Source of the DNA: Planctomycetota bacterium
GTDB lineage: Bacteria > Planctomycetota > Planctomycetia > Pirellulales > Pirellulaceae
Direction of reading: 5' to 3'
Assembly: GCA_014381825.1 (NCBI GenBank)
Contig: JACNKX010000064.1
Location: forward strand, 1 to 60,456
Length of the DNA: 60,456 nt
Positions 1 through 60,456 of the stretch are shown in pieces; within the stretch, counting starts at the first letter, position 1; each line of letters opens with the position of its first letter. The position numbers and the translations under genes were made by a program. Under the pieces are notes generated by a model, which worked only from the letters and a program-made list of their open reading frames with translations, did not search any database and was not told where the DNA came from.

Positions 1-2
1 GA

Positions 3-131
3 CGCCGGAATGGAGCTGCAACGGTTTCGGACGTTTCACTTTCATACGAAGTGAATGTGTCCGGCCGAGTCTTCCTTCACGGAATGCTCCCGGTCGAGGT
101 CGCGTTAAACGACGCGGCTCCCATTGCCTGA
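3..131 (+). CDS. C-terminal end of an unidentified protein (partial)
   Basis: The frame is open from the window edge to a TGA at 129-131 and encodes 42 residues with ordinary composition (ending APIA). It reads as a run of beta-strand-like sequence. The gene would start upstream of the window and lie in the same direction as the MFS gene 96 bp downstream. No family is recognisable from so short a piece, and a chance open frame cannot be excluded. Confidence 0.4.
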   Translation, partial: RRNGAATVSDVSLSYEVNVSGRVFLHGMLPVEVALNDAAPIA

Positions 132-227
132 AATGCTAGGCCCGACTCGGCTGCTTGTCTCGCGACGCGTGACCCATTAGCCTGGAACGCTTCGATTTGC
201 CAATAATTCTTGCCATAGGACATTCGC

Positions 228-1514
228 GTGTCAGAACTTAATGAAAAATCGCCGCGTTGGTACGAAGGAATCACTAGATATCAGTGGCTTGTCTTGGCAA
301 TCGCTTCTGCGGGCTGGATTTTCGATGTCTACGAAGGCCAAATCTTCAATATCACTCGCGGGCAAATGCTTGAGGAGATACTTGGCGAGTCCGGCGACCA
401 ATTGGATGTGAAGAAGTATGGCGACATGTTTCTTGGAATCTTCCTTCTCGGCGGTACGTTTGGAGGATTGCTATTCGGTTCGCTTGCAGACCGCTACGGA
501 AGACGCCCTATTATGGTCGTCACTATCCTCATGTACTCATTGTTTTCCGGCCTAACATTTTTTGCGACTTCACTTTGGCAGGTTGCGGCATTGCGATTTT
601 TCGTTGCGATGGGAGTGGGAGGTGAATGGGCTGTTGCTGCAGCATTGGTAGCTGAGGTATTTCCAACTCGAGCTCGAGCCCAAGCATCAGGCATTTTTCA
701 CGCGTCTAGTATTCTTGGAACATGGATGGCAGCGTTGGCAGGTTGGGCTGTGGCTGCTCAGTGGAGGTACGCATACCTATTTGGTGTCTTGCCTGCATTG
801 TTGATCTTGTGGGTACGCGCGAGTGTCAAAGAGCCGGAGCAGTGGCAGAATCGCAAAGCAGCTACTGGTGGAAAACAACTGGGAAGCTTTAAGGACTTGT
901 TGTTCAATGCTCGTTGGAACAAAAATGCGTTTCTAGGAATGCTCCTCGCAGCAGTTGGCCTTGGAACATTCTGGTCGGTGACGGTTGCAGGCCAAGACCT
1001 CGCAAAAGAGATGCTGTTATCGGCTGGCGTTGATAATGCGACGGCAGCAAGTAAGGCAAAGCTCGCATACGGATTGATTCAGACTGCTGGCGGGGGTGTT
1101 GGCTTACTTTCGTTTGGGCCATTGAGCGCATGGTTGGGACGACGACGAACCTTTATGATATTACACTTGTTGGCATTTGTGATTGTTCCAATTACGTGCT
1201 TTGTTCCGACCAATTACCCGATGCTGATCGCGATTCTTCCGGTATTTGGATTCTTCACTTTGGCGATGCACGCAGGGTATGCGATTTACTTCCCGGAGTT
1301 GTTTCCGACACATCTACGGGCGACGGGAACAAGCTTTTGCTTTAATGGCGGGCGGCTTATCGCTGTACCAGTGTTATTCTTTTCTGGTTGGTTAAAGTCG
1401 TTGCCCAACGTTCGCTTCGAGTATGCAGTAACCGGTCTAGGGTGCCTCTTCTTGCTCGGATTCTGTTTGATGTTTTTGTTGCCGGAAACCAAAGGACAAG
1501 ATCTTCCCGACTAA
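228..1514 (+). CDS. MFS transporter
   Basis: A 428-aa major facilitator superfamily permease of the inner membrane with about 12 hydrophobic segments. The conserved loop 2-3 signature is visible as GSLADRYGRRP near residue 84, with a weaker repeat (LSAWLGRRRT) at the start of the second half, as expected for the duplicated MFS fold. The start is the GTG at 228; no upstream ATG is in frame. It is followed after 10 bp by a Gfo/Idh/MocA oxidoreductase, so the pair probably imports and oxidises a sugar, sugar acid or cyclitol. The substrate cannot be told from sequence. Confidence 0.9.
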   Translation: MSELNEKSPRWYEGITRYQWLVLAIASAGWIFDVYEGQIFNITRGQMLEEILGESGDQLDVKKYGDMFLGIFLLGGTFGGLLFGSLADRYGRRPIMVVTILMYSLFSGLTFFATSLWQVAALRFFVAMGVGGEWAVAAALVAEVFPTRARAQASGIFHASSILGTWMAALAGWAVAAQWRYAYLFGVLPALLILWVRASVKEPEQWQNRKAATGGKQLGSFKDLLFNARWNKNAFLGMLLAAVGLGTFWSVTVAGQDLAKEMLLSAGVDNATAASKAKLAYGLIQTAGGGVGLLSFGPLSAWLGRRRTFMILHLLAFVIVPITCFVPTNYPMLIAILPVFGFFTLAMHAGYAIYFPELFPTHLRATGTSFCFNGGRLIAVPVLFFSGWLKSLPNVRFEYAVTGLGCLFLLGFCLMFLLPETKGQDLPD

Positions 1515-1524
1515 GGAACAGGCT

Positions 1525-2574
1525 GTGCCAGAGTACGCACCATTAAAACTCGGGCTAATCGGCTACGGCCTGTTCGGTTCGCATCATGCGAAAGCGATAG
1601 CGAATTGCGACGATGCAGAATTGGCTGCCATCGCGGTACGTTCTGATGCCAGTCAGCAATTGGCTCGTGATGCCCATCCAACAGCCGATGTGCTTGGCGA
1701 CTATCGACAGCTGGTCGAGCGGGATGACATCGAAGTCGTCTCCGTTGTCGCGCCAAACAAGTTGCACTACGAAGTGGCGAAAGCTGTCCTAGAATCGGGC
1801 AAGCACTTGCTCCTAGAGAAGCCGATGGCATTGCAAGTCGATCATTGCGACGAACTCGTCGCCCTGGCCAACGCAAATAGTCTTGTCTTAGCTGTTGGGC
1901 ACGAACTGCGGTTGTCATCGTTATGGGGCGGGGTCAAGGACTTGATTGACCAAGGCGTGATCGGCGATCCGCTGCATGTGTTGATCGAGCTGTCGCGTTT
2001 TCCGTACCGGCAAGGTTCCGAGGGCTGGCGATACGACATTGATCGCGTGGGGAGTTGGATCTTGGAAGAGCCGATTCACTTCTTCGATTTGGCGCGATGG
2101 TATCTCTCGTCTCGAGGCGAGCCGACATCGGTTTACGCTCGCGCTAACTCACGAGATCACGACAATCCAAGGTTGTTCGACAACTTTTCGGCGATCGTCA
2201 ACTTTGACGGTGCCTATGCGGTCGTATCACAAACGCTTGCTGCTTTCGGGCATCATCAAACCGGAAAAATTACTGGAACAGAAGGGACGATCTGGGCTTG
2301 GTGGAGTGCTGCAGACGCTCGCTCGGACAAACCGACGTTTGGATTGCGGTATGGATTGGGTGATGAAGTGACGGAGATGACGTTCGACAAGCCGACGGGA
2401 GAACTTCTCGAATTAGCCGACGAAGTCGCAGCCGTCGCTCGCTGCGTTCGCGCGGGGAGTCAGCCGCCATGTACCGGCGTTGACGGTCGTTGGTCGACCC
2501 TGCTGTGCTTGGCAGCGGAACGGGCGGTTGATCGGGAAACACCCGTGTCGATTGAAGATTTTGTGGCGAATTAG
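1525..2574 (+). CDS. Gfo/Idh/MocA family oxidoreductase
   Basis: A 349-aa NAD(P)-dependent dehydrogenase. The N-terminal Rossmann fold carries GLIGYGLFGSHH at residues 10-21, and the family EKP motif is at residues 98-100 (LLLEKPMAL). The C-terminal alpha/beta domain includes the catalytic-region segment EEPIHFFDLARW. Family members oxidise or reduce sugars, inositols and sugar acids in the cytoplasm. The GTG start at 1525 lies 10 bp after the MFS transporter stop, so the two are almost certainly co-transcribed. The gene converges with the kinase on the other strand, leaving one base between the two stop codons. Confidence 0.9.
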   Translation: MPEYAPLKLGLIGYGLFGSHHAKAIANCDDAELAAIAVRSDASQQLARDAHPTADVLGDYRQLVERDDIEVVSVVAPNKLHYEVAKAVLESGKHLLLEKPMALQVDHCDELVALANANSLVLAVGHELRLSSLWGGVKDLIDQGVIGDPLHVLIELSRFPYRQGSEGWRYDIDRVGSWILEEPIHFFDLARWYLSSRGEPTSVYARANSRDHDNPRLFDNFSAIVNFDGAYAVVSQTLAAFGHHQTGKITGTEGTIWAWWSAADARSDKPTFGLRYGLGDEVTEMTFDKPTGELLELADEVAAVARCVRAGSQPPCTGVDGRWSTLLCLAAERAVDRETPVSIEDFVAN

Positions 2575-2575
2575 C

Positions 2576-4060
2576 TCAATCGTTGTGTGGCGTGTGATTC
2601 GGATTGAGCAGCTTCAGCAAGATCGCTCGCAACTGCCGCACTTTCAGTGGCATGGGCAGCAGTTTGCGGTGTTCAGCGGTCGCGGCGCGTGTCCCAAAGT
2701 CCTGATGCTTTTCGGCGATAAACAGCACGGCGGAAATGTCCTTTGTATCTTCATTCTCGCCGAACGAATTGAAGGCGTCGAGTGCTTCCTCGCCCATTTC
2801 CGTCGTGCAAAAGACAACGCACTCCGCCGGCGGATCACCACCAGCTGCGAACCGGTCTAACGCCCGCTGTGCGTCGCCGACAACCAATACGCGATAGCCA
2901 CGTCGCTTCAACAGATCACGCAACGCATCCTGCATCTCGATATTCGACTCGACGATCATCACGCTGTGGCCTTGGCCTTCGCGTTCCAGTAGCTTTTTAC
3001 TGCGTTCCGCACCTTCCGCTTCGTCCCTCTCGTCGCCCTTTTCGAGCCGCCGAAGTACGTCCTGCAAGCCCAACAAAAAGTCACCTGGTGTGGAATAACG
3101 TTTTTCAGGGTCCAGCTCCATCGCTTTGTTAATAACGGAAACGAGCGACCCAGGGAGGTCTGTCTCGTGAACCGTGATCGCGGTGATTTCGCGAAAACGC
3201 GCAACGCTCAGTCGTTGTGAGCGGTCTCGCGTTTCTGATAAGGGCGGGACGCCCGTCAAAATGTGGTAGAGCATGCATCCGGCAAAGAAGATATCACTCT
3301 GCGGATGATCCTTTTTGACACCCGTGATGCGTTCCAGTCCAGCGTAGTCAATACTGCGGGCACTCGTAACTTTGTCGCCGTCCTTCTCTTTGCCTGTCGC
3401 GGCGATTGCGGCAAGTCCGAAGTCGACGAGTTTGGCGCGACCAGAGCTTGTTAGCAAGATATTAGAGAGTTTCAAGTCACGATGAGTTACGCCCTTTCCA
3501 ATCGCAAACTCCAAGCCTGAGACGACATCTGCAATCAGCTTTACGGATTCAATTGGAGTGAACTTCTTGCGGACCTTCAAGATCTCTCGCAGGTTGTCTC
3601 CCTCGACGAACTCCATCACCATGTACTTGCGATGTCGTTCTGTCCCGACGTCGTAAACGGGAACGATATTCGGGTGTCGCAACTCCATGACCATCTTGGC
3701 TTCGCGCAGGAACTGTTCTTGCTGCGAGATGTCGTTCAGAAAACGATTGCGGAGTACTTTGACCGCGGCCACGCTTTCTTTGTCGACGTGAACCGCACGA
3801 TAGACTCGCGCGAACGTACCGGCGCCGACTAAGTATTGCAGTTTGTACTTGCCATAGAAGAAGCCCGTCCTTTCGCCTCGCAAAATTCGTTCGATTTGCA
3901 GATTGGTCAGCAAGCCTTTCCGTAGCATCGCTGACGTCATGTCGTCAAGCGACACATCGCGCGAACCCAGTGTACTCCATACGGCTTCGATTTGTGGATT
4001 ATCGAGCAGAGCGAGATCGAACACGCGTTGCGCAAACTTCTCAGCACTCCAATCAGACAT
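2576..4060 (-). CDS. Ser/Thr protein kinase with a degenerate C-terminal receiver domain
   Basis: A 494-aa cytoplasmic Hanks-type kinase without a transmembrane segment. Residues 1-70 form a helical N-terminal region. The kinase domain covers about 72-335: glycine loop GAGTFARVY at 79-87, ATP-binding Lys101, catalytic HRDLKLSN at 193-200 and DFG at 213-215, so it looks active. A charged linker follows. The last 130 residues have the length and hydrophobic pattern of a response-regulator receiver (SVMIVESN...GYRVLVV...ECVVFC), but the acidic pair is ES, the phospho-acceptor position in VVFCTTEM has no Asp, and the conserved Lys near the end is absent (LLPMPLK). It is therefore likely a pseudo-receiver used for binding. 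Confidence 0.88.
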   Translation of the reverse strand: MSDWSAEKFAQRVFDLALLDNPQIEAVWSTLGSRDVSLDDMTSAMLRKGLLTNLQIERILRGERTGFFYGKYKLQYLVGAGTFARVYRAVHVDKESVAAVKVLRNRFLNDISQQEQFLREAKMVMELRHPNIVPVYDVGTERHRKYMVMEFVEGDNLREILKVRKKFTPIESVKLIADVVSGLEFAIGKGVTHRDLKLSNILLTSSGRAKLVDFGLAAIAATGKEKDGDKVTSARSIDYAGLERITGVKKDHPQSDIFFAGCMLYHILTGVPPLSETRDRSQRLSVARFREITAITVHETDLPGSLVSVINKAMELDPEKRYSTPGDFLLGLQDVLRRLEKGDERDEAEGAERSKKLLEREGQGHSVMIVESNIEMQDALRDLLKRRGYRVLVVGDAQRALDRFAAGGDPPAECVVFCTTEMGEEALDAFNSFGENEDTKDISAVLFIAEKHQDFGTRAATAEHRKLLPMPLKVRQLRAILLKLLNPNHTPHND

Positions 4061-4227
4061 TAGCGATTTGCCTTCCTCTGTTCGTCCGCGACGTCACTCG
4101 CGACGAGTGGACATCGGCATCCGAATGATGCTCGATGAACTGTTCCATGACGTGATGATGAATTGATTCATGGTATTCGACATTCGCCAGACTCGCAATC
4201 TAGCAAAATGTTGCGTTGCACCACGAC

Positions 4228-4260
4228 AAAACTCCGGCTCGAAAGGGAGAGCCGGAGTTT
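4228..4260 (-). terminator. Rho-independent terminator
   Basis: A perfect 12-bp inverted repeat (4229-4240 and 4249-4260) with an 8-base loop, followed on the minus strand by TTTT. It sits just downstream of the small minus-strand gene ending at 4296 and should end its transcript before the kinase gene. Confidence 0.7.
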
Positions 4261-4295
4261 CGTGGGAGGGGTAACGTAGGGTTTCTCGGAGCGAG

Positions 4296-4595
4296 CTATT
4301 CGTCGCCGCGATTGGTGCCTTCTTCCAGCTCTTGGCGAGCTTCGTCCCGCTCGCGCCGTGTGGCTTCGAGATCGAAGACGAGGTATTTCATGTCTAGCCG
4401 TAATTGTGCAAGAGCGTCTTGTACGAGGTTTAGAATACGGCGGCGGCGTTTTGTGCTTTCCGACACTCGGCTAAGGACAGGCTCGATCATCGTCCGGTGC
4501 TCGGCCGGCAAAGCGGCGATCAATCCGGCGAGTTCAATCATGTCGGCAGGGAGTTCCTCGGTGTTGCTCTTATTCAGTCGCGGTGCGGTGCTCAT
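4296..4595 (-). CDS. small coiled-coil protein of unknown function
   Basis: A 99-aa cytoplasmic protein. The ATG at 4595 is preferred over longer forms because GGAG lies 8-11 bases upstream of it and the region before it lacks protein-like composition. The first half contains a hydrophobic helix (ELAGLIAALPAEHR). The second half is a charged amphipathic helix (LVFDLEATRRERDEARQEL), a likely coiled coil, with a basic KRRRR cluster in the middle. It is followed by a good terminator. I do not recognise a family; DNA- or protein-binding is possible. Confidence 0.7.
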   Translation of the reverse strand: MSTAPRLNKSNTEELPADMIELAGLIAALPAEHRTMIEPVLSRVSESTKRRRRILNLVQDALAQLRLDMKYLVFDLEATRRERDEARQELEEGTNRGDE

Positions 4596-4782
4596 GTCGA
4601 TGTCTCCGTGGTTGCGTTGTGTTGGGTTATGAAAGCACCCGTCGTGCCAACGGTCGTAACCCGCGACCCCAGAAACGCAACTCTTCTGAAAATAACATGT
4701 TACGTGGATCGACTGCAAATCGCCGGAAAAGTCGACGTTGAAAATACGCAACACCATTGGCCTATTCGCTGGTCGCAAATCC

Positions 4783-4820
4783 TGATATAAGCACGCCTTA
4801 CGCCAAAAACATGGCGTGCT
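4783..4820 (+). promoter_or_regulatory. candidate extended -10 promoter and leader hairpin
   Basis: TGATATAAG at 4783-4791 fits an extended -10 box, with no clear -35. Immediately after it an 8-bp inverted repeat (4790-4797 and 4813-4820, 15-base loop) would fold in the leader. It lies about 100 bp ahead of the start at 4891. Promoter assignment in planctomycetes from consensus alone is weak. Confidence 0.3.
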
Positions 4821-4890
4821 GCATTCGATGTGGCGTCGCGTAAACATATCTTTTCTTCCAGTGTTGCCCCCTGGCTACGGCGTTGCCGAA

Positions 4891-7524
4891 ATGAAACAGT
4901 CGCCCCGGTTGCTGTCTTTCGCTTGTGCGCTGTTCGCTGCGCTTTTGGCGACTCACGGAGTGGCCGTACAAGAGCGATTCGAGTCTCCAGAAGTCTCGTG
5001 GCGGTTAGCAGAATCTGATGGTTCAGTTCGATTGCTGCATCACGAGCGAGACTTTACGGTCTCCCGTACCGGACAAGGATCGGAACACGTTCGCGTTTGG
5101 AGCACGCAAGCGACATACGTCTACTTGGCCCACCCCGTTTCGCCGGCGCGAATCATTGACGAGTTGCTTCCCAGCTTATGGGTCAAGGCGGATCGGCCTG
5201 GCTCGCGGCTGATGATGCGAGTTGTCTTGCCGAGGGCGAAAGATCGCGACGGCAAGACACTGACCGTCCTACTCGAAGGCGACTTCTATACACAAGCAGG
5301 CGCGTGGCAGCGTCTTCAAATGCGTGACCTGAAGAAACTGTTCGAGGCGGAAGTCCGTATCCGCCGTCTGCAACTTGGTTTGGTAGATGACCATGAAGCA
5401 TACATTGACCACGTTGTGCTCAACGCCTACAGCGGCCCAGGCGTTACCGAGCTGTGGACAGATGATCTCGAGTTGGCCGGTTATGCATCTTCACCGCGCG
5501 TGGCGACACCAGTTGGCCTCACGGGAGCGGTTGGAATTGCAGCGTCAGAGCCCGATGCTGTTCAGCTCGCGAATCGTTCTGCAGAACTGCAAGGATCAGT
5601 CCTTTTGGTCGATGATCGCCCGTACTTTGTGCGAGCCATCGAACACAACGGCGAACCGTTTTCTTGGTTAAAGCACGTTGGCTTCAATACCGTTCTGCTT
5701 CGCAGCCCGCCAAGTGCTGCGGAACTGTCCGAGTCCGAGGAAGCTGGTGTCTGGCTAGTTGCTCCGCCACCGATCACCAACGGCGTGCTAGACTTGTCGG
5801 CTGCGCATCGTCGAGTCATTGCATGGCGACTTGGGGCAAGTGCAAACGCCATGGAGTTGACGGCGATTAGCAATTTCGCCGCGCAAGTGCGGCGTCAAGA
5901 TCGTGAGCAGGCACGACCGATTGTGTGTGATCTTGCGCGTGACGTTGACCGATTTGTTGACGTCGGCGACGTGTTGATGTTCTCCAAGCCGATCGTTGGG
6001 ACGAGCTTTGATCTGCGACACTACGGTGATTGGCTGAAACAACAAATTCGCCCCTTGGTTGGAAAGCCGTTTTGGGGAACCATCCAGACCGAGCCTTCTT
6101 CGCGAATGGTGGAGCAGCTCGGGATCGCGAGCGCCACGTCTGCAGCAATTCCTTCACAGGCCTCGAAACCTCCGAAGCTCTGTGCCGATCCCGATCAAAT
6201 CCGACTGTTGGCGTTTGAAACGGTCGCTGCTGGCGCACGAGGCGTCTGCTTTCGCTCGCGCTCTCGTCTTGATCTCGACGATGACGTTGCCAAGTTGCGT
6301 AGCGCGAGCCTGCAGCTGATCAACTCGGAACTCGCCCTGATCGAACCGTGGGCAGCGGGAGGTTCAGTCGCGGAAGAGATCGACTTGCACGATCCGAATA
6401 CACGAGGAAACATGTTGGAGACAGATCGTTCGCGTCTGCTCGTGATTACGCGACACGAGTCGGGACAGCAGTACGTTCCTCGCCCACATCGCACGGAACC
6501 GATTTCGTTCGTTGCTCACGCCGTGCCTATTACCGATCAAGCCTATCATCTCGGCTCAAACGGCTTGCAACCCTTGCTGCGTTCACACACGAGTGGCCCG
6601 AGGATCACGATTCGTGAAGCTGATTCCGTTTCGCTCGTTTTGTTGACTCAAGATCCTCTCGCGATCAACCGTTCAACACGTGAACTGTCGGAGAGCCGTG
6701 AACGAAACGCGACGCTGCGTCAGCAGATCGCATCGATTCAGTTGCGCCAGACGATGGATGTCGTCGGCAAGCTGGGTCCTAACGAATCAGCCAATCGAAT
6801 CCTGGTCGAGTCGCGTGCGATGCTCGACCGAGCAGAGCAACTGCTGCGTGGCGGCGACTCACGCGATGCGATGGTCGCGACTCGCGCAGCACAGGAATTG
6901 ATTCGTCGCGTGCAACGTGAAACCTGGGAGGAAGCTGTGCTGGCGTTTCCATCACCAGCGTCGAGTCTTCTTTGCGCGAGCTTCGCAACGCTGCCGCTTC
7001 ACGCTGAAGCCACCAACCGTTTAGCAACCGCAAGATGGGGAAACAACGCGTTGCAAGCGGGTGACTGCGAAAGTCTCGATGCGATGCTGCGCAGCGGTTG
7101 GCGTCAGCACGCGCCCGATGTCGGTGCCCAGAACACGTTTGTAGAGTTGTCACTCGAAGATCCGGCAGGCGGCCGGTCGGCGCTTCATCTGGCGTCACGT
7201 CAATCGCCGACGAACATTGCCGCCAGTCGCGGGTTGCCGCTATCGATCACGAGCGCTCCCGTCATGATAGAAGCCGGGCATAGCTTTAGGATTCACGGCT
7301 GGGTGAAAGTACCGGAGGCAATCTCCGGCGGTAATGATGGTTTTATGGTCTACGATTCAGTCACTGGCGAAGAGCTTGCCGAACGAATCACGCAAACGAA
7401 TGGGTGGCGAGAATTCACGCTCTACCGCATCGCGACACACAGTGGCGAGCTGATGCTCACGTTTGCATTGACGGGTTTTGGAGAAGCTTGGCTCGACGAG
7501 GTGTCGGTGGCGATCTTGAAGTAG
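4891..7524 (+). CDS. large secreted protein of unknown function
   Basis: An 877-aa protein. The ATG at 4891 is chosen because it begins a typical Sec signal peptide (MKQSPRLLSFACALFAALLA, then small residues before VAVQE); an open frame extends back to 4816 but would bury the signal. The first 200 residues look like a beta-sandwich carbohydrate-binding region. The middle (from about residue 245, VDDRPYFVRAIEHNGEPFSWL) resembles the opening of glycoside-hydrolase TIM barrels. A helical segment and a further beta-rich domain (about 750-877) close it. The overall layout suggests an extracytoplasmic carbohydrate-active or binding protein, but no catalytic residues can be assigned. Confidence 0.75.
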   Translation: MKQSPRLLSFACALFAALLATHGVAVQERFESPEVSWRLAESDGSVRLLHHERDFTVSRTGQGSEHVRVWSTQATYVYLAHPVSPARIIDELLPSLWVKADRPGSRLMMRVVLPRAKDRDGKTLTVLLEGDFYTQAGAWQRLQMRDLKKLFEAEVRIRRLQLGLVDDHEAYIDHVVLNAYSGPGVTELWTDDLELAGYASSPRVATPVGLTGAVGIAASEPDAVQLANRSAELQGSVLLVDDRPYFVRAIEHNGEPFSWLKHVGFNTVLLRSPPSAAELSESEEAGVWLVAPPPITNGVLDLSAAHRRVIAWRLGASANAMELTAISNFAAQVRRQDREQARPIVCDLARDVDRFVDVGDVLMFSKPIVGTSFDLRHYGDWLKQQIRPLVGKPFWGTIQTEPSSRMVEQLGIASATSAAIPSQASKPPKLCADPDQIRLLAFETVAAGARGVCFRSRSRLDLDDDVAKLRSASLQLINSELALIEPWAAGGSVAEEIDLHDPNTRGNMLETDRSRLLVITRHESGQQYVPRPHRTEPISFVAHAVPITDQAYHLGSNGLQPLLRSHTSGPRITIREADSVSLVLLTQDPLAINRSTRELSESRERNATLRQQIASIQLRQTMDVVGKLGPNESANRILVESRAMLDRAEQLLRGGDSRDAMVATRAAQELIRRVQRETWEEAVLAFPSPASSLLCASFATLPLHAEATNRLATARWGNNALQAGDCESLDAMLRSGWRQHAPDVGAQNTFVELSLEDPAGGRSALHLASRQSPTNIAASRGLPLSITSAPVMIEAGHSFRIHGWVKVPEAISGGNDGFMVYDSVTGEELAERITQTNGWREFTLYRIATHSGELMLTFALTGFGEAWLDEVSVAILK

Positions 7525-7663
7525 AGCAGTCCATCGTACTCAGCCTTCAACTGTGTTTGGAAATAGAGCATCGTCCGCGTTGCTTCGAGTGAGTGCGACA
7601 CTCCGAAAAGTCGCTACAATGCTCTCGTTGCCCCAGACGTAAAAAACATTGGTGCGATTCACT

Positions 7664-8251
7664 ATGGGCTCTCTCTCAGTAACCTTCGTATTGGTCATTT
7701 CCGCTCTCGTTGCAGTTCTGCTGCTGGTCATATTTGTGGTGCTACTGTTCGTCCTGCGGCGTGGACCAGCACTGCCGGAACCGAAACCGATCGATTTGAA
7801 GATCGACGTTGCTTCGCTTAATCCAAGCGGGCCGTCGATCGAGGTTCCACTGTTGACCTACTCGGGCAAGCCGGTGCGGCTTGCCGCGCTGGTCGTCGCG
7901 CCGGTGGGTCGATCCGGAGCGATTCCTGAGGCGGATCGACTTCTCGATGCGGTCGATCAACTGATCCCGGGCTTGGTTGAAGTAATCTCGACCGACGATC
8001 CGATGGTCAAGTTCTGGCCAGGACAGTTGAGTACCCACGGATTTGCGCATGTATTCTTCCGCAACGTGAAGCTGCCCGGCGCACGTGGTGTTGGAACGCC
8101 GTGGTGTAGTGTCGCAGGGAAGTTCAAGGCCGGTGGACAACAGTACTTGGCGGGCATGCTCTGCAACGCTGGCGGACTGACCGAATTGAGTGAAATCGCT
8201 GTTGATGACAATGAACAATGGGCGCGGATATTGGAAGTCAGGAGAGCGTAG
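7664..8251 (+). CDS. membrane-anchored protein of unknown function
   Basis: A 195-aa protein counted from the ATG at 7664 (a TTG at 7649 is an in-frame alternative). One strong N-terminal transmembrane segment (FVLVISALVAVLLLVIFVVL) is followed by RR and a soluble domain of about 160 residues, which is beta-rich and contains a single HVFFRNVKLPG-like strand pair. It would sit as a signal-anchored protein, orientation uncertain. Its stop is 3 bp before the GTG of the glycerate kinase gene, so they form an operon, although a functional link is not apparent. No family recognised. Confidence 0.75.
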   Translation: MGSLSVTFVLVISALVAVLLLVIFVVLLFVLRRGPALPEPKPIDLKIDVASLNPSGPSIEVPLLTYSGKPVRLAALVVAPVGRSGAIPEADRLLDAVDQLIPGLVEVISTDDPMVKFWPGQLSTHGFAHVFFRNVKLPGARGVGTPWCSVAGKFKAGGQQYLAGMLCNAGGLTELSEIAVDDNEQWARILEVRRA

Positions 8252-8254
8252 CAG

Positions 8255-9640
8255 GTGCAACGAGGTCAACAGCAACTCCGCGAAGACGCTCTTGCAATTT
8301 GGAATGCCGGAGTCGATGCCGTCGATAGCGAACGGCTGATACGAGAGAATGTTCGAATCGACGGCGAGTATCTTGTTGTTGGCGACGAGATGTTACGTCT
8401 CGCGGATATTGAACGCATCGCCGTCGTCGGTGCGGGAAAGGCGGGCGCCGGCATGGCTGCTGGAATGGAATATTCGCTTGCCGAAATGGCCGTTGCTAAA
8501 CAGCTGTCCGGTTGGGTCAACGTCCCCGAAGATTGCGTGCGAACTCTGGACCACATCACGTTGCACGGCGCGCGACCAGCCGGAGTGAACGAACCAACGG
8601 AAGCTGGCGTCTTCGGTGCGCGACGCATTTTGGAGATCGTTGGCTCACTCGGACCGAATGACCTTTGCTTTTGTCTGATTTCGGGTGGTGGCTCCGCCTT
8701 ACTCCCGGCACCCGTCGATGCCATCACCCTCGCTGATAAGCAAGCGGTGACGAAGCACTTGAGTGGAGCGGGCGCTAACATCGAGCAGCTCAATACGGTT
8801 CGCAAACAACTCAGTCGTATCAAAGGTGGTGGGCTCGCGCGAGCTTGCGGCGCGGGGCGTTTGGTGACCTTGATCATTTCCGACGTGATCGGTGATCCGT
8901 TGGATGTCATCGCGTCTGGACCTACGATTCATGACAGTAGGACGCCGCAAGACGCTCTCGATGTTCTTAATCGATTTCACGCTCGCGAGGCGGGAATCTC
9001 TGCGTCAGTATTCAACTACCTACGACAATCCGCATCGCAAGACCGTTCTACGAATCCGGCTTTCGCTTGCGACATTCAAAACCTCGTCATCGGCAACAAC
9101 GCTGCCGCAGTCGATGCCGCCGGGATCGAAGCCGAACGCCGTGGCTACTCCCACGCGATGACCGCATCCACAACACTCGAAGGAGCCGCCGAAGACATCG
9201 GGTGCCACTTGGCGGACATGGCGATGCGAATGCGGGATGAGCCTGGGCCTGACTGCTTGATCACCGGCGGCGAACCGATCGTTCAACTTGTTGATGCTGC
9301 CGAACGAGGCAAGGGTGGCCGGAATCAACAACTTGTTCTCGCCGCGCTAATACACATACTCAAGCACAGTTCCGACGTTGATGCCGCTCTTCGAGGTATC
9401 GCGCTTCTTTCAGGTGGCACGGATGGTGAGGATGGTCCCACGGATGCCGCCGGTGCGTTCATCGACGAAGGTCTGGTCGCAGCGTTCCGAGACCAGCAAC
9501 TCGATCCGGCAAACTACTTGCAACGCTGCGACGCCTACCACTTCTTCGAACAAGTTAGCGCGCTGATCAAGACCGGACCAACGCATACCAACGTTTGTGA
9601 TCTGCGCGTCGTCACCGTCTCGCAGTCAGGGACTGCGTGA
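8255..9640 (+). CDS. glycerate 2-kinase (type II, MOFRL domain)
   Basis: A 461-aa protein of the DUF4147/MOFRL family, which phosphorylates D-glycerate to 2-phosphoglycerate in the cytoplasm. Visible features are the N-terminal glycine-rich loop VVGAGKAGAGMA (residues about 60-71), the central SGGGSALLPAP segment, the nucleotide-region stretch LIISDVIGDPLDVIASGPT, and the C-terminal MOFRL signature (LSGGTDGEDGPTDAAGAF). Length matches the family. The start is the GTG at 8255, 3 bp after the preceding stop. It would connect glyoxylate, serine or sugar-acid breakdown to glycolysis. No partner gene for glycerate production is adjacent. Confidence 0.92.
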   Translation: MQRGQQQLREDALAIWNAGVDAVDSERLIRENVRIDGEYLVVGDEMLRLADIERIAVVGAGKAGAGMAAGMEYSLAEMAVAKQLSGWVNVPEDCVRTLDHITLHGARPAGVNEPTEAGVFGARRILEIVGSLGPNDLCFCLISGGGSALLPAPVDAITLADKQAVTKHLSGAGANIEQLNTVRKQLSRIKGGGLARACGAGRLVTLIISDVIGDPLDVIASGPTIHDSRTPQDALDVLNRFHAREAGISASVFNYLRQSASQDRSTNPAFACDIQNLVIGNNAAAVDAAGIEAERRGYSHAMTASTTLEGAAEDIGCHLADMAMRMRDEPGPDCLITGGEPIVQLVDAAERGKGGRNQQLVLAALIHILKHSSDVDAALRGIALLSGGTDGEDGPTDAAGAFIDEGLVAAFRDQQLDPANYLQRCDAYHFFEQVSALIKTGPTHTNVCDLRVVTVSQSGTA

Positions 9641-10100
9641 AGCGAACCGTCGCGACATTAGGGGATGCGGAAGCGAGTTGACTCTTCGAGTGGCAAGCAG
9701 TGTGTCCATGCTGGCACTGATGTTGCCACAAAGTGATTGGGGTAGGTGGTGGTCCGATGGCCGCGAGGTGCGACTCCAAGTCTTCCCAAGTGAGGATGAT
9801 GAGCAGCCCTTGGTACCCTAACCACGGTCACCTTCGATAGCAGCCGGCACCTTGGCGACCTAGACGACGCAGGTGTTGCCGTCATGTGCGCGCAAGCGTT
9901 TTGGCCTAAGTAGCACAGGTCGCGATACATGAGCACGTCCGAGTCAGAGGCTAGGTCACCGGATGTCCAATCGGCACGTCGTTGCCGCGACCAGGTGATC
10001 GTTTCCGGAAACGCAGGCGAGGACTTTGTGCGCGGCCTCGTTGAAGCAAGTCGGCAACGTTGCTGCCGCACACTGGTTGCCTGAAGAACGATGTTACGAC
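9641..10100. other. 460-bp gap without a convincing gene
   Basis: Open frames here (for example the minus frame at 9658-10071) are rich in Arg, Ser and Thr and lack a plausible start or hydrophobic pattern. Nothing else is seen. The block separates the plus-strand glycerate kinase from the end of the minus-strand FG-GAP gene. Confidence 0.5.
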
Positions 10101-12236
10101 TTACTTCTTCCCTTTGCCTTTTCCGGGGAAGAAGAAGTTAACGGTGTTGGAACCGAAGATGTCGACATCGTCGTTCGTTTCTCCGGTTAGTTCAACGTCG
10201 ACCGACTCTGCGTCGCCCGAATCGAGATCCAATGCGAGGGCATCCAACAGGTCTTGCACGGCGAAGTGCAGGATCAAATCGAGGTCGCCGTCGCCGTCCA
10301 CGTCTTCCAGGGAGAAGTGGTCGGCCTCGATTCCCGACAAGCGAACCGTCGAAGCATCGACATCGGCAGCGTCGAAGGCCGACGTTGTGTAGATCGCCAC
10401 AGGAATGAAACCTTGGCTTTTGGCGTTGACCTTGTTTTGACTGTTGCCCGGTTTGACATCAACATCGACTGGCTGGATGACATTGATCTCGAAGCTGACC
10501 GTGTCGCTAGTTCCTCCGTCCTTGTCCGTGGCCGTGACGATGACAGTCATCGCGCCGCCGACGGCAAAGGCATGATTGACGGTCGTTCCATCGGCTCCAC
10601 TCACCGTTTGATCGATCGTGCCGTTGCCGTCCCAATCGATGTCGTAGTCGAACCCAGCCGCTTGATCGGTGCTGGAAGCATCAGTTGCGCCGAGCGTTAC
10701 CGTGACTGACTCGCCAATCAAAGCGGAAGCGGGACCGCTGGCCGAGGCATCAGGCGCCAGATTGTTGACGACCAGCGTGAACGAAACATCATCCGTACCG
10801 CTGTTACCGTCATCGCCCACGATCGTGACGCTAATTCCTTCGGCAGGACCGTCGTCGGTAGCCAGCGACCAACTCCAGGTACCGTCATTGTTATTCGCCA
10901 CGCTACCCGCAGACACATCCAGCAATACCGTATCTCCGTCAGGATCGCTCACCGTCCCCGAATTATTAGCCGTCTGGCCTTCGTCCACTGTCACCGTAGC
11001 CGCATCGACGGTGATCTCTGGTGGCTGGTTACTCACAGGATCAAGTCCGTTGAACCACACGCGATCGGGCGCGGCACCTCGACCAAAGGGTCCGCCGCCA
11101 AGGCCCTGGAACAGGTCGAGATCACCGTCGGCATCTAGATCACCGAGTGCCGCACTGTGATCGTCTGGGAAAGCCGTGGGATTGACAAACGCACTGAATG
11201 CACCGCTTCCGTCATTCAGAAAGATCTCCGCATGCCGCGCGCTGGCATAAAAATCAATGTCGCCATCACCGTCGACGTCGCCTGGCACGACTCGATAGTG
11301 GTGTCTGGATGTGGTGTTGACTGTTGACGTCAAGGTGAGGTTGCCGGCTCCGTCGTTCTGCCAGACATCTATGTCGCCGGACGCGTTGTTCAGCACGTCG
11401 ATGTCACCATCGCCGTCAACATCTGCTGTCGCGATCTGATAAATCGTCGCGCCGCCGTTCGAAGGAACCAGCGTCTGGGCGAAGGTAAAGTTGCCGGCGC
11501 CATCGTTCATCCAGACCTCGTTCCCGGCCAAATTAAACCGACTGAAGATCGCATCCAGATCGTTGTCGCCGTCAAGGTCAACGAGATCAACATCCATGTC
11601 GTCACCGACCGCAGCGCCGATCGTTCCTGCCGAACTGAAACTCCCGGAACCATCGTTCGCGTAAATGGTGCGAGCGCTGGCAAAGACGATGTCCAGGTCG
11701 CCGTCACCATCGACGTCACCCAGATCGGATCCTCGAGGCAAAGCTCGCTGGCCGCTCAAAGTCGCGGAGGTCGTGAAGTTCGCGTTGCCATCATTCACAA
11801 AAACCTGCGGCCAGTCGAAACGCCAGTGTGCGGCGACCAGATCGAGGTCCCCATCCCCGTCGATGTCACCGGCTTCGAGATCCTCCGTGAAGCCGACAGG
11901 CGTACCGGGCAGAGCATTGCTGGTTGGAAAGTTCCCCGTGCCATCGTTCAGATAAACCTGGCTGTCACCTAACCCACCTGCAAAGTTCTGCTGTCTGTTC
12001 GCGACGGCCGCGTCCAGGTCGCCATCACCGTCAAAGTCCTCCAGGATCACGTCCGATGAGCCGCCACCTGTCGGGTCGACGCCCGTGAGAAGCTGGCCGC
12101 TATCCATAAAGCCGAAGGCCAGCAGTCGGCGGTCCTCCAAGCGTTCCGTGAACAGCCGTCGTTGGCCTTGCCGCCGGCGCTGTTTGCGGTTTTTCGAGGA
12201 AAACAGCTGACGGAAGAGGGAAGGTTTAGTCGTCAT
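10101..12236 (-). CDS. FG-GAP/VCBS-repeat surface protein with LEPR-xLL N-terminus
   Basis: A 711-aa extracellular protein. The start at 12236 has GGAG seven bases upstream. The N-terminus is basic (KNRKQRRRQGQRR) and then carries LEDRRLLAFG, matching the LEPR-xLL motif found on large planctomycete surface proteins. About residues 45-385 hold repeated FG-GAP/VCBS units with Ca-binding DVDGDGDLD loops, probably a beta-propeller. Two Ig/PKD-like domains follow (VDEGQTANNSG..., then SVTVTLGATDAS...). A conserved module beginning VDVKPGNSQNKVN with its own DVDGDGDLDL loop comes next, and the chain ends in a short basic tail (FFFPGKGKGKK). The role is likely adhesion or surface structure. Confidence 0.85.
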   Translation of the reverse strand: MTTKPSLFRQLFSSKNRKQRRRQGQRRLFTERLEDRRLLAFGFMDSGQLLTGVDPTGGGSSDVILEDFDGDGDLDAAVANRQQNFAGGLGDSQVYLNDGTGNFPTSNALPGTPVGFTEDLEAGDIDGDGDLDLVAAHWRFDWPQVFVNDGNANFTTSATLSGQRALPRGSDLGDVDGDGDLDIVFASARTIYANDGSGSFSSAGTIGAAVGDDMDVDLVDLDGDNDLDAIFSRFNLAGNEVWMNDGAGNFTFAQTLVPSNGGATIYQIATADVDGDGDIDVLNNASGDIDVWQNDGAGNLTLTSTVNTTSRHHYRVVPGDVDGDGDIDFYASARHAEIFLNDGSGAFSAFVNPTAFPDDHSAALGDLDADGDLDLFQGLGGGPFGRGAAPDRVWFNGLDPVSNQPPEITVDAATVTVDEGQTANNSGTVSDPDGDTVLLDVSAGSVANNNDGTWSWSLATDDGPAEGISVTIVGDDGNSGTDDVSFTLVVNNLAPDASASGPASALIGESVTVTLGATDASSTDQAAGFDYDIDWDGNGTIDQTVSGADGTTVNHAFAVGGAMTVIVTATDKDGGTSDTVSFEINVIQPVDVDVKPGNSQNKVNAKSQGFIPVAIYTTSAFDAADVDASTVRLSGIEADHFSLEDVDGDGDLDLILHFAVQDLLDALALDLDSGDAESVDVELTGETNDDVDIFGSNTVNFFFPGKGKGKK

Positions 12237-12290
12237 GAGGTAACTCCAGGATGATGAGGGCGGTTCAATGTTCAGGTGTTACGAAAGCGC

Positions 12291-12328
12291 AAAAAAAGAC
12301 CGCTGTCGGCGCAAATGCCGGCGCGGTC
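12291..12328 (-). terminator. Rho-independent terminator
   Basis: A two-part stem (GACCGC 12298-12303 with GCGGTC 12323-12328; CGGC 12307-12310 with GCCG 12317-12320) around a GCAAAT loop, followed on the minus strand by seven T. It lies 54 bp before the start of the FG-GAP gene and would end any transcript coming from the kinase side. Confidence 0.72.
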
Positions 12329-12341
12329 CTTTGGCGTATTA

Positions 12342-12512
12342 GTTGTGTTTGTCCAAATCTCAGAGTAATCAGAGACTGGGGTTTTACAAATGTTTTGTTG
12401 TGCGACTCCCGACAGCCGGTAACGTTGATGTTCGGTTGTTCGGAATCTGTCGATTGAGATCGCAGGAACTGATTGCTGGATCGCCGGCTGTTGAGCTTTG
12501 GACAAACACAAC
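12342..12512. repeat. 171-bp element bounded by 21-bp inverted repeats
   Basis: The arms 12342-12362 and 12492-12512 are reverse complements at 20 of 21 positions (core GTTGTGTTTGTCCAAA). No protein-coding sense is visible inside and no flanking target duplication is obvious. It could be a small MITE-like insertion or a large RNA stem. Confidence 0.6.
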
Positions 12513-12680
12513 CATGGGCCGATTCGGACCACGAACACCGGCGACCCAGCAGCGAGTTCATCGCGGCTGCTGGAAGTGGAGAACTTGCTACTGGTAAGGA
12601 AACTGCCATCGCAGGGCATTGAGTTCGAGCAGGAAAGAAGAATTGAACTGGCGAAGGCGTTTGATCACACCGTTCGCTAT

Positions 12681-12719
12681 CTGTCTGTAATGCAGTCCCG
12701 TTTCGAACATTACAGACAG
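12681..12719. repeat. 12-bp perfect inverted repeat
   Basis: CTGTCTGTAATG at 12681-12692 pairs with CATTACAGACAG at 12708-12719 across 15 bases. It lies about 80 bp downstream of the kinase stop on the minus strand. It may be an RNA hairpin or a protein-binding palindrome. There is no T-run, so it is not a standard terminator. Confidence 0.55.
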
Positions 12720-12800
12720 CCCACAAAAAACTGCCGACAAAGAGTGCTTTCGGACATCCCAGCGTCAGAGTGGCCGGGCTCGTTCAGTGAAAATCGCCCG

Positions 12801-14729
12801 CTATTCCCCGGATACTGCGGGGATTTCGCAAACCACTCGGAATCCGAAGCGATTCATGGGGAGTTGCGGATCAGACCGAAATCTTGCCCCACAAGCCAGG
12901 AAATCGGGACCACCCTTGAAGCTTGAACCACGTGCCACGCGCAGGCCGCCCGCTGGTGCCCCTTGTGGATCGACCAGCGTTCCAGCCGGATACAGCCCCC
13001 ACCAATCATGACAGTACTCCGTGATGTTCCCCAACATGTCCTGCAATCCCCAGTTGTTCGGGCTCTTGAGCCCAACTGGCTGGGCTTGCCCATCTGAGTT
13101 GGAGTCGAACCAGGCGAATTCGGACAGCTCTTCGGAATCGTCTCCGAACGAGTACTTTGACGAGCTGCCGGCCCGGCACGCCCATTCCCATTCTGCTTCG
13201 GTGGGCAGCCGATAGCTGGTTCGTTCTCGATCCGACAGCCACTTGCAGAAAGCGACTGCGTCATGCCAAGAGATTTGTCCAACGGGATAATCATCACCGT
13301 GAGCCGCTGTTTCGTGCTTCCAAGTGTGCTCCGGTTTTGGCTCGTCGTTCCACTCGCCAACGATGCCGCCTGTGCCTGACTGCTCGACCGTTGTTAGATA
13401 TTGCGTTGCATCGACGAACTCTCGAAACTGAGCCACCGTGACCTCGTGGGTACCGACATAGTACGGTCGCGTGATGCGCGCGGTGAACTCCGGCGTTACA
13501 GAGAAGTCACCGGGCGGAATGAACTGCAGACGCATTCCAAGAGAGTTTGTCGTCTCGGCCTCTACGCCAAGATGTGCTGCCCACTTCTGCTGAAGTGACG
13601 CGGCTTGTGCGGCGTCGAAAGGAAGCATTGCGGAAGATGGCGGTGGATTGGTTCTTGTGACCTGCGTGGGCGACAATGTTGGTACACCGAAGATTGACTT
13701 AATCCAAAAGAACGCCACTAGGCTAATGACACATGCGATCAACAGACCAACGCACGTGACAACCCACCCACCGGCTTGCGGCGCAGCGCTGCTAATCTGT
13801 TCCAGCTCATGATGGACTTCCTGGGCCTGCTGATAGCGTTCCTCGGGCGCCTCTTTAATACTGCGTTGGATAACCTGATCGATCCGCTTATCGATGTCGG
13901 TCTCAAGTGACGGAGCCTTCCAATCTGCTGTCGGCAGGCGTCCTGTAAGCATCTCATAGAACATGATCCCAAGCGAATAGATGTCCGCGCGATGATCGAC
14001 GCCGGCTGTATCGGCAACTTGTTCCGGTGCCATATAGCGGGCGGTTCCCATGCGTACTCCGGTCTCGGTCAGGGTGATTGAATCGGATTCCGGCTCGGTT
14101 GCAAGCTTAGCGATCCCGAAGTCCGCAACCTTGGCGTTGCCGTTCACGTCGACAAGGATATTCTCAGGTTTGATGTCGCGGTGGACGATGCCGGAATCAT
14201 GTGCGTATTGCATCGCCGCGCAAATCTGAGGTATTAGCCGCAAAACTTCCTCCGCAGAAGGCGAGCCTTCGACCAGCAATTCCCGCAACGATGCGCCCTC
14301 GATGTACTCCATGATCAAGTAGGGAAAACCTTCGACACGACCGGCATTGTAGATTGTCACAATGTTCGGATGATTCAGCTTTGCCAACGTACGGCATTCT
14401 CGCTCGAACCGTTCCTGACGCTCGGGATCGGACGCTTGTTGTGGCGGCAGAATCTTGAGCGCAACCGCGCGATCTAGTTTCCGCTGCCGCGATTTGTAGA
14501 CCGCGCCCATGCCGCCTAGAGCGATCAATTCGATCACTTCGACATCGCTCAGCGCGTCATTGAGAGACTCCACACTCGGTGGCTCGAAATTCTCAGAGGG
14601 CGGGGACGAAGTAGCTCGGCTCGTCCCCAACTCGATTGCGAGGTGTGCAAGACAACTCGGACAATGACCATTAAGAGCCGTTTCCGGAATCGGCTGTCTA
14701 CAACGATCGCAAACGGATGCACTGGACAT
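12801..14729 (-). CDS. Ser/Thr protein kinase with zinc ribbon, TM segment and FGE-like domain
   Basis: A 642-aa membrane kinase. Cys7, Cys10, Cys23 and Cys26 make a short zinc ribbon. The kinase domain (about 64-310) has GGMGAVY in the glycine loop, Lys92, HRDIKPEN at 183-190 and DFG at 203-205. One transmembrane helix (about 325-347) leads to an outer FGE/SUMF1-type domain (about 385-640) with family segments such as RLPTEAEWEWACRAGS and GFRVV. The final RVARGSSFKGG segment lacks the Cys pair used by true formylglycine-generating enzymes, so the domain probably binds ligand. It follows the ECF sigma gene by 122 bp on the same strand, the arrangement known for planctomycete ECF sigma-kinase pairs. 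Confidence 0.9.
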   Translation of the reverse strand: MSSASVCDRCRQPIPETALNGHCPSCLAHLAIELGTSRATSSPPSENFEPPSVESLNDALSDVEVIELIALGGMGAVYKSRQRKLDRAVALKILPPQQASDPERQERFERECRTLAKLNHPNIVTIYNAGRVEGFPYLIMEYIEGASLRELLVEGSPSAEEVLRLIPQICAAMQYAHDSGIVHRDIKPENILVDVNGNAKVADFGIAKLATEPESDSITLTETGVRMGTARYMAPEQVADTAGVDHRADIYSLGIMFYEMLTGRLPTADWKAPSLETDIDKRIDQVIQRSIKEAPEERYQQAQEVHHELEQISSAAPQAGGWVVTCVGLLIACVISLVAFFWIKSIFGVPTLSPTQVTRTNPPPSSAMLPFDAAQAASLQQKWAAHLGVEAETTNSLGMRLQFIPPGDFSVTPEFTARITRPYYVGTHEVTVAQFREFVDATQYLTTVEQSGTGGIVGEWNDEPKPEHTWKHETAAHGDDYPVGQISWHDAVAFCKWLSDRERTSYRLPTEAEWEWACRAGSSSKYSFGDDSEELSEFAWFDSNSDGQAQPVGLKSPNNWGLQDMLGNITEYCHDWWGLYPAGTLVDPQGAPAGGLRVARGSSFKGGPDFLACGARFRSDPQLPMNRFGFRVVCEIPAVSGE

Positions 14730-14851
14730 TCGGGATGACTAACTCGTATTCACTGTCGGGACGCCTCTCGCCGAAAGGACGTGAGCCCACATCTCATTCT
14801 AATGCGATCAACGAAGGATTGTTACACGGTCTGGCCGCCAGTCGAACGCAT

Positions 14852-15601
14852 CTATCTCCCAGCGGCCAAGGCGGTCAAAAGAAAGCGCAGCTCATCCTCC
14901 AGTTCGTCTTCTGTTTCGATCGTGTGTGCAATCGCAGCTCGCAACAACTCTCCGTACCGACGACGCATCCGATGAACGGCAACTCGCGCAGCCCCCTCCT
15001 TCATTCCCAACTGATTTGCCGCGTCCTTGAGCGACGTCTCGTTTGAGCCGGTGAGAAAAGGCTGCAGGATTGCGAACCGTACACCCTTTCCCTGTTGCTC
15101 CCACTCTCTTTCGAGCTGACGTACGCATTCCTCAATCGTAGCCATTGCCCACGCCCGATCGAATTGCTGTTCGGCAGACATTTCGATGGCCACTTCGACT
15201 TCGTAGCGTTGATTGCAAGCCTGCTGATCGATCGAAAGGATGAGGCCGTCGGGGCGTCTTTTCTGAGCAGATTGATGGCGGTGCACTCGTACAACGAACT
15301 GCTGAAGAGCGTGCAACAGAAACGTGCGAAAACGACCGCGTTGTCGATCGGCTCGGGAAACGATGTTCTTTTCCAGCAGCCAAGCAAAAAAAGATTGAAT
15401 TGTGTCCTCAGCGTCTTCTGCCGCAACTCCTTTTCGCCGGAGGAACACAAAAAGTGGATACCAGTATGCTTCGGCAAGTTCAGAGAAAGCCGCTTTCGAA
15501 TTCGTGTCGTCGCCGTCAGCCTTCAGCACGACGGTCCAACGGGTCGTGGCAAATCCAGCCCTCGGCGTCGAATCGTGCGCACTAATATCCGCATGTGACA
15601 T
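14852..15601 (-). CDS. ECF-family RNA polymerase sigma factor
   Basis: A 249-aa sigma factor counted from the ATG at 15601, which has GAGGGA directly upstream; the frame stays open further but without protein-like sequence. Region 2 covers FATTRWTVVLKA through AEDTIQSFFAWLLEK. Region 4 is seen as SLKDAANQLGMKEGAARVAVHRMRRRY, the helix-turn-helix that reads the -35 element. No anti-sigma factor is adjacent. Instead a kinase gene follows on the same strand, so control by phosphorylation is likely, as in the ECF groups linked to Ser/Thr kinases. Confidence 0.9.
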   Translation of the reverse strand: MSHADISAHDSTPRAGFATTRWTVVLKADGDDTNSKAAFSELAEAYWYPLFVFLRRKGVAAEDAEDTIQSFFAWLLEKNIVSRADRQRGRFRTFLLHALQQFVVRVHRHQSAQKRRPDGLILSIDQQACNQRYEVEVAIEMSAEQQFDRAWAMATIEECVRQLEREWEQQGKGVRFAILQPFLTGSNETSLKDAANQLGMKEGAARVAVHRMRRRYGELLRAAIAHTIETEDELEDELRFLLTALAAGR

Positions 15602-16314
15602 TCCCTCGATTATAGCTTCGGTTGCCAATTCCGCGGACGAAGGTGCGTCTCGGGCGGAGAGACTGTGAGCTAAAGGTGCATGCTGGTGCAGTAGCTGAGT
15701 GCAGTAACGACTTTCGCCCACGTTGCTTGATCGGACATGTTCTCTATCAAGAATCCTGATTCATCGTCAATTCCAGTGGTCTCAGAATTGCCTAATTCTT
15801 CCAAATGCACTTACGAAGAGCCACTTTTGTCCGCGTGTTGGAACCCAGGAATTGTTGCTGAGTGTCGAACGTCATGCCACCGCTGTAATTCGATTGATAA
15901 AACGACATGCCCGATCTCGGCAGTTGGTCCTCTGTGCTGTTACCTACAGTCGGTCGGCAGCAGGCAGATGCTCCGACATCGTTACGCGCCCATGATGAGT
16001 ATCCGTCCGAGTGCTGAAACCACATGGTGCCAAGTGACACAGGAAAAAGTCGTTCTGAGTTGCGAACACACGATGCTGAGATGATCCAGGTAATCGCGTC
16101 CGACGCTCGCAAGCAATCGGCGAAGTGGCGGTTTTCCATTGCCAAGTATAGTTGCGGAGCTGGCAATCTGTGACTACTGACCAACGCGGGGTAGTTCTTG
16201 CCAGCGACTCAACCACTCTTCAAAAAATTAAGCAGGATGGCCAGCGATCCTGCGTCAGTGGTGGCTCATACTTCACGCGGGAATAAACTAGCTAGTTATT
16301 GGCTCAAGCTCCCT
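15602..16314. other. gap of about 700 bp without a convincing gene
   Basis: This lies between the divergent sigma factor and DUF2784-like genes. Overlapping frames on both strands (for example plus 15737-16084 and minus 15792-16184) have high Cys/Ser/Arg content and no supporting start signals. It probably contains the promoters of the two flanking genes; I see no clear consensus boxes. Confidence 0.45.
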
Positions 16315-16722
16315 ATGAAGATCTACTCATTCCTCGCCGATGTCGTCGTTTTCGTTCACGCTGCCTATGTGTGCTTCGTCATCTTCGGGTTGGGGGCGAT
16401 ATTGCTCGGCTGCGCCTTTCGCTGGCGGTGGATACGCAGTTTTTGGTTTCGCGTCGTCCACCTTGGTACGATCGGCATTGTTGTTGTCGAATCGTTGTTC
16501 GGAATTACGTGTCCGCTAACGACTCTGGAACATAGTCTGCGACTTGCTGCCGGAGAGACTGCTCGAGGCGAGTCTTTCATTGGCCGCTGGGTTCATGATC
16601 TATTGTTCTTCGACGCGCCGCCTTGGGTGTTCACCGTCGTCTATTGCGTGTTCGGGGCGGTCGTGCTGGCGACTTTTGTGATCGCGCCTCCAATGCGCAG
16701 GCCGACGGAACAGATCGAATGA
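16315..16722 (+). CDS. DUF2784-like membrane protein
   Basis: A 135-aa protein with four hydrophobic helices: YSFLADVVVFVHAAYVCFVI, then AILLGC, VHLGTIGIVVVESLFGITCPL and VFTVVYCVFGAVVLATFVIA. The FGITCPLTTLE segment and HDLLFFD are typical of the DUF2784 family, whose function is unknown. The ATG at 16315 is preferred because the 39 codons before it in the open frame have no protein character. It converges with the M50-HlyD gene, leaving 13 bp between the stops. Confidence 0.8.
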   Translation: MKIYSFLADVVVFVHAAYVCFVIFGLGAILLGCAFRWRWIRSFWFRVVHLGTIGIVVVESLFGITCPLTTLEHSLRLAAGETARGESFIGRWVHDLLFFDAPPWVFTVVYCVFGAVVLATFVIAPPMRRPTEQIE

Positions 16723-16735
16723 GTTTCAGCTACGT

Positions 16736-18970
16736 TCACACGCTGAAGTCAAATGTTTGGCAGATGTATCGCCAGACGCGGCTGGCGACGGTTTGGTAGC
16801 CAGTATGGATCTTGGCTTGCCCAGTGGCTCCGATCAGGAGTTCGCTTGAGTCAGAATGAAGCGAGGCGTTGGCCTGATAAGTTGTATTCATCGGGCGTTC
16901 TTGACCCGAAGCGTCGGTTTGTGTGATGACGTCACCACCGTTCTTGCTAGACAGGCCTTTCGGCGCGATCTTCATGTCGAGTCGCGACACCTGGTCTAAC
17001 TGCGTGTGCAGCCGCCGTCCGGGAAGTTGATCGACGAAGATCTCGATGCTTTGGCCAGCATGCACAAACTCGATGTCTCCCTGGTCGATTGCAAGGATCG
17101 CTTCGACGCGGCGCGGATCGCCGACTTGGCAAAGCGGTGTTCCTTCAACGAGAAACGCGTCGATGTTTCGTACGTCGAACGGCGATCCGAACCAAGTTGG
17201 CAGCCGACTTGGATCATCTGTTGGTTTCGATACCGTTGGCGGAGGAATTATCACACCGGCGAAGGGCGAGACGACTTGCATCGCGTCGAGTTCCACTTGT
17301 CGTCGAGCGATTTGATCGGTGATCGCGGCGATGGACTCCTCGACTTCTGCGATTTCGTGTGCCGCCGACTCGTCTTCAAATTCGCGCTGTCGCAGGCTGG
17401 CCAATTTCGTATCAAGCCCTTGCTTCTCTCCACGGAGTCGCACGAGCGTGATGTTCAGATCTACGTCATCAAGCGTGACGATCGGCTGCCCCGGAAGAAC
17501 CGTCTCGCCTGGTCGTACATGTATCTTCTGTAGCGCGCCGGGCGATTCGACGTAGACCGTTGCGGCACCACGCGGTTGGACGTAGAGGCCGCAGCGGACA
17601 TAGTGAGGAATCGGCAGCATGAACACTGCCAACACGACGACGCTCGCGATGGCAACACTGGTGAACATGCGGGGCTTTTTCACGCGATCAATCCTCCCAG
17701 GCACAAAAAAGAACTTGCCGAGCTTCCACAACGGCTGAAAGACGAGTCCACCGACAGCGAAAGCTGTGATCAGTTTTCCGATGACTTGCAGCCCATACGG
17801 CTCGAAAACCATGTACAAGAACCACAAAATTGCAGCCAACACGATCCATTTGTAGATCGCGGCAGCGACCGTATAGAGTGCGAACAGTAACTGCCGTCGC
17901 TGGGGTAAAAAGGGGTCGGGCGCCTCGGGTAGCCCAAGCGTCCACGCGGCCAACTTACGTTGCAGAATCGTCGTTGCCTTTTGACGTAAATTCGGGATCT
18001 CGACGAGATCGGACAGAATATAGTAGCCATCGTATCGCAGTAGCGGATTCGCGTTGAACAACAGCGTGCTGACCGACGAGATGAACATCACATTTAAGCA
18101 GAGGTAGTTCAACAAACCGGGCTGTGTAAACCACCACACGAAAGTGCAAACTGACGCCAGAACGATTTCGACATACATTCCCGCTGCGCCGATAGCCGCT
18201 CGCTTCCATTTACTCGGCAGCATCCACGAGTCAGAGACATTGCAGTACAGACACGGCGTCAGCACCAGCAGCATCGCTCCCATCTCGTGACACTCGCCAC
18301 CGAATCGTTTACACGACAGCCCATGCCCGAACTCATGCAGCACTTTCGTTCCGGCCAACGTCAGCGTGAGCCAAAACCAATTCTTCGAGGCAAAGAAGTC
18401 TCCGAACGAGGGCAGCTTTGCTTGGAAAACATCGAATTGAGCTGTGACGAGCAGCAATGCGGCGAATGCAAGAGCGACGCACAGGAAGAAGCAAGCTGGA
18501 GAGAAGAACCATCCGATGCGTCGATCAAGCCAACCAAGTAGACGATCCGGATCGAAGCCCTTGAAACGAACGCAGAGGACATTGGTTAGCGAGGAGATTC
18601 TCTGGCGACGAGCTTGTTCGCTATGTCGCTTGAGCAACTGGGGACCTTGGCCTTCGGCATCGGAAACGACGAGCGCCGATCGATGCAACATTCCTGTGAG
18701 TTGGTGCAGATCTTGGAGCGTGATCTTTTGCGGCGCGAAGCGTTCTTCGAACTGCGCTTGAATTTCTACGAGGCTTGACTGCCCGTCAAGCATTTGAAGC
18801 AGCGCGATCTCTTCTTCTTCGAACCGATAGTACTTTAGCGCGATTGGATCTTTGACAACCCAATAGTGCCGGCCCAAGTAAGTCTGATGCTCCATACGCA
18901 GATCGGCGCGCATTCGTAGCTGAAGCGCTCGCGAGCTACCGGAGGTCGAGCTTTTCGCTAGTTCTGCCAT
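16736..18970 (-). CDS. PqqD-M50 peptidase-HlyD fusion protein
   Basis: A 744-aa polytopic membrane protein. Residues about 30-110 resemble a PqqD/RRE peptide-binding domain (HYWVVKDP...EEIALLQMLDG...). The site-2-protease-like M50 core has the zinc motif HEFGH at 212-216 and the second metal motif NANPLLRYDGY near 300-310, surrounded by transmembrane helices, so it may be active. From about residue 455 a lipoyl/HlyD-like adaptor part begins (VRPGETVLPGQPIVTLDD) with a helical hairpin and beta-barrel sections. It is the last gene of an operon with two HlyD-type genes. Related PqqD-M50 proteins are associated with peptide maturation or export, but no ABC transporter is present here. Confidence 0.85.
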   Translation of the reverse strand: MAELAKSSTSGSSRALQLRMRADLRMEHQTYLGRHYWVVKDPIALKYYRFEEEEIALLQMLDGQSSLVEIQAQFEERFAPQKITLQDLHQLTGMLHRSALVVSDAEGQGPQLLKRHSEQARRQRISSLTNVLCVRFKGFDPDRLLGWLDRRIGWFFSPACFFLCVALAFAALLLVTAQFDVFQAKLPSFGDFFASKNWFWLTLTLAGTKVLHEFGHGLSCKRFGGECHEMGAMLLVLTPCLYCNVSDSWMLPSKWKRAAIGAAGMYVEIVLASVCTFVWWFTQPGLLNYLCLNVMFISSVSTLLFNANPLLRYDGYYILSDLVEIPNLRQKATTILQRKLAAWTLGLPEAPDPFLPQRRQLLFALYTVAAAIYKWIVLAAILWFLYMVFEPYGLQVIGKLITAFAVGGLVFQPLWKLGKFFFVPGRIDRVKKPRMFTSVAIASVVVLAVFMLPIPHYVRCGLYVQPRGAATVYVESPGALQKIHVRPGETVLPGQPIVTLDDVDLNITLVRLRGEKQGLDTKLASLRQREFEDESAAHEIAEVEESIAAITDQIARRQVELDAMQVVSPFAGVIIPPPTVSKPTDDPSRLPTWFGSPFDVRNIDAFLVEGTPLCQVGDPRRVEAILAIDQGDIEFVHAGQSIEIFVDQLPGRRLHTQLDQVSRLDMKIAPKGLSSKNGGDVITQTDASGQERPMNTTYQANASLHSDSSELLIGATGQAKIHTGYQTVASRVWRYICQTFDFSV

Positions 18971-18994
18971 CCGTGGCGTTTTCTTCGTAAAGCT

Positions 18995-19888
18995 CTACTG
19001 CAAGTGAATTACCATCGTCGCGGTGGAACCAGGATTCAGTAGCCACTGATCTTTTTCTTTGCGGTTCTCGACTTCCGCACGCACTCGATAGCGATTTCCA
19101 GCCTGAACAACCGGGTTCACATACACGACCTTCCCCTTGAACTGTTCTTTGCGGCCTCGTGCCAAGTTGATCTCGATAGTCACTGGCCGATTGGCGATGT
19201 CGACGACGTTGTAATCGGCACCGCTTATAAAGCCGTCGACGAACAGTCGATCCAACTGCACGACACGCAAAACCGGTTCGCCGCTGGCCACCCATTCGTT
19301 GCTTTGGCGATAGACTTGCAGAACCTGACCGTCGAACGGAGCAATAATTCGGCGACGCTCGATGCTGTCGACAGCGGCCTGGACGGCGGCGTTTTGCACA
19401 TCGGCTGTCATCTGGGCGACTTTCAAGTCGAGTCGGCTGCGATCGATTTGTAATTCGGCGCGAGTGCGATCGAGTTGCTTACGACGGATCTCGTTTGCTG
19501 GAACCGTGCCGGGCGAGCGGCGATTGATTTCGACGTCCTGGTTCAATTCGGCTTCAGCCAGCTCGAAGGATTTGATCGAGTATCGAACTTCGATATCGTC
19601 ATCAGCACGAGTTTGGGCCGCGTTGCGTTCCAATTCTGCGGCGACTTTCGAGAGCAGTGCCTGCCGATCATTGATCTGTGCGATGAGCGAATCTTTCTCG
19701 ACGTGATCGCCTTCCTTTGCGTTGACCGTCAGCAAGCGACCGGCCTCTTCGGCGGGAACGTCGACGTCATGTATCAGGAGTACTTGGCAGTGGGAGAGTT
19801 GCGCCCGGTTGGAGTCGTAGGGGTCGTCAGCCGCTACGAGCGGAGCTGACACCGCGAGTGCTGCGAGTAGGCGAGTGATGATCTTCAT
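18995..19888 (-). CDS. HlyD-family periplasmic adaptor protein
   Basis: A 297-aa membrane fusion protein. The ATG at 19888 starts a signal peptide (MKIITRLLAALAVSAPLVAA). The first lipoyl half (AGRLLTVNAKEGDHVEKDSLIAQI) is followed by a long helical hairpin (about 75-175, rich in EL, RT, AAVQ), the second lipoyl half (IIAPFDGQVLQVYRQSNEWVASGEPVLRVV) and a beta-barrel domain ending in MVIHLQ. It lies 14 bp after the GAF-HlyD gene and 24 bp before the M50-HlyD gene, so the three are one operon. It would bridge an inner-membrane component to the outer envelope. Confidence 0.88.
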   Translation of the reverse strand: MKIITRLLAALAVSAPLVAADDPYDSNRAQLSHCQVLLIHDVDVPAEEAGRLLTVNAKEGDHVEKDSLIAQINDRQALLSKVAAELERNAAQTRADDDIEVRYSIKSFELAEAELNQDVEINRRSPGTVPANEIRRKQLDRTRAELQIDRSRLDLKVAQMTADVQNAAVQAAVDSIERRRIIAPFDGQVLQVYRQSNEWVASGEPVLRVVQLDRLFVDGFISGADYNVVDIANRPVTIEINLARGRKEQFKGKVVYVNPVVQAGNRYRVRAEVENRKEKDQWLLNPGSTATMVIHLQ

Positions 19889-19902
19889 GGAGTATTTCTC
19901 GT

Positions 19903-22014
19903 TTACAACCAAAATAGAACCTTGGTTTGAATGGTTTCAATCAGTTCATGGAAAACAACGAATCCGATCGAGCGTCTTCCACATTGCACACGCGCCGTTA
20001 CCGTTGTTTCGCTTCGCAGCTCGGGCAACGCGGCTCTATCAACTGCAACTCGCAGCAGCACTGTGTTTCCGTCTTCGCCCCGGACTTCCGCGACGCGGTG
20101 GATTTCAGTGACTTGTCCCTCGAACTCGCTACCAGGGTGCGAAGCCAACGTGAATGTCACCGTCGGCAGTTTCTCACCGTCCTCGATCTGTCGTTCCAAA
20201 TGCCCCATCCGACGCTCGGGCATATTCAACTCTAGCTCCCAATCGTCGTTCGGGTCGACGATCGTCATCAGGATTTGGCCTCGTTGGACCGGACGACGGA
20301 GCAAGACATCACCCACGCTCCACGTGACGACTTGCCCATCCATTGCGCTGCGCAGGACAAGCCGCTCCTGCTGTTCCCGGAGTAGCGCTAGTTCGCGCTC
20401 GATGCTCTCGGCTGATTGGTCCAGCTCGAGCAGTTGCCCCGCCATCTCGTTCTGTTGCCCGCCAGTCAGGTGTTGGTCGTATTGGGCACGCGTGAGGCTA
20501 CGAATCCGTTCCCCTGTAGTTCGTTTACGACCGATGAGATTGGCGATCTCGACTTCGAGTTTGTTGTTGCTCATTCGAGCAAGCACGTCGCCGGTGCGGA
20601 CCATTTGTTCGTGCTCGACCGGCACGTCGATGACCACACCATCCAGATGAGCGAATACTTCGCGGCGGACGGCAGGTTGGAGTTTTCCATTTGAGGCCAG
20701 ATCGAAATCTGTCGGGACGATCGCCAATCCAAGTACGAATACTAGGATCACCGTGGCGATCGCGATCGTCTTTGGCAGCGTACGAGCTTGAACAATCCAC
20801 TTGGCTTTGCCGATCGCTCGCCAAACAGGCATCAAGAACAGACTCTCGTGTTCGATTGCATTGGTCAGGGCGCAGGCGCTGTGCGTCGCAACGATCTCGA
20901 CTCGCTCGGACATGCCATCGTCGATTCGGCTGCTGGCCAACTCTTCGACGATCAGCGCCCCGATCGCTTGCTGTTTTCGTTCGTTCCGGTCGTTCTCGTC
21001 TTCTGGTTCGGGTGGATACAGCGGCACAACAGCGATCATTTTGGCGTGCGATTGATCGACATAAGCGTGCAGCGGTTCTTCGACCTGAGGCGGCAAGTCC
21101 CGGTTGCTTCCTGTGTACCACAACGGTCGATTCGCAGCCGCGACGACCGAGGCAAGTCGACTGAGTTGCTGAACCTCGGCCGCTCGTCGATCGATCGTGT
21201 CGAGGCCGCTGACTGCTTCGACCGTCAAACGATTGCCTTTGCGAAGCGCGATACTGACTCGATCACATTGAATCAGCCGGCGGCTTTCGTTGACGATCGT
21301 GTAGGCAGTTGCCTTCGAGTCTAAGCCCTGGTGTGCCGAACGAATGAAACCTTCGAGTTCCTCCCACAGCGATTGGCGATCGCCGAGGTGGCGAAGACGC
21401 CGATTCTTCAGGAAGTCGCTAGCGTGTTCGCACATCTGGACGAGGAAGCGGAGATAACCTCGTTGTGTGGTCGGTCCGCCGCCGGCGCGTTGAAAGATCT
21501 CGACGACGCCGATTGTTTCCTGGTCAATGCGCAAGCACGCCAGCACTAACAGAAAGTCCGTCGGATTGCCGGCTTCTTCGCCATCCGCCGATCCGGACTG
21601 TGGCGGCACGAGTGTCGGTTGTCCGCTAGCGATGACGTTTTGAAGTAGTCGCCCATGCCGAAGTTGACTTGCTTCGTCATCGACTAGCTCGGACTTCGGC
21701 AGATTGACCTGATAGTCCAACTGCAAACTGCCATCGTCTCGCATGCTCCATACTGCGCCGCCATGGGACGCTAACGCCGAGACGACGCGACGCAGGAACT
21801 CTTCGTAGAATTCAGCTAGCCCGATGTCGGCTTGGCAGAGCCGTGTGATCTCCGTCACGAGCGTACGGATCTCGTTCTTGGTCTGTTGAATCAAGACAGG
21901 ATCGATGGTCCCCATATCCACGCCGTTGGTGGCCGGATCTGGAGTAGGAACCGATCCCACGAGCGGAACGCTACCGGGGCTAAATTGCGAGTCGAGCGGT
22001 CCCGCAGTACTCAT
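19903..22014 (-). CDS. GAF-domain HlyD-family protein
   Basis: A 703-aa protein. Two GAF-like sensory domains occupy the cytoplasmic N-terminus (about 30-200 and 215-405; the second has SRRLIQCDRVSIALR and a conserved IGALIVEE strand). One transmembrane helix follows (IAIATVILVFVLGLAIVP, about 430-447). The periplasmic part is an HlyD adaptor: lipoyl halves HLDGVVIDVPVEHEQMVRTGDVLARM and LRSAMDGQVVTWSVGD flanking a coiled-coil hairpin, then a beta barrel. A cytoplasmic sensor is thus joined directly to an export adaptor. It is first in the operon with HlyD and PqqD-M50-HlyD. Confidence 0.87.
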   Translation of the reverse strand: MSTAGPLDSQFSPGSVPLVGSVPTPDPATNGVDMGTIDPVLIQQTKNEIRTLVTEITRLCQADIGLAEFYEEFLRRVVSALASHGGAVWSMRDDGSLQLDYQVNLPKSELVDDEASQLRHGRLLQNVIASGQPTLVPPQSGSADGEEAGNPTDFLLVLACLRIDQETIGVVEIFQRAGGGPTTQRGYLRFLVQMCEHASDFLKNRRLRHLGDRQSLWEELEGFIRSAHQGLDSKATAYTIVNESRRLIQCDRVSIALRKGNRLTVEAVSGLDTIDRRAAEVQQLSRLASVVAAANRPLWYTGSNRDLPPQVEEPLHAYVDQSHAKMIAVVPLYPPEPEDENDRNERKQQAIGALIVEELASSRIDDGMSERVEIVATHSACALTNAIEHESLFLMPVWRAIGKAKWIVQARTLPKTIAIATVILVFVLGLAIVPTDFDLASNGKLQPAVRREVFAHLDGVVIDVPVEHEQMVRTGDVLARMSNNKLEVEIANLIGRKRTTGERIRSLTRAQYDQHLTGGQQNEMAGQLLELDQSAESIERELALLREQQERLVLRSAMDGQVVTWSVGDVLLRRPVQRGQILMTIVDPNDDWELELNMPERRMGHLERQIEDGEKLPTVTFTLASHPGSEFEGQVTEIHRVAEVRGEDGNTVLLRVAVDRAALPELRSETTVTARVQCGRRSIGFVVFHELIETIQTKVLFWL

Positions 22015-22055
22015 TGAGTCGTACCAGATTTGCGTGATTCAAGGATAAGAGACGG

Positions 22056-22077
22056 GCTGCGCGCACGAACGCGCAGC
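22056..22077. repeat. 8-bp perfect hairpin between operons
   Basis: GCTGCGCG (22056-22063) pairs with CGCGCAGC (22070-22077) around CACGAA. It lies after the permease stop and 42 bp before the start of the GAF-HlyD gene. It lacks a T-run, so it is either a weak terminator for the permease transcript or a regulatory site for the export operon. Confidence 0.4.
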
Positions 22078-22142
22078 AGAATTAATGTCGACGCGAGACG
22101 GTTCGTCGTGCCGCTAAAACCGATAGAGCCGATAGAGATTGC

Positions 22143-23537
22143 CTAGTTTGCCGAACTTCGAGCTTCGAGAAAGCTGATAGCAGCGCCAGTAAGGAGTACG
22201 CAGCCGGTTGCGATCGTTTCGGGCGACCAGTCTAGTTGCTGCGATTGAAGATACTGCGCGTAGGTGAAGGCCGCGTGTAACATGAAGAGGCAAGAGAGAA
22301 AAAAGATGATCGGTGTCACGGGGAACAGAACGACTTTATGCGGTCGAGGTAAAGTTGGTTCGCGGTATCGCAAGACGAACACGGACAGCGAAACGAGGAT
22401 CGCGAATGTCCAAAATACGGGCGAGGTGAATGCTAACAAACGGTCGAAGCCTTCCTCGCCCCCGGCCAGCGTTCCAAACACGACCACCCAGAGAAACGCG
22501 GTCGCTCCCTGTACCGTTAACGCGCGAGCCGGTGAGTCCCACTTACCGCTCCACTTGCCGAGCCAGCCGAAAAGTCGATGTTGAGTGCCGACCGCATAGT
22601 AGATACGCGACCCGGCAAAGAGAGTGCCGTTGATCGCACCCAGACAGGACAGGCAAATCAACAGGCTGATGGCGCGACGTCCCGCGTCGCCAAACTTTGT
22701 TCCCATAAAGTCGGCAACAACCGTCGGACTGCGCAGACCTTCAAGTCCAACCGCCCGGACAAGAGCCAAGTTGAACAGCAAATAGATTACGGCGATCAAG
22801 CCAACACCGAACACGAGCGAGCGCAGCAAGTTCCGTTCGGGGTGTTTCACCTCGGCGGCAACGAAGCATAGATCGTTCCAACCACCATAAGTAAACAGCA
22901 CGAAGATCAGCGCCAGCCTTAGGTTTGATGTGGGAGCTTCTGCGGCAACTGCCGCCGGAGTCGCTGCAACGTGCCCCGGCGCAAACATCGCTACCACGAA
23001 GATCAACAGCAGGCCGACCACTTTAATAACCGTCAACAGATTCTGAGTTGTCTTCCCAGTCCGAACACCTAATACGTTCACAACCGTAATGATGACGATT
23101 GTTGACGCAGCATAGAGAACAAAATCACTTCCCTTGTCACCGGTGCTCAACGGTGTGCCTTGGACGAGTTCATGAGCGAAGCGAGCAAAGACAAAGCTCA
23201 TCATCCCGACGCTTCCTGGTCGCACAATCCAAAACTCAGCCCAGGCGAACAGGAAGCCGACTTGTGGTCCGTAGGATCGACTAAGATAGACGTAGTCGCC
23301 GCCTTCTTCAGGTGTGGCCGTCGCGAGTTCGACGTAGCACAGAGCGGCGGCAAGTGAGATCACGCCGCCCAAAATCCAGACGGACATTAATTCCGGGAGT
23401 GAGGTGACGTTCGCTGCGATCTTCGGTGTGATCTCGTAAATCCCAGCGCCGATCACGATTCCCGCAATGATGCAGATCGAGTCAAATAGTGTAAGCTGAC
23501 GGCTGGGTGCTGGTTGTTGGGGGGCGTTGGCAGACAT
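22143..23537 (-). CDS. amino acid permease (APC superfamily)
   Basis: A 464-aa inner-membrane transporter of the APC superfamily with about 12 transmembrane helices. The family opening is clear: SICIIAGIVIGAGIYEITP (helix 1 with the GxG substrate-binding loop) and later FVLFTYGGWNDLCFVAAEVKHPERNL, a hallmark of amino-acid/polyamine antiporters. The ATG at 23537 (MSANAPQQ) is chosen; the open frame extends to 23795 but runs into the divergent PLP enzyme gene. The two divergent starts are only 26 bp apart. The neighbour suggests transport of a sulfur amino acid or related substrate, which is inference. Confidence 0.88.
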   Translation of the reverse strand: MSANAPQQPAPSRQLTLFDSICIIAGIVIGAGIYEITPKIAANVTSLPELMSVWILGGVISLAAALCYVELATATPEEGGDYVYLSRSYGPQVGFLFAWAEFWIVRPGSVGMMSFVFARFAHELVQGTPLSTGDKGSDFVLYAASTIVIITVVNVLGVRTGKTTQNLLTVIKVVGLLLIFVVAMFAPGHVAATPAAVAAEAPTSNLRLALIFVLFTYGGWNDLCFVAAEVKHPERNLLRSLVFGVGLIAVIYLLFNLALVRAVGLEGLRSPTVVADFMGTKFGDAGRRAISLLICLSCLGAINGTLFAGSRIYYAVGTQHRLFGWLGKWSGKWDSPARALTVQGATAFLWVVVFGTLAGGEEGFDRLLAFTSPVFWTFAILVSLSVFVLRYREPTLPRPHKVVLFPVTPIIFFLSCLFMLHAAFTYAQYLQSQQLDWSPETIATGCVLLTGAAISFLEARSSAN

Positions 23538-23563
23538 ATTGGATTGAGCTAGTTTGCGAGCAA

Positions 23564-24757
23564 ATGAACAACGAAATCCCCAAGCCGCCGCGTCCCGACG
23601 ACATCTGCCCACGACCGGACAAGCCGGTAGTACAGACAACGCAGCCGATGGCACCGGCAATCTATCCGACTTCGGTATGGATGTGCAACGACACGAATCA
23701 GGCCGACGACCTCTTGGCGAGGAAGTTGGACGGATATATCTATCAACGTGATGGTCATCCCAACGCCGACGCATTCGCTGAAAAGGTAGCAGCACTCCAC
23801 GTGGCCGATTGTGTCGCGGTGACTTCGTCCGGCATGGCCGCTCTATCCTTGGCGGCTTTGTCGCAACTGGTGCCGGGAGATCACGTCGTCGTTGGCAAGC
23901 AATTGTACGGTCGCAGCTTGTTGCTACTCACGCAAGAGCTGAACCGCCTCGGAATCACTAGCACGTTGGTTGATACCTGCGACCTGGACGCGACCCGTGC
24001 TGCCACGACGTCCGCAACAAAGCTGGTCGTCGTCGAAACGATTGGCAATCCGTGCCTGAACGTCGCGGACATCGCTGCGTTGGCGGAAATCGCTCATGGT
24101 CAGGACGCGAAGCTGCTGGTCGACAACACGTTTGCAACGCCCGTTCTTTGCCGCCCGCTCGAATTGGGTGCTGACTTCGTTCTTGAAAGTGTCAGTAAGA
24201 TGATGAACGGCCACAGCGATGTGATGCTTGGCGTGTTGTGTGGCCGCGAGCAAGATTGGGACCGCGTGCCGATGGCTCTTGCGGCGTGGGGGTTGGCCAG
24301 CAGCCCGTTCGATGCGTGGCTGGCTGTTCGCGGATTGGCCACAATGCATTTGAGAGTCGAGCGGGCTTGCGAAACTGCACAGCGAGTGGCAGACGCCCTG
24401 TGCGGCGAAGGTTCCGTCGAGCATGTTGATTATCCCGGCTTGCCCAACCATTTTCAGCACGATCTCGCCACCAAGCAGTTCGGCGGGAGCTATGGAGCGA
24501 TTGTCACGTTTCGCCTGGCGGGCGGGCGATCAGCCGCGGACGCTTTCATCGCGGCTGCGAAGAGAATTCCCTTCTGTCCGTCGCTAGGCGAGGCAACCAC
24601 GACCCTCAGCCATCCTGAATCGACGAGCCATCGGGGACTTTCGTCGGCGGAACGGGAAGTGTTGGGGATCTCCGGAGGTACGATCCGCCTATCTATCGGA
24701 CTCGAATCGACCGACTTTGTCATTACAGCGATTCAAGAAGCTTTGACCGCCGCCTAG
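23564..24757 (+). CDS. Cys/Met metabolism PLP-dependent enzyme
   Basis: A 397-aa trans-sulfuration family enzyme (cystathionine gamma-synthase/beta- or gamma-lyase, or methionine gamma-lyase type). The PLP lysine lies in SVSKMMNGHSDVMLG (about residue 210) and the cofactor-binding Asp in LLVDNTFATPV. The substrate-region motif SLGEATTTLSHP matches the family SLGG.ESL..HP segment, with E-A replacing the commoner G-x-E-S pattern. The start at 23564 gives the usual length; the open frame begins further upstream inside the divergent permease gene. The exact reaction cannot be assigned. Confidence 0.88.
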   Translation: MNNEIPKPPRPDDICPRPDKPVVQTTQPMAPAIYPTSVWMCNDTNQADDLLARKLDGYIYQRDGHPNADAFAEKVAALHVADCVAVTSSGMAALSLAALSQLVPGDHVVVGKQLYGRSLLLLTQELNRLGITSTLVDTCDLDATRAATTSATKLVVVETIGNPCLNVADIAALAEIAHGQDAKLLVDNTFATPVLCRPLELGADFVLESVSKMMNGHSDVMLGVLCGREQDWDRVPMALAAWGLASSPFDAWLAVRGLATMHLRVERACETAQRVADALCGEGSVEHVDYPGLPNHFQHDLATKQFGGSYGAIVTFRLAGGRSAADAFIAAAKRIPFCPSLGEATTTLSHPESTSHRGLSSAEREVLGISGGTIRLSIGLESTDFVITAIQEALTAA

Positions 24758-24795
24758 CAGTCAGTCCCCAGGTCGGAGACCTTCATAGAAGTGTC

Positions 24796-24921
24796 CTAGA
24801 AAAGCCTCGTCACAGCGCGCACAAAAAGCGGAAAAAGACTAGATGCGACAACCACAACAAAGAGGATGATTAGCAGCGTATTTGATTTCTTCGCTGGTTT
24901 TTCTGTGGCAGTGAATTTCAT
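24796..24921 (-). CDS. 41-aa single-TM protein
   Basis: A short reading frame from ATG 24921 to TAG 24796. Its N-terminus is Lys-rich (TEKPAKKSN) and is followed by one transmembrane helix (TLLIILFVVVVASSLFPLFV) and a basic end (RAVTRLF), a normal tail-anchored or single-span layout. The ribosome site is weak (GGGAAACC upstream). It follows another small membrane protein gene in the same direction. No family recognised. Confidence 0.55.
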   Translation of the reverse strand: MKFTATEKPAKKSNTLLIILFVVVVASSLFPLFVRAVTRLF

Positions 24922-25027
24922 GGTTGGTTTCCCGTGCGGTGGGTACGCTCACTGTCCCTCTGTGCATTGTAGCAAGCAACCGAACCCGCTACCCGATTGG
25001 GGCGGTGCCAACGCGACCGCACTTCCT

Positions 25028-25210
25028 TCATCCAGCAATCCAACCGTAGATCGTCAAAGTCAACCAAAGAAGAAGCGGAACGCCAAGTAACAACGTGACG
25101 AGCGAGATGGGCAACGACACAGGCAGCCGGCGAAGCGCGTGTTGATACCATCGGGTCCTCGGGACATCGAACGCGATCGAATGTCGTTCTCGGTGAGATT
25201 CGGACTTCAT
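25028..25210 (-). CDS. 60-aa single-TM protein
   Basis: The ATG at 25210 has AAGGAG seven bases upstream, which makes this start convincing. The N-terminal 35 residues are hydrophilic and basic (MKSESHRERHS...). The C-terminal part is one long hydrophobic helix (PISLVTLLLGVPLLLWLTLTIYGWIAG). It probably is an inner-membrane small protein. It lies in a row of small minus-strand genes of unknown function. Confidence 0.65.
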   Translation of the reverse strand: MKSESHRERHSIAFDVPRTRWYQHALRRLPVSLPISLVTLLLGVPLLLWLTLTIYGWIAG

Positions 25211-25347
25211 CTCAACTCCTTCAGCTTCGCTGTTTCGTTCGCCCAACGGGAGGCACGACCGTCATCGCCCGTGCCAAGGAGTAAATGGTGAACTGCGATC
25301 AATTGTACTACGGCGGCACCCGTTGCACTACGTCAAAGGTGACTCAG

Positions 25348-25746
25348 TTATGTGCCACCCGCACTGGATTCGTGGAACAATCGCTCGCTCAACTCTGCAG
25401 CGAACGAGTCGTGAAACTGAGTCAAACTCTCGATTGCGAGATGGAGTTGGGGAATCGTCTCACGGGTCACAGCCGCGTACGCAGTGCCATCGACAGGCGT
25501 GTTGCGCCAAATGCCGACAGGAACACCAGCAGCGATGTATCGTTGGGCGTCGATGTCAGAGGGAACACCGTGTTCGTTCACCATTGAGGTGGGGAACGCG
25601 AAAAACGTCCAATGGCAGGCACCGTTGGCGTAGAGCGAGTCGAGGTCGATTAACGCATTAAGGTCGATTGGCCCAGAGTACACCATCGGATCACCAAAGA
25701 GCTGCGGCACAAAACGGTTGGCTGGGCGGTCGAATTCGCTATCCAC
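25348..25746 (-). CDS. protein of unknown function
   Basis: A 132-aa protein counted from the GTG at 25746 (reading MDSEFDRPANRF); no Shine-Dalgarno sequence is seen, and the open frame extends to 25869 but overlaps the upstream gene there. Composition is that of a soluble folded protein (GDPMVYSGPIDLNALIDLDS, CHWTFFAFPTSM, TIPQLHLAIESLTQFHDSF). The upstream gene ends 20 bp before, so the two may be translated together. No family recognised. Confidence 0.55.
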   Translation of the reverse strand: MDSEFDRPANRFVPQLFGDPMVYSGPIDLNALIDLDSLYANGACHWTFFAFPTSMVNEHGVPSDIDAQRYIAAGVPVGIWRNTPVDGTAYAAVTRETIPQLHLAIESLTQFHDSFAAELSERLFHESSAGGT

Positions 25747-25766
25747 ATCGATCAGCCAAGTGAATG

Positions 25767-26213
25767 TTAGCCCATGACTACTGAACCACCGCGAAACTTG
25801 AGTGTGACTCCGTTGTCGTCTGATTTGACCGCGTAATGAACCAGTCGTCCATCGCCCGGTCCGTCCCATTCATTAACCAGAACCTTGCCGTCATCGGCAT
25901 GAACAGCAAATGCGACCAGTTGTTTATGCCAAATTGTTCCGTGAACTGGGCCAGTATCAACGTCATCGGCTTCGATAGAGCGTATTCCATGAGTGTCGAT
26001 GCACCAGGCCGCGAGCGGGTCGCCGTCGCAAATCACTCGCGAATCGTCGACGGTACAGTATTCTACGACAAAGATTGCGCTTACCCTTGCTGACCCGAAA
26101 AGGGGGCGAAACAGCTTCCCTAGCAATCCGGTCGGATGGATTCGATTCCATCGTTTCGTCGTGCGCGCCAACACGGCTTCAGCCGCCACTTCGCGGATTT
26201 TTTCGTTTGACAT
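25767..26213 (-). CDS. beta-rich protein of unknown function
   Basis: A 148-aa protein from the ATG at 26213 (MSNEKIREVAAEAVL). A short helical start is followed by many short beta strands (SAIFVVEYCTVDDS, LVAFAVHADDGKVLVNEWDG, VHYAVKSDDNGVTLKF). No signal peptide or membrane segment is present. It sits upstream of the gene starting at 25746 and downstream of the one ending at 26362, all on the minus strand. No family recognised. Confidence 0.6.
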   Translation of the reverse strand: MSNEKIREVAAEAVLARTTKRWNRIHPTGLLGKLFRPLFGSARVSAIFVVEYCTVDDSRVICDGDPLAAWCIDTHGIRSIEADDVDTGPVHGTIWHKQLVAFAVHADDGKVLVNEWDGPGDGRLVHYAVKSDDNGVTLKFRGGSVVMG

Positions 26214-26361
26214 TGCACTCGTCTTGACGGGCAACGGGTTGGTTTTTACGTCACCGCCGTGAACGAAGCGGTTTACTCTGAATCACGAGAGATTGTACCA
26301 ATGCCAACGCCCGTTGCCAAAGAGCGAAGGTGATCGCGAAGCGACTAGCGTAAAAACCATG

Positions 26362-26769
26362 TTAGCCGCCCTCCGCGATGGGAAGCTTAGCGTGCCAATC
26401 AGCGAACCACTCATTGGGAAGTGTGATTACGGTGAAGTCAAGACCCTGAAGCTCGGCGAGTTTGTATGTGTTGTGAAGAAACAAATCCCATTGCACGAAG
26501 ACATCCTCCGCTACGTCAACGTCAGGCGTGCGGTCTCGATTCGCAAGGTCATCGTCAAAGTGCCAGAAGTAGAGTTCGCACCATCGGACGATTTGCTGAT
26601 GAGTGTAAGTGGAGTCAGCGGGATCGCCGCCAATCGTGAGGAGGCGGGACAGATTGTTGGCCGCGAAAGGCAGTTCAATCGGCGGTGCGGGTGTTTCCGT
26701 CCAAGAGCCGACGTATTTGTTCCGACCGCGTTTTCGCTTTGGGTCAGGGTCGAACTCGTAGTGCGTCAT
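26362..26769 (-). CDS. protein of unknown function
   Basis: A 135-aa soluble protein from the ATG at 26769. It is rich in aromatic and acidic residues (RWCELYFWHFDDDLANRD, VFVQWDLFLHNTYKLAEL), unlike a random frame. The first 15 residues contain DPDPKRKRGR, which resembles the translation of a short repeat seen in other planctomycete genomes, so the true start may be later, although no good alternative Met exists. It heads a row of small minus-strand genes. No family recognised. Confidence 0.55.
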   Translation of the reverse strand: MTHYEFDPDPKRKRGRNKYVGSWTETPAPPIELPFAANNLSRLLTIGGDPADSTYTHQQIVRWCELYFWHFDDDLANRDRTPDVDVAEDVFVQWDLFLHNTYKLAELQGLDFTVITLPNEWFADWHAKLPIAEGG

Positions 26770-27007
26770 GATCGACTGCGGGCGGCTAACATTGTTCCCA
26801 CCGACTACTTGTCGCAGTTTACGGTTAAGCTAGGCAAGCTCTCCGCGACTTCGGTCGATGCGCTTGATTGTAGCAACAATTCCGCGTGAGTTCGAAATTC
26901 ACCGTCCAACGCGTTATCTCGCTTCGACGCCTCGTATTTCCGAACCCATGATCGTACGCCTTGGATTTCCCTGCGGCTTCGAATGGGTGAATCGGTACAG
27001 TGTCGGC

Positions 27008-27172
27008 ATGCCTAGCGAGCGAGATATCGCAAAACGGTTGTTCCAATTGCGACTCAGCGCGCTCTGCCTCGCGGTAGCCGTCATCTGCACTTGCGCGGGT
27101 TGGTGGTCTGAACGTCGGCGGCTGCATCAACAATTGGATCAACAGAAGTTTCTGTTCGCGCAAGAACTGTAG
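27008..27172 (+). CDS. 54-aa single-TM protein
   Basis: From ATG 27008: a charged N-terminus (MPSERDIAKRLFQLR), one transmembrane helix (LSALCLAVAVICTCAGWW), and a charged helix (SERRRLHQQLDQQKFLFAQ). The frame is open further upstream, but that part has poor protein character. No clear Shine-Dalgarno site. Function unknown. Confidence 0.45.
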   Translation: MPSERDIAKRLFQLRLSALCLAVAVICTCAGWWSERRRLHQQLDQQKFLFAQEL

Positions 27173-27530
27173 CATCAGAAAATCCTCTTTGTCGTACGTC
27201 ACGGGACTGTCGCGGAAAGGCGCGAATGTGTCCTGGAAATGGACCGGGATCCTCACCCTGGGCTGTTGAAATTTGCGGTTGATGCGTGGTCTTTACCATT
27301 GAACTTCGTGACATTTTTGTTCCCTACCGTTCGGTGTTCATCCCGTTAGGGATAAAAGTGGGGCAAACGCCATCGTGCTGCAATACCAACGTTTTAACAG
27401 CCCGGCCTTACCCTAATTTGAAAAACCGAAAAGAACTGACGCTCAGCTTGCCTCTATTGACCTAAGCGGAGTCGGGCACCTAGTATACGGAATCGGTTTT
27501 TTGGTATTTCCGTCCCGTTTGGAGGTGTGC
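27173..27530. other. 358-bp gap upstream of infA
   Basis: It holds the candidate infA promoter near its right end. The rest shows no gene; a small palindrome ATCCC-GTTA-GGGAT occurs near 27341-27354. Confidence 0.5.
27457..27486 (+). promoter_or_regulatory. candidate sigma70-type promoter of infA
   Basis: TTGACC at 27457-27462 and TAGTAT at 27481-27486 are spaced by 18 bases, giving a start near 27493 and a leader of about 37 nt before the ATG. The -35 matches 5 of 6 consensus bases and the -10 matches 4 of 6. Confidence 0.4.
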
Positions 27531-27749
27531 ATGGCACGAGAAGAAGCGTTAGAAGTTGAAGGTACGGTGACCCAGGCTCTGGCCAATACGCGATTTCGCG
27601 TTCAATTGGACACGGGAACTTTGGTCATGGCGCACGTCGCTGGCAAGATGCGCAAAAATTTCATCCGTATTGTTCCGGGCGATAAGGTCCGGGTCGAACT
27701 CTCGCCTTATGATCTGGCGAAGGGTCGAATCGTCTACCGAGAACGGTAA
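27531..27749 (+). CDS. infA: translation initiation factor IF-1
   Basis: A 72-aa OB-fold protein that binds the 30S A site with IF-2 and IF-3. Length and pattern fit the family throughout: [20 protein letters not shown], then [39 protein letters not shown]. The ATG at 27531 has GGAGG ten bases upstream; a longer frame from 27501 is not needed. The gene is monocistronic here, without the usual ribosomal protein or methionine aminopeptidase neighbours. Confidence 0.96.
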
Positions 27750-27948
27750 CGGCGGCTTGCTCTTTGCTTCCCGCCTTTCGCGGTGAGTTCCTCGATTCAT
27801 TCTGATGCCGCACTGCACTTCCCTTGCGCGCTGATCTTAGAGGCTATTCCGGTACTGCGAATACGTCAGCTAAGTGTTAGACTTCTCGGTTCGGCTCTCT
27901 TCGAAGCAATTTCGCAGCAAAGCGAAACTCCGAGCCGTTCCAGACGGG

Positions 27949-28090
27949 TATAATCCCGGCAACACCGAACCGGGTGACCGAAATAGAGTTACCCGTAGAT
28001 CAACTTAATTCTCCTCGTTTAACGACAAGCCGAAGGCGACGACATGCATCGTGCTGCAAAAACTGACGACTTCGTCATGCCGTTAAACGA
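27949..28090 (+). promoter_or_regulatory. candidate promoter and structured leader of the secreted-protein gene
   Basis: A perfect TATAAT lies at 27949-27954 with no clear -35. The leader to the GTG at 28139 would be about 180 nt. It contains a small stem (GGGTGA near 27972 with TTACCC near 27993) and a 10-bp perfect inverted repeat (TCGTTTAACG 28015-28024 with CGTTAAACGA 28081-28090) enclosing further pairing such as TGACGA/TCGTCA. No known riboswitch class was recognised. The rest of the 27750-28138 gap is empty. Confidence 0.4.
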
Positions 28091-28138
28091 ATAAGCAGCT
28101 GTTCCACACTTACCTTGCGTTGACAGGAGTCACCAATC

Positions 28139-29821
28139 GTGAAGAACTTCGTTTCACATCTATTCAAATGCACACTCGGGTTCTCGCTCGTCGTTGTGTC
28201 AGTCGTCACTGCGGTAACTGCCACGGCGCCATCTGTCGCGGTAGCTCAAGATGCTCAGAAGCCCGCGGTTGTCATTTCGCTGGCTAGTATCGAGCAGTTA
28301 ATGGGTAACGTTGGTTACTTAACTCAAGTCGCTGGATCGCCTGAAGTGGGCGCGATCATCACAATCATGTCGGGCCAATACATCGAAGGCTTGAACACGA
28401 AACAGCCGGCAGGCGGATATGTAACCTTCGCGCCTCAGCCAAGCGCCGTTGTTTTTCTTCCAGTGTCCGATTTCGACATGGTCACGACAAAGATCGAAGA
28501 GATGGTTGGCGAACTGGAAGACGTCGGAGATGGCGTCAAGAAGCTCGCACTGCAAAGAGAGATCTTTTTGAAGGAGAAGGACGGTTGGATATTCGCCAGC
28601 GACCAGCGAGCCAATCTAGATAATGTTCCAGCTGATCCCAAGTTAATGCTCGAAGGATTGTACGAAACTTATGATGTGGCAATTCGAGCCAATGTGCAAA
28701 GTGTGCCCGCGGAACTCCGGCAGATGTTTTTGTCGGAGATCAAGGAAGGTTTTGAACGAACCGTAGCCAGCGAAGACGATGACGACAAACGCCGAGCGCA
28801 GCAAGAAGTTGGCGGGCGCGTGATCGGTCGGATCGGCCGATTCGCCGACGAGGCTGATCAGCTGACGGTCGGATGGGGAACGTCCAGCAACGAGGGGAAG
28901 ACGTTCATCGATTTCAGCGCGACGGCGCTGGCGGGGACGAATCTTGCCAAAGAGATAGAGTCAGCGGTCACGATAAAATCGGAATTCGCAGGATTCTTGG
29001 TCCCGGGTGCGGCCGCGACAGTCCATTTCACGGCTCCTGTTTTGAAAGAGGATGTCGAAAAGACAGTCTTGATGCTAAATGCCGCTCGTGAGAAGGCGCT
29101 CGAAGAGATCGATAAGGACGATGATTTGCCGAACGACGAAGCTCGCGCCGCGGCGAAGGACATCGTTGGATCCTTGATGGATGTGCTGCAACAAACGATC
29201 GAGGCCGGGAAGCTGAACGGAGGAGCCACTTTGTTGCTTGAGCCGCAGAACATCAACTTTGTCGCCGGTGGTTTCATCGCGGACGGAAAATCGGTGGAGA
29301 AAGATTTGAAGCGTTTGGTCAAATTGGCGAAACAAGCAAAGGACAATCCCGGAGTCGAAGTCAAGTTCGATGCCGAAACTCATGGCGGCGTCTCGCTGCA
29401 TACGATCGTCGTTCCGATTCCGCAACGTGAGGAGGAGGCACGGAAGATTCTTGGCGACAAGATGATTACGGTTGTCGGCACCGGTGCCAAGAGTGTGTAC
29501 TTTGCATTCGGCACCGATTCGGTGGAGCTTCTAAAGCAAGTGATCGACGGTTCGGCGGCAGCGAAGGGCGAAACGTCACCGATGACGGTAAACATCGCGT
29601 TGGGACCGATTCTTAACTTTGCAGCATCGATCGACGATGATCCCGTGGTGGCTGGTCTGGCCGAAGCGATGAAGAATGGTCAGGGCAAAGACCAAATCGC
29701 GATCTCGTCCAAAGGAATCCCACGAGGAATTGCGTATCGCGTCGAGGTTGAAGAGGACGTGCTGCAATTGATTGGGCAGGCCGCAAAAATGCGGGGCGCA
29801 CAGGACCGCGATCCCTTTTAG
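28139..29821 (+). CDS. secreted protein of unknown function
   Basis: A 560-aa exported protein. The GTG at 28139 has AGGAG nine bases upstream. The signal peptide is clear (KCTLGFSLVVVSVVTAVTAT... with a likely cleavage after VAVAQ). The mature part alternates beta strands and long acidic helices (for example EKTVLMLNAAREKALEEIDKDDD) and appears to contain two related halves. No catalytic motif was found. Similar-looking long, acidic secreted proteins are frequent in planctomycetes and mostly unassigned. A long structured leader suggests post-transcriptional control. Confidence 0.78.
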   Translation: MKNFVSHLFKCTLGFSLVVVSVVTAVTATAPSVAVAQDAQKPAVVISLASIEQLMGNVGYLTQVAGSPEVGAIITIMSGQYIEGLNTKQPAGGYVTFAPQPSAVVFLPVSDFDMVTTKIEEMVGELEDVGDGVKKLALQREIFLKEKDGWIFASDQRANLDNVPADPKLMLEGLYETYDVAIRANVQSVPAELRQMFLSEIKEGFERTVASEDDDDKRRAQQEVGGRVIGRIGRFADEADQLTVGWGTSSNEGKTFIDFSATALAGTNLAKEIESAVTIKSEFAGFLVPGAAATVHFTAPVLKEDVEKTVLMLNAAREKALEEIDKDDDLPNDEARAAAKDIVGSLMDVLQQTIEAGKLNGGATLLLEPQNINFVAGGFIADGKSVEKDLKRLVKLAKQAKDNPGVEVKFDAETHGGVSLHTIVVPIPQREEEARKILGDKMITVVGTGAKSVYFAFGTDSVELLKQVIDGSAAAKGETSPMTVNIALGPILNFAASIDDDPVVAGLAEAMKNGQGKDQIAISSKGIPRGIAYRVEVEEDVLQLIGQAAKMRGAQDRDPF

Positions 29822-29964
29822 TGAGATTTGCGTAAGACGCGTTACCTGAAGCAGGAGGCATTGCCAATTTGGCGATGCCCTGCTCGGGACGCGGCCTCGT
29901 GTGTTCTGAGCGTGAGCGATGCGTGGCAAGCGTTCGAGACGCAGAGAATTCAGCCAAGGCCGAC

Positions 29965-30135
29965 TTACGACCGCCCACCTTCGCAACACGTCTCGCAAAT
30001 GGTGTGACATCGCGAGCATTGCAGTTTCGCTCGGATCTCGATCAATCGACCCGCGCAAACGGGGCAGACCAACGAGCACTCCGATTCTGCTCGAGCGGGC
30101 TCAGCCGCGGAAACGCTACGGTTGTCTTCTTGCAT
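29965..30135 (-). CDS. small zinc-ribbon protein
   Basis: A 56-aa protein from ATG 30135. An acidic N-terminus is followed by a four-plus-Cys cluster: CPVC, then CSRCH 15 residues on, and ETCCEGG at the end. The spacing suits a zinc ribbon. It starts 10 bp after the glucan phosphorylase stop and is on the same strand, so it is probably translated from the same message. Its role is unknown; nucleic-acid or protein binding is possible. Confidence 0.65.
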   Translation of the reverse strand: MQEDNRSVSAAEPARAESECSLVCPVCAGRLIEIRAKLQCSRCHTICETCCEGGRS

Positions 30136-30145
30136 CGGCTTTCGC

Positions 30146-32359
30146 CTAAGAATCAGGCATATCACAACTGAGGCCACCGGCGGCCGGGACGTAGCACGCT
30201 CGCGTGTAGTCCATCACCATACGATGAGCGCTGAACCGCCAAGCCAGTGTCGAGATCGAGTTCATCATCATCTTGATCCACCGACGCGGCAGCCCGTCAA
30301 CATCTCGATCGTAAAACGTCGGAATGATTTGCTCTTCTAGAACGCTGTATAACGCTTCTGCATCGCGCCGGTCCGTGATTTCGTCCGAGACATGCTGTGT
30401 TCCGTTTCCGATGGCAAAGCCATTCGAACCGTCGTAGGCCTCCGCCCACCAACCGTCCAGAATCGAAAAATTCAAGCCGCCATTGAGGACAACTTTCTGG
30501 CCACTCGTTCCGGAAGCTTCGAGCGGTCGCCGCGGATTATTCAGCCACACGTCGACGCCCTGTACCATGTGTCGCCCGACGTTGATGTCATAGTCTTCGA
30601 CGAACACGATCTTCTTGGCGAAACGTTGATCGTGCCGTAAGTTTGCCACGCGTTGGATGAATTGCTTTCCGGGCTCGTCTTTCGGGTGCGCTTTGCCTGA
30701 GAAGATGAACTGCACAGGCCGCTCGCGGCTGTCGAGCATCTCCAAGATGCGTTCCAGATCGAATAAGAAGAGATTGGCTCGCTTGTACGTCGCAAAGCGG
30801 CGAGCGAAACCGATCGTCAACGCGTTTGGATCGAGCACGTTGCGAGCTGCCTCGACGGCGTCTTCACCTTCCTCGCGCCTTCGACACTGCCGGCTCAGGC
30901 GACGGCGGACGAATGTGAGTAGTAAGCTCTTTAGCGCGTTATGTGTTTCCCACAATTCGCCAGGATCGACTTGATGAATATTCTGCCAAGCATCCGGTTC
31001 ACCCATGCCGCTCGACCAACCAGGCGAAAAGTGGCTGTCGTACAGTTGACGCATCTGCCACGCTAACCAACTGGGTACGTGAACGCCATTGGTGATGTGC
31101 CCGATCGGAACTTCTTCTTCAACCCGCCAAGGCCATAAAGGCGCCCACATGCGGCGACTGACGTGGCCATGCAAGTTGCTGACCGCGTTTGCGCGTCGAG
31201 AAAGCTTGAGACCGACGACCGTCATGCAGAACGATTCGTTCTCGTTCTGTGGCTCGACGCGTCCCAGCCCCATCAGTTGGTCGTAAGAGATTCCGAGCGA
31301 ATCTCGCAGTGGACCAAGATGTTCTTCGACCAAGGCGCCATCGAAGCGATCGTGTCCGGCTGGAACTGGCGTGTGCGTTGTGAATACGGTGTGCTGTGCC
31401 ACCTCTCGCAACGAGTCGTCGAACGTCATGCCGTCATAATGCATTCGTTCGCGAATCACCTCCAACGGCCCAAACGCGCTATGGCCTTCGTTCAGGTGAT
31501 AGACACCAGGCGAGATGCCGAGGGCTCGAAGAGCCTTCACACCTCCAACGCCCAGCAACAACTCCTGGCGAACGCGTGTTCGCTCGTCGCCACCGTAAAG
31601 ACGATTGGTTAGTTCACGGTCTTCCGGTTTATTGCCTTCCACGTTCGAATCAAGCAGATATAACTTGACCCGACCAACGCGAACGAGCCAGACCTTCGCG
31701 AAGATTTGTCCGTTGCGAGTATCGATTTGGATCGTGACAGGTTTCCCATCTGGTCCGCGTGCTGGTTCGAGTGGCGCATTCTCGACTTTTGTGTCCTGAT
31801 ACTCTTCGCGTTGGTAACCGTCTTCGTCCAGGTGCTGGCGAAAATAGCCTTGACCGTAAAATAGGCCAATGGCGACGAACGGAATCCCCAAACCACTCGC
31901 ACTTTTCACATGGTCACCTGACAACACGCCGAGGCCGCCCGAGTAGATCGGCATCGATTCGTGCATACCGAATTCGGCCGAGAAGTAAGCGACCGGCTTT
32001 GCCCCGAGGACCCCCGTATTCGTAGCTCCCCAATCTGGTCTGGTAGCCAAGTACTCCTTCAACCGGCGCACGGCATAGTTGACGCGGCTGTACAGCACCA
32101 TTTCTGAGGCGCGATTTGCCAAACGCTCGGGTGTGAACTCTTTCAAAAGCGCGATTGGATTATGGTCGAGCTGCCGCCAACGGATGGGGTCGAGATCGCG
32201 AAACAGGCTGATGACTTCGGGGTGCCAGCTCCACCAAAGATTTCTCGACAAGAACTGGCATTTTTCGTACAGCGTATCGGGGCTCGACTCGCCTGCCGTT
32301 AATGCCTGTGATCCCGGTGCAGTGATTCCTTTTTCGGGCATTTCTTCTACCTGACTCAT
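30146..32359 (-). CDS. glgP: alpha-glucan family phosphorylase
   Basis: A 737-aa PLP enzyme that releases glucose 1-phosphate from glycogen-type glucans in the cytoplasm. It belongs to the shorter, divergent phosphorylase branch (about 700 aa, N-terminal DUF3417-like domain: NLWWSWHPEVISLFRDLDPIRW). Other marks are AYFSAEFGMHESMPIYSGGLGVLSGDH, HLNEGHSAF, and the active-site region near the C-terminus EASGTSGQKVVLNGGLNFS followed by DGWWAEAYDGSNGFAIG. The start at 32359 has AAGGA upstream. No glycogen synthase or branching gene is adjacent. Confidence 0.92.
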   Translation of the reverse strand: MSQVEEMPEKGITAPGSQALTAGESSPDTLYEKCQFLSRNLWWSWHPEVISLFRDLDPIRWRQLDHNPIALLKEFTPERLANRASEMVLYSRVNYAVRRLKEYLATRPDWGATNTGVLGAKPVAYFSAEFGMHESMPIYSGGLGVLSGDHVKSASGLGIPFVAIGLFYGQGYFRQHLDEDGYQREEYQDTKVENAPLEPARGPDGKPVTIQIDTRNGQIFAKVWLVRVGRVKLYLLDSNVEGNKPEDRELTNRLYGGDERTRVRQELLLGVGGVKALRALGISPGVYHLNEGHSAFGPLEVIRERMHYDGMTFDDSLREVAQHTVFTTHTPVPAGHDRFDGALVEEHLGPLRDSLGISYDQLMGLGRVEPQNENESFCMTVVGLKLSRRANAVSNLHGHVSRRMWAPLWPWRVEEEVPIGHITNGVHVPSWLAWQMRQLYDSHFSPGWSSGMGEPDAWQNIHQVDPGELWETHNALKSLLLTFVRRRLSRQCRRREEGEDAVEAARNVLDPNALTIGFARRFATYKRANLFLFDLERILEMLDSRERPVQFIFSGKAHPKDEPGKQFIQRVANLRHDQRFAKKIVFVEDYDINVGRHMVQGVDVWLNNPRRPLEASGTSGQKVVLNGGLNFSILDGWWAEAYDGSNGFAIGNGTQHVSDEITDRRDAEALYSVLEEQIIPTFYDRDVDGLPRRWIKMMMNSISTLAWRFSAHRMVMDYTRACYVPAAGGLSCDMPDS

Positions 32360-32561
32360 AGCAATTCCTTTGGTCTAGAGGCCAAAAGCCTTCCGTGTCT
32401 TTGCGGGCATTGTCGAGAGCGGTTTGTTACTTGTCGAGGGGAGGGGTGTCAAGGCGATTGCGACCGAAGCTCGCGGCTCGCCGTAAGCGGATTAGTAGAA
32501 TAGGTGCTATACACGAAATTGGTCGAGTGCGCGGGTGTTTGAACGTTGACGAACCACGAGT

Positions 32562-33650
32562 ATGCTGTCACCTATGGGAACTCGCATCGAATCGCCCCAA
32601 CACGAGAACCTGCAAGAGCTTTGCCAGAAGCTTCGCGAGCTAGCACCGCAGTTAGACGAGCCAAATGCGTGGCCAGCAGCGCAGTTACGACTTTGCGGTG
32701 AATATGGTGTCTTCGAGTGGTTCTTGTCGAAGGAATCTGGTGGTCAGGGGTGGGCCGAACCCGATGTCATGCAAGGCTATCTCGAGTTGAGTGCCGCCTG
32801 CCTGACGACGACCTTTATCATCACTCAGCGGACCGGAGCCTGCCGACGGATCGAGGCGTGCGACAACGAGGGCCTGAAAGCCAATCTTCTGCCCAATTTG
32901 TGTTCCGGCGAGAAGTTCGCGACGGTCGGTCTCTCGCACCTGACAACCAGCCGTCGGCATCTCGCGAAGCCGGTTTTGCGTGCCGAAGAAACGCCGGACG
33001 GATTCGTTGTCGACGGATTTAGCCCTTGGGTCACAGGAGGCCCGTTTGCCGATCATATCCTGATCGGAGCCACCATCGCCGACGGGCGGCAGGTGCTCGC
33101 CGTATTACCGATGGATGCGCCCGGCGTCTCGGTCGCACCCGTCGCGGAGTTGGTCGGCCTTTCGGCCAGTCATACGGGTGCCGTTCACTGTGATCGAGTT
33201 GCCCTAGGACGAGAGTGGCTAGTTGCGGGGCCCATGGAAGGTGTCATGAAGCAAGGTGTTGGTGCTAGGCCCGGTGGCTTTCAAACGTCGGCGCTCGCCA
33301 TCGGCTTGGCGGGAGGTGCGGTGCGTTTCCTTCAAGAGGAAGCTGTCAAACGCGGTGACTTAGTCCCAGCGACCGACGCCCTGCACGCCGAGTGGTACGA
33401 GCTGCGACACGACCTGCTGAATGCAGCGGCTGGCGAACCGGTTTGTTCAACCGAAAACCTGCGAACTCGGTCCAACAGTCTGGCGCTCCGCAGCTCACAA
33501 GCGACACTCGCGGCCGCCAAAGGAACTGGCTACGTTGTCGGTCACCCGGCCGGTCGCTGGTGTCGCGAGGCGTTGTTCTTTCTCGTCTGGAGCTGCCCGC
33601 AACCGGTGATGGCAGCAAACTTGTGCGAGTTGGCTGGGATTGCAGACTGA
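32562..33650 (+). CDS. acyl-CoA dehydrogenase-like flavoprotein
   Basis: A 362-aa protein of the acyl-CoA dehydrogenase superfamily. Seen are the N-terminal helical domain (LREL...YGVFEWFLSKESGGQGWAEPD), the central beta domain (KFATVGLSHLTTS, DGFVVDGFSPWVTGGPFADHILIGA) and a C-terminal helical bundle shorter than usual. The catalytic Glu of classical members could not be placed, so the substrate may not be a fatty acyl-CoA. ATG 32562 is used; a second Met at residue 5 is an alternative. It precedes cysC by 21 bp, a gap filled with a short repeat. Confidence 0.8.
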   Translation: MLSPMGTRIESPQHENLQELCQKLRELAPQLDEPNAWPAAQLRLCGEYGVFEWFLSKESGGQGWAEPDVMQGYLELSAACLTTTFIITQRTGACRRIEACDNEGLKANLLPNLCSGEKFATVGLSHLTTSRRHLAKPVLRAEETPDGFVVDGFSPWVTGGPFADHILIGATIADGRQVLAVLPMDAPGVSVAPVAELVGLSASHTGAVHCDRVALGREWLVAGPMEGVMKQGVGARPGGFQTSALAIGLAGGAVRFLQEEAVKRGDLVPATDALHAEWYELRHDLLNAAAGEPVCSTENLRTRSNSLALRSSQATLAAAKGTGYVVGHPAGRWCREALFFLVWSCPQPVMAANLCELAGIAD

Positions 33651-33682
33651 ATGACCAAGGACCAATAACCAATGACCAAGGA
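33651..33682 (+). repeat. short direct repeat at the cysC start
   Basis: ATGACCAAGGA occurs at 33651-33661 and 33672-33682, with a degenerate ACCAATAACC between. The first copy opens a five-codon frame (MTKDQ, stop TAA) right after the upstream stop (TGAATG), and the second copy is the start of cysC (MTKEE). Confidence 0.6.
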
Positions 33683-34340
33683 AGAAGTGCATGTCGTTTG
33701 GCATTCGCAGGCGGTCTCTCGCGAAGAGCGTGAGCAGCTAAACGGACATCGTGGCTGCGTGCTGTGGTTCACAGGCCTGAGCGGTTGCGGCAAGAGCACG
33801 GTGGCGAACGTTGTCGATCACAAGCTGCATCAGCTCGGAGTTCATACATTCCTGCTCGATGGCGATAATGTTCGTCATGGCTTGAACGCGAGCCCCGGGA
33901 TACTCAAAGCCGATCATCGCGACGAGTTTGCTCAGCGATTTGGCTTAGGCTTCTCAGCGGAAGATCGCGAAGAGAACATTCGTCGCATCGGGTCCGTCGC
34001 CGAGCTGTTCGCTTCTGCCGGCCTCATTACCATCACGGCATTTGTCAGTCCGTACCAACGTGATCGCGATGCCGTCCGGCGACGAATTGAGACCAGCGGA
34101 CAGCCGGGCGATTTCATCGAAGTGTTTGTCGACGCACCACTCGAAGTTTGTGAATCGCGAGATCCGAAAGGGCTCTACAAGAAGGCTCGGGCGGGCGAGT
34201 TGAAGGGCTTCACCGGGATTGATGATCCGTATGAAGCTCCCGAACGCCCCGAGCTGCGACTGGCTTCCGCGGAACGCTCACCAGAATCGCTCGCTGATCA
34301 AGCGATCGCCTATTTGCGTCAAACGGGCAAAGTTTCGTAG
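33672..34340 (+). CDS. cysC: adenylyl-sulfate kinase
   Basis: A 222-aa APS kinase that phosphorylates adenosine 5'-phosphosulfate to PAPS in the cytoplasm. The P-loop GLSGCGKST is at residues 35-43; the family segments [32 protein letters not shown] and [10 protein letters not shown] follow in the normal order, and [26 protein letters not shown] closes the core. The ATG at 33672 is forced by a stop in frame just upstream. It may feed sulfation or sulfur assimilation; no ATP sulfurylase gene is adjacent. It converges with hldE. Confidence 0.94.
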
Positions 34341-34355
34341 GCACGCTGAGCCTAC
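34337..34355. terminator. weak bidirectional hairpin between convergent genes
   Basis: GTAGGC (34337-34342) pairs with GCCTAC (34350-34355). It overlaps the cysC stop and lies 10 bp from the hldE stop. No T-run follows on either strand, so termination there is doubtful. Confidence 0.25.
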
Positions 34356-34364
34356 CGCTTGCCC

Positions 34365-35879
34365 TCACGCGACTCGACGTTTTGGTGCCACTGGGGCCGA
34401 TTGCTGCTTGGTTGCCGAGTGGAGGATGTTAGTTGTTGAGACACCGTCAACCAAACCAACAACGCAAACTTGACCACCGTACGCTTCAACCACTTCTTTT
34501 CCGACAACTTCGTCGACCGAGTATGTTCCGCCTTTTACGAGGACGTCAGGACGGATGGCGTGAAGTAGCTGGTGCGGCGTCTCCTCGTCAAATACAACGA
34601 CTGAGCTGACGCAGGAGAGCGCGGCCAACACCGCGGCACGATCGACTTCGTTAATGACTGGACGACTTGGCCCCTTTAGTTTCCTCACACTAACGTCGCT
34701 GTTGATGCCAACGACGAGCTGATCGCCCAAAGCCGCCGCCTCTGCCAAGTAGGAGACATGTCCAACGTGTAAGAGATCAAAACAACCGTTGGTGAAGACA
34801 ACGCGTTGTCCTTGGCGGCGTTGCTCTTGAGCCCATATGGCGGCTTGCTCGAGAGAGACAACTTTGCCGCGACCGTTGTGAACCCCAGCGCACAATTCGT
34901 CGGCGATTTCTTGCTTGTTGATCACAGCAACGCCAGCCCGCTCGACTTCTAGTCCGGCCCCCGTGTTCGCGAGATGCACTGCTTCTTCTGCCGTTGCTCC
35001 GCCACCGATCGCCGCTGCAAGCATCGCTAAGACCATGTCACCGGCACCAGTAATGTCGTAGACCGAGCGGGCTCGTGTCGGAATGACTTGGCCGTGACCC
35101 TCACGATGCACGAGAGCCATACCCTGACTGTCGAGTGTGATCACCGCTAGATCAATTCCAAGGTCGGCACAGAGGCAGCTGCCAGCGCGAACCGCATCAT
35201 CGGACGTCTTGATTTTGCAGCCCGCGGCTAGCTCAGTTTCGACGCGATTCGGCTTGAGGAGCGTCGCGCCTCGATACTGCTGATAGTCGCCGCCGCGAAG
35301 CGGGTCGACGAGTATTGGCTTGCTGGCTTGACGCGCCGCTTCGATGATCGCTTGCGTTACCGCCGGAGTGCAGACACCTTTTGCGTAGTCTGAAATGAGA
35401 ATGACGTCGAACTCTGATACCGTTTGCCGAACTTTTTCCAGCAGTTCGTCAGTGAGTGCTTGCGATAGCGGCGTCCGGACTTCGTGATCGACGCGTAGCA
35501 TCTGTCCAGGTCGCAGCCCGCCGACGCGACCGATGAAGCGTTCCTTGACCGTGGTCGGGCGACTGGCGTCCGTCAGCAGTAAGTCGCAGCCAATGCCAAC
35601 ATCACTCAGCAGCTTTCGGACGGAGCTCCCTGCTTCGTCATCGCCAACGACTCCGGCACACGCTACTTCGCATTCCAATTCTCGCAGCATGTGGCAGACG
35701 TTGGCTGCTCCGCCCAAACGTTCTTCCCGCTCGTCGGCAAGCAGGACGAGAATCGGTGCCTCTTGGCTGACACGTTCCGCGTTGCCTCGCGTATAGCGGT
35801 CGAGAATCAGATCGCCGACAACCAGCACTCGCGGTGAGGTGAGATTTTGTAGAACGGTAAGCAAGTCGGCAGGTTTCAT
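34365..35879 (-). CDS. hldE: bifunctional heptose 7-phosphate kinase / heptose 1-phosphate adenylyltransferase
   Basis: A 504-aa two-domain enzyme of ADP-heptose synthesis for lipopolysaccharide. The N-terminal PfkB kinase domain (about 15-330) shows VLVVGDLILDRYTRG, the ERLGGAANV segment and the catalytic-loop DITGAGDM. The C-terminal nucleotidyltransferase domain (about 355-495) shows VFTNGCFDLLHVGHVSYL with the HxGH motif and VGINSDVSVRKLKG. Fusion of both activities is the normal HldE form. It supports a Gram-negative type outer membrane with heptose-containing LPS. Confidence 0.95.
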   Translation of the reverse strand: MKPADLLTVLQNLTSPRVLVVGDLILDRYTRGNAERVSQEAPILVLLADEREERLGGAANVCHMLRELECEVACAGVVGDDEAGSSVRKLLSDVGIGCDLLLTDASRPTTVKERFIGRVGGLRPGQMLRVDHEVRTPLSQALTDELLEKVRQTVSEFDVILISDYAKGVCTPAVTQAIIEAARQASKPILVDPLRGGDYQQYRGATLLKPNRVETELAAGCKIKTSDDAVRAGSCLCADLGIDLAVITLDSQGMALVHREGHGQVIPTRARSVYDITGAGDMVLAMLAAAIGGGATAEEAVHLANTGAGLEVERAGVAVINKQEIADELCAGVHNGRGKVVSLEQAAIWAQEQRRQGQRVVFTNGCFDLLHVGHVSYLAEAAALGDQLVVGINSDVSVRKLKGPSRPVINEVDRAAVLAALSCVSSVVVFDEETPHQLLHAIRPDVLVKGGTYSVDEVVGKEVVEAYGGQVCVVGLVDGVSTTNILHSATKQQSAPVAPKRRVA

Positions 35880-36050
35880 CTGTGCGAGGTCTCTGTCGCC
35901 GAGGTTAATAGTGCGTGAAACGAGTGCAAACTTATAGTCGGGATCGTCTTGGAGTCAAAGAGAAGTTGCGCAATGTCGCTGAATGATCTTTCAGCGACTT
36001 TGCTCGAATCGGTATAACTCAGCGATGTTTCACCCGAAGGAACTGCTAGC

Positions 36051-37052
36051 ATGAGCCGTTATCCGCTGTTCGACCGTGAGCAGATCAAGTTGAAGTCGCT
36101 TGCCGAGCGTGGGCATGATCTGGCAGTAACCGATTGCCTGTCGCTTGATGCTTCTGTCGAGCCGTATGAGTACCCAGAGTTTTCCGCACTTGTTAATCGC
36201 ATCGTAGAGGCTCGAAGAAACGATCGCCCTGTCGTGCTGATGATGGGCGGACATCCTATCAAGCTCGGACTGTCGCGATTCTTGATTGACCTGATCGAAC
36301 GGCGAGTGATCACACATCTGGCGACCAATGGTGCTGGGATCATCCATGACTTCGAATTGGCGCTCGGCGATGGAACGAGCGAAGATGTACCGAAGTGGAT
36401 TAAGCAAGGACAGTTCGGGCTATGGAACGAAACTGGAGCTTTGAACGACATCATTTCCGCTGCCGCACAACGAGGCGAAGGGCTTGGCGAAGCGGTCGGC
36501 CGAACCATTGAAGAGAGCAAACTTCCGCGTCGCGATCTGAGTATCGCTGCTGCAGGCTGGCAAGCCGGCGTGCCGGTGACGTCTCACGTCAGCGTCGGCA
36601 GCGACATCATCCATGCTCACGCAAACTGCGATGGTGCGGCACTCGGGAAGGCGAGCTTCACCGACTTTTTGATGTTTGCGAGCGCGATCGAACAGCTTGA
36701 AGGTGGCGTGTATTTGAATATCGGAAGCGCGGTTACCGGGCCGGAGGTATATCTCAAGGCACTGTCGATGGCTCGGAATGTTGCGAGGCAGTCGAATCAG
36801 AAGATCTGCGATTTTACGACTGCTGTCTTCGACCTTGTTCAGTTACCACCGAATTATCGAGAAGGTCCGCCGACAAAGGATCACCATCAGTACTACTATC
36901 GGCCTTGGAAGACGATCCTCGTCCGTACGGTCGCTGATGGCGGGCAAAGTTATTATTTTGGGGCGGATCACCGGGTGACGATCCCCAATCTTTGGCGTAT
37001 GGCTGTTGAGCGGATGTCCGGCGACTCAAGCGTGACGTCGGCGGTCGCATAA
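36051..37052 (+). CDS. conserved protein, faintly deoxyhypusine-synthase-like
   Basis: A 333-aa soluble protein. The ATG at 36051 has AAGGA about 10 bases upstream, and TATAAC at 36013-36018 may be a -10 box. The central section PVVLMMGGHPIKLGLSRFLIDLIERRVITHLATNGAGIIHDFELAL has the Rossmann-type glycine pattern and the TNGAxxxHD element reminiscent of the deoxyhypusine synthase fold, but the lysine-containing active-site block of true enzymes is not evident. Its position beside hldE gives little help. I do not assign a function. Confidence 0.7.
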   Translation: MSRYPLFDREQIKLKSLAERGHDLAVTDCLSLDASVEPYEYPEFSALVNRIVEARRNDRPVVLMMGGHPIKLGLSRFLIDLIERRVITHLATNGAGIIHDFELALGDGTSEDVPKWIKQGQFGLWNETGALNDIISAAAQRGEGLGEAVGRTIEESKLPRRDLSIAAAGWQAGVPVTSHVSVGSDIIHAHANCDGAALGKASFTDFLMFASAIEQLEGGVYLNIGSAVTGPEVYLKALSMARNVARQSNQKICDFTTAVFDLVQLPPNYREGPPTKDHHQYYYRPWKTILVRTVADGGQSYYFGADHRVTIPNLWRMAVERMSGDSSVTSAVA

Positions 37053-37094
37053 TCAGCCGAACGGGGCGTACGGGTCCGCGCTCGCCGTGGACGA

Positions 37095-37541
37095 CTAATC
37101 CATGCGGACACCGATCGTTAACAAGATGTTAGCGAATCGCTGTTGATCAGCGCTCTGAATCGTCAGGATGTGATCGGGAGTTGCCACCGCGTCGTAAAAC
37201 GCCCATTTCTCGATCGGCTCCAGTTCTAAATCGAGACCAGCCACTGCCATCGTTTCGCGGTAATCGGCCCAAACTGGCGGATCTTCCGCCAACGCATACT
37301 GGCCGGTTGTTTCATACATCATCGTATTGACGGCCTCGACGGGGAGAGCAGATAAAACTGCCTGCAGAATCTGATTGCAAGTCAATACGCCCGGCATCAA
37401 GTTCAGATGCACGAGCTTTGCATTGGGACCGATCTTCGACGACGCCGGGTAGTTGCCATCGGCGATCAAGACTCTACCGTGATGACCGGCGGCTCCGAGA
37501 ATCGCATTAATCTCTGGGTGGATCAGTTGGTGTTTGAGCAC
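37095..37541 (-). CDS. RbsD/FucU-type sugar mutarotase
   Basis: A 148-aa decameric-type pyranose mutarotase. The family core is clear: LIHPEINAILGAAGHHGRVLIADGNYPAS with the catalytic His and the NYP loop typical of FucU rather than RbsD. The GTG at 37541 is chosen because AGGA lies about 10 bases upstream; the open frame continues to 37619 but into the epimerase gene. FucU proteins act on L-fucose, and also on L-galactose-like sugars. It is the last gene of the five-gene sugar operon, where it would speed anomer exchange of the sugar entering the pathway. Confidence 0.88.
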   Translation of the reverse strand: MLKHQLIHPEINAILGAAGHHGRVLIADGNYPASSKIGPNAKLVHLNLMPGVLTCNQILQAVLSALPVEAVNTMMYETTGQYALAEDPPVWADYRETMAVAGLDLELEPIEKWAFYDAVATPDHILTIQSADQQRFANILLTIGVRMD

Positions 37542-37596
37542 GCGTTTGTCCTCATGAATCGAGCTGTATCGTTCGCGATTTCGGCTGCGAAAGAGC

Positions 37597-38880
37597 CTAC
37601 ATTCCAGCAGCCAACGCATCCAAGTGCCGACTAAAGTGGTCAGCCAAAACTTCCGTGTAGGTATCGGGATGATCTTCGAGGACTGCTCGCACTGCTGGGC
37701 CGAACTCTTCGTGTGTCAGCGTAGAGCCGAACGTGCAATGCAAGATCTGGCGTCCTGGCTCAGTGAAACCATTGCCTGTCGGTACATCAGCCCATCGCTC
37801 CAAGTAAATTCGCTCCAGGCCATCCGCGTTCGCGATTTCGCTTGCTGGTGCAACGGCCTCGTTCGTGGCCGACACGTGATACGTCGCCTTGTCCGTGTCG
37901 TAACGGGAACGACCGAAATCAATCAGCTCTCGGAAAAGTGGTTCGTCATGACGGGCGACAACTCGCAAGGCTTCAAGGTAGCTCGTGCCCGCCGTTTTCA
38001 CATGGAAACGGCCTTTGGTTGCGCGAGCCAGCGCCGAATACATCGAAACTTTGTCGGACCCCGAGTGCAAGCTCAGCTTGTAAGGGCCGAGTAAGTCCGC
38101 GATGGCGGCATGTTCGTTCAGCGATGCCTCCAGCGCGTCAACGTTGCCTTTGTAGTCGACTCCCTTTTCGAGTTCGCCGATGAAGCGTGGGGCGAGGCTG
38201 ACCAGCTTCATGCCGCGACTGACACATTGGTCGGCGATGATGTAGTGTTCGGCCAGCGTTGTTGGCTGATCCGTCTCGTCGACACTCAACTCGATTTCGT
38301 AATCGCGACTGGCTGACTCTTGTACGGTCTTGATATAGTCGGCCAGCGCCATCGCGTGGTTGATCGCTGCGCCATATTTCACCGCGCACCGCATGCACGC
38401 CTGCTCATCGAGCGCGACGGTCGTTCCCGTTGCCAAAGTGATCTTTTGGCCGAGGTACTTGTCGAACCACCCGATCGAATCTCGAATGCCGTTAAACTTG
38501 TCGCGAAGAGTCGCTTCGTCGTAGCTGTCCGAATGCTCGTCGACATTGTCGGAGGGATCGATCGTAAAGAAAGTGAAGCCAGCGACCGCCGTGCGATCAA
38601 CGTCTTCGTTGGTCTTTAGATGGTCTGCGTCGGCACCTGTCCTGCCAGTCCAACCAGCTTGCTTCATCCCATCAATCGCATCGCGCATGACACCTTGTGG
38701 CGAGCGGCTCGTGCGCGCCATCTCGCGTATTGATTGCTGCGGAAAGATCGGCTCGATGCCGGCTCCCGATCGCTTCATCGCTTCTACGTGGCCAGGAGTC
38801 GCCAGACCAATCCGATCACCGAATCCAAAGCTGGGAGCGAGACCAAGCGTCACGCATCCTGTCTCATTTGCATCACTCAT
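37597..38880 (-). CDS. uxaE: tagaturonate epimerase family protein
   Basis: A 427-aa protein of the UxaE family, which interconverts D-tagaturonate and D-fructuronate. Characteristic segments are PSFGFGDRIGLATPGH near the N-terminus, FFTIDPSDNVDEHSDSYD, and the C-terminal block YKLSLHSGSDKVSMY ... FHVKTAGTSYLEALRVVA with metal-binding-type His, Asp and Lys residues. The ATG at 38880 is used; a TTG one codon earlier is possible. It follows the TIM-barrel epimerase gene by 15 bp. It would take tagaturonate made by the upstream dehydrogenase into the hexuronate pathway. Confidence 0.8.
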   Translation of the reverse strand: MSDANETGCVTLGLAPSFGFGDRIGLATPGHVEAMKRSGAGIEPIFPQQSIREMARTSRSPQGVMRDAIDGMKQAGWTGRTGADADHLKTNEDVDRTAVAGFTFFTIDPSDNVDEHSDSYDEATLRDKFNGIRDSIGWFDKYLGQKITLATGTTVALDEQACMRCAVKYGAAINHAMALADYIKTVQESASRDYEIELSVDETDQPTTLAEHYIIADQCVSRGMKLVSLAPRFIGELEKGVDYKGNVDALEASLNEHAAIADLLGPYKLSLHSGSDKVSMYSALARATKGRFHVKTAGTSYLEALRVVARHDEPLFRELIDFGRSRYDTDKATYHVSATNEAVAPASEIANADGLERIYLERWADVPTGNGFTEPGRQILHCTFGSTLTHEEFGPAVRAVLEDHPDTYTEVLADHFSRHLDALAAGM

Positions 38881-38895
38881 CAATACGACTTTCTG

Positions 38896-39732
38896 TTACT
38901 TGATGTACTTGTTGTAGGATTCGATTGTTTGTTTCGCAGCGGCATCGGGATCTGGGTACGCGAAGGCTTCCGCTGACGCGTAGCCTACGTAGCCGATCTC
39001 GTTCAACGCGGCAGCAATCGGTTCGTATTCCATATGGCCAAGGCCCGCAGGTCGGCGATTTGAATCGACGAAGTGCACGTGGCCGATGTAGCCTTTGCCA
39101 TCGCGAATCCCGTCGGCGATACTCGTCTCTTCAATGTTCATGTGGAACAAGTCGGCGAGGAGCTTGACGTTCGTTGTCGTTAACGACTTGAGGAACTCAA
39201 CGCCATCTGCCATCGTGCAAATTAGATTTGTCTCGTAGCGATTTAGAGGTTCATAAATCAGCGGAACATTGTGCTTTGCCGCGTATTCGCCAAGTTCTTC
39301 GAGAGCACTAGCAAGCAGCGCGAGAGCATCTTCGCGACTTTGGTCACCACCCCACTTGCCCTGCATAGAACCGATGATCGCAGGAGCGCCGAACGGTCCT
39401 CCCATATCGATAATGCTGCGCACGAATTCTGTGGCTGTGGCTCGCTGAGCTGGATCGGGATCGATCAAGCTCAACCCATGAATGACCATGCCAGCACCGG
39501 TGCCGACCGCCGCGACCTTGAGGTGGTGCCTTTCGAGCAATACCTTCAACTCGTCGGCGTTCACAGCGGAAGGTGAGGGCGCGAAGATCTCGATGGCGTC
39601 GAATCCCAACGCGGCTGCCTTCTCTGCGGCGGCACGGAGATCGTCCCAAAAGACGAAGGGGCCTCCGCGGGCTTGAGTCACGAGGCTGACGGTTACGGCT
39701 GATGGGATCATGGGAGTTCTCTTTGTAGTCAT
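38896..39732 (-). CDS. TIM-barrel sugar isomerase/epimerase
   Basis: A 278-aa xylose-isomerase-like TIM-barrel (AP endonuclease 2) protein. It has the expected metal ligands: Glu in PLIYEPLNRYE, Asp/His in LLADLFHMNIEE, His in IGHVHFVDSNRR, and Glu in GYASAEAFAYPD. Enzymes of this group epimerise keto sugars or related acids. The ATG at 39732 is chosen for the GGAG eight bases upstream; ATG 39711 is the alternative. It lies between the zinc dehydrogenase and UxaE genes, so its substrate is probably a keto-sugar or keto-acid of the same pathway. Confidence 0.87.
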   Translation of the reverse strand: MTTKRTPMIPSAVTVSLVTQARGGPFVFWDDLRAAAEKAAALGFDAIEIFAPSPSAVNADELKVLLERHHLKVAAVGTGAGMVIHGLSLIDPDPAQRATATEFVRSIIDMGGPFGAPAIIGSMQGKWGGDQSREDALALLASALEELGEYAAKHNVPLIYEPLNRYETNLICTMADGVEFLKSLTTTNVKLLADLFHMNIEETSIADGIRDGKGYIGHVHFVDSNRRPAGLGHMEYEPIAAALNEIGYVGYASAEAFAYPDPDAAAKQTIESYNKYIK

Positions 39733-39835
39733 CACGCTCCGCGTGACGAGCCCTTTCGTTTGAGGTTGAATAATCGGAAATGGAGCAAAGTGGGGAGGCA
39801 TTTACGGCGAAGGCTCATCGCTCCGAAAGTGATGG

Positions 39836-40858
39836 CTACATTTCGATGATCGCTTTGATCACTCCCGTTTCCGGTCGTGTGTACGTTTCAAAGTTCTCGA
39901 TAACCGCGTCGAATCCGACGCGGTGTGTGATCCAAGGACTCGTGTTAATCGTGCCGTCTTCGATCAGTCGGATAATACGAGCGAAGTCAGAAGGCAACGC
40001 GTTTCGCGAGCTCTTGATCGTCATTTCAGGGCGATGCAGTTTCGGGTGTTCGAAGCTGACTTCGGCCGTTGTAATGCCGACATAAACTAACGAGCCAGTG
40101 TGCGCGACATAGTTCAGAGCATTGGACATCGATCGATTGCTGCCCGTCGCATCGGTGACGACGGCATACATGTCTCCACCTGTGAACTCTCGCATCTTGT
40201 CGATTTCGCTACCGTCGCCGTTGAAGAGCACTGTGTGCGCGACTCCGTACGTCTCGCGACAGAAGTCCAAACGCGACTGCACCATATCCATGACCGTGAT
40301 CGTGGCACCGGTCAGACGCGTGAACTCAAGCGTCGCCAAGCCAATTGGGCCAGCACCGATGATCAAGACGTGGTCACCCTTTTGCGGAGCACCTCGATCC
40401 GTGGCATGGCAGCCAATCGCGAGCGTCTCCACCAACGCGAGTTGCTCGAACGAAAGCTTCTCGGACGAATGTAGTTTGTCAGCGCGAATCAAGAACCGCT
40501 CGCAGAGGCCTCCGTCAATCATCACTCCGATAACGTTTAATGTCTCGCAGCAGTTCGGTTTGCCCTTTCGGCATGGATAGCATTCGCCGCAGTTCATGTA
40601 CGGCTCGACGCTACATCGATCACCGGACTTTACATTCGCGACACCTTCACCAATTTCTAAGACTTCGATGCCCAACTCGTGGCCGGGAATGCGCGGGTAG
40701 CGAAAGAATGGCATCTTGCCGAGATAGCCGCTGTAGTCTGTGCCGCAGATTCCCATGCGATGGGTGCGAACCAACACTTGCCCCGGACCAGGGCTGCCTG
40801 GCTCGTCAATCTCGACCTGTTGGAATTGTTTAGGTTCGTTAAGTCGAATGGCTCGCAT
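39836..40858 (-). CDS. zinc-dependent alcohol/polyol dehydrogenase
   Basis: A 340-aa medium-chain dehydrogenase. Catalytic zinc ligands are the Cys in MGICGTD and the His-Glu in IPGHELG; the structural zinc loop is CGECYPCRKGKPNCC. The cofactor domain shows IIGAGPIGLATLEF followed by an Asp at the end of the second strand (TVMDM), favouring NAD. It resembles L-galactonate/L-idonate-type 5-dehydrogenases, which would produce D-tagaturonate, the substrate of the neighbouring UxaE. That pairing is inference from context; sorbitol- or threonine-dehydrogenase activity cannot be excluded. Confidence 0.88.
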   Translation of the reverse strand: MRAIRLNEPKQFQQVEIDEPGSPGPGQVLVRTHRMGICGTDYSGYLGKMPFFRYPRIPGHELGIEVLEIGEGVANVKSGDRCSVEPYMNCGECYPCRKGKPNCCETLNVIGVMIDGGLCERFLIRADKLHSSEKLSFEQLALVETLAIGCHATDRGAPQKGDHVLIIGAGPIGLATLEFTRLTGATITVMDMVQSRLDFCRETYGVAHTVLFNGDGSEIDKMREFTGGDMYAVVTDATGSNRSMSNALNYVAHTGSLVYVGITTAEVSFEHPKLHRPEMTIKSSRNALPSDFARIIRLIEDGTINTSPWITHRVGFDAVIENFETYTRPETGVIKAIIEM

Positions 40859-40975
40859 TGATAGAAGTACTCGGGTGAAAAGCGGTGTTTAGAATTACGT
40901 AATATAAGATCGATCAAAGATAGCTGTCTTGTGTCAATCGGTCATGTTCTATCGAAAGTCAGACATGGCGCCTCG

Positions 40976-41920
40976 CTATCCGACTGGTTCGTCATTATTC
41001 TCTGGCCGTCCTTCGATGTAGAACCAGTTATGGATGGGTTTCAGTATTTCAAGCGTCTCTGCTAACAGTTGCTCGTCCATTGGTTCCGCAGCCCACTCCA
41101 CCCATTGAGCGACGCGGTTCGGGTTCGCCGAGCCAGTGACGCATGTCGCGAAGCTTGAGTGAGCAAGAGAGAATTGCAGGGCCAGCTGCGCGATATCGGT
41201 GCCACGACTGGAGCAATGATCTGCGGCCCGCTTGGCGATTTCGCGAACCTGCGGTGTCGCCTTGTGCCACTCGGGCAATGTTGCCGTTGTTAACAGCCGA
41301 GCCGAGAAAGGCGCGGCGTTCATGATACCAACGTCCTTCGCTTCGCAAATTGGCACCAACTCAAGTGCCATATCGTTCTGAAGCGTGTAATGGTTGTAAG
41401 TTAGGATCACGTCGATCTCGGCACGTTCCAGCACGTACTTGAACATCTTCATCGGGTATCCGCTGACGCCGATATAGCGAACCTTGCCCTTCTCTACTTG
41501 CTTTCGTAACGCGGGAATCGTTTCTTCGACGATCTGCGACATCTCGACGAACTCAAGGTCGTGACACACGACGATGTCGAGATAGTCGACCTTCATTCGC
41601 TCTAGCGAAATGTCGACACTCTCCTCAACACGCCGAGCACTAAAGTCAAAGTGTTGTCCGGCATAGCGGCCAAGCTTCGTACCGAGGTAGTAGCTATCTC
41701 GTGGGATATCAGGCAACACGCGCCCCAGTAGCATCTCGCTCATGCCGCGTCCGTAGAACGGCGACGTATCGATGAAGTTCATGCCCAGATCCAGAGCTAC
41801 TCGGACACTTCGAAACGCCTCTTCCAAGTCGATGTTGCGGAATTCCGCCCCCAGAGACGACGCACCGAAAGACAGCACGGTGAGGTCCATGTCTGTCTTG
41901 CCGAGCGTGCGCTTCTCCAT
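40976..41920 (-). CDS. aldo/keto reductase, L-galactose/L-fucose dehydrogenase-like
   Basis: A 314-aa AKR. The catalytic tetrad is visible: Asp and Tyr in FIDTSPFYGRG, Lys in YLGTKLGR and His in DIVVCHD. The C-terminal segment IHNWFYIEGRPEN is in the position of the WPSGR-type tail of plant L-galactose dehydrogenase. Such enzymes oxidise the C1 hydroxyl of L-galactose or L-fucose to a lactone. The ATG at 41920 (MEKRTLGKTDM) matches family starts; MMKRHV at 41941 is an alternative. It is the first gene of the operon that runs down to 37095. Confidence 0.87.
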   Translation of the reverse strand: MEKRTLGKTDMDLTVLSFGASSLGAEFRNIDLEEAFRSVRVALDLGMNFIDTSPFYGRGMSEMLLGRVLPDIPRDSYYLGTKLGRYAGQHFDFSARRVEESVDISLERMKVDYLDIVVCHDLEFVEMSQIVEETIPALRKQVEKGKVRYIGVSGYPMKMFKYVLERAEIDVILTYNHYTLQNDMALELVPICEAKDVGIMNAAPFSARLLTTATLPEWHKATPQVREIAKRAADHCSSRGTDIAQLALQFSLAHSSFATCVTGSANPNRVAQWVEWAAEPMDEQLLAETLEILKPIHNWFYIEGRPENNDEPVG

Positions 41921-41977
41921 CTTTACGTGCCTCTTCATCATCCATCGAATCTTAGCCAGAGCGTGTTGAATCAGCAC

Positions 41978-42620
41978 TCAAGTAGGCTAGTTCGTCTTCA
42001 ATTCTGAAACGGCTCATCCTAGCCGTAGCAACACGAACGCTCAATCGGCGACGTTGCAATTACGTCCTGAAATGTGCGACTACAGGAAGGCTAAACCAAC
42101 CTGATTTCACAACATGGCCCAGACGAATCCGCCGCCGTAGAGACTCGGGGCACGTAGGTGGAATCGGTTCGTCCTCGGTCGCCGGAAAGATACCAGACAC
42201 TCCGAAACATCACGATTGTAGGAGTGTCTTCACTCGGCGTATCGCTGCTCTTCGACGGAGCGCTCGACCGCCCGATTCCTTGGCGTTTTCATTCGACGGC
42301 ACAAACGCGTAATCGAATAGTCCCTTTGAACGATCCTTGACTCGCAGGCGGAAACGTAGCTTTCTGATCATCTCACGCCGAGAGTCGATCGTCTTCGTCA
42401 TCCGAGTGATCCTTGGTGAAGGTCGGCTTTGCGAGTTTATTCTGACCGTTATGTGTGACAGAGTAAAGCATTACGAATAATTCTTCAATATGTCTGCCTG
42501 AAGTATATTCATCGGAAACAAAGCTGACCACGGGTGACAGAAAACTATGGTCGACAGGATGTCAATCCAAAGATACTTACAGAAAGTACCATTCGATCCA
42601 TCAAAGTCCGCCGATGTTTC
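41978..42620. other. gap of about 640 bp without a convincing gene
   Basis: It lies upstream of the sugar operon and downstream of the AAA+ gene stop. Short frames on both strands (for example 42158-42340) lack start signals or protein-like composition. The base composition near 42440-42600 is visibly A/T-richer than the coding regions. It probably holds the sugar-operon promoter. Confidence 0.45.
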
Positions 42621-45590
42621 CTAGTCGCCATACTCGCCGTTCATGACGCCAACGCCGGGGTGAACGACCGGGTGGCGTAGTGCCTCCTCGTAATCCTTTA
42701 AGAACTGACCTCCGTCCACATGCATGTTCAACTGGCCTATCGATGGAATCTTCACCATTCCTGAGGGAGTGATGCAGTTTTCTAACACGATTCTCAACGA
42801 ACGGCTGCCGTGGGTAAACCGAGGAGTACGCAGCAATGCTTCGATTAACGCTGGGTAAATCATTGCTCGCCCACTCGCTCCAACGAGATTTCGTTGCTCC
42901 AAATTCGCCCGTAGCTGAATTGCTCGGCGGACGACCGCATTACTATCGGTCTCATTCTTGGGATTGATTCCTACCGTATCGATGTGTCCCGCCAGACGAG
43001 AAATGAAATCAGGCCCCTTCGCCTTTACGAAGTTGAGCCGCTCGGCTTCCGACATCGCGGTAGGTTGTTGCGAAAAATGTCCGGCGAATTCCTGAAAGGC
43101 CTGTGATGTCCCGCCCGCGAAAACAAAGATTACCTTGCTGAGATCAAGCATCTGCTCGCCATGTTTAAACTTTCCATCTTCCATTGGCGCCAAGAAGAAC
43201 CGGAGCCAACCGAGTTCTTCGTCTCCAAGGCGACAATCAAATTCATCAAAGAACACTAGCAGTGGTAGATCGCCACCGGTGTTGTTTTTGATTTCCAGGA
43301 AAGGAGTAGCTAAGTCGTCTGGAGAAGAGAATTGCGCCAGATTGTACTTGAGCAATTTGTATTTACCGGCACCGAAGATCCCTCGGGCAACTTGCTCGAC
43401 GCCGAAGGATTTTCCCGATCCGGGTGGACCAAAGACGGCGATCGATAGTGGCTTCGTACGTTCCTTATCGCGGCGGTACTCGCGGATGATTGAGTCGACG
43501 TTTCGAAAGCTCTCAATTTCGCTTCTATCAAATGTGATCATCTTGCCGAATCGAACGACCGGTGCGACGATCGAGAATAGCTCGTTATTATTATCTGCCG
43601 GAGGATTGAATGCCGTACTAATGCCGCTGTAGGCGATTTGGCACGCCAATTGATAGAGCTTCCCTTGGGCGGATTCTTCAAGAATGCTCCAAGTCTGATT
43701 CGCTAAGACCGAGACTTCACCGATTGGTTTAGTGGCCTGAGCGGGGTCGTCGGCAAAGACTCGCCTGGCCGCATCAAACTCTAACTCGACAACTTGGGAG
43801 TGGTCCGCGAATTGGGCCGGTGTTCCGTATCCGAGTTCGTGAAGCGTCTGACTTCGGTGAATCGCAAAGTCAATCCCGCTACCAAGGGCAGCGCTGACTT
43901 CTGGCGTGTTCCACATGTTTCTCTCTTGTACGATGCCGAAAGTAAATAACTCGGCAACCAACGATGCGGCAAAAACTGAATTATTGCCAACCACGCGCCC
44001 GTGCTCATTAGGATCGCGATAAAAAGCCTCGAACGATTGCGAATCGGGGTCACACCGACCTTCGGGGTCGTAGTGCAGCGAAAAGGTCCCATTGTTTTGG
44101 ATGTACAACGCCGCCGCGACTCCGATACGAACGATCACGTGCCCAAACTGAACCAACGGCGCGAGTTGCGGGTGAGTAAATGCCTTGACACATTCCTGTG
44201 CGGTGCGCTCAAGGGAAATACGATGGCTGATCCGACACCCGAATCCTCGCAACACGTGAGCGCTGAGGATCACGATCGTGCTAACTCGCAACTGCTGATC
44301 ATCGCGAAGGTCCATCCAAATTGAACCGGTATCTGGTGGACTCACGCATGACTCAAGCGTTCGATCGATGACGGCAACGACGAAACCGCCTTCGTCCTTC
44401 ACTCTCGCGAGTTTTGACGCCCATGGTTTCGACTTGTCGACCGCAAATCCGAATCCCAAATCTTGAAACACGTAGCCAGCGTGTTGTTCGTCTAACTGGC
44501 TCGCATCCACGAAAGGAGGAGCGGTCGGATCCGTTGCGAGTGTTGGTTCGTCAGCAGAATCTGAGAGCGCAACGTTGGCTGTCTCGTGAACCGTACTGTC
44601 GTAACCTTGCGCGTCGCATAGTCGGTAAACCGACGGTTCAGTTTCAATGGACTTATACGACTCGACTCGCCAAAAAGCACGCCGCACGTTAACCGTTGAA
44701 CTGTCGGCTGACGCCGATAACACCGGCCTCTCCGTTTCGTAAACTTTGATCGATCGATCCGCAAGAATCGAGTCATCGGCCACGTGGGAAATGATAATTT
44801 CATCAGGCTGGAACAGGAGATCGCCTAGCTTTCCCCGCAAGTGGACGGCCGGAAGAGATGCGTCTGATGCGCACTCAAGACGAATGTCTACATCCATATT
44901 CTCCTGGCCGACAAGCGAACATGCGTCTGCTATTTGATCGACTATGAACGACTCGCCATGGCGGATGTCCGATAATTCGTACTGTGCTGGAATTACAAAG
45001 TGGGGCTGATTGGTCAGCGCCGAACCGGGGACGATGGTGAGTGGCTCACCGACGGTCAACGTATCTGCTTCGACGGAGATATGAATCGATGTCCGTGGCT
45101 TCAGCTTGCCGGACGCCCTCGTTGTAAACGGTTTGACAATTCGCTTTATGTAGCGATGCGTTTCTGCATCACGAAGACTTGTCACGATATGAAGTATGCC
45201 ATTCGAGAACGAGAGACTGACGGCGTCTGACCATACGGTAAATGGTAACGGCTGTGTGTCTGTTCCGCCGAGAATCAGATTGAGCTGGAATGGGCCTTGA
45301 TCCCCAACGAAGCTCCAGGAGTTCTCTGAGCTTTGTTGCCCTTCTTTACACAATGCAAGCGATAAATGTCTGTTTGAAGGAATCGAGGTGGCGGCGGCTT
45401 CGACCATGTCGGCGAGTAGTTCTGCGCCACCTCGAAGTATTCGGCCTGAGAAGTCCCGCACGGCTCGATAAGGCGGGACTCCGTTCGCAAAATCATCAGG
45501 ACTGATCCGATGTCGTTCGTAGAGACACAGGTGAGCTAAGTCGCCTTGGACCGAGACAGTTGGTCGATATGTACTCGAAGAATCTGCCAC
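42621..45590 (-). CDS. AAA+ ATPase with a divergent sugar-kinase-like N-terminal region
   Basis: A 989-aa cytoplasmic protein. The start is set at GTG 45590 because GGGGGTGA, close to the ideal GGAGGTGA, lies just upstream; a TTG at 45605 is an alternative. The N-terminal ~560 residues have a split PfkB-like pattern: VSVQGDLAHLCLYE...ILRGGAELLADMV at the start and, much later, HVIVRIGVAAALYIQNNGTFSLHYD...VVGNNSVFAASLVAEL, separated by a large beta-rich insertion. The C-terminal AAA+ domain has Walker A GPPGSGKS (about 720), Walker B LLVFFDEFD (about 776) and a lid. It stands alone, flanked by gaps. Function unknown; regulation, chaperoning or defence are possible. Confidence 0.85.
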   Translation of the reverse strand: MADSSSTYRPTVSVQGDLAHLCLYERHRISPDDFANGVPPYRAVRDFSGRILRGGAELLADMVEAAATSIPSNRHLSLALCKEGQQSSENSWSFVGDQGPFQLNLILGGTDTQPLPFTVWSDAVSLSFSNGILHIVTSLRDAETHRYIKRIVKPFTTRASGKLKPRTSIHISVEADTLTVGEPLTIVPGSALTNQPHFVIPAQYELSDIRHGESFIVDQIADACSLVGQENMDVDIRLECASDASLPAVHLRGKLGDLLFQPDEIIISHVADDSILADRSIKVYETERPVLSASADSSTVNVRRAFWRVESYKSIETEPSVYRLCDAQGYDSTVHETANVALSDSADEPTLATDPTAPPFVDASQLDEQHAGYVFQDLGFGFAVDKSKPWASKLARVKDEGGFVVAVIDRTLESCVSPPDTGSIWMDLRDDQQLRVSTIVILSAHVLRGFGCRISHRISLERTAQECVKAFTHPQLAPLVQFGHVIVRIGVAAALYIQNNGTFSLHYDPEGRCDPDSQSFEAFYRDPNEHGRVVGNNSVFAASLVAELFTFGIVQERNMWNTPEVSAALGSGIDFAIHRSQTLHELGYGTPAQFADHSQVVELEFDAARRVFADDPAQATKPIGEVSVLANQTWSILEESAQGKLYQLACQIAYSGISTAFNPPADNNNELFSIVAPVVRFGKMITFDRSEIESFRNVDSIIREYRRDKERTKPLSIAVFGPPGSGKSFGVEQVARGIFGAGKYKLLKYNLAQFSSPDDLATPFLEIKNNTGGDLPLLVFFDEFDCRLGDEELGWLRFFLAPMEDGKFKHGEQMLDLSKVIFVFAGGTSQAFQEFAGHFSQQPTAMSEAERLNFVKAKGPDFISRLAGHIDTVGINPKNETDSNAVVRRAIQLRANLEQRNLVGASGRAMIYPALIEALLRTPRFTHGSRSLRIVLENCITPSGMVKIPSIGQLNMHVDGGQFLKDYEEALRHPVVHPGVGVMNGEYGD

Positions 45591-45860
45591 GCTCACCCCC
45601 ACCAATCATTTTTTCGTCGGCTGGTTCCCGCAATTCGGCGAGATGTTCCCTCACAACATAGTGATGCGTGGGCATGGATTCAACTAAACCAACTGATTCG
45701 GGAGAAATAGTTTTGCACCCCGCCAAAGATTTGAATCCGTCGGAGTCGCTCGGTCCTGCGCCCTCGAGAAGGCCGCACTGCGACATTGTGCGCCGGTTGA
45801 CGCCCCGCTGGACGCACCTAAACTTAACCGTTTGCTTTCCCTGCGCTGAGCTATACGAGC

Positions 45861-46925
45861 ATGTCCTCTTCGGAAAACGCTCCCGCCGAACCTGGCATCG
45901 ACGACAAGCCGCTCCCCCACATCGAGCCGCCGTCCGCTGGTTTCCTGCTGCAACTGTTCATCATTCCGATGCTAATCGTCGGATTGATCGTGATGGTTTG
46001 GTTGATGTTTAGCTGGCTGGCGCACATGGGTAGTAATCCGCATGAGTTGGTTCGTGATTTGAAGAAGCCGAACGAAGCGAGCTGGCAACGAGCGTTGACG
46101 CTCGCTGATTTACTTCGCAATCCGGCACACGAAGATCTGAAGAGTGATGTCGAGATGGCAACGGAACTGGCCGCAGTTCTCGATGGCCAATTGGACCAAG
46201 AGAACTTCGACGAAAACTCGATTCGGTTGCGAATGTTCCTCGCTCGAGCCTTAGGAGAATTTAGAGTTGCCGAGGCACTGCCTCCCATCCTGCGAGCCGC
46301 CACGCTCGAGCGTGATTCCGCCGAGATCGATGTGAGACGCACGGCTCTCGAAGCGATTGGTGTGTATGCGAACGACAACAAAGATGTCGCGCTGTCAGAA
46401 AGCGAAGCCTGCATGGATGCGTTGATCGCCGCATCACGCGAACGGACAGATGCCCCAGAGGAGAAAAGAGCAAGAGCTGACTTGCGTTCGACAGCGGCGT
46501 ACGTTTTGGGCGTCATCGGCGGCGAACCGGCGTTGGACCGACTGGTGATCTTGCTCGATGATACTTATACGAATGCTCGTTACAACGCGGCAACGGGATT
46601 GTGTCGCTACGGTGATGCGCGGGCGGTTCCGGTGTTGTTGGAGATGCTGGACCCGGAAAACAAAGAGTCCGGTGCGAGCGAAGAGCATGAATCGGGTCGA
46701 GATTGGAAGCGTCTGCAAGTAATAAATGCCGGTATCGACAGTTCCGGGCAGTTGGCCGAAAACAACTCGGCAGATGACCTTGAACCAGTTCGAGTCGCGC
46801 TGCAACGCATTGTTGATTCCGAACTGACTTCATTTGGTTCGCGCGTTCGACATGGCATCCGTCTTAATGCGAAGGATGCGCTGCTGGCAATGCAAGCGAC
46901 GGGTGACAAAGCCGTCGCGCAGTAG
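45861..46925 (+). CDS. membrane-anchored HEAT-repeat protein
   Basis: A 354-aa protein. After about 27 polar residues there is one transmembrane segment (GFLLQLFIIPMLIVGLIVMVWLMFSWL). The remainder is a stack of HEAT/ARM-type helical repeats: SIRLRMFLARALGEFRVAEALPPIL, IDVRRTALEAIGVYAN, ADLRSTAAYVLGVIGGEPALDRLVIL and NARYNAATGLCRYGDARAVPVLLEM. Such arrays bind proteins. It is probably a scaffold at the membrane. No enzyme domain is seen. It stands alone between the AAA+ gene and the YTV-repeat gene. Confidence 0.85.
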   Translation: MSSSENAPAEPGIDDKPLPHIEPPSAGFLLQLFIIPMLIVGLIVMVWLMFSWLAHMGSNPHELVRDLKKPNEASWQRALTLADLLRNPAHEDLKSDVEMATELAAVLDGQLDQENFDENSIRLRMFLARALGEFRVAEALPPILRAATLERDSAEIDVRRTALEAIGVYANDNKDVALSESEACMDALIAASRERTDAPEEKRARADLRSTAAYVLGVIGGEPALDRLVILLDDTYTNARYNAATGLCRYGDARAVPVLLEMLDPENKESGASEEHESGRDWKRLQVINAGIDSSGQLAENNSADDLEPVRVALQRIVDSELTSFGSRVRHGIRLNAKDALLAMQATGDKAVAQ

Positions 46926-47310
46926 GTTTTATCGAACGCGATTGAGCGGGCGTCAATTTGCCAGCCGCTTCTACTCACTTTGCGTATGATTCAAGCGCAG
47001 CGTGAGGTCCGGTTATAGCGGTTAGATAAAGTTGTGGCGCAACCGCAATCGGCTGCATCAGTTCGGTTGTCGAACGCGGATTCAGCGTCGGCACGGGACG
47101 AAAAAAACTTCAAGTATTCTTGAAAATCGTAAAGCCTTGTCGGAGTTGATTTTTGCGATGATGCTGCGGACTTCGAGCAACTTTTTTCATTTGCGAGAAG
47201 ACGCTTTGTTGGGCAGACTCATTTGTATGGGGTGCATGCGCACACGGCCCTGTGGCGATTGGGTGCCACAACGACGAGTAACCTCTGAATTACAACACGG
47301 TGAAGTGAGA
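46926..47310. other. 385-bp gap upstream of the YTV-repeat gene
   Basis: The frame of the downstream gene is open back to 47032 but without signal-peptide or repeat character. A small palindrome TTCAAG-TATT-CTTGAA lies near 47109-47124. Nothing else is seen. Confidence 0.45.
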
Positions 47311-48597
47311 ATGTCGATGAACTTTTCTATTTGCAAATCTGCGATCGCAGGGCTTTCTGCTTGTTTGGCATTCGCGTCGTTCGACGCGACAGCACTTGGG
47401 CAAACGGTCTATCCGGCCTATCGAGTTCACTACCGGACCGTTAATGAAGAGCGAACGGTCTATCGGCCCAGTTATGAAACCATCTACGAGCAGCAAACGA
47501 TCACTAGCCAGAAGCCTGTCTGGGAGACCGAAACGCGAATGCGTCGCTACACGGTGGCCAAGCCGGTTAATGAAACGTCGACTCAAATGAATCGCTATAC
47601 GGTTCGCAAAGCTGTTTGGGATACAGAAAATCGAACTCAGCGACGTGTTGTCCGACGGCCTGTCACCGAACAGGTGATGCAGAATCGAAGTCACGTTGTT
47701 TACGATCCGGTAACGACCATGCAAACGCAATACGTTGACCAAGGATCGTACGTCGACAACTATGTGCTGATGCCAGGCGTTTCGCGTAATCGACTTCAGT
47801 GGCTGCAAGGCGGCTATGTCCAAGATCCAGCGACGGGCACGATGGTTTATCAACGTGGCGGTATCCATTGGGTTCCGACGGCACCGCCCGCGACCTATCA
47901 AGTCCAGCGACAGTACGTCCCGAATGTTGTCGCTCAGCAAGTCCCCCAAACGACTTATCAACAACGTGTCGTCAATGAGCAAGTTCCGATTAACGTAACG
48001 CGTTACGAGGACACCGTTGTCGAAGAACCGTACCAAGTCCAAGTTTGCAAGTACGTGGACGAAATCGTCGAACAGCCGGTTCAGATTACGACACAGCGCG
48101 TTGAGTACGAAACGAAGGAAGAGCCAGTCCGAGTTCGCGTTTGCAAATGGGTCACAGACACTAAGACAGTTCAGGTGCCTCGCACCGTGATGAAGTGGGT
48201 GCAAGAGAAACAGATTGTTCCGCGAACAGTGGTTGAGCGAGTGCCGATTAACACTTGTTCGCCTTGCAGTACTTACAGCACGTCGCGCGTGACTTACTCC
48301 GCCCCCGCGACTGCCTTGCCATCAGTTGTCGCCTCTTCTGCCGCTCCAACGACGACGAATCGCGTGGAGGCAAAGACTCCTGAACCTCCTGCGGAAGCAA
48401 CTGGTGAGGAGCAGGCAGAAGCAGACTCGGGTACAGGCGAAGTTGAGGCAGCAAATGATGAGACGCCGACTGGTGATCCGGAATTGAAGCAAGGCGAGGC
48501 CCGCATTGTTCCGATTCCTGACATGGGACGTGGTCGACGGGGCTTGGAGGCCGGTGACGATCATGTCGCCGACGCTGGCGACAATTCGACGGCTTAG
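47311..48597 (+). CDS. secreted YTV-repeat protein
   Basis: A 428-aa exported protein. The ATG at 47311 begins a signal peptide (MNFSICKSAIAGLSACLAFA, cleavage near ALGQ). The mature part is a series of imperfect repeats of about 15-20 residues of the form YTVxKPVxETxxxx (RTVNEERTVYRPSYETIYEQQ, RYTVAKPVNETSTQ, RYTVRKAVWDTENR, VQVPRTVMKWVQEKQ), with a Gly-rich insert around LPGVSR/MVYQRGG. The tail is acidic and low complexity (PEPPAEATGEEQAEADSG). YTV-type domains are known from planctomycete cell-surface proteins. It is likely an envelope structural protein. Confidence 0.82.
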   Translation: MSMNFSICKSAIAGLSACLAFASFDATALGQTVYPAYRVHYRTVNEERTVYRPSYETIYEQQTITSQKPVWETETRMRRYTVAKPVNETSTQMNRYTVRKAVWDTENRTQRRVVRRPVTEQVMQNRSHVVYDPVTTMQTQYVDQGSYVDNYVLMPGVSRNRLQWLQGGYVQDPATGTMVYQRGGIHWVPTAPPATYQVQRQYVPNVVAQQVPQTTYQQRVVNEQVPINVTRYEDTVVEEPYQVQVCKYVDEIVEQPVQITTQRVEYETKEEPVRVRVCKWVTDTKTVQVPRTVMKWVQEKQIVPRTVVERVPINTCSPCSTYSTSRVTYSAPATALPSVVASSAAPTTTNRVEAKTPEPPAEATGEEQAEADSGTGEVEAANDETPTGDPELKQGEARIVPIPDMGRGRRGLEAGDDHVADAGDNSTA

Positions 48598-48621
48598 CGC
48601 GAAGCAACCTCTTCGAAACAC

Positions 48622-48653
48622 AAACGCGAGCTCCTGCTTGCGTTTTCTTTTGC
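48622..48653 (+). terminator. Rho-independent terminator
   Basis: AAACGCGAG (48622-48630) and CTTGCGTTT (48637-48645) pair with one mismatch around CTCCTG and are followed by TTCTTTT. It lies 25 bp after the YTV-protein stop. Confidence 0.65.
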
Positions 48654-48753
48654 GCTATCTTCGTAAACGCCGCCGCCAGCTAATTGACACGGCCAGCTTG
48701 GACCGCAACACTGACATTCGTCATTCGGTACTCGCCACCTTCAGGCCGCTCTC

Positions 48754-49959
48754 ATGTCTTCGGTCCTCAACAATGAAAGTCCCGCGTTGCAAGGCAAACG
48801 TGTCGCGTTCGTTGGCAAGCTAGGTGGTGTTAATCGCCGTGAAGCCCAGCAGCTCGTGCGCGATCAAGGCGGTGTTTCGGTTGCTAAATGTTCTGCGGAA
48901 GTTGACTTGATCGTGATCGGTGCCGACGAGTTGCCGCTGGCGGAGGATGGCGAGTTACTTGATGCCGAAATTCGTGATGCGGCAGGCGACGGACGGTTGG
49001 AGATCATCTCGGAAACGCAGTTCTGGCAACGGCTCGGGATTGTGGAGGCCGAACAGCATGTACGGCGTCTCTACACGCCCGCGATGCTCGCCGATCTGCT
49101 GGGCGTTACTGTTTCGATCGTGCGACGATGGCATCGACGAGGATTGATCGTTCCTGCGCGCGAAGTCCAACGACTGCCATACTTTGATTTTCAAGAGATC
49201 GCGACGGCACAGCGGCTTGCGCAGCTCTTGGCTGCTGGTGCATCACCCGCCGCGATTGAAGCCAAACTTGCCGCCTTATCGCGTTACGTCCCCGATGTTG
49301 ATCGCCCGATCGCCCAGCTGTCGGTGATCGTCGAAGGAAAGCAGCTCCTGCTTCGTCAGGGAGAAGGCTTGGTCGAGCCCGGCGGCCAATTGCGAATCGA
49401 CTTCGACGCGTTAGAGGCCTACGCGGAGGAGATGTCCGACGAATCGGAAGGCTCGTCCGACCAAGTGACTTTGTTGTTAGCCAGTCATCTCGCCGAAGCG
49501 TCCGAACCCACGACGCCTGAGGAAATGGTTGAAGCCGCGATCACGTACGAAGACGACGGCCATCTTGAATCGGCCGTCGAGATGTATCGCGCGGCGCTTA
49601 CAGCCGGTGGCGCGCGACCTGAGGTGTGTTTCCATCTTGCCGAGTTGCTCTATTTGCTTGGCGATATCTCCGCGGCTCGAGAACGTTACTTCATGGCGAT
49701 CGAGCTAGACGAGAACTTTGTCGAGGCACGCGCGAACCTTGGTTGCGTATTAGCGGAAACTGGCGAGTTAGAGTTGGCCGTCGCCGCCTTCCAAGGCACT
49801 CTGGCTCACCATCGTGATTATCCCGATGTGCATTATCATCTCGCGCGAACGCTCGACGAACTGGAACGCCCAGAGGAAGCCGATATCCACTGGCTCGAAT
49901 TCCTCAAGCTGGCCCCCGACAGTCCGTGGGCCGATGAAGCTCGCGATCGCTTGCAGTAG
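48754..49959 (+). CDS. BRCT-MerR-TPR fusion protein
   Basis: A 401-aa cytoplasmic protein with three parts. Residues about 12-95 form a BRCT domain (LQGKRVAFVGKLGGVNRREAQQLVRDQGG...VDLIVIG) like those of NAD-dependent ligases. Residues about 108-175 form a MerR-type winged helix (YTPAMLADLLGVTVSIVRRWHRRGLIVPAREVQRLPYFDFQEIATAQRL). Residues about 250-400 are TPR repeats (AAITYEDDGHLESAVEMYRAAL, VCFHLAELLYLLGDISAARERYFMAIEL, and so on). DNA-binding with protein-interaction domains suggests a regulator, but no ligand site is evident. The STAS gene follows after 51 bp on the same strand. Confidence 0.87.
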   Translation: MSSVLNNESPALQGKRVAFVGKLGGVNRREAQQLVRDQGGVSVAKCSAEVDLIVIGADELPLAEDGELLDAEIRDAAGDGRLEIISETQFWQRLGIVEAEQHVRRLYTPAMLADLLGVTVSIVRRWHRRGLIVPAREVQRLPYFDFQEIATAQRLAQLLAAGASPAAIEAKLAALSRYVPDVDRPIAQLSVIVEGKQLLLRQGEGLVEPGGQLRIDFDALEAYAEEMSDESEGSSDQVTLLLASHLAEASEPTTPEEMVEAAITYEDDGHLESAVEMYRAALTAGGARPEVCFHLAELLYLLGDISAARERYFMAIELDENFVEARANLGCVLAETGELELAVAAFQGTLAHHRDYPDVHYHLARTLDELERPEEADIHWLEFLKLAPDSPWADEARDRLQ

Positions 49960-50010
49960 TTAGCGCTGACCGTGCGTCCAGCAACGTGGTGTCACTTGAG
50001 GAGCATTTCG

Positions 50011-50346
50011 ATGTGGATCAAGGTCAAACTTGTTGACAGCGTTGTTTGCGCCAACTTTACTTCGTCGAAGATCCTCGATGAAGACGCGATCCAGCAAGCT
50101 GGTGTCGAGCTAATGCGTCTCGTCGAGAGAGCGTCTGAAACCAAAAAGCTGTTACTCAGCTTTGAGGGCGTGCAATTCATGTCATTGGGGATGATCGGCA
50201 AGTTGGTCTTGCTGAACAAGAAGGCAAAGACCCAAGGCGTACAACTGAAGTTCTGTGACATCAGTCCCAACGTCCTCGAAGTCTTCAAGATCGCTCGGTT
50301 GCGCTGCACATTCCCAAACGACAACAATGTCGACGAAGATGATTAG
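50011..50346 (+). CDS. STAS-domain protein
   Basis: A 111-aa protein with an anti-sigma-factor-antagonist type STAS fold. The ATG at 50011 has GAGGAG about 10 bases upstream. The core is VCANFTSSKILDED...ETKKLLLSFEGVQFMSLGMIGKLVLLNKKAKTQGVQLKFCDISPNVLEVFKI. At the usual DSSG phosphorylation loop the sequence is FMSLGMIG, so the standard Ser acceptor is not conserved. The protein ends DEDD at TAG 50344-50346, but the same frame continues for 39 codons with a strongly acidic start (KEDGDDEDEG) to a TAA at 50464. The stop may therefore truncate an acidic tail. Confidence 0.85.
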   Translation: MWIKVKLVDSVVCANFTSSKILDEDAIQQAGVELMRLVERASETKKLLLSFEGVQFMSLGMIGKLVLLNKKAKTQGVQLKFCDISPNVLEVFKIARLRCTFPNDNNVDEDD

Positions 50347-50470
50347 AAAGAGGACGGTGATGACGAGGACGAAGGTCGCGGCAACGCCGGGGTCTTCGCC
50401 AAGCCCCCCGAGCATCCAGGTTCCGGCGGTACACATGCAAAACCGCCATGCGACAACCGTTCGTAAATGG

Positions 50471-51061
50471 TTACGGGCTTTGACTGCGAATGAACGTCAC
50501 GGTCCAATCAACAGTCTGCAATTCCGCCGCGAGATGAGTTTCCGTCACGGGAACCCAGTAAAAATTGCTACCTCCGCCTTCCGGGAGAGACACACCGGCA
50601 GAGACAACTTTGTTCTTGGTGATGTTTACATTGGAGGGAGCGGTGATTGGTGTGATCGTTGGAAGTGCAGGACCCGTGCCAGTTTGAGCAAAGATTAGAT
50701 GCCATCCGATCCAAGGAATCGGAAACGATGTCCAGGGATTGTTCAAAGGAACAGGAAAATTGTGCCACTGATTGAGGTTACTCATCCTCGGCACACGGAC
50801 CCACGCTAATGGCGGCCCGGCTTTCTGATCTGCCGCATATTCAGCTTGTGCTACGACCGAAGGCACTTCCAGACATGGCCACGGTGTCGGCCCTGTAATA
50901 TCGCAGTAGCAGTTCTCTCCGCAGTCGACGCACATATTCTCGTCGGGGTAACAAAAGCCCCCACATCCGGCCGAGGAAGAACTCGAACTTGATGATGAAC
51001 TGCTTGATGAACTGCTTGATGAACTGGAACTGGAACTGGAAGAGGAACTAGAACTACTCAT
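50471..51061 (-). CDS. Cys-containing protein with a 29-serine N-terminal tract
   Basis: A 196-aa protein. After the initial Met come 29 consecutive serines encoded by all six Ser codons, so the tract is kept at protein level rather than made by simple slippage. A Cys-rich segment follows (AGCGGFCYPDENMCVDCGENCYC), then a beta-rich part of about 130 residues with many Pro and Trp (NQWHNFPVPLNNPWTSFPIPWIGWHLIFAQ). There is no signal peptide in front of the serines. I recognise no family. The gene is downstream of the kinase/FGE pair on the same strand. Confidence 0.72.
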   Translation of the reverse strand: MSSSSSSSSSSSSSSSSSSSSSSSSSSSSSAGCGGFCYPDENMCVDCGENCYCDITGPTPWPCLEVPSVVAQAEYAADQKAGPPLAWVRVPRMSNLNQWHNFPVPLNNPWTSFPIPWIGWHLIFAQTGTGPALPTITPITAPSNVNITKNKVVSAGVSLPEGGGSNFYWVPVTETHLAAELQTVDWTVTFIRSQSP

Positions 51062-51176
51062 GAGTTACCTCGTTGCGATGGAGCTTTACTGAACGAAACA
51101 ATTCCCTAATAATTGGAGTACTAGTCTACCTGGCTTCCCTATGTCACGCAACTTTCACCGTTAAAACGCCAGACGG

Positions 51177-52394
51177 CTAATCCTCGATGCGTCTGACAAC
51201 TCGAAATCCTTGCAAGCGACCGAGGCCTTGTGGATCGGCCGGGCCCGTTGTGGACGAGTCCATTTCGTCGGCCACGCGAAAGCAACTCTCGCCACGAGTC
51301 ACATACCGATTCGCCGTGGAGTTTTCGATACAAGGTTCTGCGACGTTCCCATACATATCGAATAGGCCGAATGCATTTGGAAGCAATTTGCCAACGGGAT
51401 TAATCAAAGAATCCGACGTCTTCTTATGCCAGCCGTAGTAGTTCATGAGCCGAACATTCTCGCCGAAGAAACGTGAAGTCGTTGATCCAGCGCGGCATGC
51501 GTACTCCCACTCGAAACTCAACGGAAGCCGATAGCCACTCTTGGTTTCGAATCCACTTACTGGATAACAGTTCTTCACGGTAATTTCGGAATCCGGAGGA
51601 TAGCACCACTCTTCTTCTCGAATGCCTTCCTTGCGACTTAGCCAGTTGCAATACTTCGCGGCTCGAAAGATCAGAACACCTGCAGCAGGAACGTTGTGGT
51701 TTGTAACTTGGTAAGTTTCGTCTTGAGCGTGATCAGGATTGAATGTTCGAAAGCTATCAAGTCGAACTTCGGTACTAGAAATTGCAAAATCGTAGGATAG
51801 TTCTGGCGGGGCTGTGTAGCCATCAACGCGAAAGCAGTGCGGTCGCAGCACGACCATTGTTTGTCGCGAATCGTTGACATACCAATCGCGCGAAGCATCA
51901 AACTCTTGCTTGGTGAGGTCACCTTCATCAGCCACTACTTCATGTCCGAGATTTCGTAGCAACAGTCCCGAGACCGAATGCGATTCAGCGTCTGGATCGT
52001 CACGATGAATCTCTCTCAGACGTTGGGTCAATCGGTCCTGTAAAGTCGAACTCAACGGTACACCGGTATGGTGCCAAGCTGCTAGTAGCGCTACGTTTCG
52101 CATCGCACCGTCTTCGTGACCTTCAAGGATTAAGGGAAGAAATGTGGTCAAATCAATCCGATCCGGATGCATTGCATGTACGACATAAGTGCGGAGCCGC
52201 GGATCGGTCGCGAGCTTGGATGCGTCGCTCAGTAACACTCGGTCACCTAACTCGAAGCTCGCTACGATCAAGTTCGCCTGCCGTTGGCGATGCGCATCGA
52301 GCTGGGAATCTTCCGGTTCTAGCGCATTCAATTCCGAGAGTTTATTCTGAATGAGAGACAAAGAGTTCTGCGGATCGACCTGGAGTTGTTCCAC
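51177..52394 (-). CDS. HEAT-FGE (SUMF1-like) protein, probably the C-terminal part of the adjacent kinase
   Basis: A 405-aa frame counted from GTG 52394. Residues about 1-165 are helical repeats (RLRTYVVHAMHPDRIDLTTFLPLILEGHEDGAMRNVALLAAW). The WYVNDSRQTMVVL strand then starts an FGE/SUMF1-type domain with RAAKYCNWLSRKEG, GYRLPLSFEWEYACRAGS and GLFDMYGNVAEP, ending GFRVVRRIED. The paired catalytic Cys of true formylglycine enzymes is not evident. The frame is in phase with the upstream kinase frame and separated from it by one TAG plus four codons, and it begins in the middle of a repeat region, so it is most likely the end of one original protein. Confidence 0.8.
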   Translation of the reverse strand: MEQLQVDPQNSLSLIQNKLSELNALEPEDSQLDAHRQRQANLIVASFELGDRVLLSDASKLATDPRLRTYVVHAMHPDRIDLTTFLPLILEGHEDGAMRNVALLAAWHHTGVPLSSTLQDRLTQRLREIHRDDPDAESHSVSGLLLRNLGHEVVADEGDLTKQEFDASRDWYVNDSRQTMVVLRPHCFRVDGYTAPPELSYDFAISSTEVRLDSFRTFNPDHAQDETYQVTNHNVPAAGVLIFRAAKYCNWLSRKEGIREEEWCYPPDSEITVKNCYPVSGFETKSGYRLPLSFEWEYACRAGSTTSRFFGENVRLMNYYGWHKKTSDSLINPVGKLLPNAFGLFDMYGNVAEPCIENSTANRYVTRGESCFRVADEMDSSTTGPADPQGLGRLQGFRVVRRIED

Positions 52395-52406
52395 AATCGC
52401 TCGATA

Positions 52407-55400
52407 CTACGGTGCCTCGGCAACGACCAATCCCTCGACCAGCGCCGTTGTTCCGCCGGCGTCTAATTCGGACAGAAACAACGCACCAATCCGGGCCCTT
52501 TCAAGCGTCTCGGCCTTCGATAGATGGGCGAGTACTGAGTCCCTCAGTTGGTCCGATACGGGCTCCAACGCCTCGATCCACATCATCGAGAAAGCCGCTT
52601 GTTCGCGAAGCAAGGACCCCGCAACTTCGTCGCAGAATACGCTCCACGTCTCGGCCGAGTCGTCGAATGCCGCGAGTGCACAAGCGACGCGGAAACGTCC
52701 GCGAGGGGGCAGTTGTTCGTCTGCAAGCTTCTGCCGGAGGTGATCATCGATCCCATCGGGACGTGTTGCGAGCGCATTCCGGACGACACGAAAATCACGA
52801 GGTGGAAGTTGCATCTTCGTCAGTTCATCAGATAACCACATGACGTGTTGATCCGTCGCCGGAAGAGAAGCGATCGCGGCGCGGATTCGCGTCCGCTCCG
52901 ATTGCGATACGTCGGCAGCAATGTCGGTCACGAGCGGATCGATCCATTCTCGATAAGAAGACATTTCTTCGACGACGCGGGGCACGTCCTCGATATTAAC
53001 ATCACCCAACTTACTAACGAGAACAGCCGCTTCGCTTACCTTTTGGCGTCGATCGGCCTGCCGCAAGATGCCGGCCGAAATCAATGAACCGATCAGCAAC
53101 ACCAAGCACAAAACGCCAGCTCGGCGAAGCAATCTTTGACCCGCGGCTTGCATCATCTTGCGCTGTGGCGATGTCCACTCGCGACGATTTGTCTGGAGCC
53201 GCAACCCGATCCATTCCAGTGGCGAAGGTAGCAAACGGTGCGACGGTCGGTTATTCCATAACTCGGCTTGCTCCTGCAGCAACAGCCGGGCGCGTCCACG
53301 CCGAGTTCCTCGCAACTGGCAGTCCAACCACTCGCGGATCGAGGGAACGAGGAAGTCGTGTGTGAGTTGATATATCGGCTCGGAGACTGCTGTGTGCTTC
53401 GACGTGCTGTCAGACGTTTCATGTTGTGTTTCGTCATCCGGCGATCGTGCGGGCGTGAGTAGCCGAAGGTCGACATCCAGCAGATGCAACAGCTCGTCGA
53501 AGTCCTTCGGATGCGAAGAGTAGTGTGAAGCCGAAAGCAACTCGGATCGCGTCCGTGCTGCATCTTTAATGTTGCCGACTCGCGGCAGTAACGCTGCCAA
53601 AACGCCCCTCGCCGCCTGTTCGTGCCCACGTCGCGCGGGACGCGCGCGCGAGCCAACACTGTTTTCTAGATACGCGACTCCGACGCCTTCGGTCCCGCCC
53701 ATCTCGTCCAGCGTCGCTGGTGTCCATTCGCGATCCTTAACCATTTCCACAAACACCGTCAGACGAACCGGGTACAACCGATTGTCTTCGGCCAATTCTG
53801 TGATCGCCCGCGTCATGAAAGCTGTTTGTTCCGCCGTTTGTTCCGCCGCGTTTTCGGGCAACCGCTTGTAGGCCACACCAAGCTCGCGGAGCACAGATCG
53901 GGCGTGCTCGGGATCAAACGAATCAACAAGCATTGCGTTGGTTCCGTCGACGATTCCAAGTTCCAGCTGTCGCATGAAGCGACTGACCGGTAGCCAGAAG
54001 TCATCACGAACCATCAATACGCATTGTACATTTCCGCCGTCGCACTGACGAAGCGCACGAACGAGTTCGGCGTCAGCTCCCGTCTGCCATTGGTGTAGCC
54101 ACTGCTCAAACTGATCAAGGATCACCACAATCTTTTGACCGGATCGCAACTCGCCGTTCTCGCGCAACTCGCCGATCGATTCCGCAAGCTCCAGCCCCTT
54201 CGATAGCCCTTTGAACTTGCGGCGGAGCAGCCGTAGTACTCTTGCTTCCGTATCGACGGCGGTCGCATCGACATGCAGCGTGCAAACATCGGTGGTCAGC
54301 CGCGGAATCACCCCCGCCTTAATCAAAGATGATTTACCGCAGCCGGAAGGTCCGTATAGCAAGCCAACATTGAATGTTTCGTCTGGCTCGCGTTCTTCGA
54401 TACAGCTTTTCCAGAAGCGAACCGGTGTCGGCAGGCCGTCTCGGTCACGAGGCCCAGGGATCAGCTTCAGGAAGAAATCGCGATCCTGTTCCGTAAACGA
54501 ACGCAGACCGCGCGGGATCACCGGCGCGTCCGGCGGTTCAATGTGACCAGTGCGACGTCGCAACGAAGAGCCTGATCCGCCGGTGGTGAACCTAATCCAT
54601 TCGCTCAGTTCGTCCGCCAGTTCGTGGGCCGTTCGGTAACGCCCTGACATCTGTTGCGATAAACACCGAAAACAGATCCGTTCCAACTCACTAGGAATGG
54701 TCGAATCAATCTGGCGTGGTGGAGTTGGTTCAGCGTAAAGGATCTGCTGAAACACCTCTTGAACGGTCGAACCAGTAAACGGAAGTCGTCTTGTTAGGAT
54801 GCGATAGAATACGACTCCGAGTGCCCACAAATCGGTGCGACCGTCAATTCGATGGTTCTCGCCGCGAGCTTGCTCGGGCGACATGTAATGCGTCGTCCCG
54901 ACGACGTTGTCGGAAACGCTAACTTGGTCGCGATGTCGAACCGCCAGTCCAAAATCGGCGATGTGCGGGCGATCGTCTGTATCGAGAAGTATATTCTGTG
55001 GCTTGACGTCTCGGTGAACGAAGCCTTGCTCGTGAGCATGGGCCAGAGCCTCGGCGATATCGGCAATGAGTTGTGCCGCGGCCAGGGAGGACAGCGATTC
55101 GTGTTCAAGTAAATGCGCCAAGGAGCGACCGCGAATGTACTCTAGAACTATAAACGGCGTGTCGCCTTCGCTGCCGACATCGAAGACCGTCACAATGCCG
55201 GGATGCTGTAGTCGGGCGGCCGTACGCGCTTCCTCGATGAAAGCTCCTAACTGGGCATCGTCTTGAAATCGGTCGCGTCGCGGTAGTTTTAATGCGATCT
55301 GCCGATCGAGTTGCTCGTCGTGAGCCAGCAAGACATCCGCAAAGCCGCCACGTCCGACTCGCCCTCGGACCACATATCGTCCCAGGTGACTGGGCAGCGG

Positions 55401-55496
55401 TGGCGCGGAGTTTTCGCCGCGAGGAGTCGAGTCGCGCGAGTAACCCTGCGTCGCGTCGAGAACGTTCTTTGAATCGTCAGGCGTGTGAGCAGTCAT
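52407..55496 (-). CDS. Ser/Thr protein kinase with nSTAND ATPase domain (interrupted)
   Basis: A 1029-aa protein from ATG 55496 (ATG 55538 is an alternative). The kinase domain (about 41-300) has GRGGFADV, Lys70, HRDVKPQN at 161-168 and DFG at 181-183. An nSTAND-type P-loop ATPase follows: LLYGPSGCGKSSLIKAGVIPRL (P-loop 382-390), KIVVILDQFEQWL (Walker B) and YQLTHDFLVPSIREWL near its end. One transmembrane helix (VLCLVLLIGSLISAGI) and HEAT-like helices complete it. It ends at TAG 52407-52409; the same frame continues into the FGE domain. The whole would be a membrane-bound kinase-STAND-HEAT-FGE receptor of about 1440 aa. Confidence 0.85.
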   Translation of the reverse strand: MTAHTPDDSKNVLDATQGYSRDSTPRGENSAPPLPSHLGRYVVRGRVGRGGFADVLLAHDEQLDRQIALKLPRRDRFQDDAQLGAFIEEARTAARLQHPGIVTVFDVGSEGDTPFIVLEYIRGRSLAHLLEHESLSSLAAAQLIADIAEALAHAHEQGFVHRDVKPQNILLDTDDRPHIADFGLAVRHRDQVSVSDNVVGTTHYMSPEQARGENHRIDGRTDLWALGVVFYRILTRRLPFTGSTVQEVFQQILYAEPTPPRQIDSTIPSELERICFRCLSQQMSGRYRTAHELADELSEWIRFTTGGSGSSLRRRTGHIEPPDAPVIPRGLRSFTEQDRDFFLKLIPGPRDRDGLPTPVRFWKSCIEEREPDETFNVGLLYGPSGCGKSSLIKAGVIPRLTTDVCTLHVDATAVDTEARVLRLLRRKFKGLSKGLELAESIGELRENGELRSGQKIVVILDQFEQWLHQWQTGADAELVRALRQCDGGNVQCVLMVRDDFWLPVSRFMRQLELGIVDGTNAMLVDSFDPEHARSVLRELGVAYKRLPENAAEQTAEQTAFMTRAITELAEDNRLYPVRLTVFVEMVKDREWTPATLDEMGGTEGVGVAYLENSVGSRARPARRGHEQAARGVLAALLPRVGNIKDAARTRSELLSASHYSSHPKDFDELLHLLDVDLRLLTPARSPDDETQHETSDSTSKHTAVSEPIYQLTHDFLVPSIREWLDCQLRGTRRGRARLLLQEQAELWNNRPSHRLLPSPLEWIGLRLQTNRREWTSPQRKMMQAAGQRLLRRAGVLCLVLLIGSLISAGILRQADRRQKVSEAAVLVSKLGDVNIEDVPRVVEEMSSYREWIDPLVTDIAADVSQSERTRIRAAIASLPATDQHVMWLSDELTKMQLPPRDFRVVRNALATRPDGIDDHLRQKLADEQLPPRGRFRVACALAAFDDSAETWSVFCDEVAGSLLREQAAFSMMWIEALEPVSDQLRDSVLAHLSKAETLERARIGALFLSELDAGGTTALVEGLVVAEAP

Positions 55497-55580
55497 GAAT
55501 AGCAGGAACTGTTTGAGATTGCACTTCGACTCAATCATAATATCAACTCTCGACGCAGGCTGCTTCAGCCATGGTCGAGA

Positions 55581-56693
55581 ATGCGCAGTAAGTTTCCTAC
55601 AACTTCCAGGTGTTTGATCTTCGTGGCAGTACAAGCGGCACAATTCCCGAAACAGGCCCCCCTTTCACCGGCGATCGATAAACTGTGCGTGATTGGCCAT
55701 CCAAGTCGTCTGGGCGGCGCTGATACCGAACTCGATCACCAAATCCGCTGCTGGCAGGAAATGGGAATCAAAGTTCACATTTGCCACACGACGTCACTCG
55801 ATCAAAATGCCCAAGCGATGCAAATGGAGCAACGCGGCTGCATCTATCACGACGCTTGCGATTGGAAGTCGCTTGAAGGCTTGCATTGCATTTCATTTTG
55901 CAATGGCGAGTTCCTTAGCCAATTACCCGAGATTCGTCGGTATGCGCGTTCGACTTCGTTCGTGAATTGCATGACATGGAATTTCGATCGTGAACTCGAA
56001 ATGCAAGAGCGCGGCGTGATCGACTTTCATCTTTACCAGACCGAACACGCTTTCGAACGGGTCAGCGAGAATCTGAAGGGACTCGGCGTGTACCGACCAC
56101 TCCACTTCGTTCCTTACTTCCACACCGAGGACTTTCCGTTTCACGACAACAGGCCGAAAGATAAGTTTCGGTTTGGGAGAATTTCGCGCGGCGACGCGGA
56201 TAAGTTTGGAGACCGTCAGCTTTGGATTTACGAAACGATGACCGCACCAGTCCTCAAGGAAGGATTGATCGTTGGCTGGGACGACCGAGCTAGAAAGCGG
56301 TTTGGTCGCGAGCCAGATTCGTATATTCGGACCGTTGCCGAAGGCGGTATTTCGCAGCAGGAGTTCTATCGACACTGCGAAGCGATCATTATGACAACGG
56401 AGACTTACGAGAACTTGCCTCGCGTCGGATTCGAGGCGATGTCATCTGGTTCGATTTTAGTAGTTGACAATCGCGGCGGGTGGCCACGTCAAATCGAAGA
56501 CGGTGTCACGGGTTGGCTGTGTGCCGACGATCGCGAGTTCGTTTACAAGGCGTCGCGATGTGCATTTGAGCGTGAAGAACGCGACGCGATGCGGCGGAAG
56601 GCGAGGGAGAGACTCAGTCGAAAATGGGGGCTAGCCGCGTCCGCATGTTCCTGGGAAGCGGTGTTTGATGCGTGGCAAACGCACTCACCTTAG
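55581..56693 (+). CDS. glycosyltransferase (GT4-like)
   Basis: A 370-aa GT-B type enzyme. The N-terminal domain starts at KLCVIGHPSRLGGADTELDHQIRCWQEMG, a normal opening for family-1/4 transferases. The C-terminal domain has YENLPRVGFEAMSSGSILVVDNRGGWPRQIEDGVTGWL, the conserved donor-binding E-x7-E type region. Residues before about 35 add little, so the true start may be later; ATG 55581 is the only good candidate. It diverges from the kinase gene and precedes another transferase by 51 bp. The pair probably builds a surface polysaccharide or glycosylates a surface protein. Confidence 0.82.
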   Translation: MRSKFPTTSRCLIFVAVQAAQFPKQAPLSPAIDKLCVIGHPSRLGGADTELDHQIRCWQEMGIKVHICHTTSLDQNAQAMQMEQRGCIYHDACDWKSLEGLHCISFCNGEFLSQLPEIRRYARSTSFVNCMTWNFDRELEMQERGVIDFHLYQTEHAFERVSENLKGLGVYRPLHFVPYFHTEDFPFHDNRPKDKFRFGRISRGDADKFGDRQLWIYETMTAPVLKEGLIVGWDDRARKRFGREPDSYIRTVAEGGISQQEFYRHCEAIIMTTETYENLPRVGFEAMSSGSILVVDNRGGWPRQIEDGVTGWLCADDREFVYKASRCAFEREERDAMRRKARERLSRKWGLAASACSWEAVFDAWQTHSP

Positions 56694-56744
56694 GCATTTC
56701 ATTGGCTCCCAACAATATAACATAGATGGTGGTTGCTCAAACTT

Positions 56745-58910
56745 ATGGATGGTTTCGTTACACTAGCCGTTGGCGACTCGTTTCTTCAGCGAGCCGTCAT
56801 GTTCGCGCTCTCGGCACAGCGATTCAATTACCCAACGACACTGCTCTACAAAGATGTGGACCCATCGCCTTACGCGGACCATTTCTTCAAAACAATCGAC
56901 GTAGGCCGGGCTCACATCGACGGTGATGTTCCACGTGCGGCGACCAGCGTTCACCAACTGAAACGATACACCTATCTACACACACCTGAGTTTGAGCGCG
57001 GCGCATATTGTGATGCTGATTCGTTGGTGATCACAAATCCCTCGTCTGTCTTCGAGTTAGCTGACCCGGTGCATACTCCCGGCGCGAAGGTGATTACGGA
57101 AGACATGCGATGGGGAGTACCGCCGTTTGTTGAATCAACCGTTGGACTTGCCCAGCAGTTGGGAATCGTCAAACCGATCCATACTCTGAATGGCGGATTT
57201 CTGGTTTGGCGTCGCGGAGTGGCTGCCCGCGAGTGGTTTGACGACTTCGGTCGTTTCTTTAAGGTGCTGGGAGAACTCTTTCGCATGCACGGAACGTGCG
57301 GAGTACGCGACGAGCTTTGTATGGCGTTTGCATTCGCGAAGCATGGAATTCATTTGCCGAAAACCAATTCGTCAATCGGAATTTGGGATGCCTGCAACTT
57401 AGTTCTAGACATTGAACGCGAACGCTTCGAGTGCCGTAAGGGATACTATTGGGAAGGTCATGACTTTCGTCCTTGCATTGCTCATTTTGGTGGTCGCCGG
57501 ATCGACCGGTCGTATCGCGAATGTGCGGCGTACTTGAATCGTCGCCACGCAGTCGACTTGCCACTCTTTCGATCAAACTCGCAATCCAGTGACAATCGGC
57601 AATTGCGGGATCGAGCGGTGTTCAACTCGTTCTCCGTTAGTCAAACGGAGTGCGAACGTCTCGCCGACTTTGTGCGTCAGAACGACATCAAGTCAGTCCT
57701 CGAATTCGGCCCCGGGGCATCGACGTGGTACTTCGCGGATTCCGGTTGCGATGTCGTGTCGCTTGAGTATGACGAGAAGTGGTATCAACATCATCAGCGT
57801 GCGTTCAGGGACGTTCCGAATGTACGTATCCTCAAGTTCACGAACTCGTCTCCCATCCGTGTACCGGAACTCGGTGACCGTACGTTTGACTTTGCGTTCG
57901 TCGACTCGCCTGTTGGGACTTTGTATAAGGAACATTCTCGTCTCAACGCTTGCGAGTTTGTTGCAGAGAAAACCAGCCAATGGATGTTGCATGACTCGCA
58001 ACGAGCTGCTGAACGTCAGACGCTTGATGAGTTCAAAGCACGAGGATGGCGAATAGACTCGGTTGCGGACTCACCAAAACTAGGTTTCGTCAGAAGAATT
58101 ATTGCGCATCGCGAAGGTGAGCATAGAACCGATACCACAACGAGGGCGAGACGATCGTATGACTTCACACATTGGAGTACGTTGCCGAAAGTATCTTGCC
58201 AGTGCATCACGTATGGCCGCCCAGATCTATTGAACGAAGCCGTTGAGTCCTTTCGTCAACAGGACTACGCCGGTTCCAAAGAACTCATCATTCTGAACGA
58301 CCATCCAGAAGTCCTATTGAGTGCTTTCGCAGACGAAGAAGTTAAAGTGTTCAACATAAGCAGCCGGTTTCGTACGATCGGCGAGAAGCGGAATGCGTGC
58401 TGCGGGTTATGTTCGGGTGACGTCATCTTTCCGTGGGATGATGACGACATCTCTCTTCCGTGGCGAATCTCGTTGTCATTGGAACAAATGGTGAACGGCC
58501 AGTACTTCAAGCCCGACCGGCTTTGGTATTGGGCCAACGGAAGCCTAACCGAGAAGCGAGCCGTTGCCCACGCGATGGGGGCGTGGAGCAAGAGTCTGTT
58601 TGACGAAGTCGGAGGTTATCCGCACCTTCAGAGCGGACAAGACCAAGCGATCGAACAACTGTTCGGGGCGACTTCGAAGCGCGACGTTCGACCGGTACAC
58701 CCCGAAGACATCTTCTATCTTTACCGGTTTCCAGGGACCGGCAGCTATCATCTATCTGCTCATGGATATGGTAACGGCTTCGACGAGGCCGAGGTCTTTG
58801 TGAGGAAGAACGTGCAGCCCGGAACGTACAGAATCGAGCCTGCCTGGAAGCATGACTACCTTGAGATGGCCGCCCACACCGTACGGCGGGCCAACTCCGG
58901 TGGACATTGA
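56745..58910 (+). CDS. glycosyltransferase-methyltransferase-glycosyltransferase fusion
   Basis: A 721-aa protein (ATG 56745; a TTG four codons earlier is possible). Residues about 1-270 look like a GT8-type nucleotide-sugar transferase (VGDSFLQRAVMFALSAQRF, HQLKRYTYLHTPEFERGAYCDADSLV with a DxD). Residues about 290-455 form a SAM methyltransferase (IKSVLEFGPGASTWYFADSGCDVVSLEYDEKWYQ, FDFAFVDSP). Residues about 475-721 form a GT2 domain (VSCQCITYGRPDLLNEAVESFRQQDY, IFPWDDDDISLPWRI). It follows the GT4-like gene, suggesting assembly and methylation of a glycan by one polypeptide. Confidence 0.85.
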   Translation: MDGFVTLAVGDSFLQRAVMFALSAQRFNYPTTLLYKDVDPSPYADHFFKTIDVGRAHIDGDVPRAATSVHQLKRYTYLHTPEFERGAYCDADSLVITNPSSVFELADPVHTPGAKVITEDMRWGVPPFVESTVGLAQQLGIVKPIHTLNGGFLVWRRGVAAREWFDDFGRFFKVLGELFRMHGTCGVRDELCMAFAFAKHGIHLPKTNSSIGIWDACNLVLDIERERFECRKGYYWEGHDFRPCIAHFGGRRIDRSYRECAAYLNRRHAVDLPLFRSNSQSSDNRQLRDRAVFNSFSVSQTECERLADFVRQNDIKSVLEFGPGASTWYFADSGCDVVSLEYDEKWYQHHQRAFRDVPNVRILKFTNSSPIRVPELGDRTFDFAFVDSPVGTLYKEHSRLNACEFVAEKTSQWMLHDSQRAAERQTLDEFKARGWRIDSVADSPKLGFVRRIIAHREGEHRTDTTTRARRSYDFTHWSTLPKVSCQCITYGRPDLLNEAVESFRQQDYAGSKELIILNDHPEVLLSAFADEEVKVFNISSRFRTIGEKRNACCGLCSGDVIFPWDDDDISLPWRISLSLEQMVNGQYFKPDRLWYWANGSLTEKRAVAHAMGAWSKSLFDEVGGYPHLQSGQDQAIEQLFGATSKRDVRPVHPEDIFYLYRFPGTGSYHLSAHGYGNGFDEAEVFVRKNVQPGTYRIEPAWKHDYLEMAAHTVRRANSGGH

Positions 58911-58938
58911 TAGTCGCACGCACTGCGGTTTTGGCTTA

Positions 58939-59421
58939 TCACTCGTCGTTAGGTAACGAATTGGCGAACACTCCAGTTTGCGGACTCTCGACTCGCATAT
59001 ACTCAGCGAATGTCATGCTGATCGAGATCGCGTGGTCGCCGGCGTTGAAGTTGATCACTGATTCTTCGCCGAGGCATTCGTCGCAATAGGTCTTCAGCTT
59101 GAATAAGGAACCGAATGGCGGAATCGAGCCGGGCTTAAGGCCCGTCATTTCGAGGACTTCTTCTGGGCTGGCGAACCGCATGTTGCGTGCTTTGAACCAC
59201 TTGCGAGCGGCTTTGCTGTCCAACTTTCGATCGGCGGGCAGCACGAACATCACGAAGCGATCATCCAACTTGCAAATCAACGCCTTGGCCCCACTTGCTA
59301 GAGATGTCCCCCGCACCTGAGCGGCTTCCTGGCTTGTGAATACGGGCTCGTGACGCAATTCGTTGAATTGAACGTCGTTTCGTTGGAGCAGCTCGGACAA
59401 TCGGTTAAAGACGGAAGGCAT
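58939..59421 (-). CDS. YbaK/ProX-type aminoacyl-tRNA deacylase
   Basis: A 160-aa protein of the YbaK/EbsC/ProXp family, which hydrolyses mischarged aminoacyl-tRNA. The family pattern is visible: LRHEPVFTSQEAAQVRGTSLASGAKALICKLDD, then FVMFVLPADRKLDSKAARKW, MRFASPEEVLEMTGLKPGSIPPFG and NAGDHAISISM. The Lys in GAKALICK is the expected active-site residue. ATG 59421 (MPSVFNRL) has GGTGAAAAG upstream and gives the usual length; the open frame extends to 59526. It converges with the glycosyltransferase fusion gene. Confidence 0.9.
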   Translation of the reverse strand: MPSVFNRLSELLQRNDVQFNELRHEPVFTSQEAAQVRGTSLASGAKALICKLDDRFVMFVLPADRKLDSKAARKWFKARNMRFASPEEVLEMTGLKPGSIPPFGSLFKLKTYCDECLGEESVINFNAGDHAISISMTFAEYMRVESPQTGVFANSLPNDE

Positions 59422-59795
59422 CTTTTCACCACTTGCTAGTGACGATGGCAGGCGAGTCGGCAACAAATCGATTGGCACCGCCGGTCCCTGGCCCCTGGTG
59501 CCGCGACCGACGACCAATCGTAACATTTAACGCGAGTTTGTCGACGATGAGCGTCGGCTTCGCGCCTTGAAAAACGGCTGTTACACCGTATGCTGATAGG
59601 TTGCCTAAAGATCATCAACATCGCCGTGCCACGACGAAAGCGTGGACGAGCTGGAAGCAATGTCGTCGTGGCTGCTGTGCGGTCACACTTTTTGCCTGCG
59701 TGGGGCCCGCCGCATACGATGAAATCTCACCCGCATCTCGGCCTTCTCGCACATTCCGCTAAGCGACATCACAAGGTCTCCGGCCCAAAAACGCC
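59422..59795. other. 374-bp gap without a convincing gene
   Basis: It separates two divergent genes (the deacylase and the membrane protein beginning at 59796). The plus frame at 59590-59799 is basic and lacks a ribosome site. No promoter consensus stands out. Confidence 0.4.
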
Positions 59796-60456
59796 ATGAG
59801 CGAGTTTCTATTCCAATACTATCCCGTCCACCCGACGACTTGGGTCTACTTGTCGTCGCTGCTAATGATCGGTGTGTACTTCAAGTTCAGTCGATTTTGG
59901 AGCGTTCGTAACGTCGACCTCGCCTTGTTGATTTTGTTGGCACCTGGTTTGTTGATGGTTCACTTTGGCGAACAACGAGAGTCGCATGAGCAAAGCGCTG
60001 AAGAGACGGTCGCAGTTATTGACGGCGGCCTACTTGCCGATGCTGTCGGGACGGAGGAGGAAGCACGCTTCACGACGGGGGATGAAGAGGTATCAGGATC
60101 GGATGAGGTATCAGTCGCCCCACCGGATGCAAACACTGACCCCGACCCTGAGCTCGACGGCGAAGATGGCACAGTTCTTGAAGCCGAAGCGATCGGTGAA
60201 ATCGCTACCGCCGAGGGTCAGCGCACAGCAATCGAAGACGAGTCGGTCGAACAAGCGGCGTCGCTGTCCGGCAGAGCCGTCACGTTGATCGGCTACATTT
60301 GGCTGCTTAGCGTTCTCGGAATGTTTCTCATACGGCTCTTGCTAGATCCGACGATGGTCCGCCGTCCGTTGCTCGAACCGAACCTATCGACGGGGGGCTT
60401 GGCGTTTATCGGATGTCCGCTCTTCGTCTTCTTCATGGCGAACGTCATCAACCGCC
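59796..60456 (+). CDS. membrane protein, N-terminal part (runs off the window)
   Basis: From ATG 59796 the frame is open to the window end (220 codons). It starts MSEFLFQYYPVHPTTWVY and has two transmembrane helices near the N-terminus (VYLSSLLMIGVYFKF; VDLALLILLAPGLLMV). A very acidic loop of about 110 residues follows (TGDEEVSGSDEV...DPDPELDGEDG), then further helices (VTLIGYIWLLSVLGMFLIRLLL; LAFIGCPLFVFFMANV). The YYPVHPTTWVY...RFWSVRNVDL opening looks typical of a planctomycete-specific polytopic membrane protein family of unknown function. Confidence 0.75.
   Translation, partial: MSEFLFQYYPVHPTTWVYLSSLLMIGVYFKFSRFWSVRNVDLALLILLAPGLLMVHFGEQRESHEQSAEETVAVIDGGLLADAVGTEEEARFTTGDEEVSGSDEVSVAPPDANTDPDPELDGEDGTVLEAEAIGEIATAEGQRTAIEDESVEQAASLSGRAVTLIGYIWLLSVLGMFLIRLLLDPTMVRRPLLEPNLSTGGLAFIGCPLFVFFMANVINR

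Follow-up and report, generated by a model that had tools for sequence, protein, structure and literature searches.

How should a gene be read when one in-frame stop codon divides an otherwise continuous multidomain protein? The question is raised by a planctomycete draft genome (9.69 Mb, 238 contigs), in which the window, the whole stretch of DNA analysed here (contig C132, 60,456 bases), carries a long minus-strand gene with the following features:

51177..55496, minus strand: the whole interrupted gene, 1439 codons plus a terminal stop, aligning end to end with an intact orthologue (L086:10619-14956)
54624..55376, minus strand: Ser/Thr protein kinase domain, aa 41-291 (Pfam Pkinase, E 3.1e-49)
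53247..54392, minus strand: nSTAND1 NTPase, aa 369-750 (Pfam nSTAND1, E 2.5e-20)
53064..53120, minus strand: predicted membrane segment, aa 793-811 (highest mean Kyte-Doolittle value of the protein, 2.53)
52407..52409, minus strand: in-frame TAG, codon 1030 (sense residue in 24 of 27 relatives, of which 15 carry Gln)
52392..52394, minus strand: GTG, codon 1035, the first possible re-initiation codon, five codons past the TAG and without a Shine-Dalgarno-like match
51192..51719, minus strand: FGE-sulfatase / C-type-lectin-like domain, aa 1260-1435 (Pfam FGE-sulfatase, E 1.7e-19)

The original prediction held that a kinase/nSTAND frame is ended by TAG 52407-52409, that GTG 52394 follows without a change of frame, and that one protein with exactly one amber codon is the simplest reading. 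Translation of the frame from 55496 to 51177 bears out the first two statements, as the TAG is the sole internal stop and the GTG is codon 1035 of the same register. Pkinase, nSTAND1 and FGE-sulfatase all lie along this one register, as they do in relatives, with the TAG between them, and FGE-sulfatase occupies residues 230-405 of the 409-aa piece downstream of the stop. The kinase/FGE pair is the only pair of same-frame neighbours in the window with at least 400 codons each; at a threshold of 300 codons there are three such pairs, of which the one at 18995 represents adjacent genes with their own starts and the third lies at 38896. The segment at aa 793-811 is the only strong hydrophobic segment of the gene and lies before the stop, and the strongest hydrophobic segment of the orthologue is found at the same place (mean Kyte-Doolittle 2.38). 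Judging from its sequence, the stretch from this segment to the FGE domain is probably helical; the HEAT label originally given to it was not confirmed, with no HEAT family returned by Pfam at E 0.001. Based on this domain content and on published readings of STAND-FGE proteins, we infer a membrane-anchored receptor with the FGE end as its sensor. PADLOC gave 34 matches to the first piece, the 25 shown all falling in the kinase and one of them (C3a189) extending to residue 396, and none to the tail piece; these matches do not make the window gene a defence system.

Does the frame across the stop belong to one gene? In G002, a genome of the same genus, the receptor is a single uninterrupted frame of 1445 aa, and the gene order is shared with the window: a MerR-TPR gene, a poly-Ser protein gene, the receptor and two glycosyltransferase-like genes. 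The two receptors align from end to end without frame breaks, the window stop facing an Arg of the orthologue. Protein identity is highest in the kinase (0.88), falls to 0.79 across the nSTAND region and to 0.47 between aa 790 and the stop, and is 0.37 and 0.40 past it. This full-length alignment, with identity on both sides of the stop, rules out a chance open frame, and the intact syntenic orthologue supports the single-protein reading with its one amber codon. In G001, the third genome of the genus, the neighbouring glycosyltransferase-like gene is unmatched at E 1e-60, and the receptor finds no more than paralogue-level matches (best 36% and 49%); the receptor locus seems to be absent from G001 or missing from its draft.

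A wider alignment, comprising the read-through window gene and 27 relatives drawn from 37 with equal nSTAND-FGE spacing, shows what stood at codon 1030. The stop column holds a residue in 24 of the relatives and a gap in three; the residue is Gln in 15, and Arg, Asp, Tyr, Thr, Gly, Ala, Ser, His and Glu occur once each. Aligning intact homologues across the stop, as had been proposed as a check, thus finds a sense codon there, and the alignment indicates that the ancestral state of the column is a sense residue.

Could the ancestral arrangement nevertheless have been two genes? A search of 199 family genomes for the tail matched 66 of them at E 1e-25, and 80 loci were surveyed, first listed places with an open frame below ~1450 aa and then some longer ones (L054 was left out and L181 was dropped as a duplicate of L118). 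Five loci were cut by a contig edge, leaving 75 usable. Kinase and FGE domain share one frame in 66 of these, sit in separate same-strand frames in five (the window, L114, L122, L126 and L129), and a complete kinase is missing from the FGE frame in four (L118, which begins 58 bases into its contig, L131, L157 and L176); the broken share is biased upwards because short frames are over-represented in the sample, and errors in draft assemblies may contribute to it. A two-gene ancestral state is rejected on the basis of the 66 fused loci, and no relatives with the architecture of the window gene were seen as two genes with independent starts, the arrangement that the original prediction had named as contrary to it. 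Some members of the family are themselves broken, which fits a nonsense allele in the window: the kinase-nSTAND-FGE gene of L126 (G043:C663:22000-31000, at 633-7328 on the plus strand) contains two TAA codons in frame and keeps its frame throughout, and L122 and L129 are interrupted by frame changes, part of the nSTAND region of L129 also being missing or scattered. As a separate observation, L117 (G112:C9:250000-262000) carries at 3067-10046 on the plus strand a kinase-nSTAND-FGE gene followed directly by a separate 431-aa frame with an FGE domain.

What, then, does the stop represent? Among the options that the original prediction listed, a nonsense mutation fits best, given the intact orthologue, the sense residues in relatives and the lack of any typed CUA tRNA. 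We consider it likely that codon 1030 was recently mutated to a nonsense codon, leaving a kinase-NTPase without its sensor as an early pseudogene; the stop is known from one assembly only, and the single amber codon is real if that assembly is right. The gene would encode, or would lately have encoded, a kinase and an nSTAND NTPase, a membrane segment, a probably helical region and an FGE/C-type-lectin-like sensor. The mutation would end translation between the membrane segment and the FGE domain, and the likely product would be a 1029-aa kinase-NTPase that keeps the membrane segment and loses most of the sensor part. Such a product would be uncoupled from its signal or non-functional, hence the designation as an early pseudogene.

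The state of the sequence past the stop bears on this reading. Estimates of dN/dS were unusable because of synonymous saturation past the stop (neither NG86 nor YN00 returned a value, and the maximum-likelihood dS of 14.7-17.3 is meaningless), and for this reason counts of conserved columns and of polarised sites were used instead. With conserved columns defined on 26 relatives, leaving out the window and the G002 orthologue, 16 columns past the stop reach 90% conservation, of which the window keeps all and the orthologue 15; of the 54 that reach 75%, the window keeps 45 and the orthologue 40. In the stretch preceding the stop (812-1029), the corresponding values for window and orthologue are 1/3 versus 2/3 at the 90% level and 8/13 versus 9/13 at the 75% level. 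Sites polarised by the majority residue are derived in the window at 25 positions past the stop and 13 before it, as compared with 35 and eight in the orthologue. No relaxed selection past the stop is therefore seen, since the tail is no more derived than that of the orthologue and retains every one of the most conserved columns. Moreover, taking the nonsense fraction of substitutions as 0.039, the 409 tail codons, which contain no second stop, would be expected to have gained one (P<0.05 for none) once neutral divergence exceeds 0.062 substitutions per site. The low identity of the tail might itself be taken as decay, but this was rejected because the amino-acid drop starts before the stop and synonymous sites change too. 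We read the lack of relaxed selection as recency of the stop; the point against the nonsense allele is that an undecayed tail fits a still-translated tail equally well, which leaves two options, a recent stop or a tail that continues to be produced.

Where does the low identity come from? Comparison with G002 places the tail within a diverged block of ~2.6 kb that contains the receptor tail, the poly-Ser gene and a STAS gene:

49962..52559, no strand assigned: block in which the syntenic G002 locus shows no nucleotide similarity, its inner edge near aa 980 (third-position support interval aa 972-1034)
50471..51061, minus strand: poly-Ser protein gene adjoining the receptor; the G002 counterpart is 40% identical at the aa level and shares 23 of 74 codons
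49972..50346, plus strand: STAS-domain gene (Pfam STAS, E 3.3e-8), without a tblastn match in the G002 locus

By blastn the two genomes are 75% identical from 52854 to 56683 and 74% identical from 48016 to 49961, and between these flanks only a 43-base piece at 52651-52693 is matched. The genes beside the block are normal in this comparison (identity 0.91 for the MerR-TPR gene, 0.83 and 0.77 for the glycosyltransferase-like genes). At identical amino acids, the share of identical codons between window and G002 is 0.48 up to aa ~980 and 0.27 after it, with chance at ~0.35; none of 1000 shuffles reaches the observed change, whose position is loosely bounded (support interval aa 873-1102). When all aligned codons are compared at their third positions, which are also affected by amino-acid divergence, the same breakpoint at aa 980 is obtained with the narrower interval. 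The stop at codon 1030 is near the block edge; no causal link between the two can be claimed.

Among 13 pairs with nSTAND identity of at least 0.75, window and G002 rank last both in FGE identity (0.39; next 0.46) and in FGE codon sharing (0.24; next 0.40), and in quick trees the distance between them is 0.25 in nSTAND and 2.5 in FGE. The best reading of these data suggests that the block is a sensor cassette exchanged with a diverged relative of the same type, the FGE domains of window and G002 still falling in one clade of five in the quick tree. A rival explanation is very fast local evolution. The pattern is not unique to this pair, as L190 dips similarly with L189 and L183 (0.31 and 0.32) over the earlier half of the middle region. 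A comparison of a same-genus trio gave no lasting drop. The window lineage is the likelier recipient because third-position GC in its tail (0.50) is below that of its own upstream regions (0.61 overall before the stop, 0.56-0.62 by region) and of G002 (0.63 after the stop position, 0.62-0.66 before it); the fall is strongest at aa 1081-1320 and not at the block edge. In L172, a related receptor is followed by an open frame (7752-8702, plus strand) that at its end looks, by eye, similar to the poly-Ser protein; the poly-Ser gene may thus be a partner conserved alongside the receptor.

Explanations other than a recent nonsense allele must also account for the undecayed tail, which counts in favor of each of the following three. 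Sequence error, re-initiation and readthrough are possible, with no positive support for any of them. A sequencing or assembly error would mean that the organism has a sense codon at 52407-52409 and that its gene is intact. The assembly is a draft in 238 contigs and nothing specific argues against an error, but lone substitution errors are uncommon in assemblies with good coverage, and we judge this explanation unlikely.

Equally doubtful is the production of two polypeptides through a restart at GTG 52394 or later, which would yield a separate helical-FGE subunit. The GTG is in frame just past the stop, and a precedent of sorts exists in L114, whose helical-FGE frame has a possible start of its own, an ATG just past the stop of the preceding frame, and its own hydrophobic segment; L114 differs from the window in that its preceding frame is a different, WD40-like kinase, cut at another border. 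The original prediction had pointed to the lack of a ribosome site, and indeed no match of at least 4 bases to AAGGAGGT is found within 20 bases of GTG 52394; as evidence, however, the argument carries no weight because the main ATG at 55496 has none either. Against re-initiation, the orthologue residue facing the GTG is Leu and not a start-type Val or Met. Furthermore, the restarted piece would contain no membrane segment, because the sole strong one precedes the stop, and could therefore not get outside the membrane, if the sensor does sit there.

A more elaborate hypothesis treats the amber codon as a tolerated or selected switch, whereby mostly sensor-less kinase-NTPase is made together with a little sensor through leaky readthrough or re-initiation, and lineages swap, as one unit, the sensor cassette that starts shortly before the stop. 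We hold this to be quite improbable.

Leaky or programmed readthrough of the TAG, giving some full-length protein, is very improbable, even though in-frame stops under purifying selection are described as widespread in bacteria (PMC7918605). The stop is absent from the one orthologue, and the decoding apparatus offers no help. A genome search with the Rfam tRNA model, in which 150 of 271 first-look candidates were scored and a very odd tRNA could be missed, gave 67 matches; none of the 65 typed by ARAGORN has a CTA anticodon, and the untyped match C31:4637-4706 contains no CTA when read by eye. The untyped tRNA-like sequence G000:C52:8855-8918 has a loop, CCACUAA, that contains CUA, but it finds no support as an amber suppressor, for in the register of the covariance model its anticodon is ACU and the preceding base is C, not U. 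PylS has no match in the genome, and the prfA model matches two long frames (422.3 bits against a cut-off of 423.25, and 255.5 bits), indicating that a release-factor gene close to this model is present. Suppression by a CUA-anticodon tRNA, for which a genome search had been suggested, and pyrrolysine decoding are accordingly without support. The tRNA-like sequence itself accompanies an array in L087 (G000:C52:6001-16000, about 2855-6817) of 20 typed tRNA genes in less than 4 kb, including an unusual Cys tRNA with anticodon ACA.

As a broken gene, the locus is ordinary and serves as a caution that stops or frame changes at times disrupt kinase/STAND/FGE genes. The exchanged-looking 2.6-kb cassette is the sharper lead, as it suggests that such receptors, like immune-type ones, may replace the sensor end and conserve the signalling end. 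A literature search recognised no paper on the window gene itself. According to PMC10907252, STAND-FGE/C-type-lectin proteins are putative antigen sensors, some of them DGR-diversified, and they share with the window gene an nSTAND1 NTPase and a C-terminal FGE domain of strongly varying sequence; the window gene differs from the diversified ones in that its 3' end has no template repeat in the genome. Genome-wide, the last 441 bases have no matches apart from themselves and three short stretches of 37, 36 and 43 bases, so a DGR origin of the variable 3' end is rejected; four RVT_1 matches occur in the genome, none on the window's contig. The in-frame-stop genes of PMC7918605 likewise have a single stop and a conserved remainder, whereas they are under purifying selection and the window stop is known from one genome only. 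Also close are the planctomycete kinase/FGE fusion proteins, one match on an Aquisphaera giovannonii plasmid (NZ_CP042998.1) being annotated 'bifunctional serine/threonine-protein kinase/formylglycine-generating ...'. Like the window gene, these have a kinase, a long middle region and a C-terminal FGE-type domain, with nSTAND in many relatives; the window gene differs in being split by one TAG.
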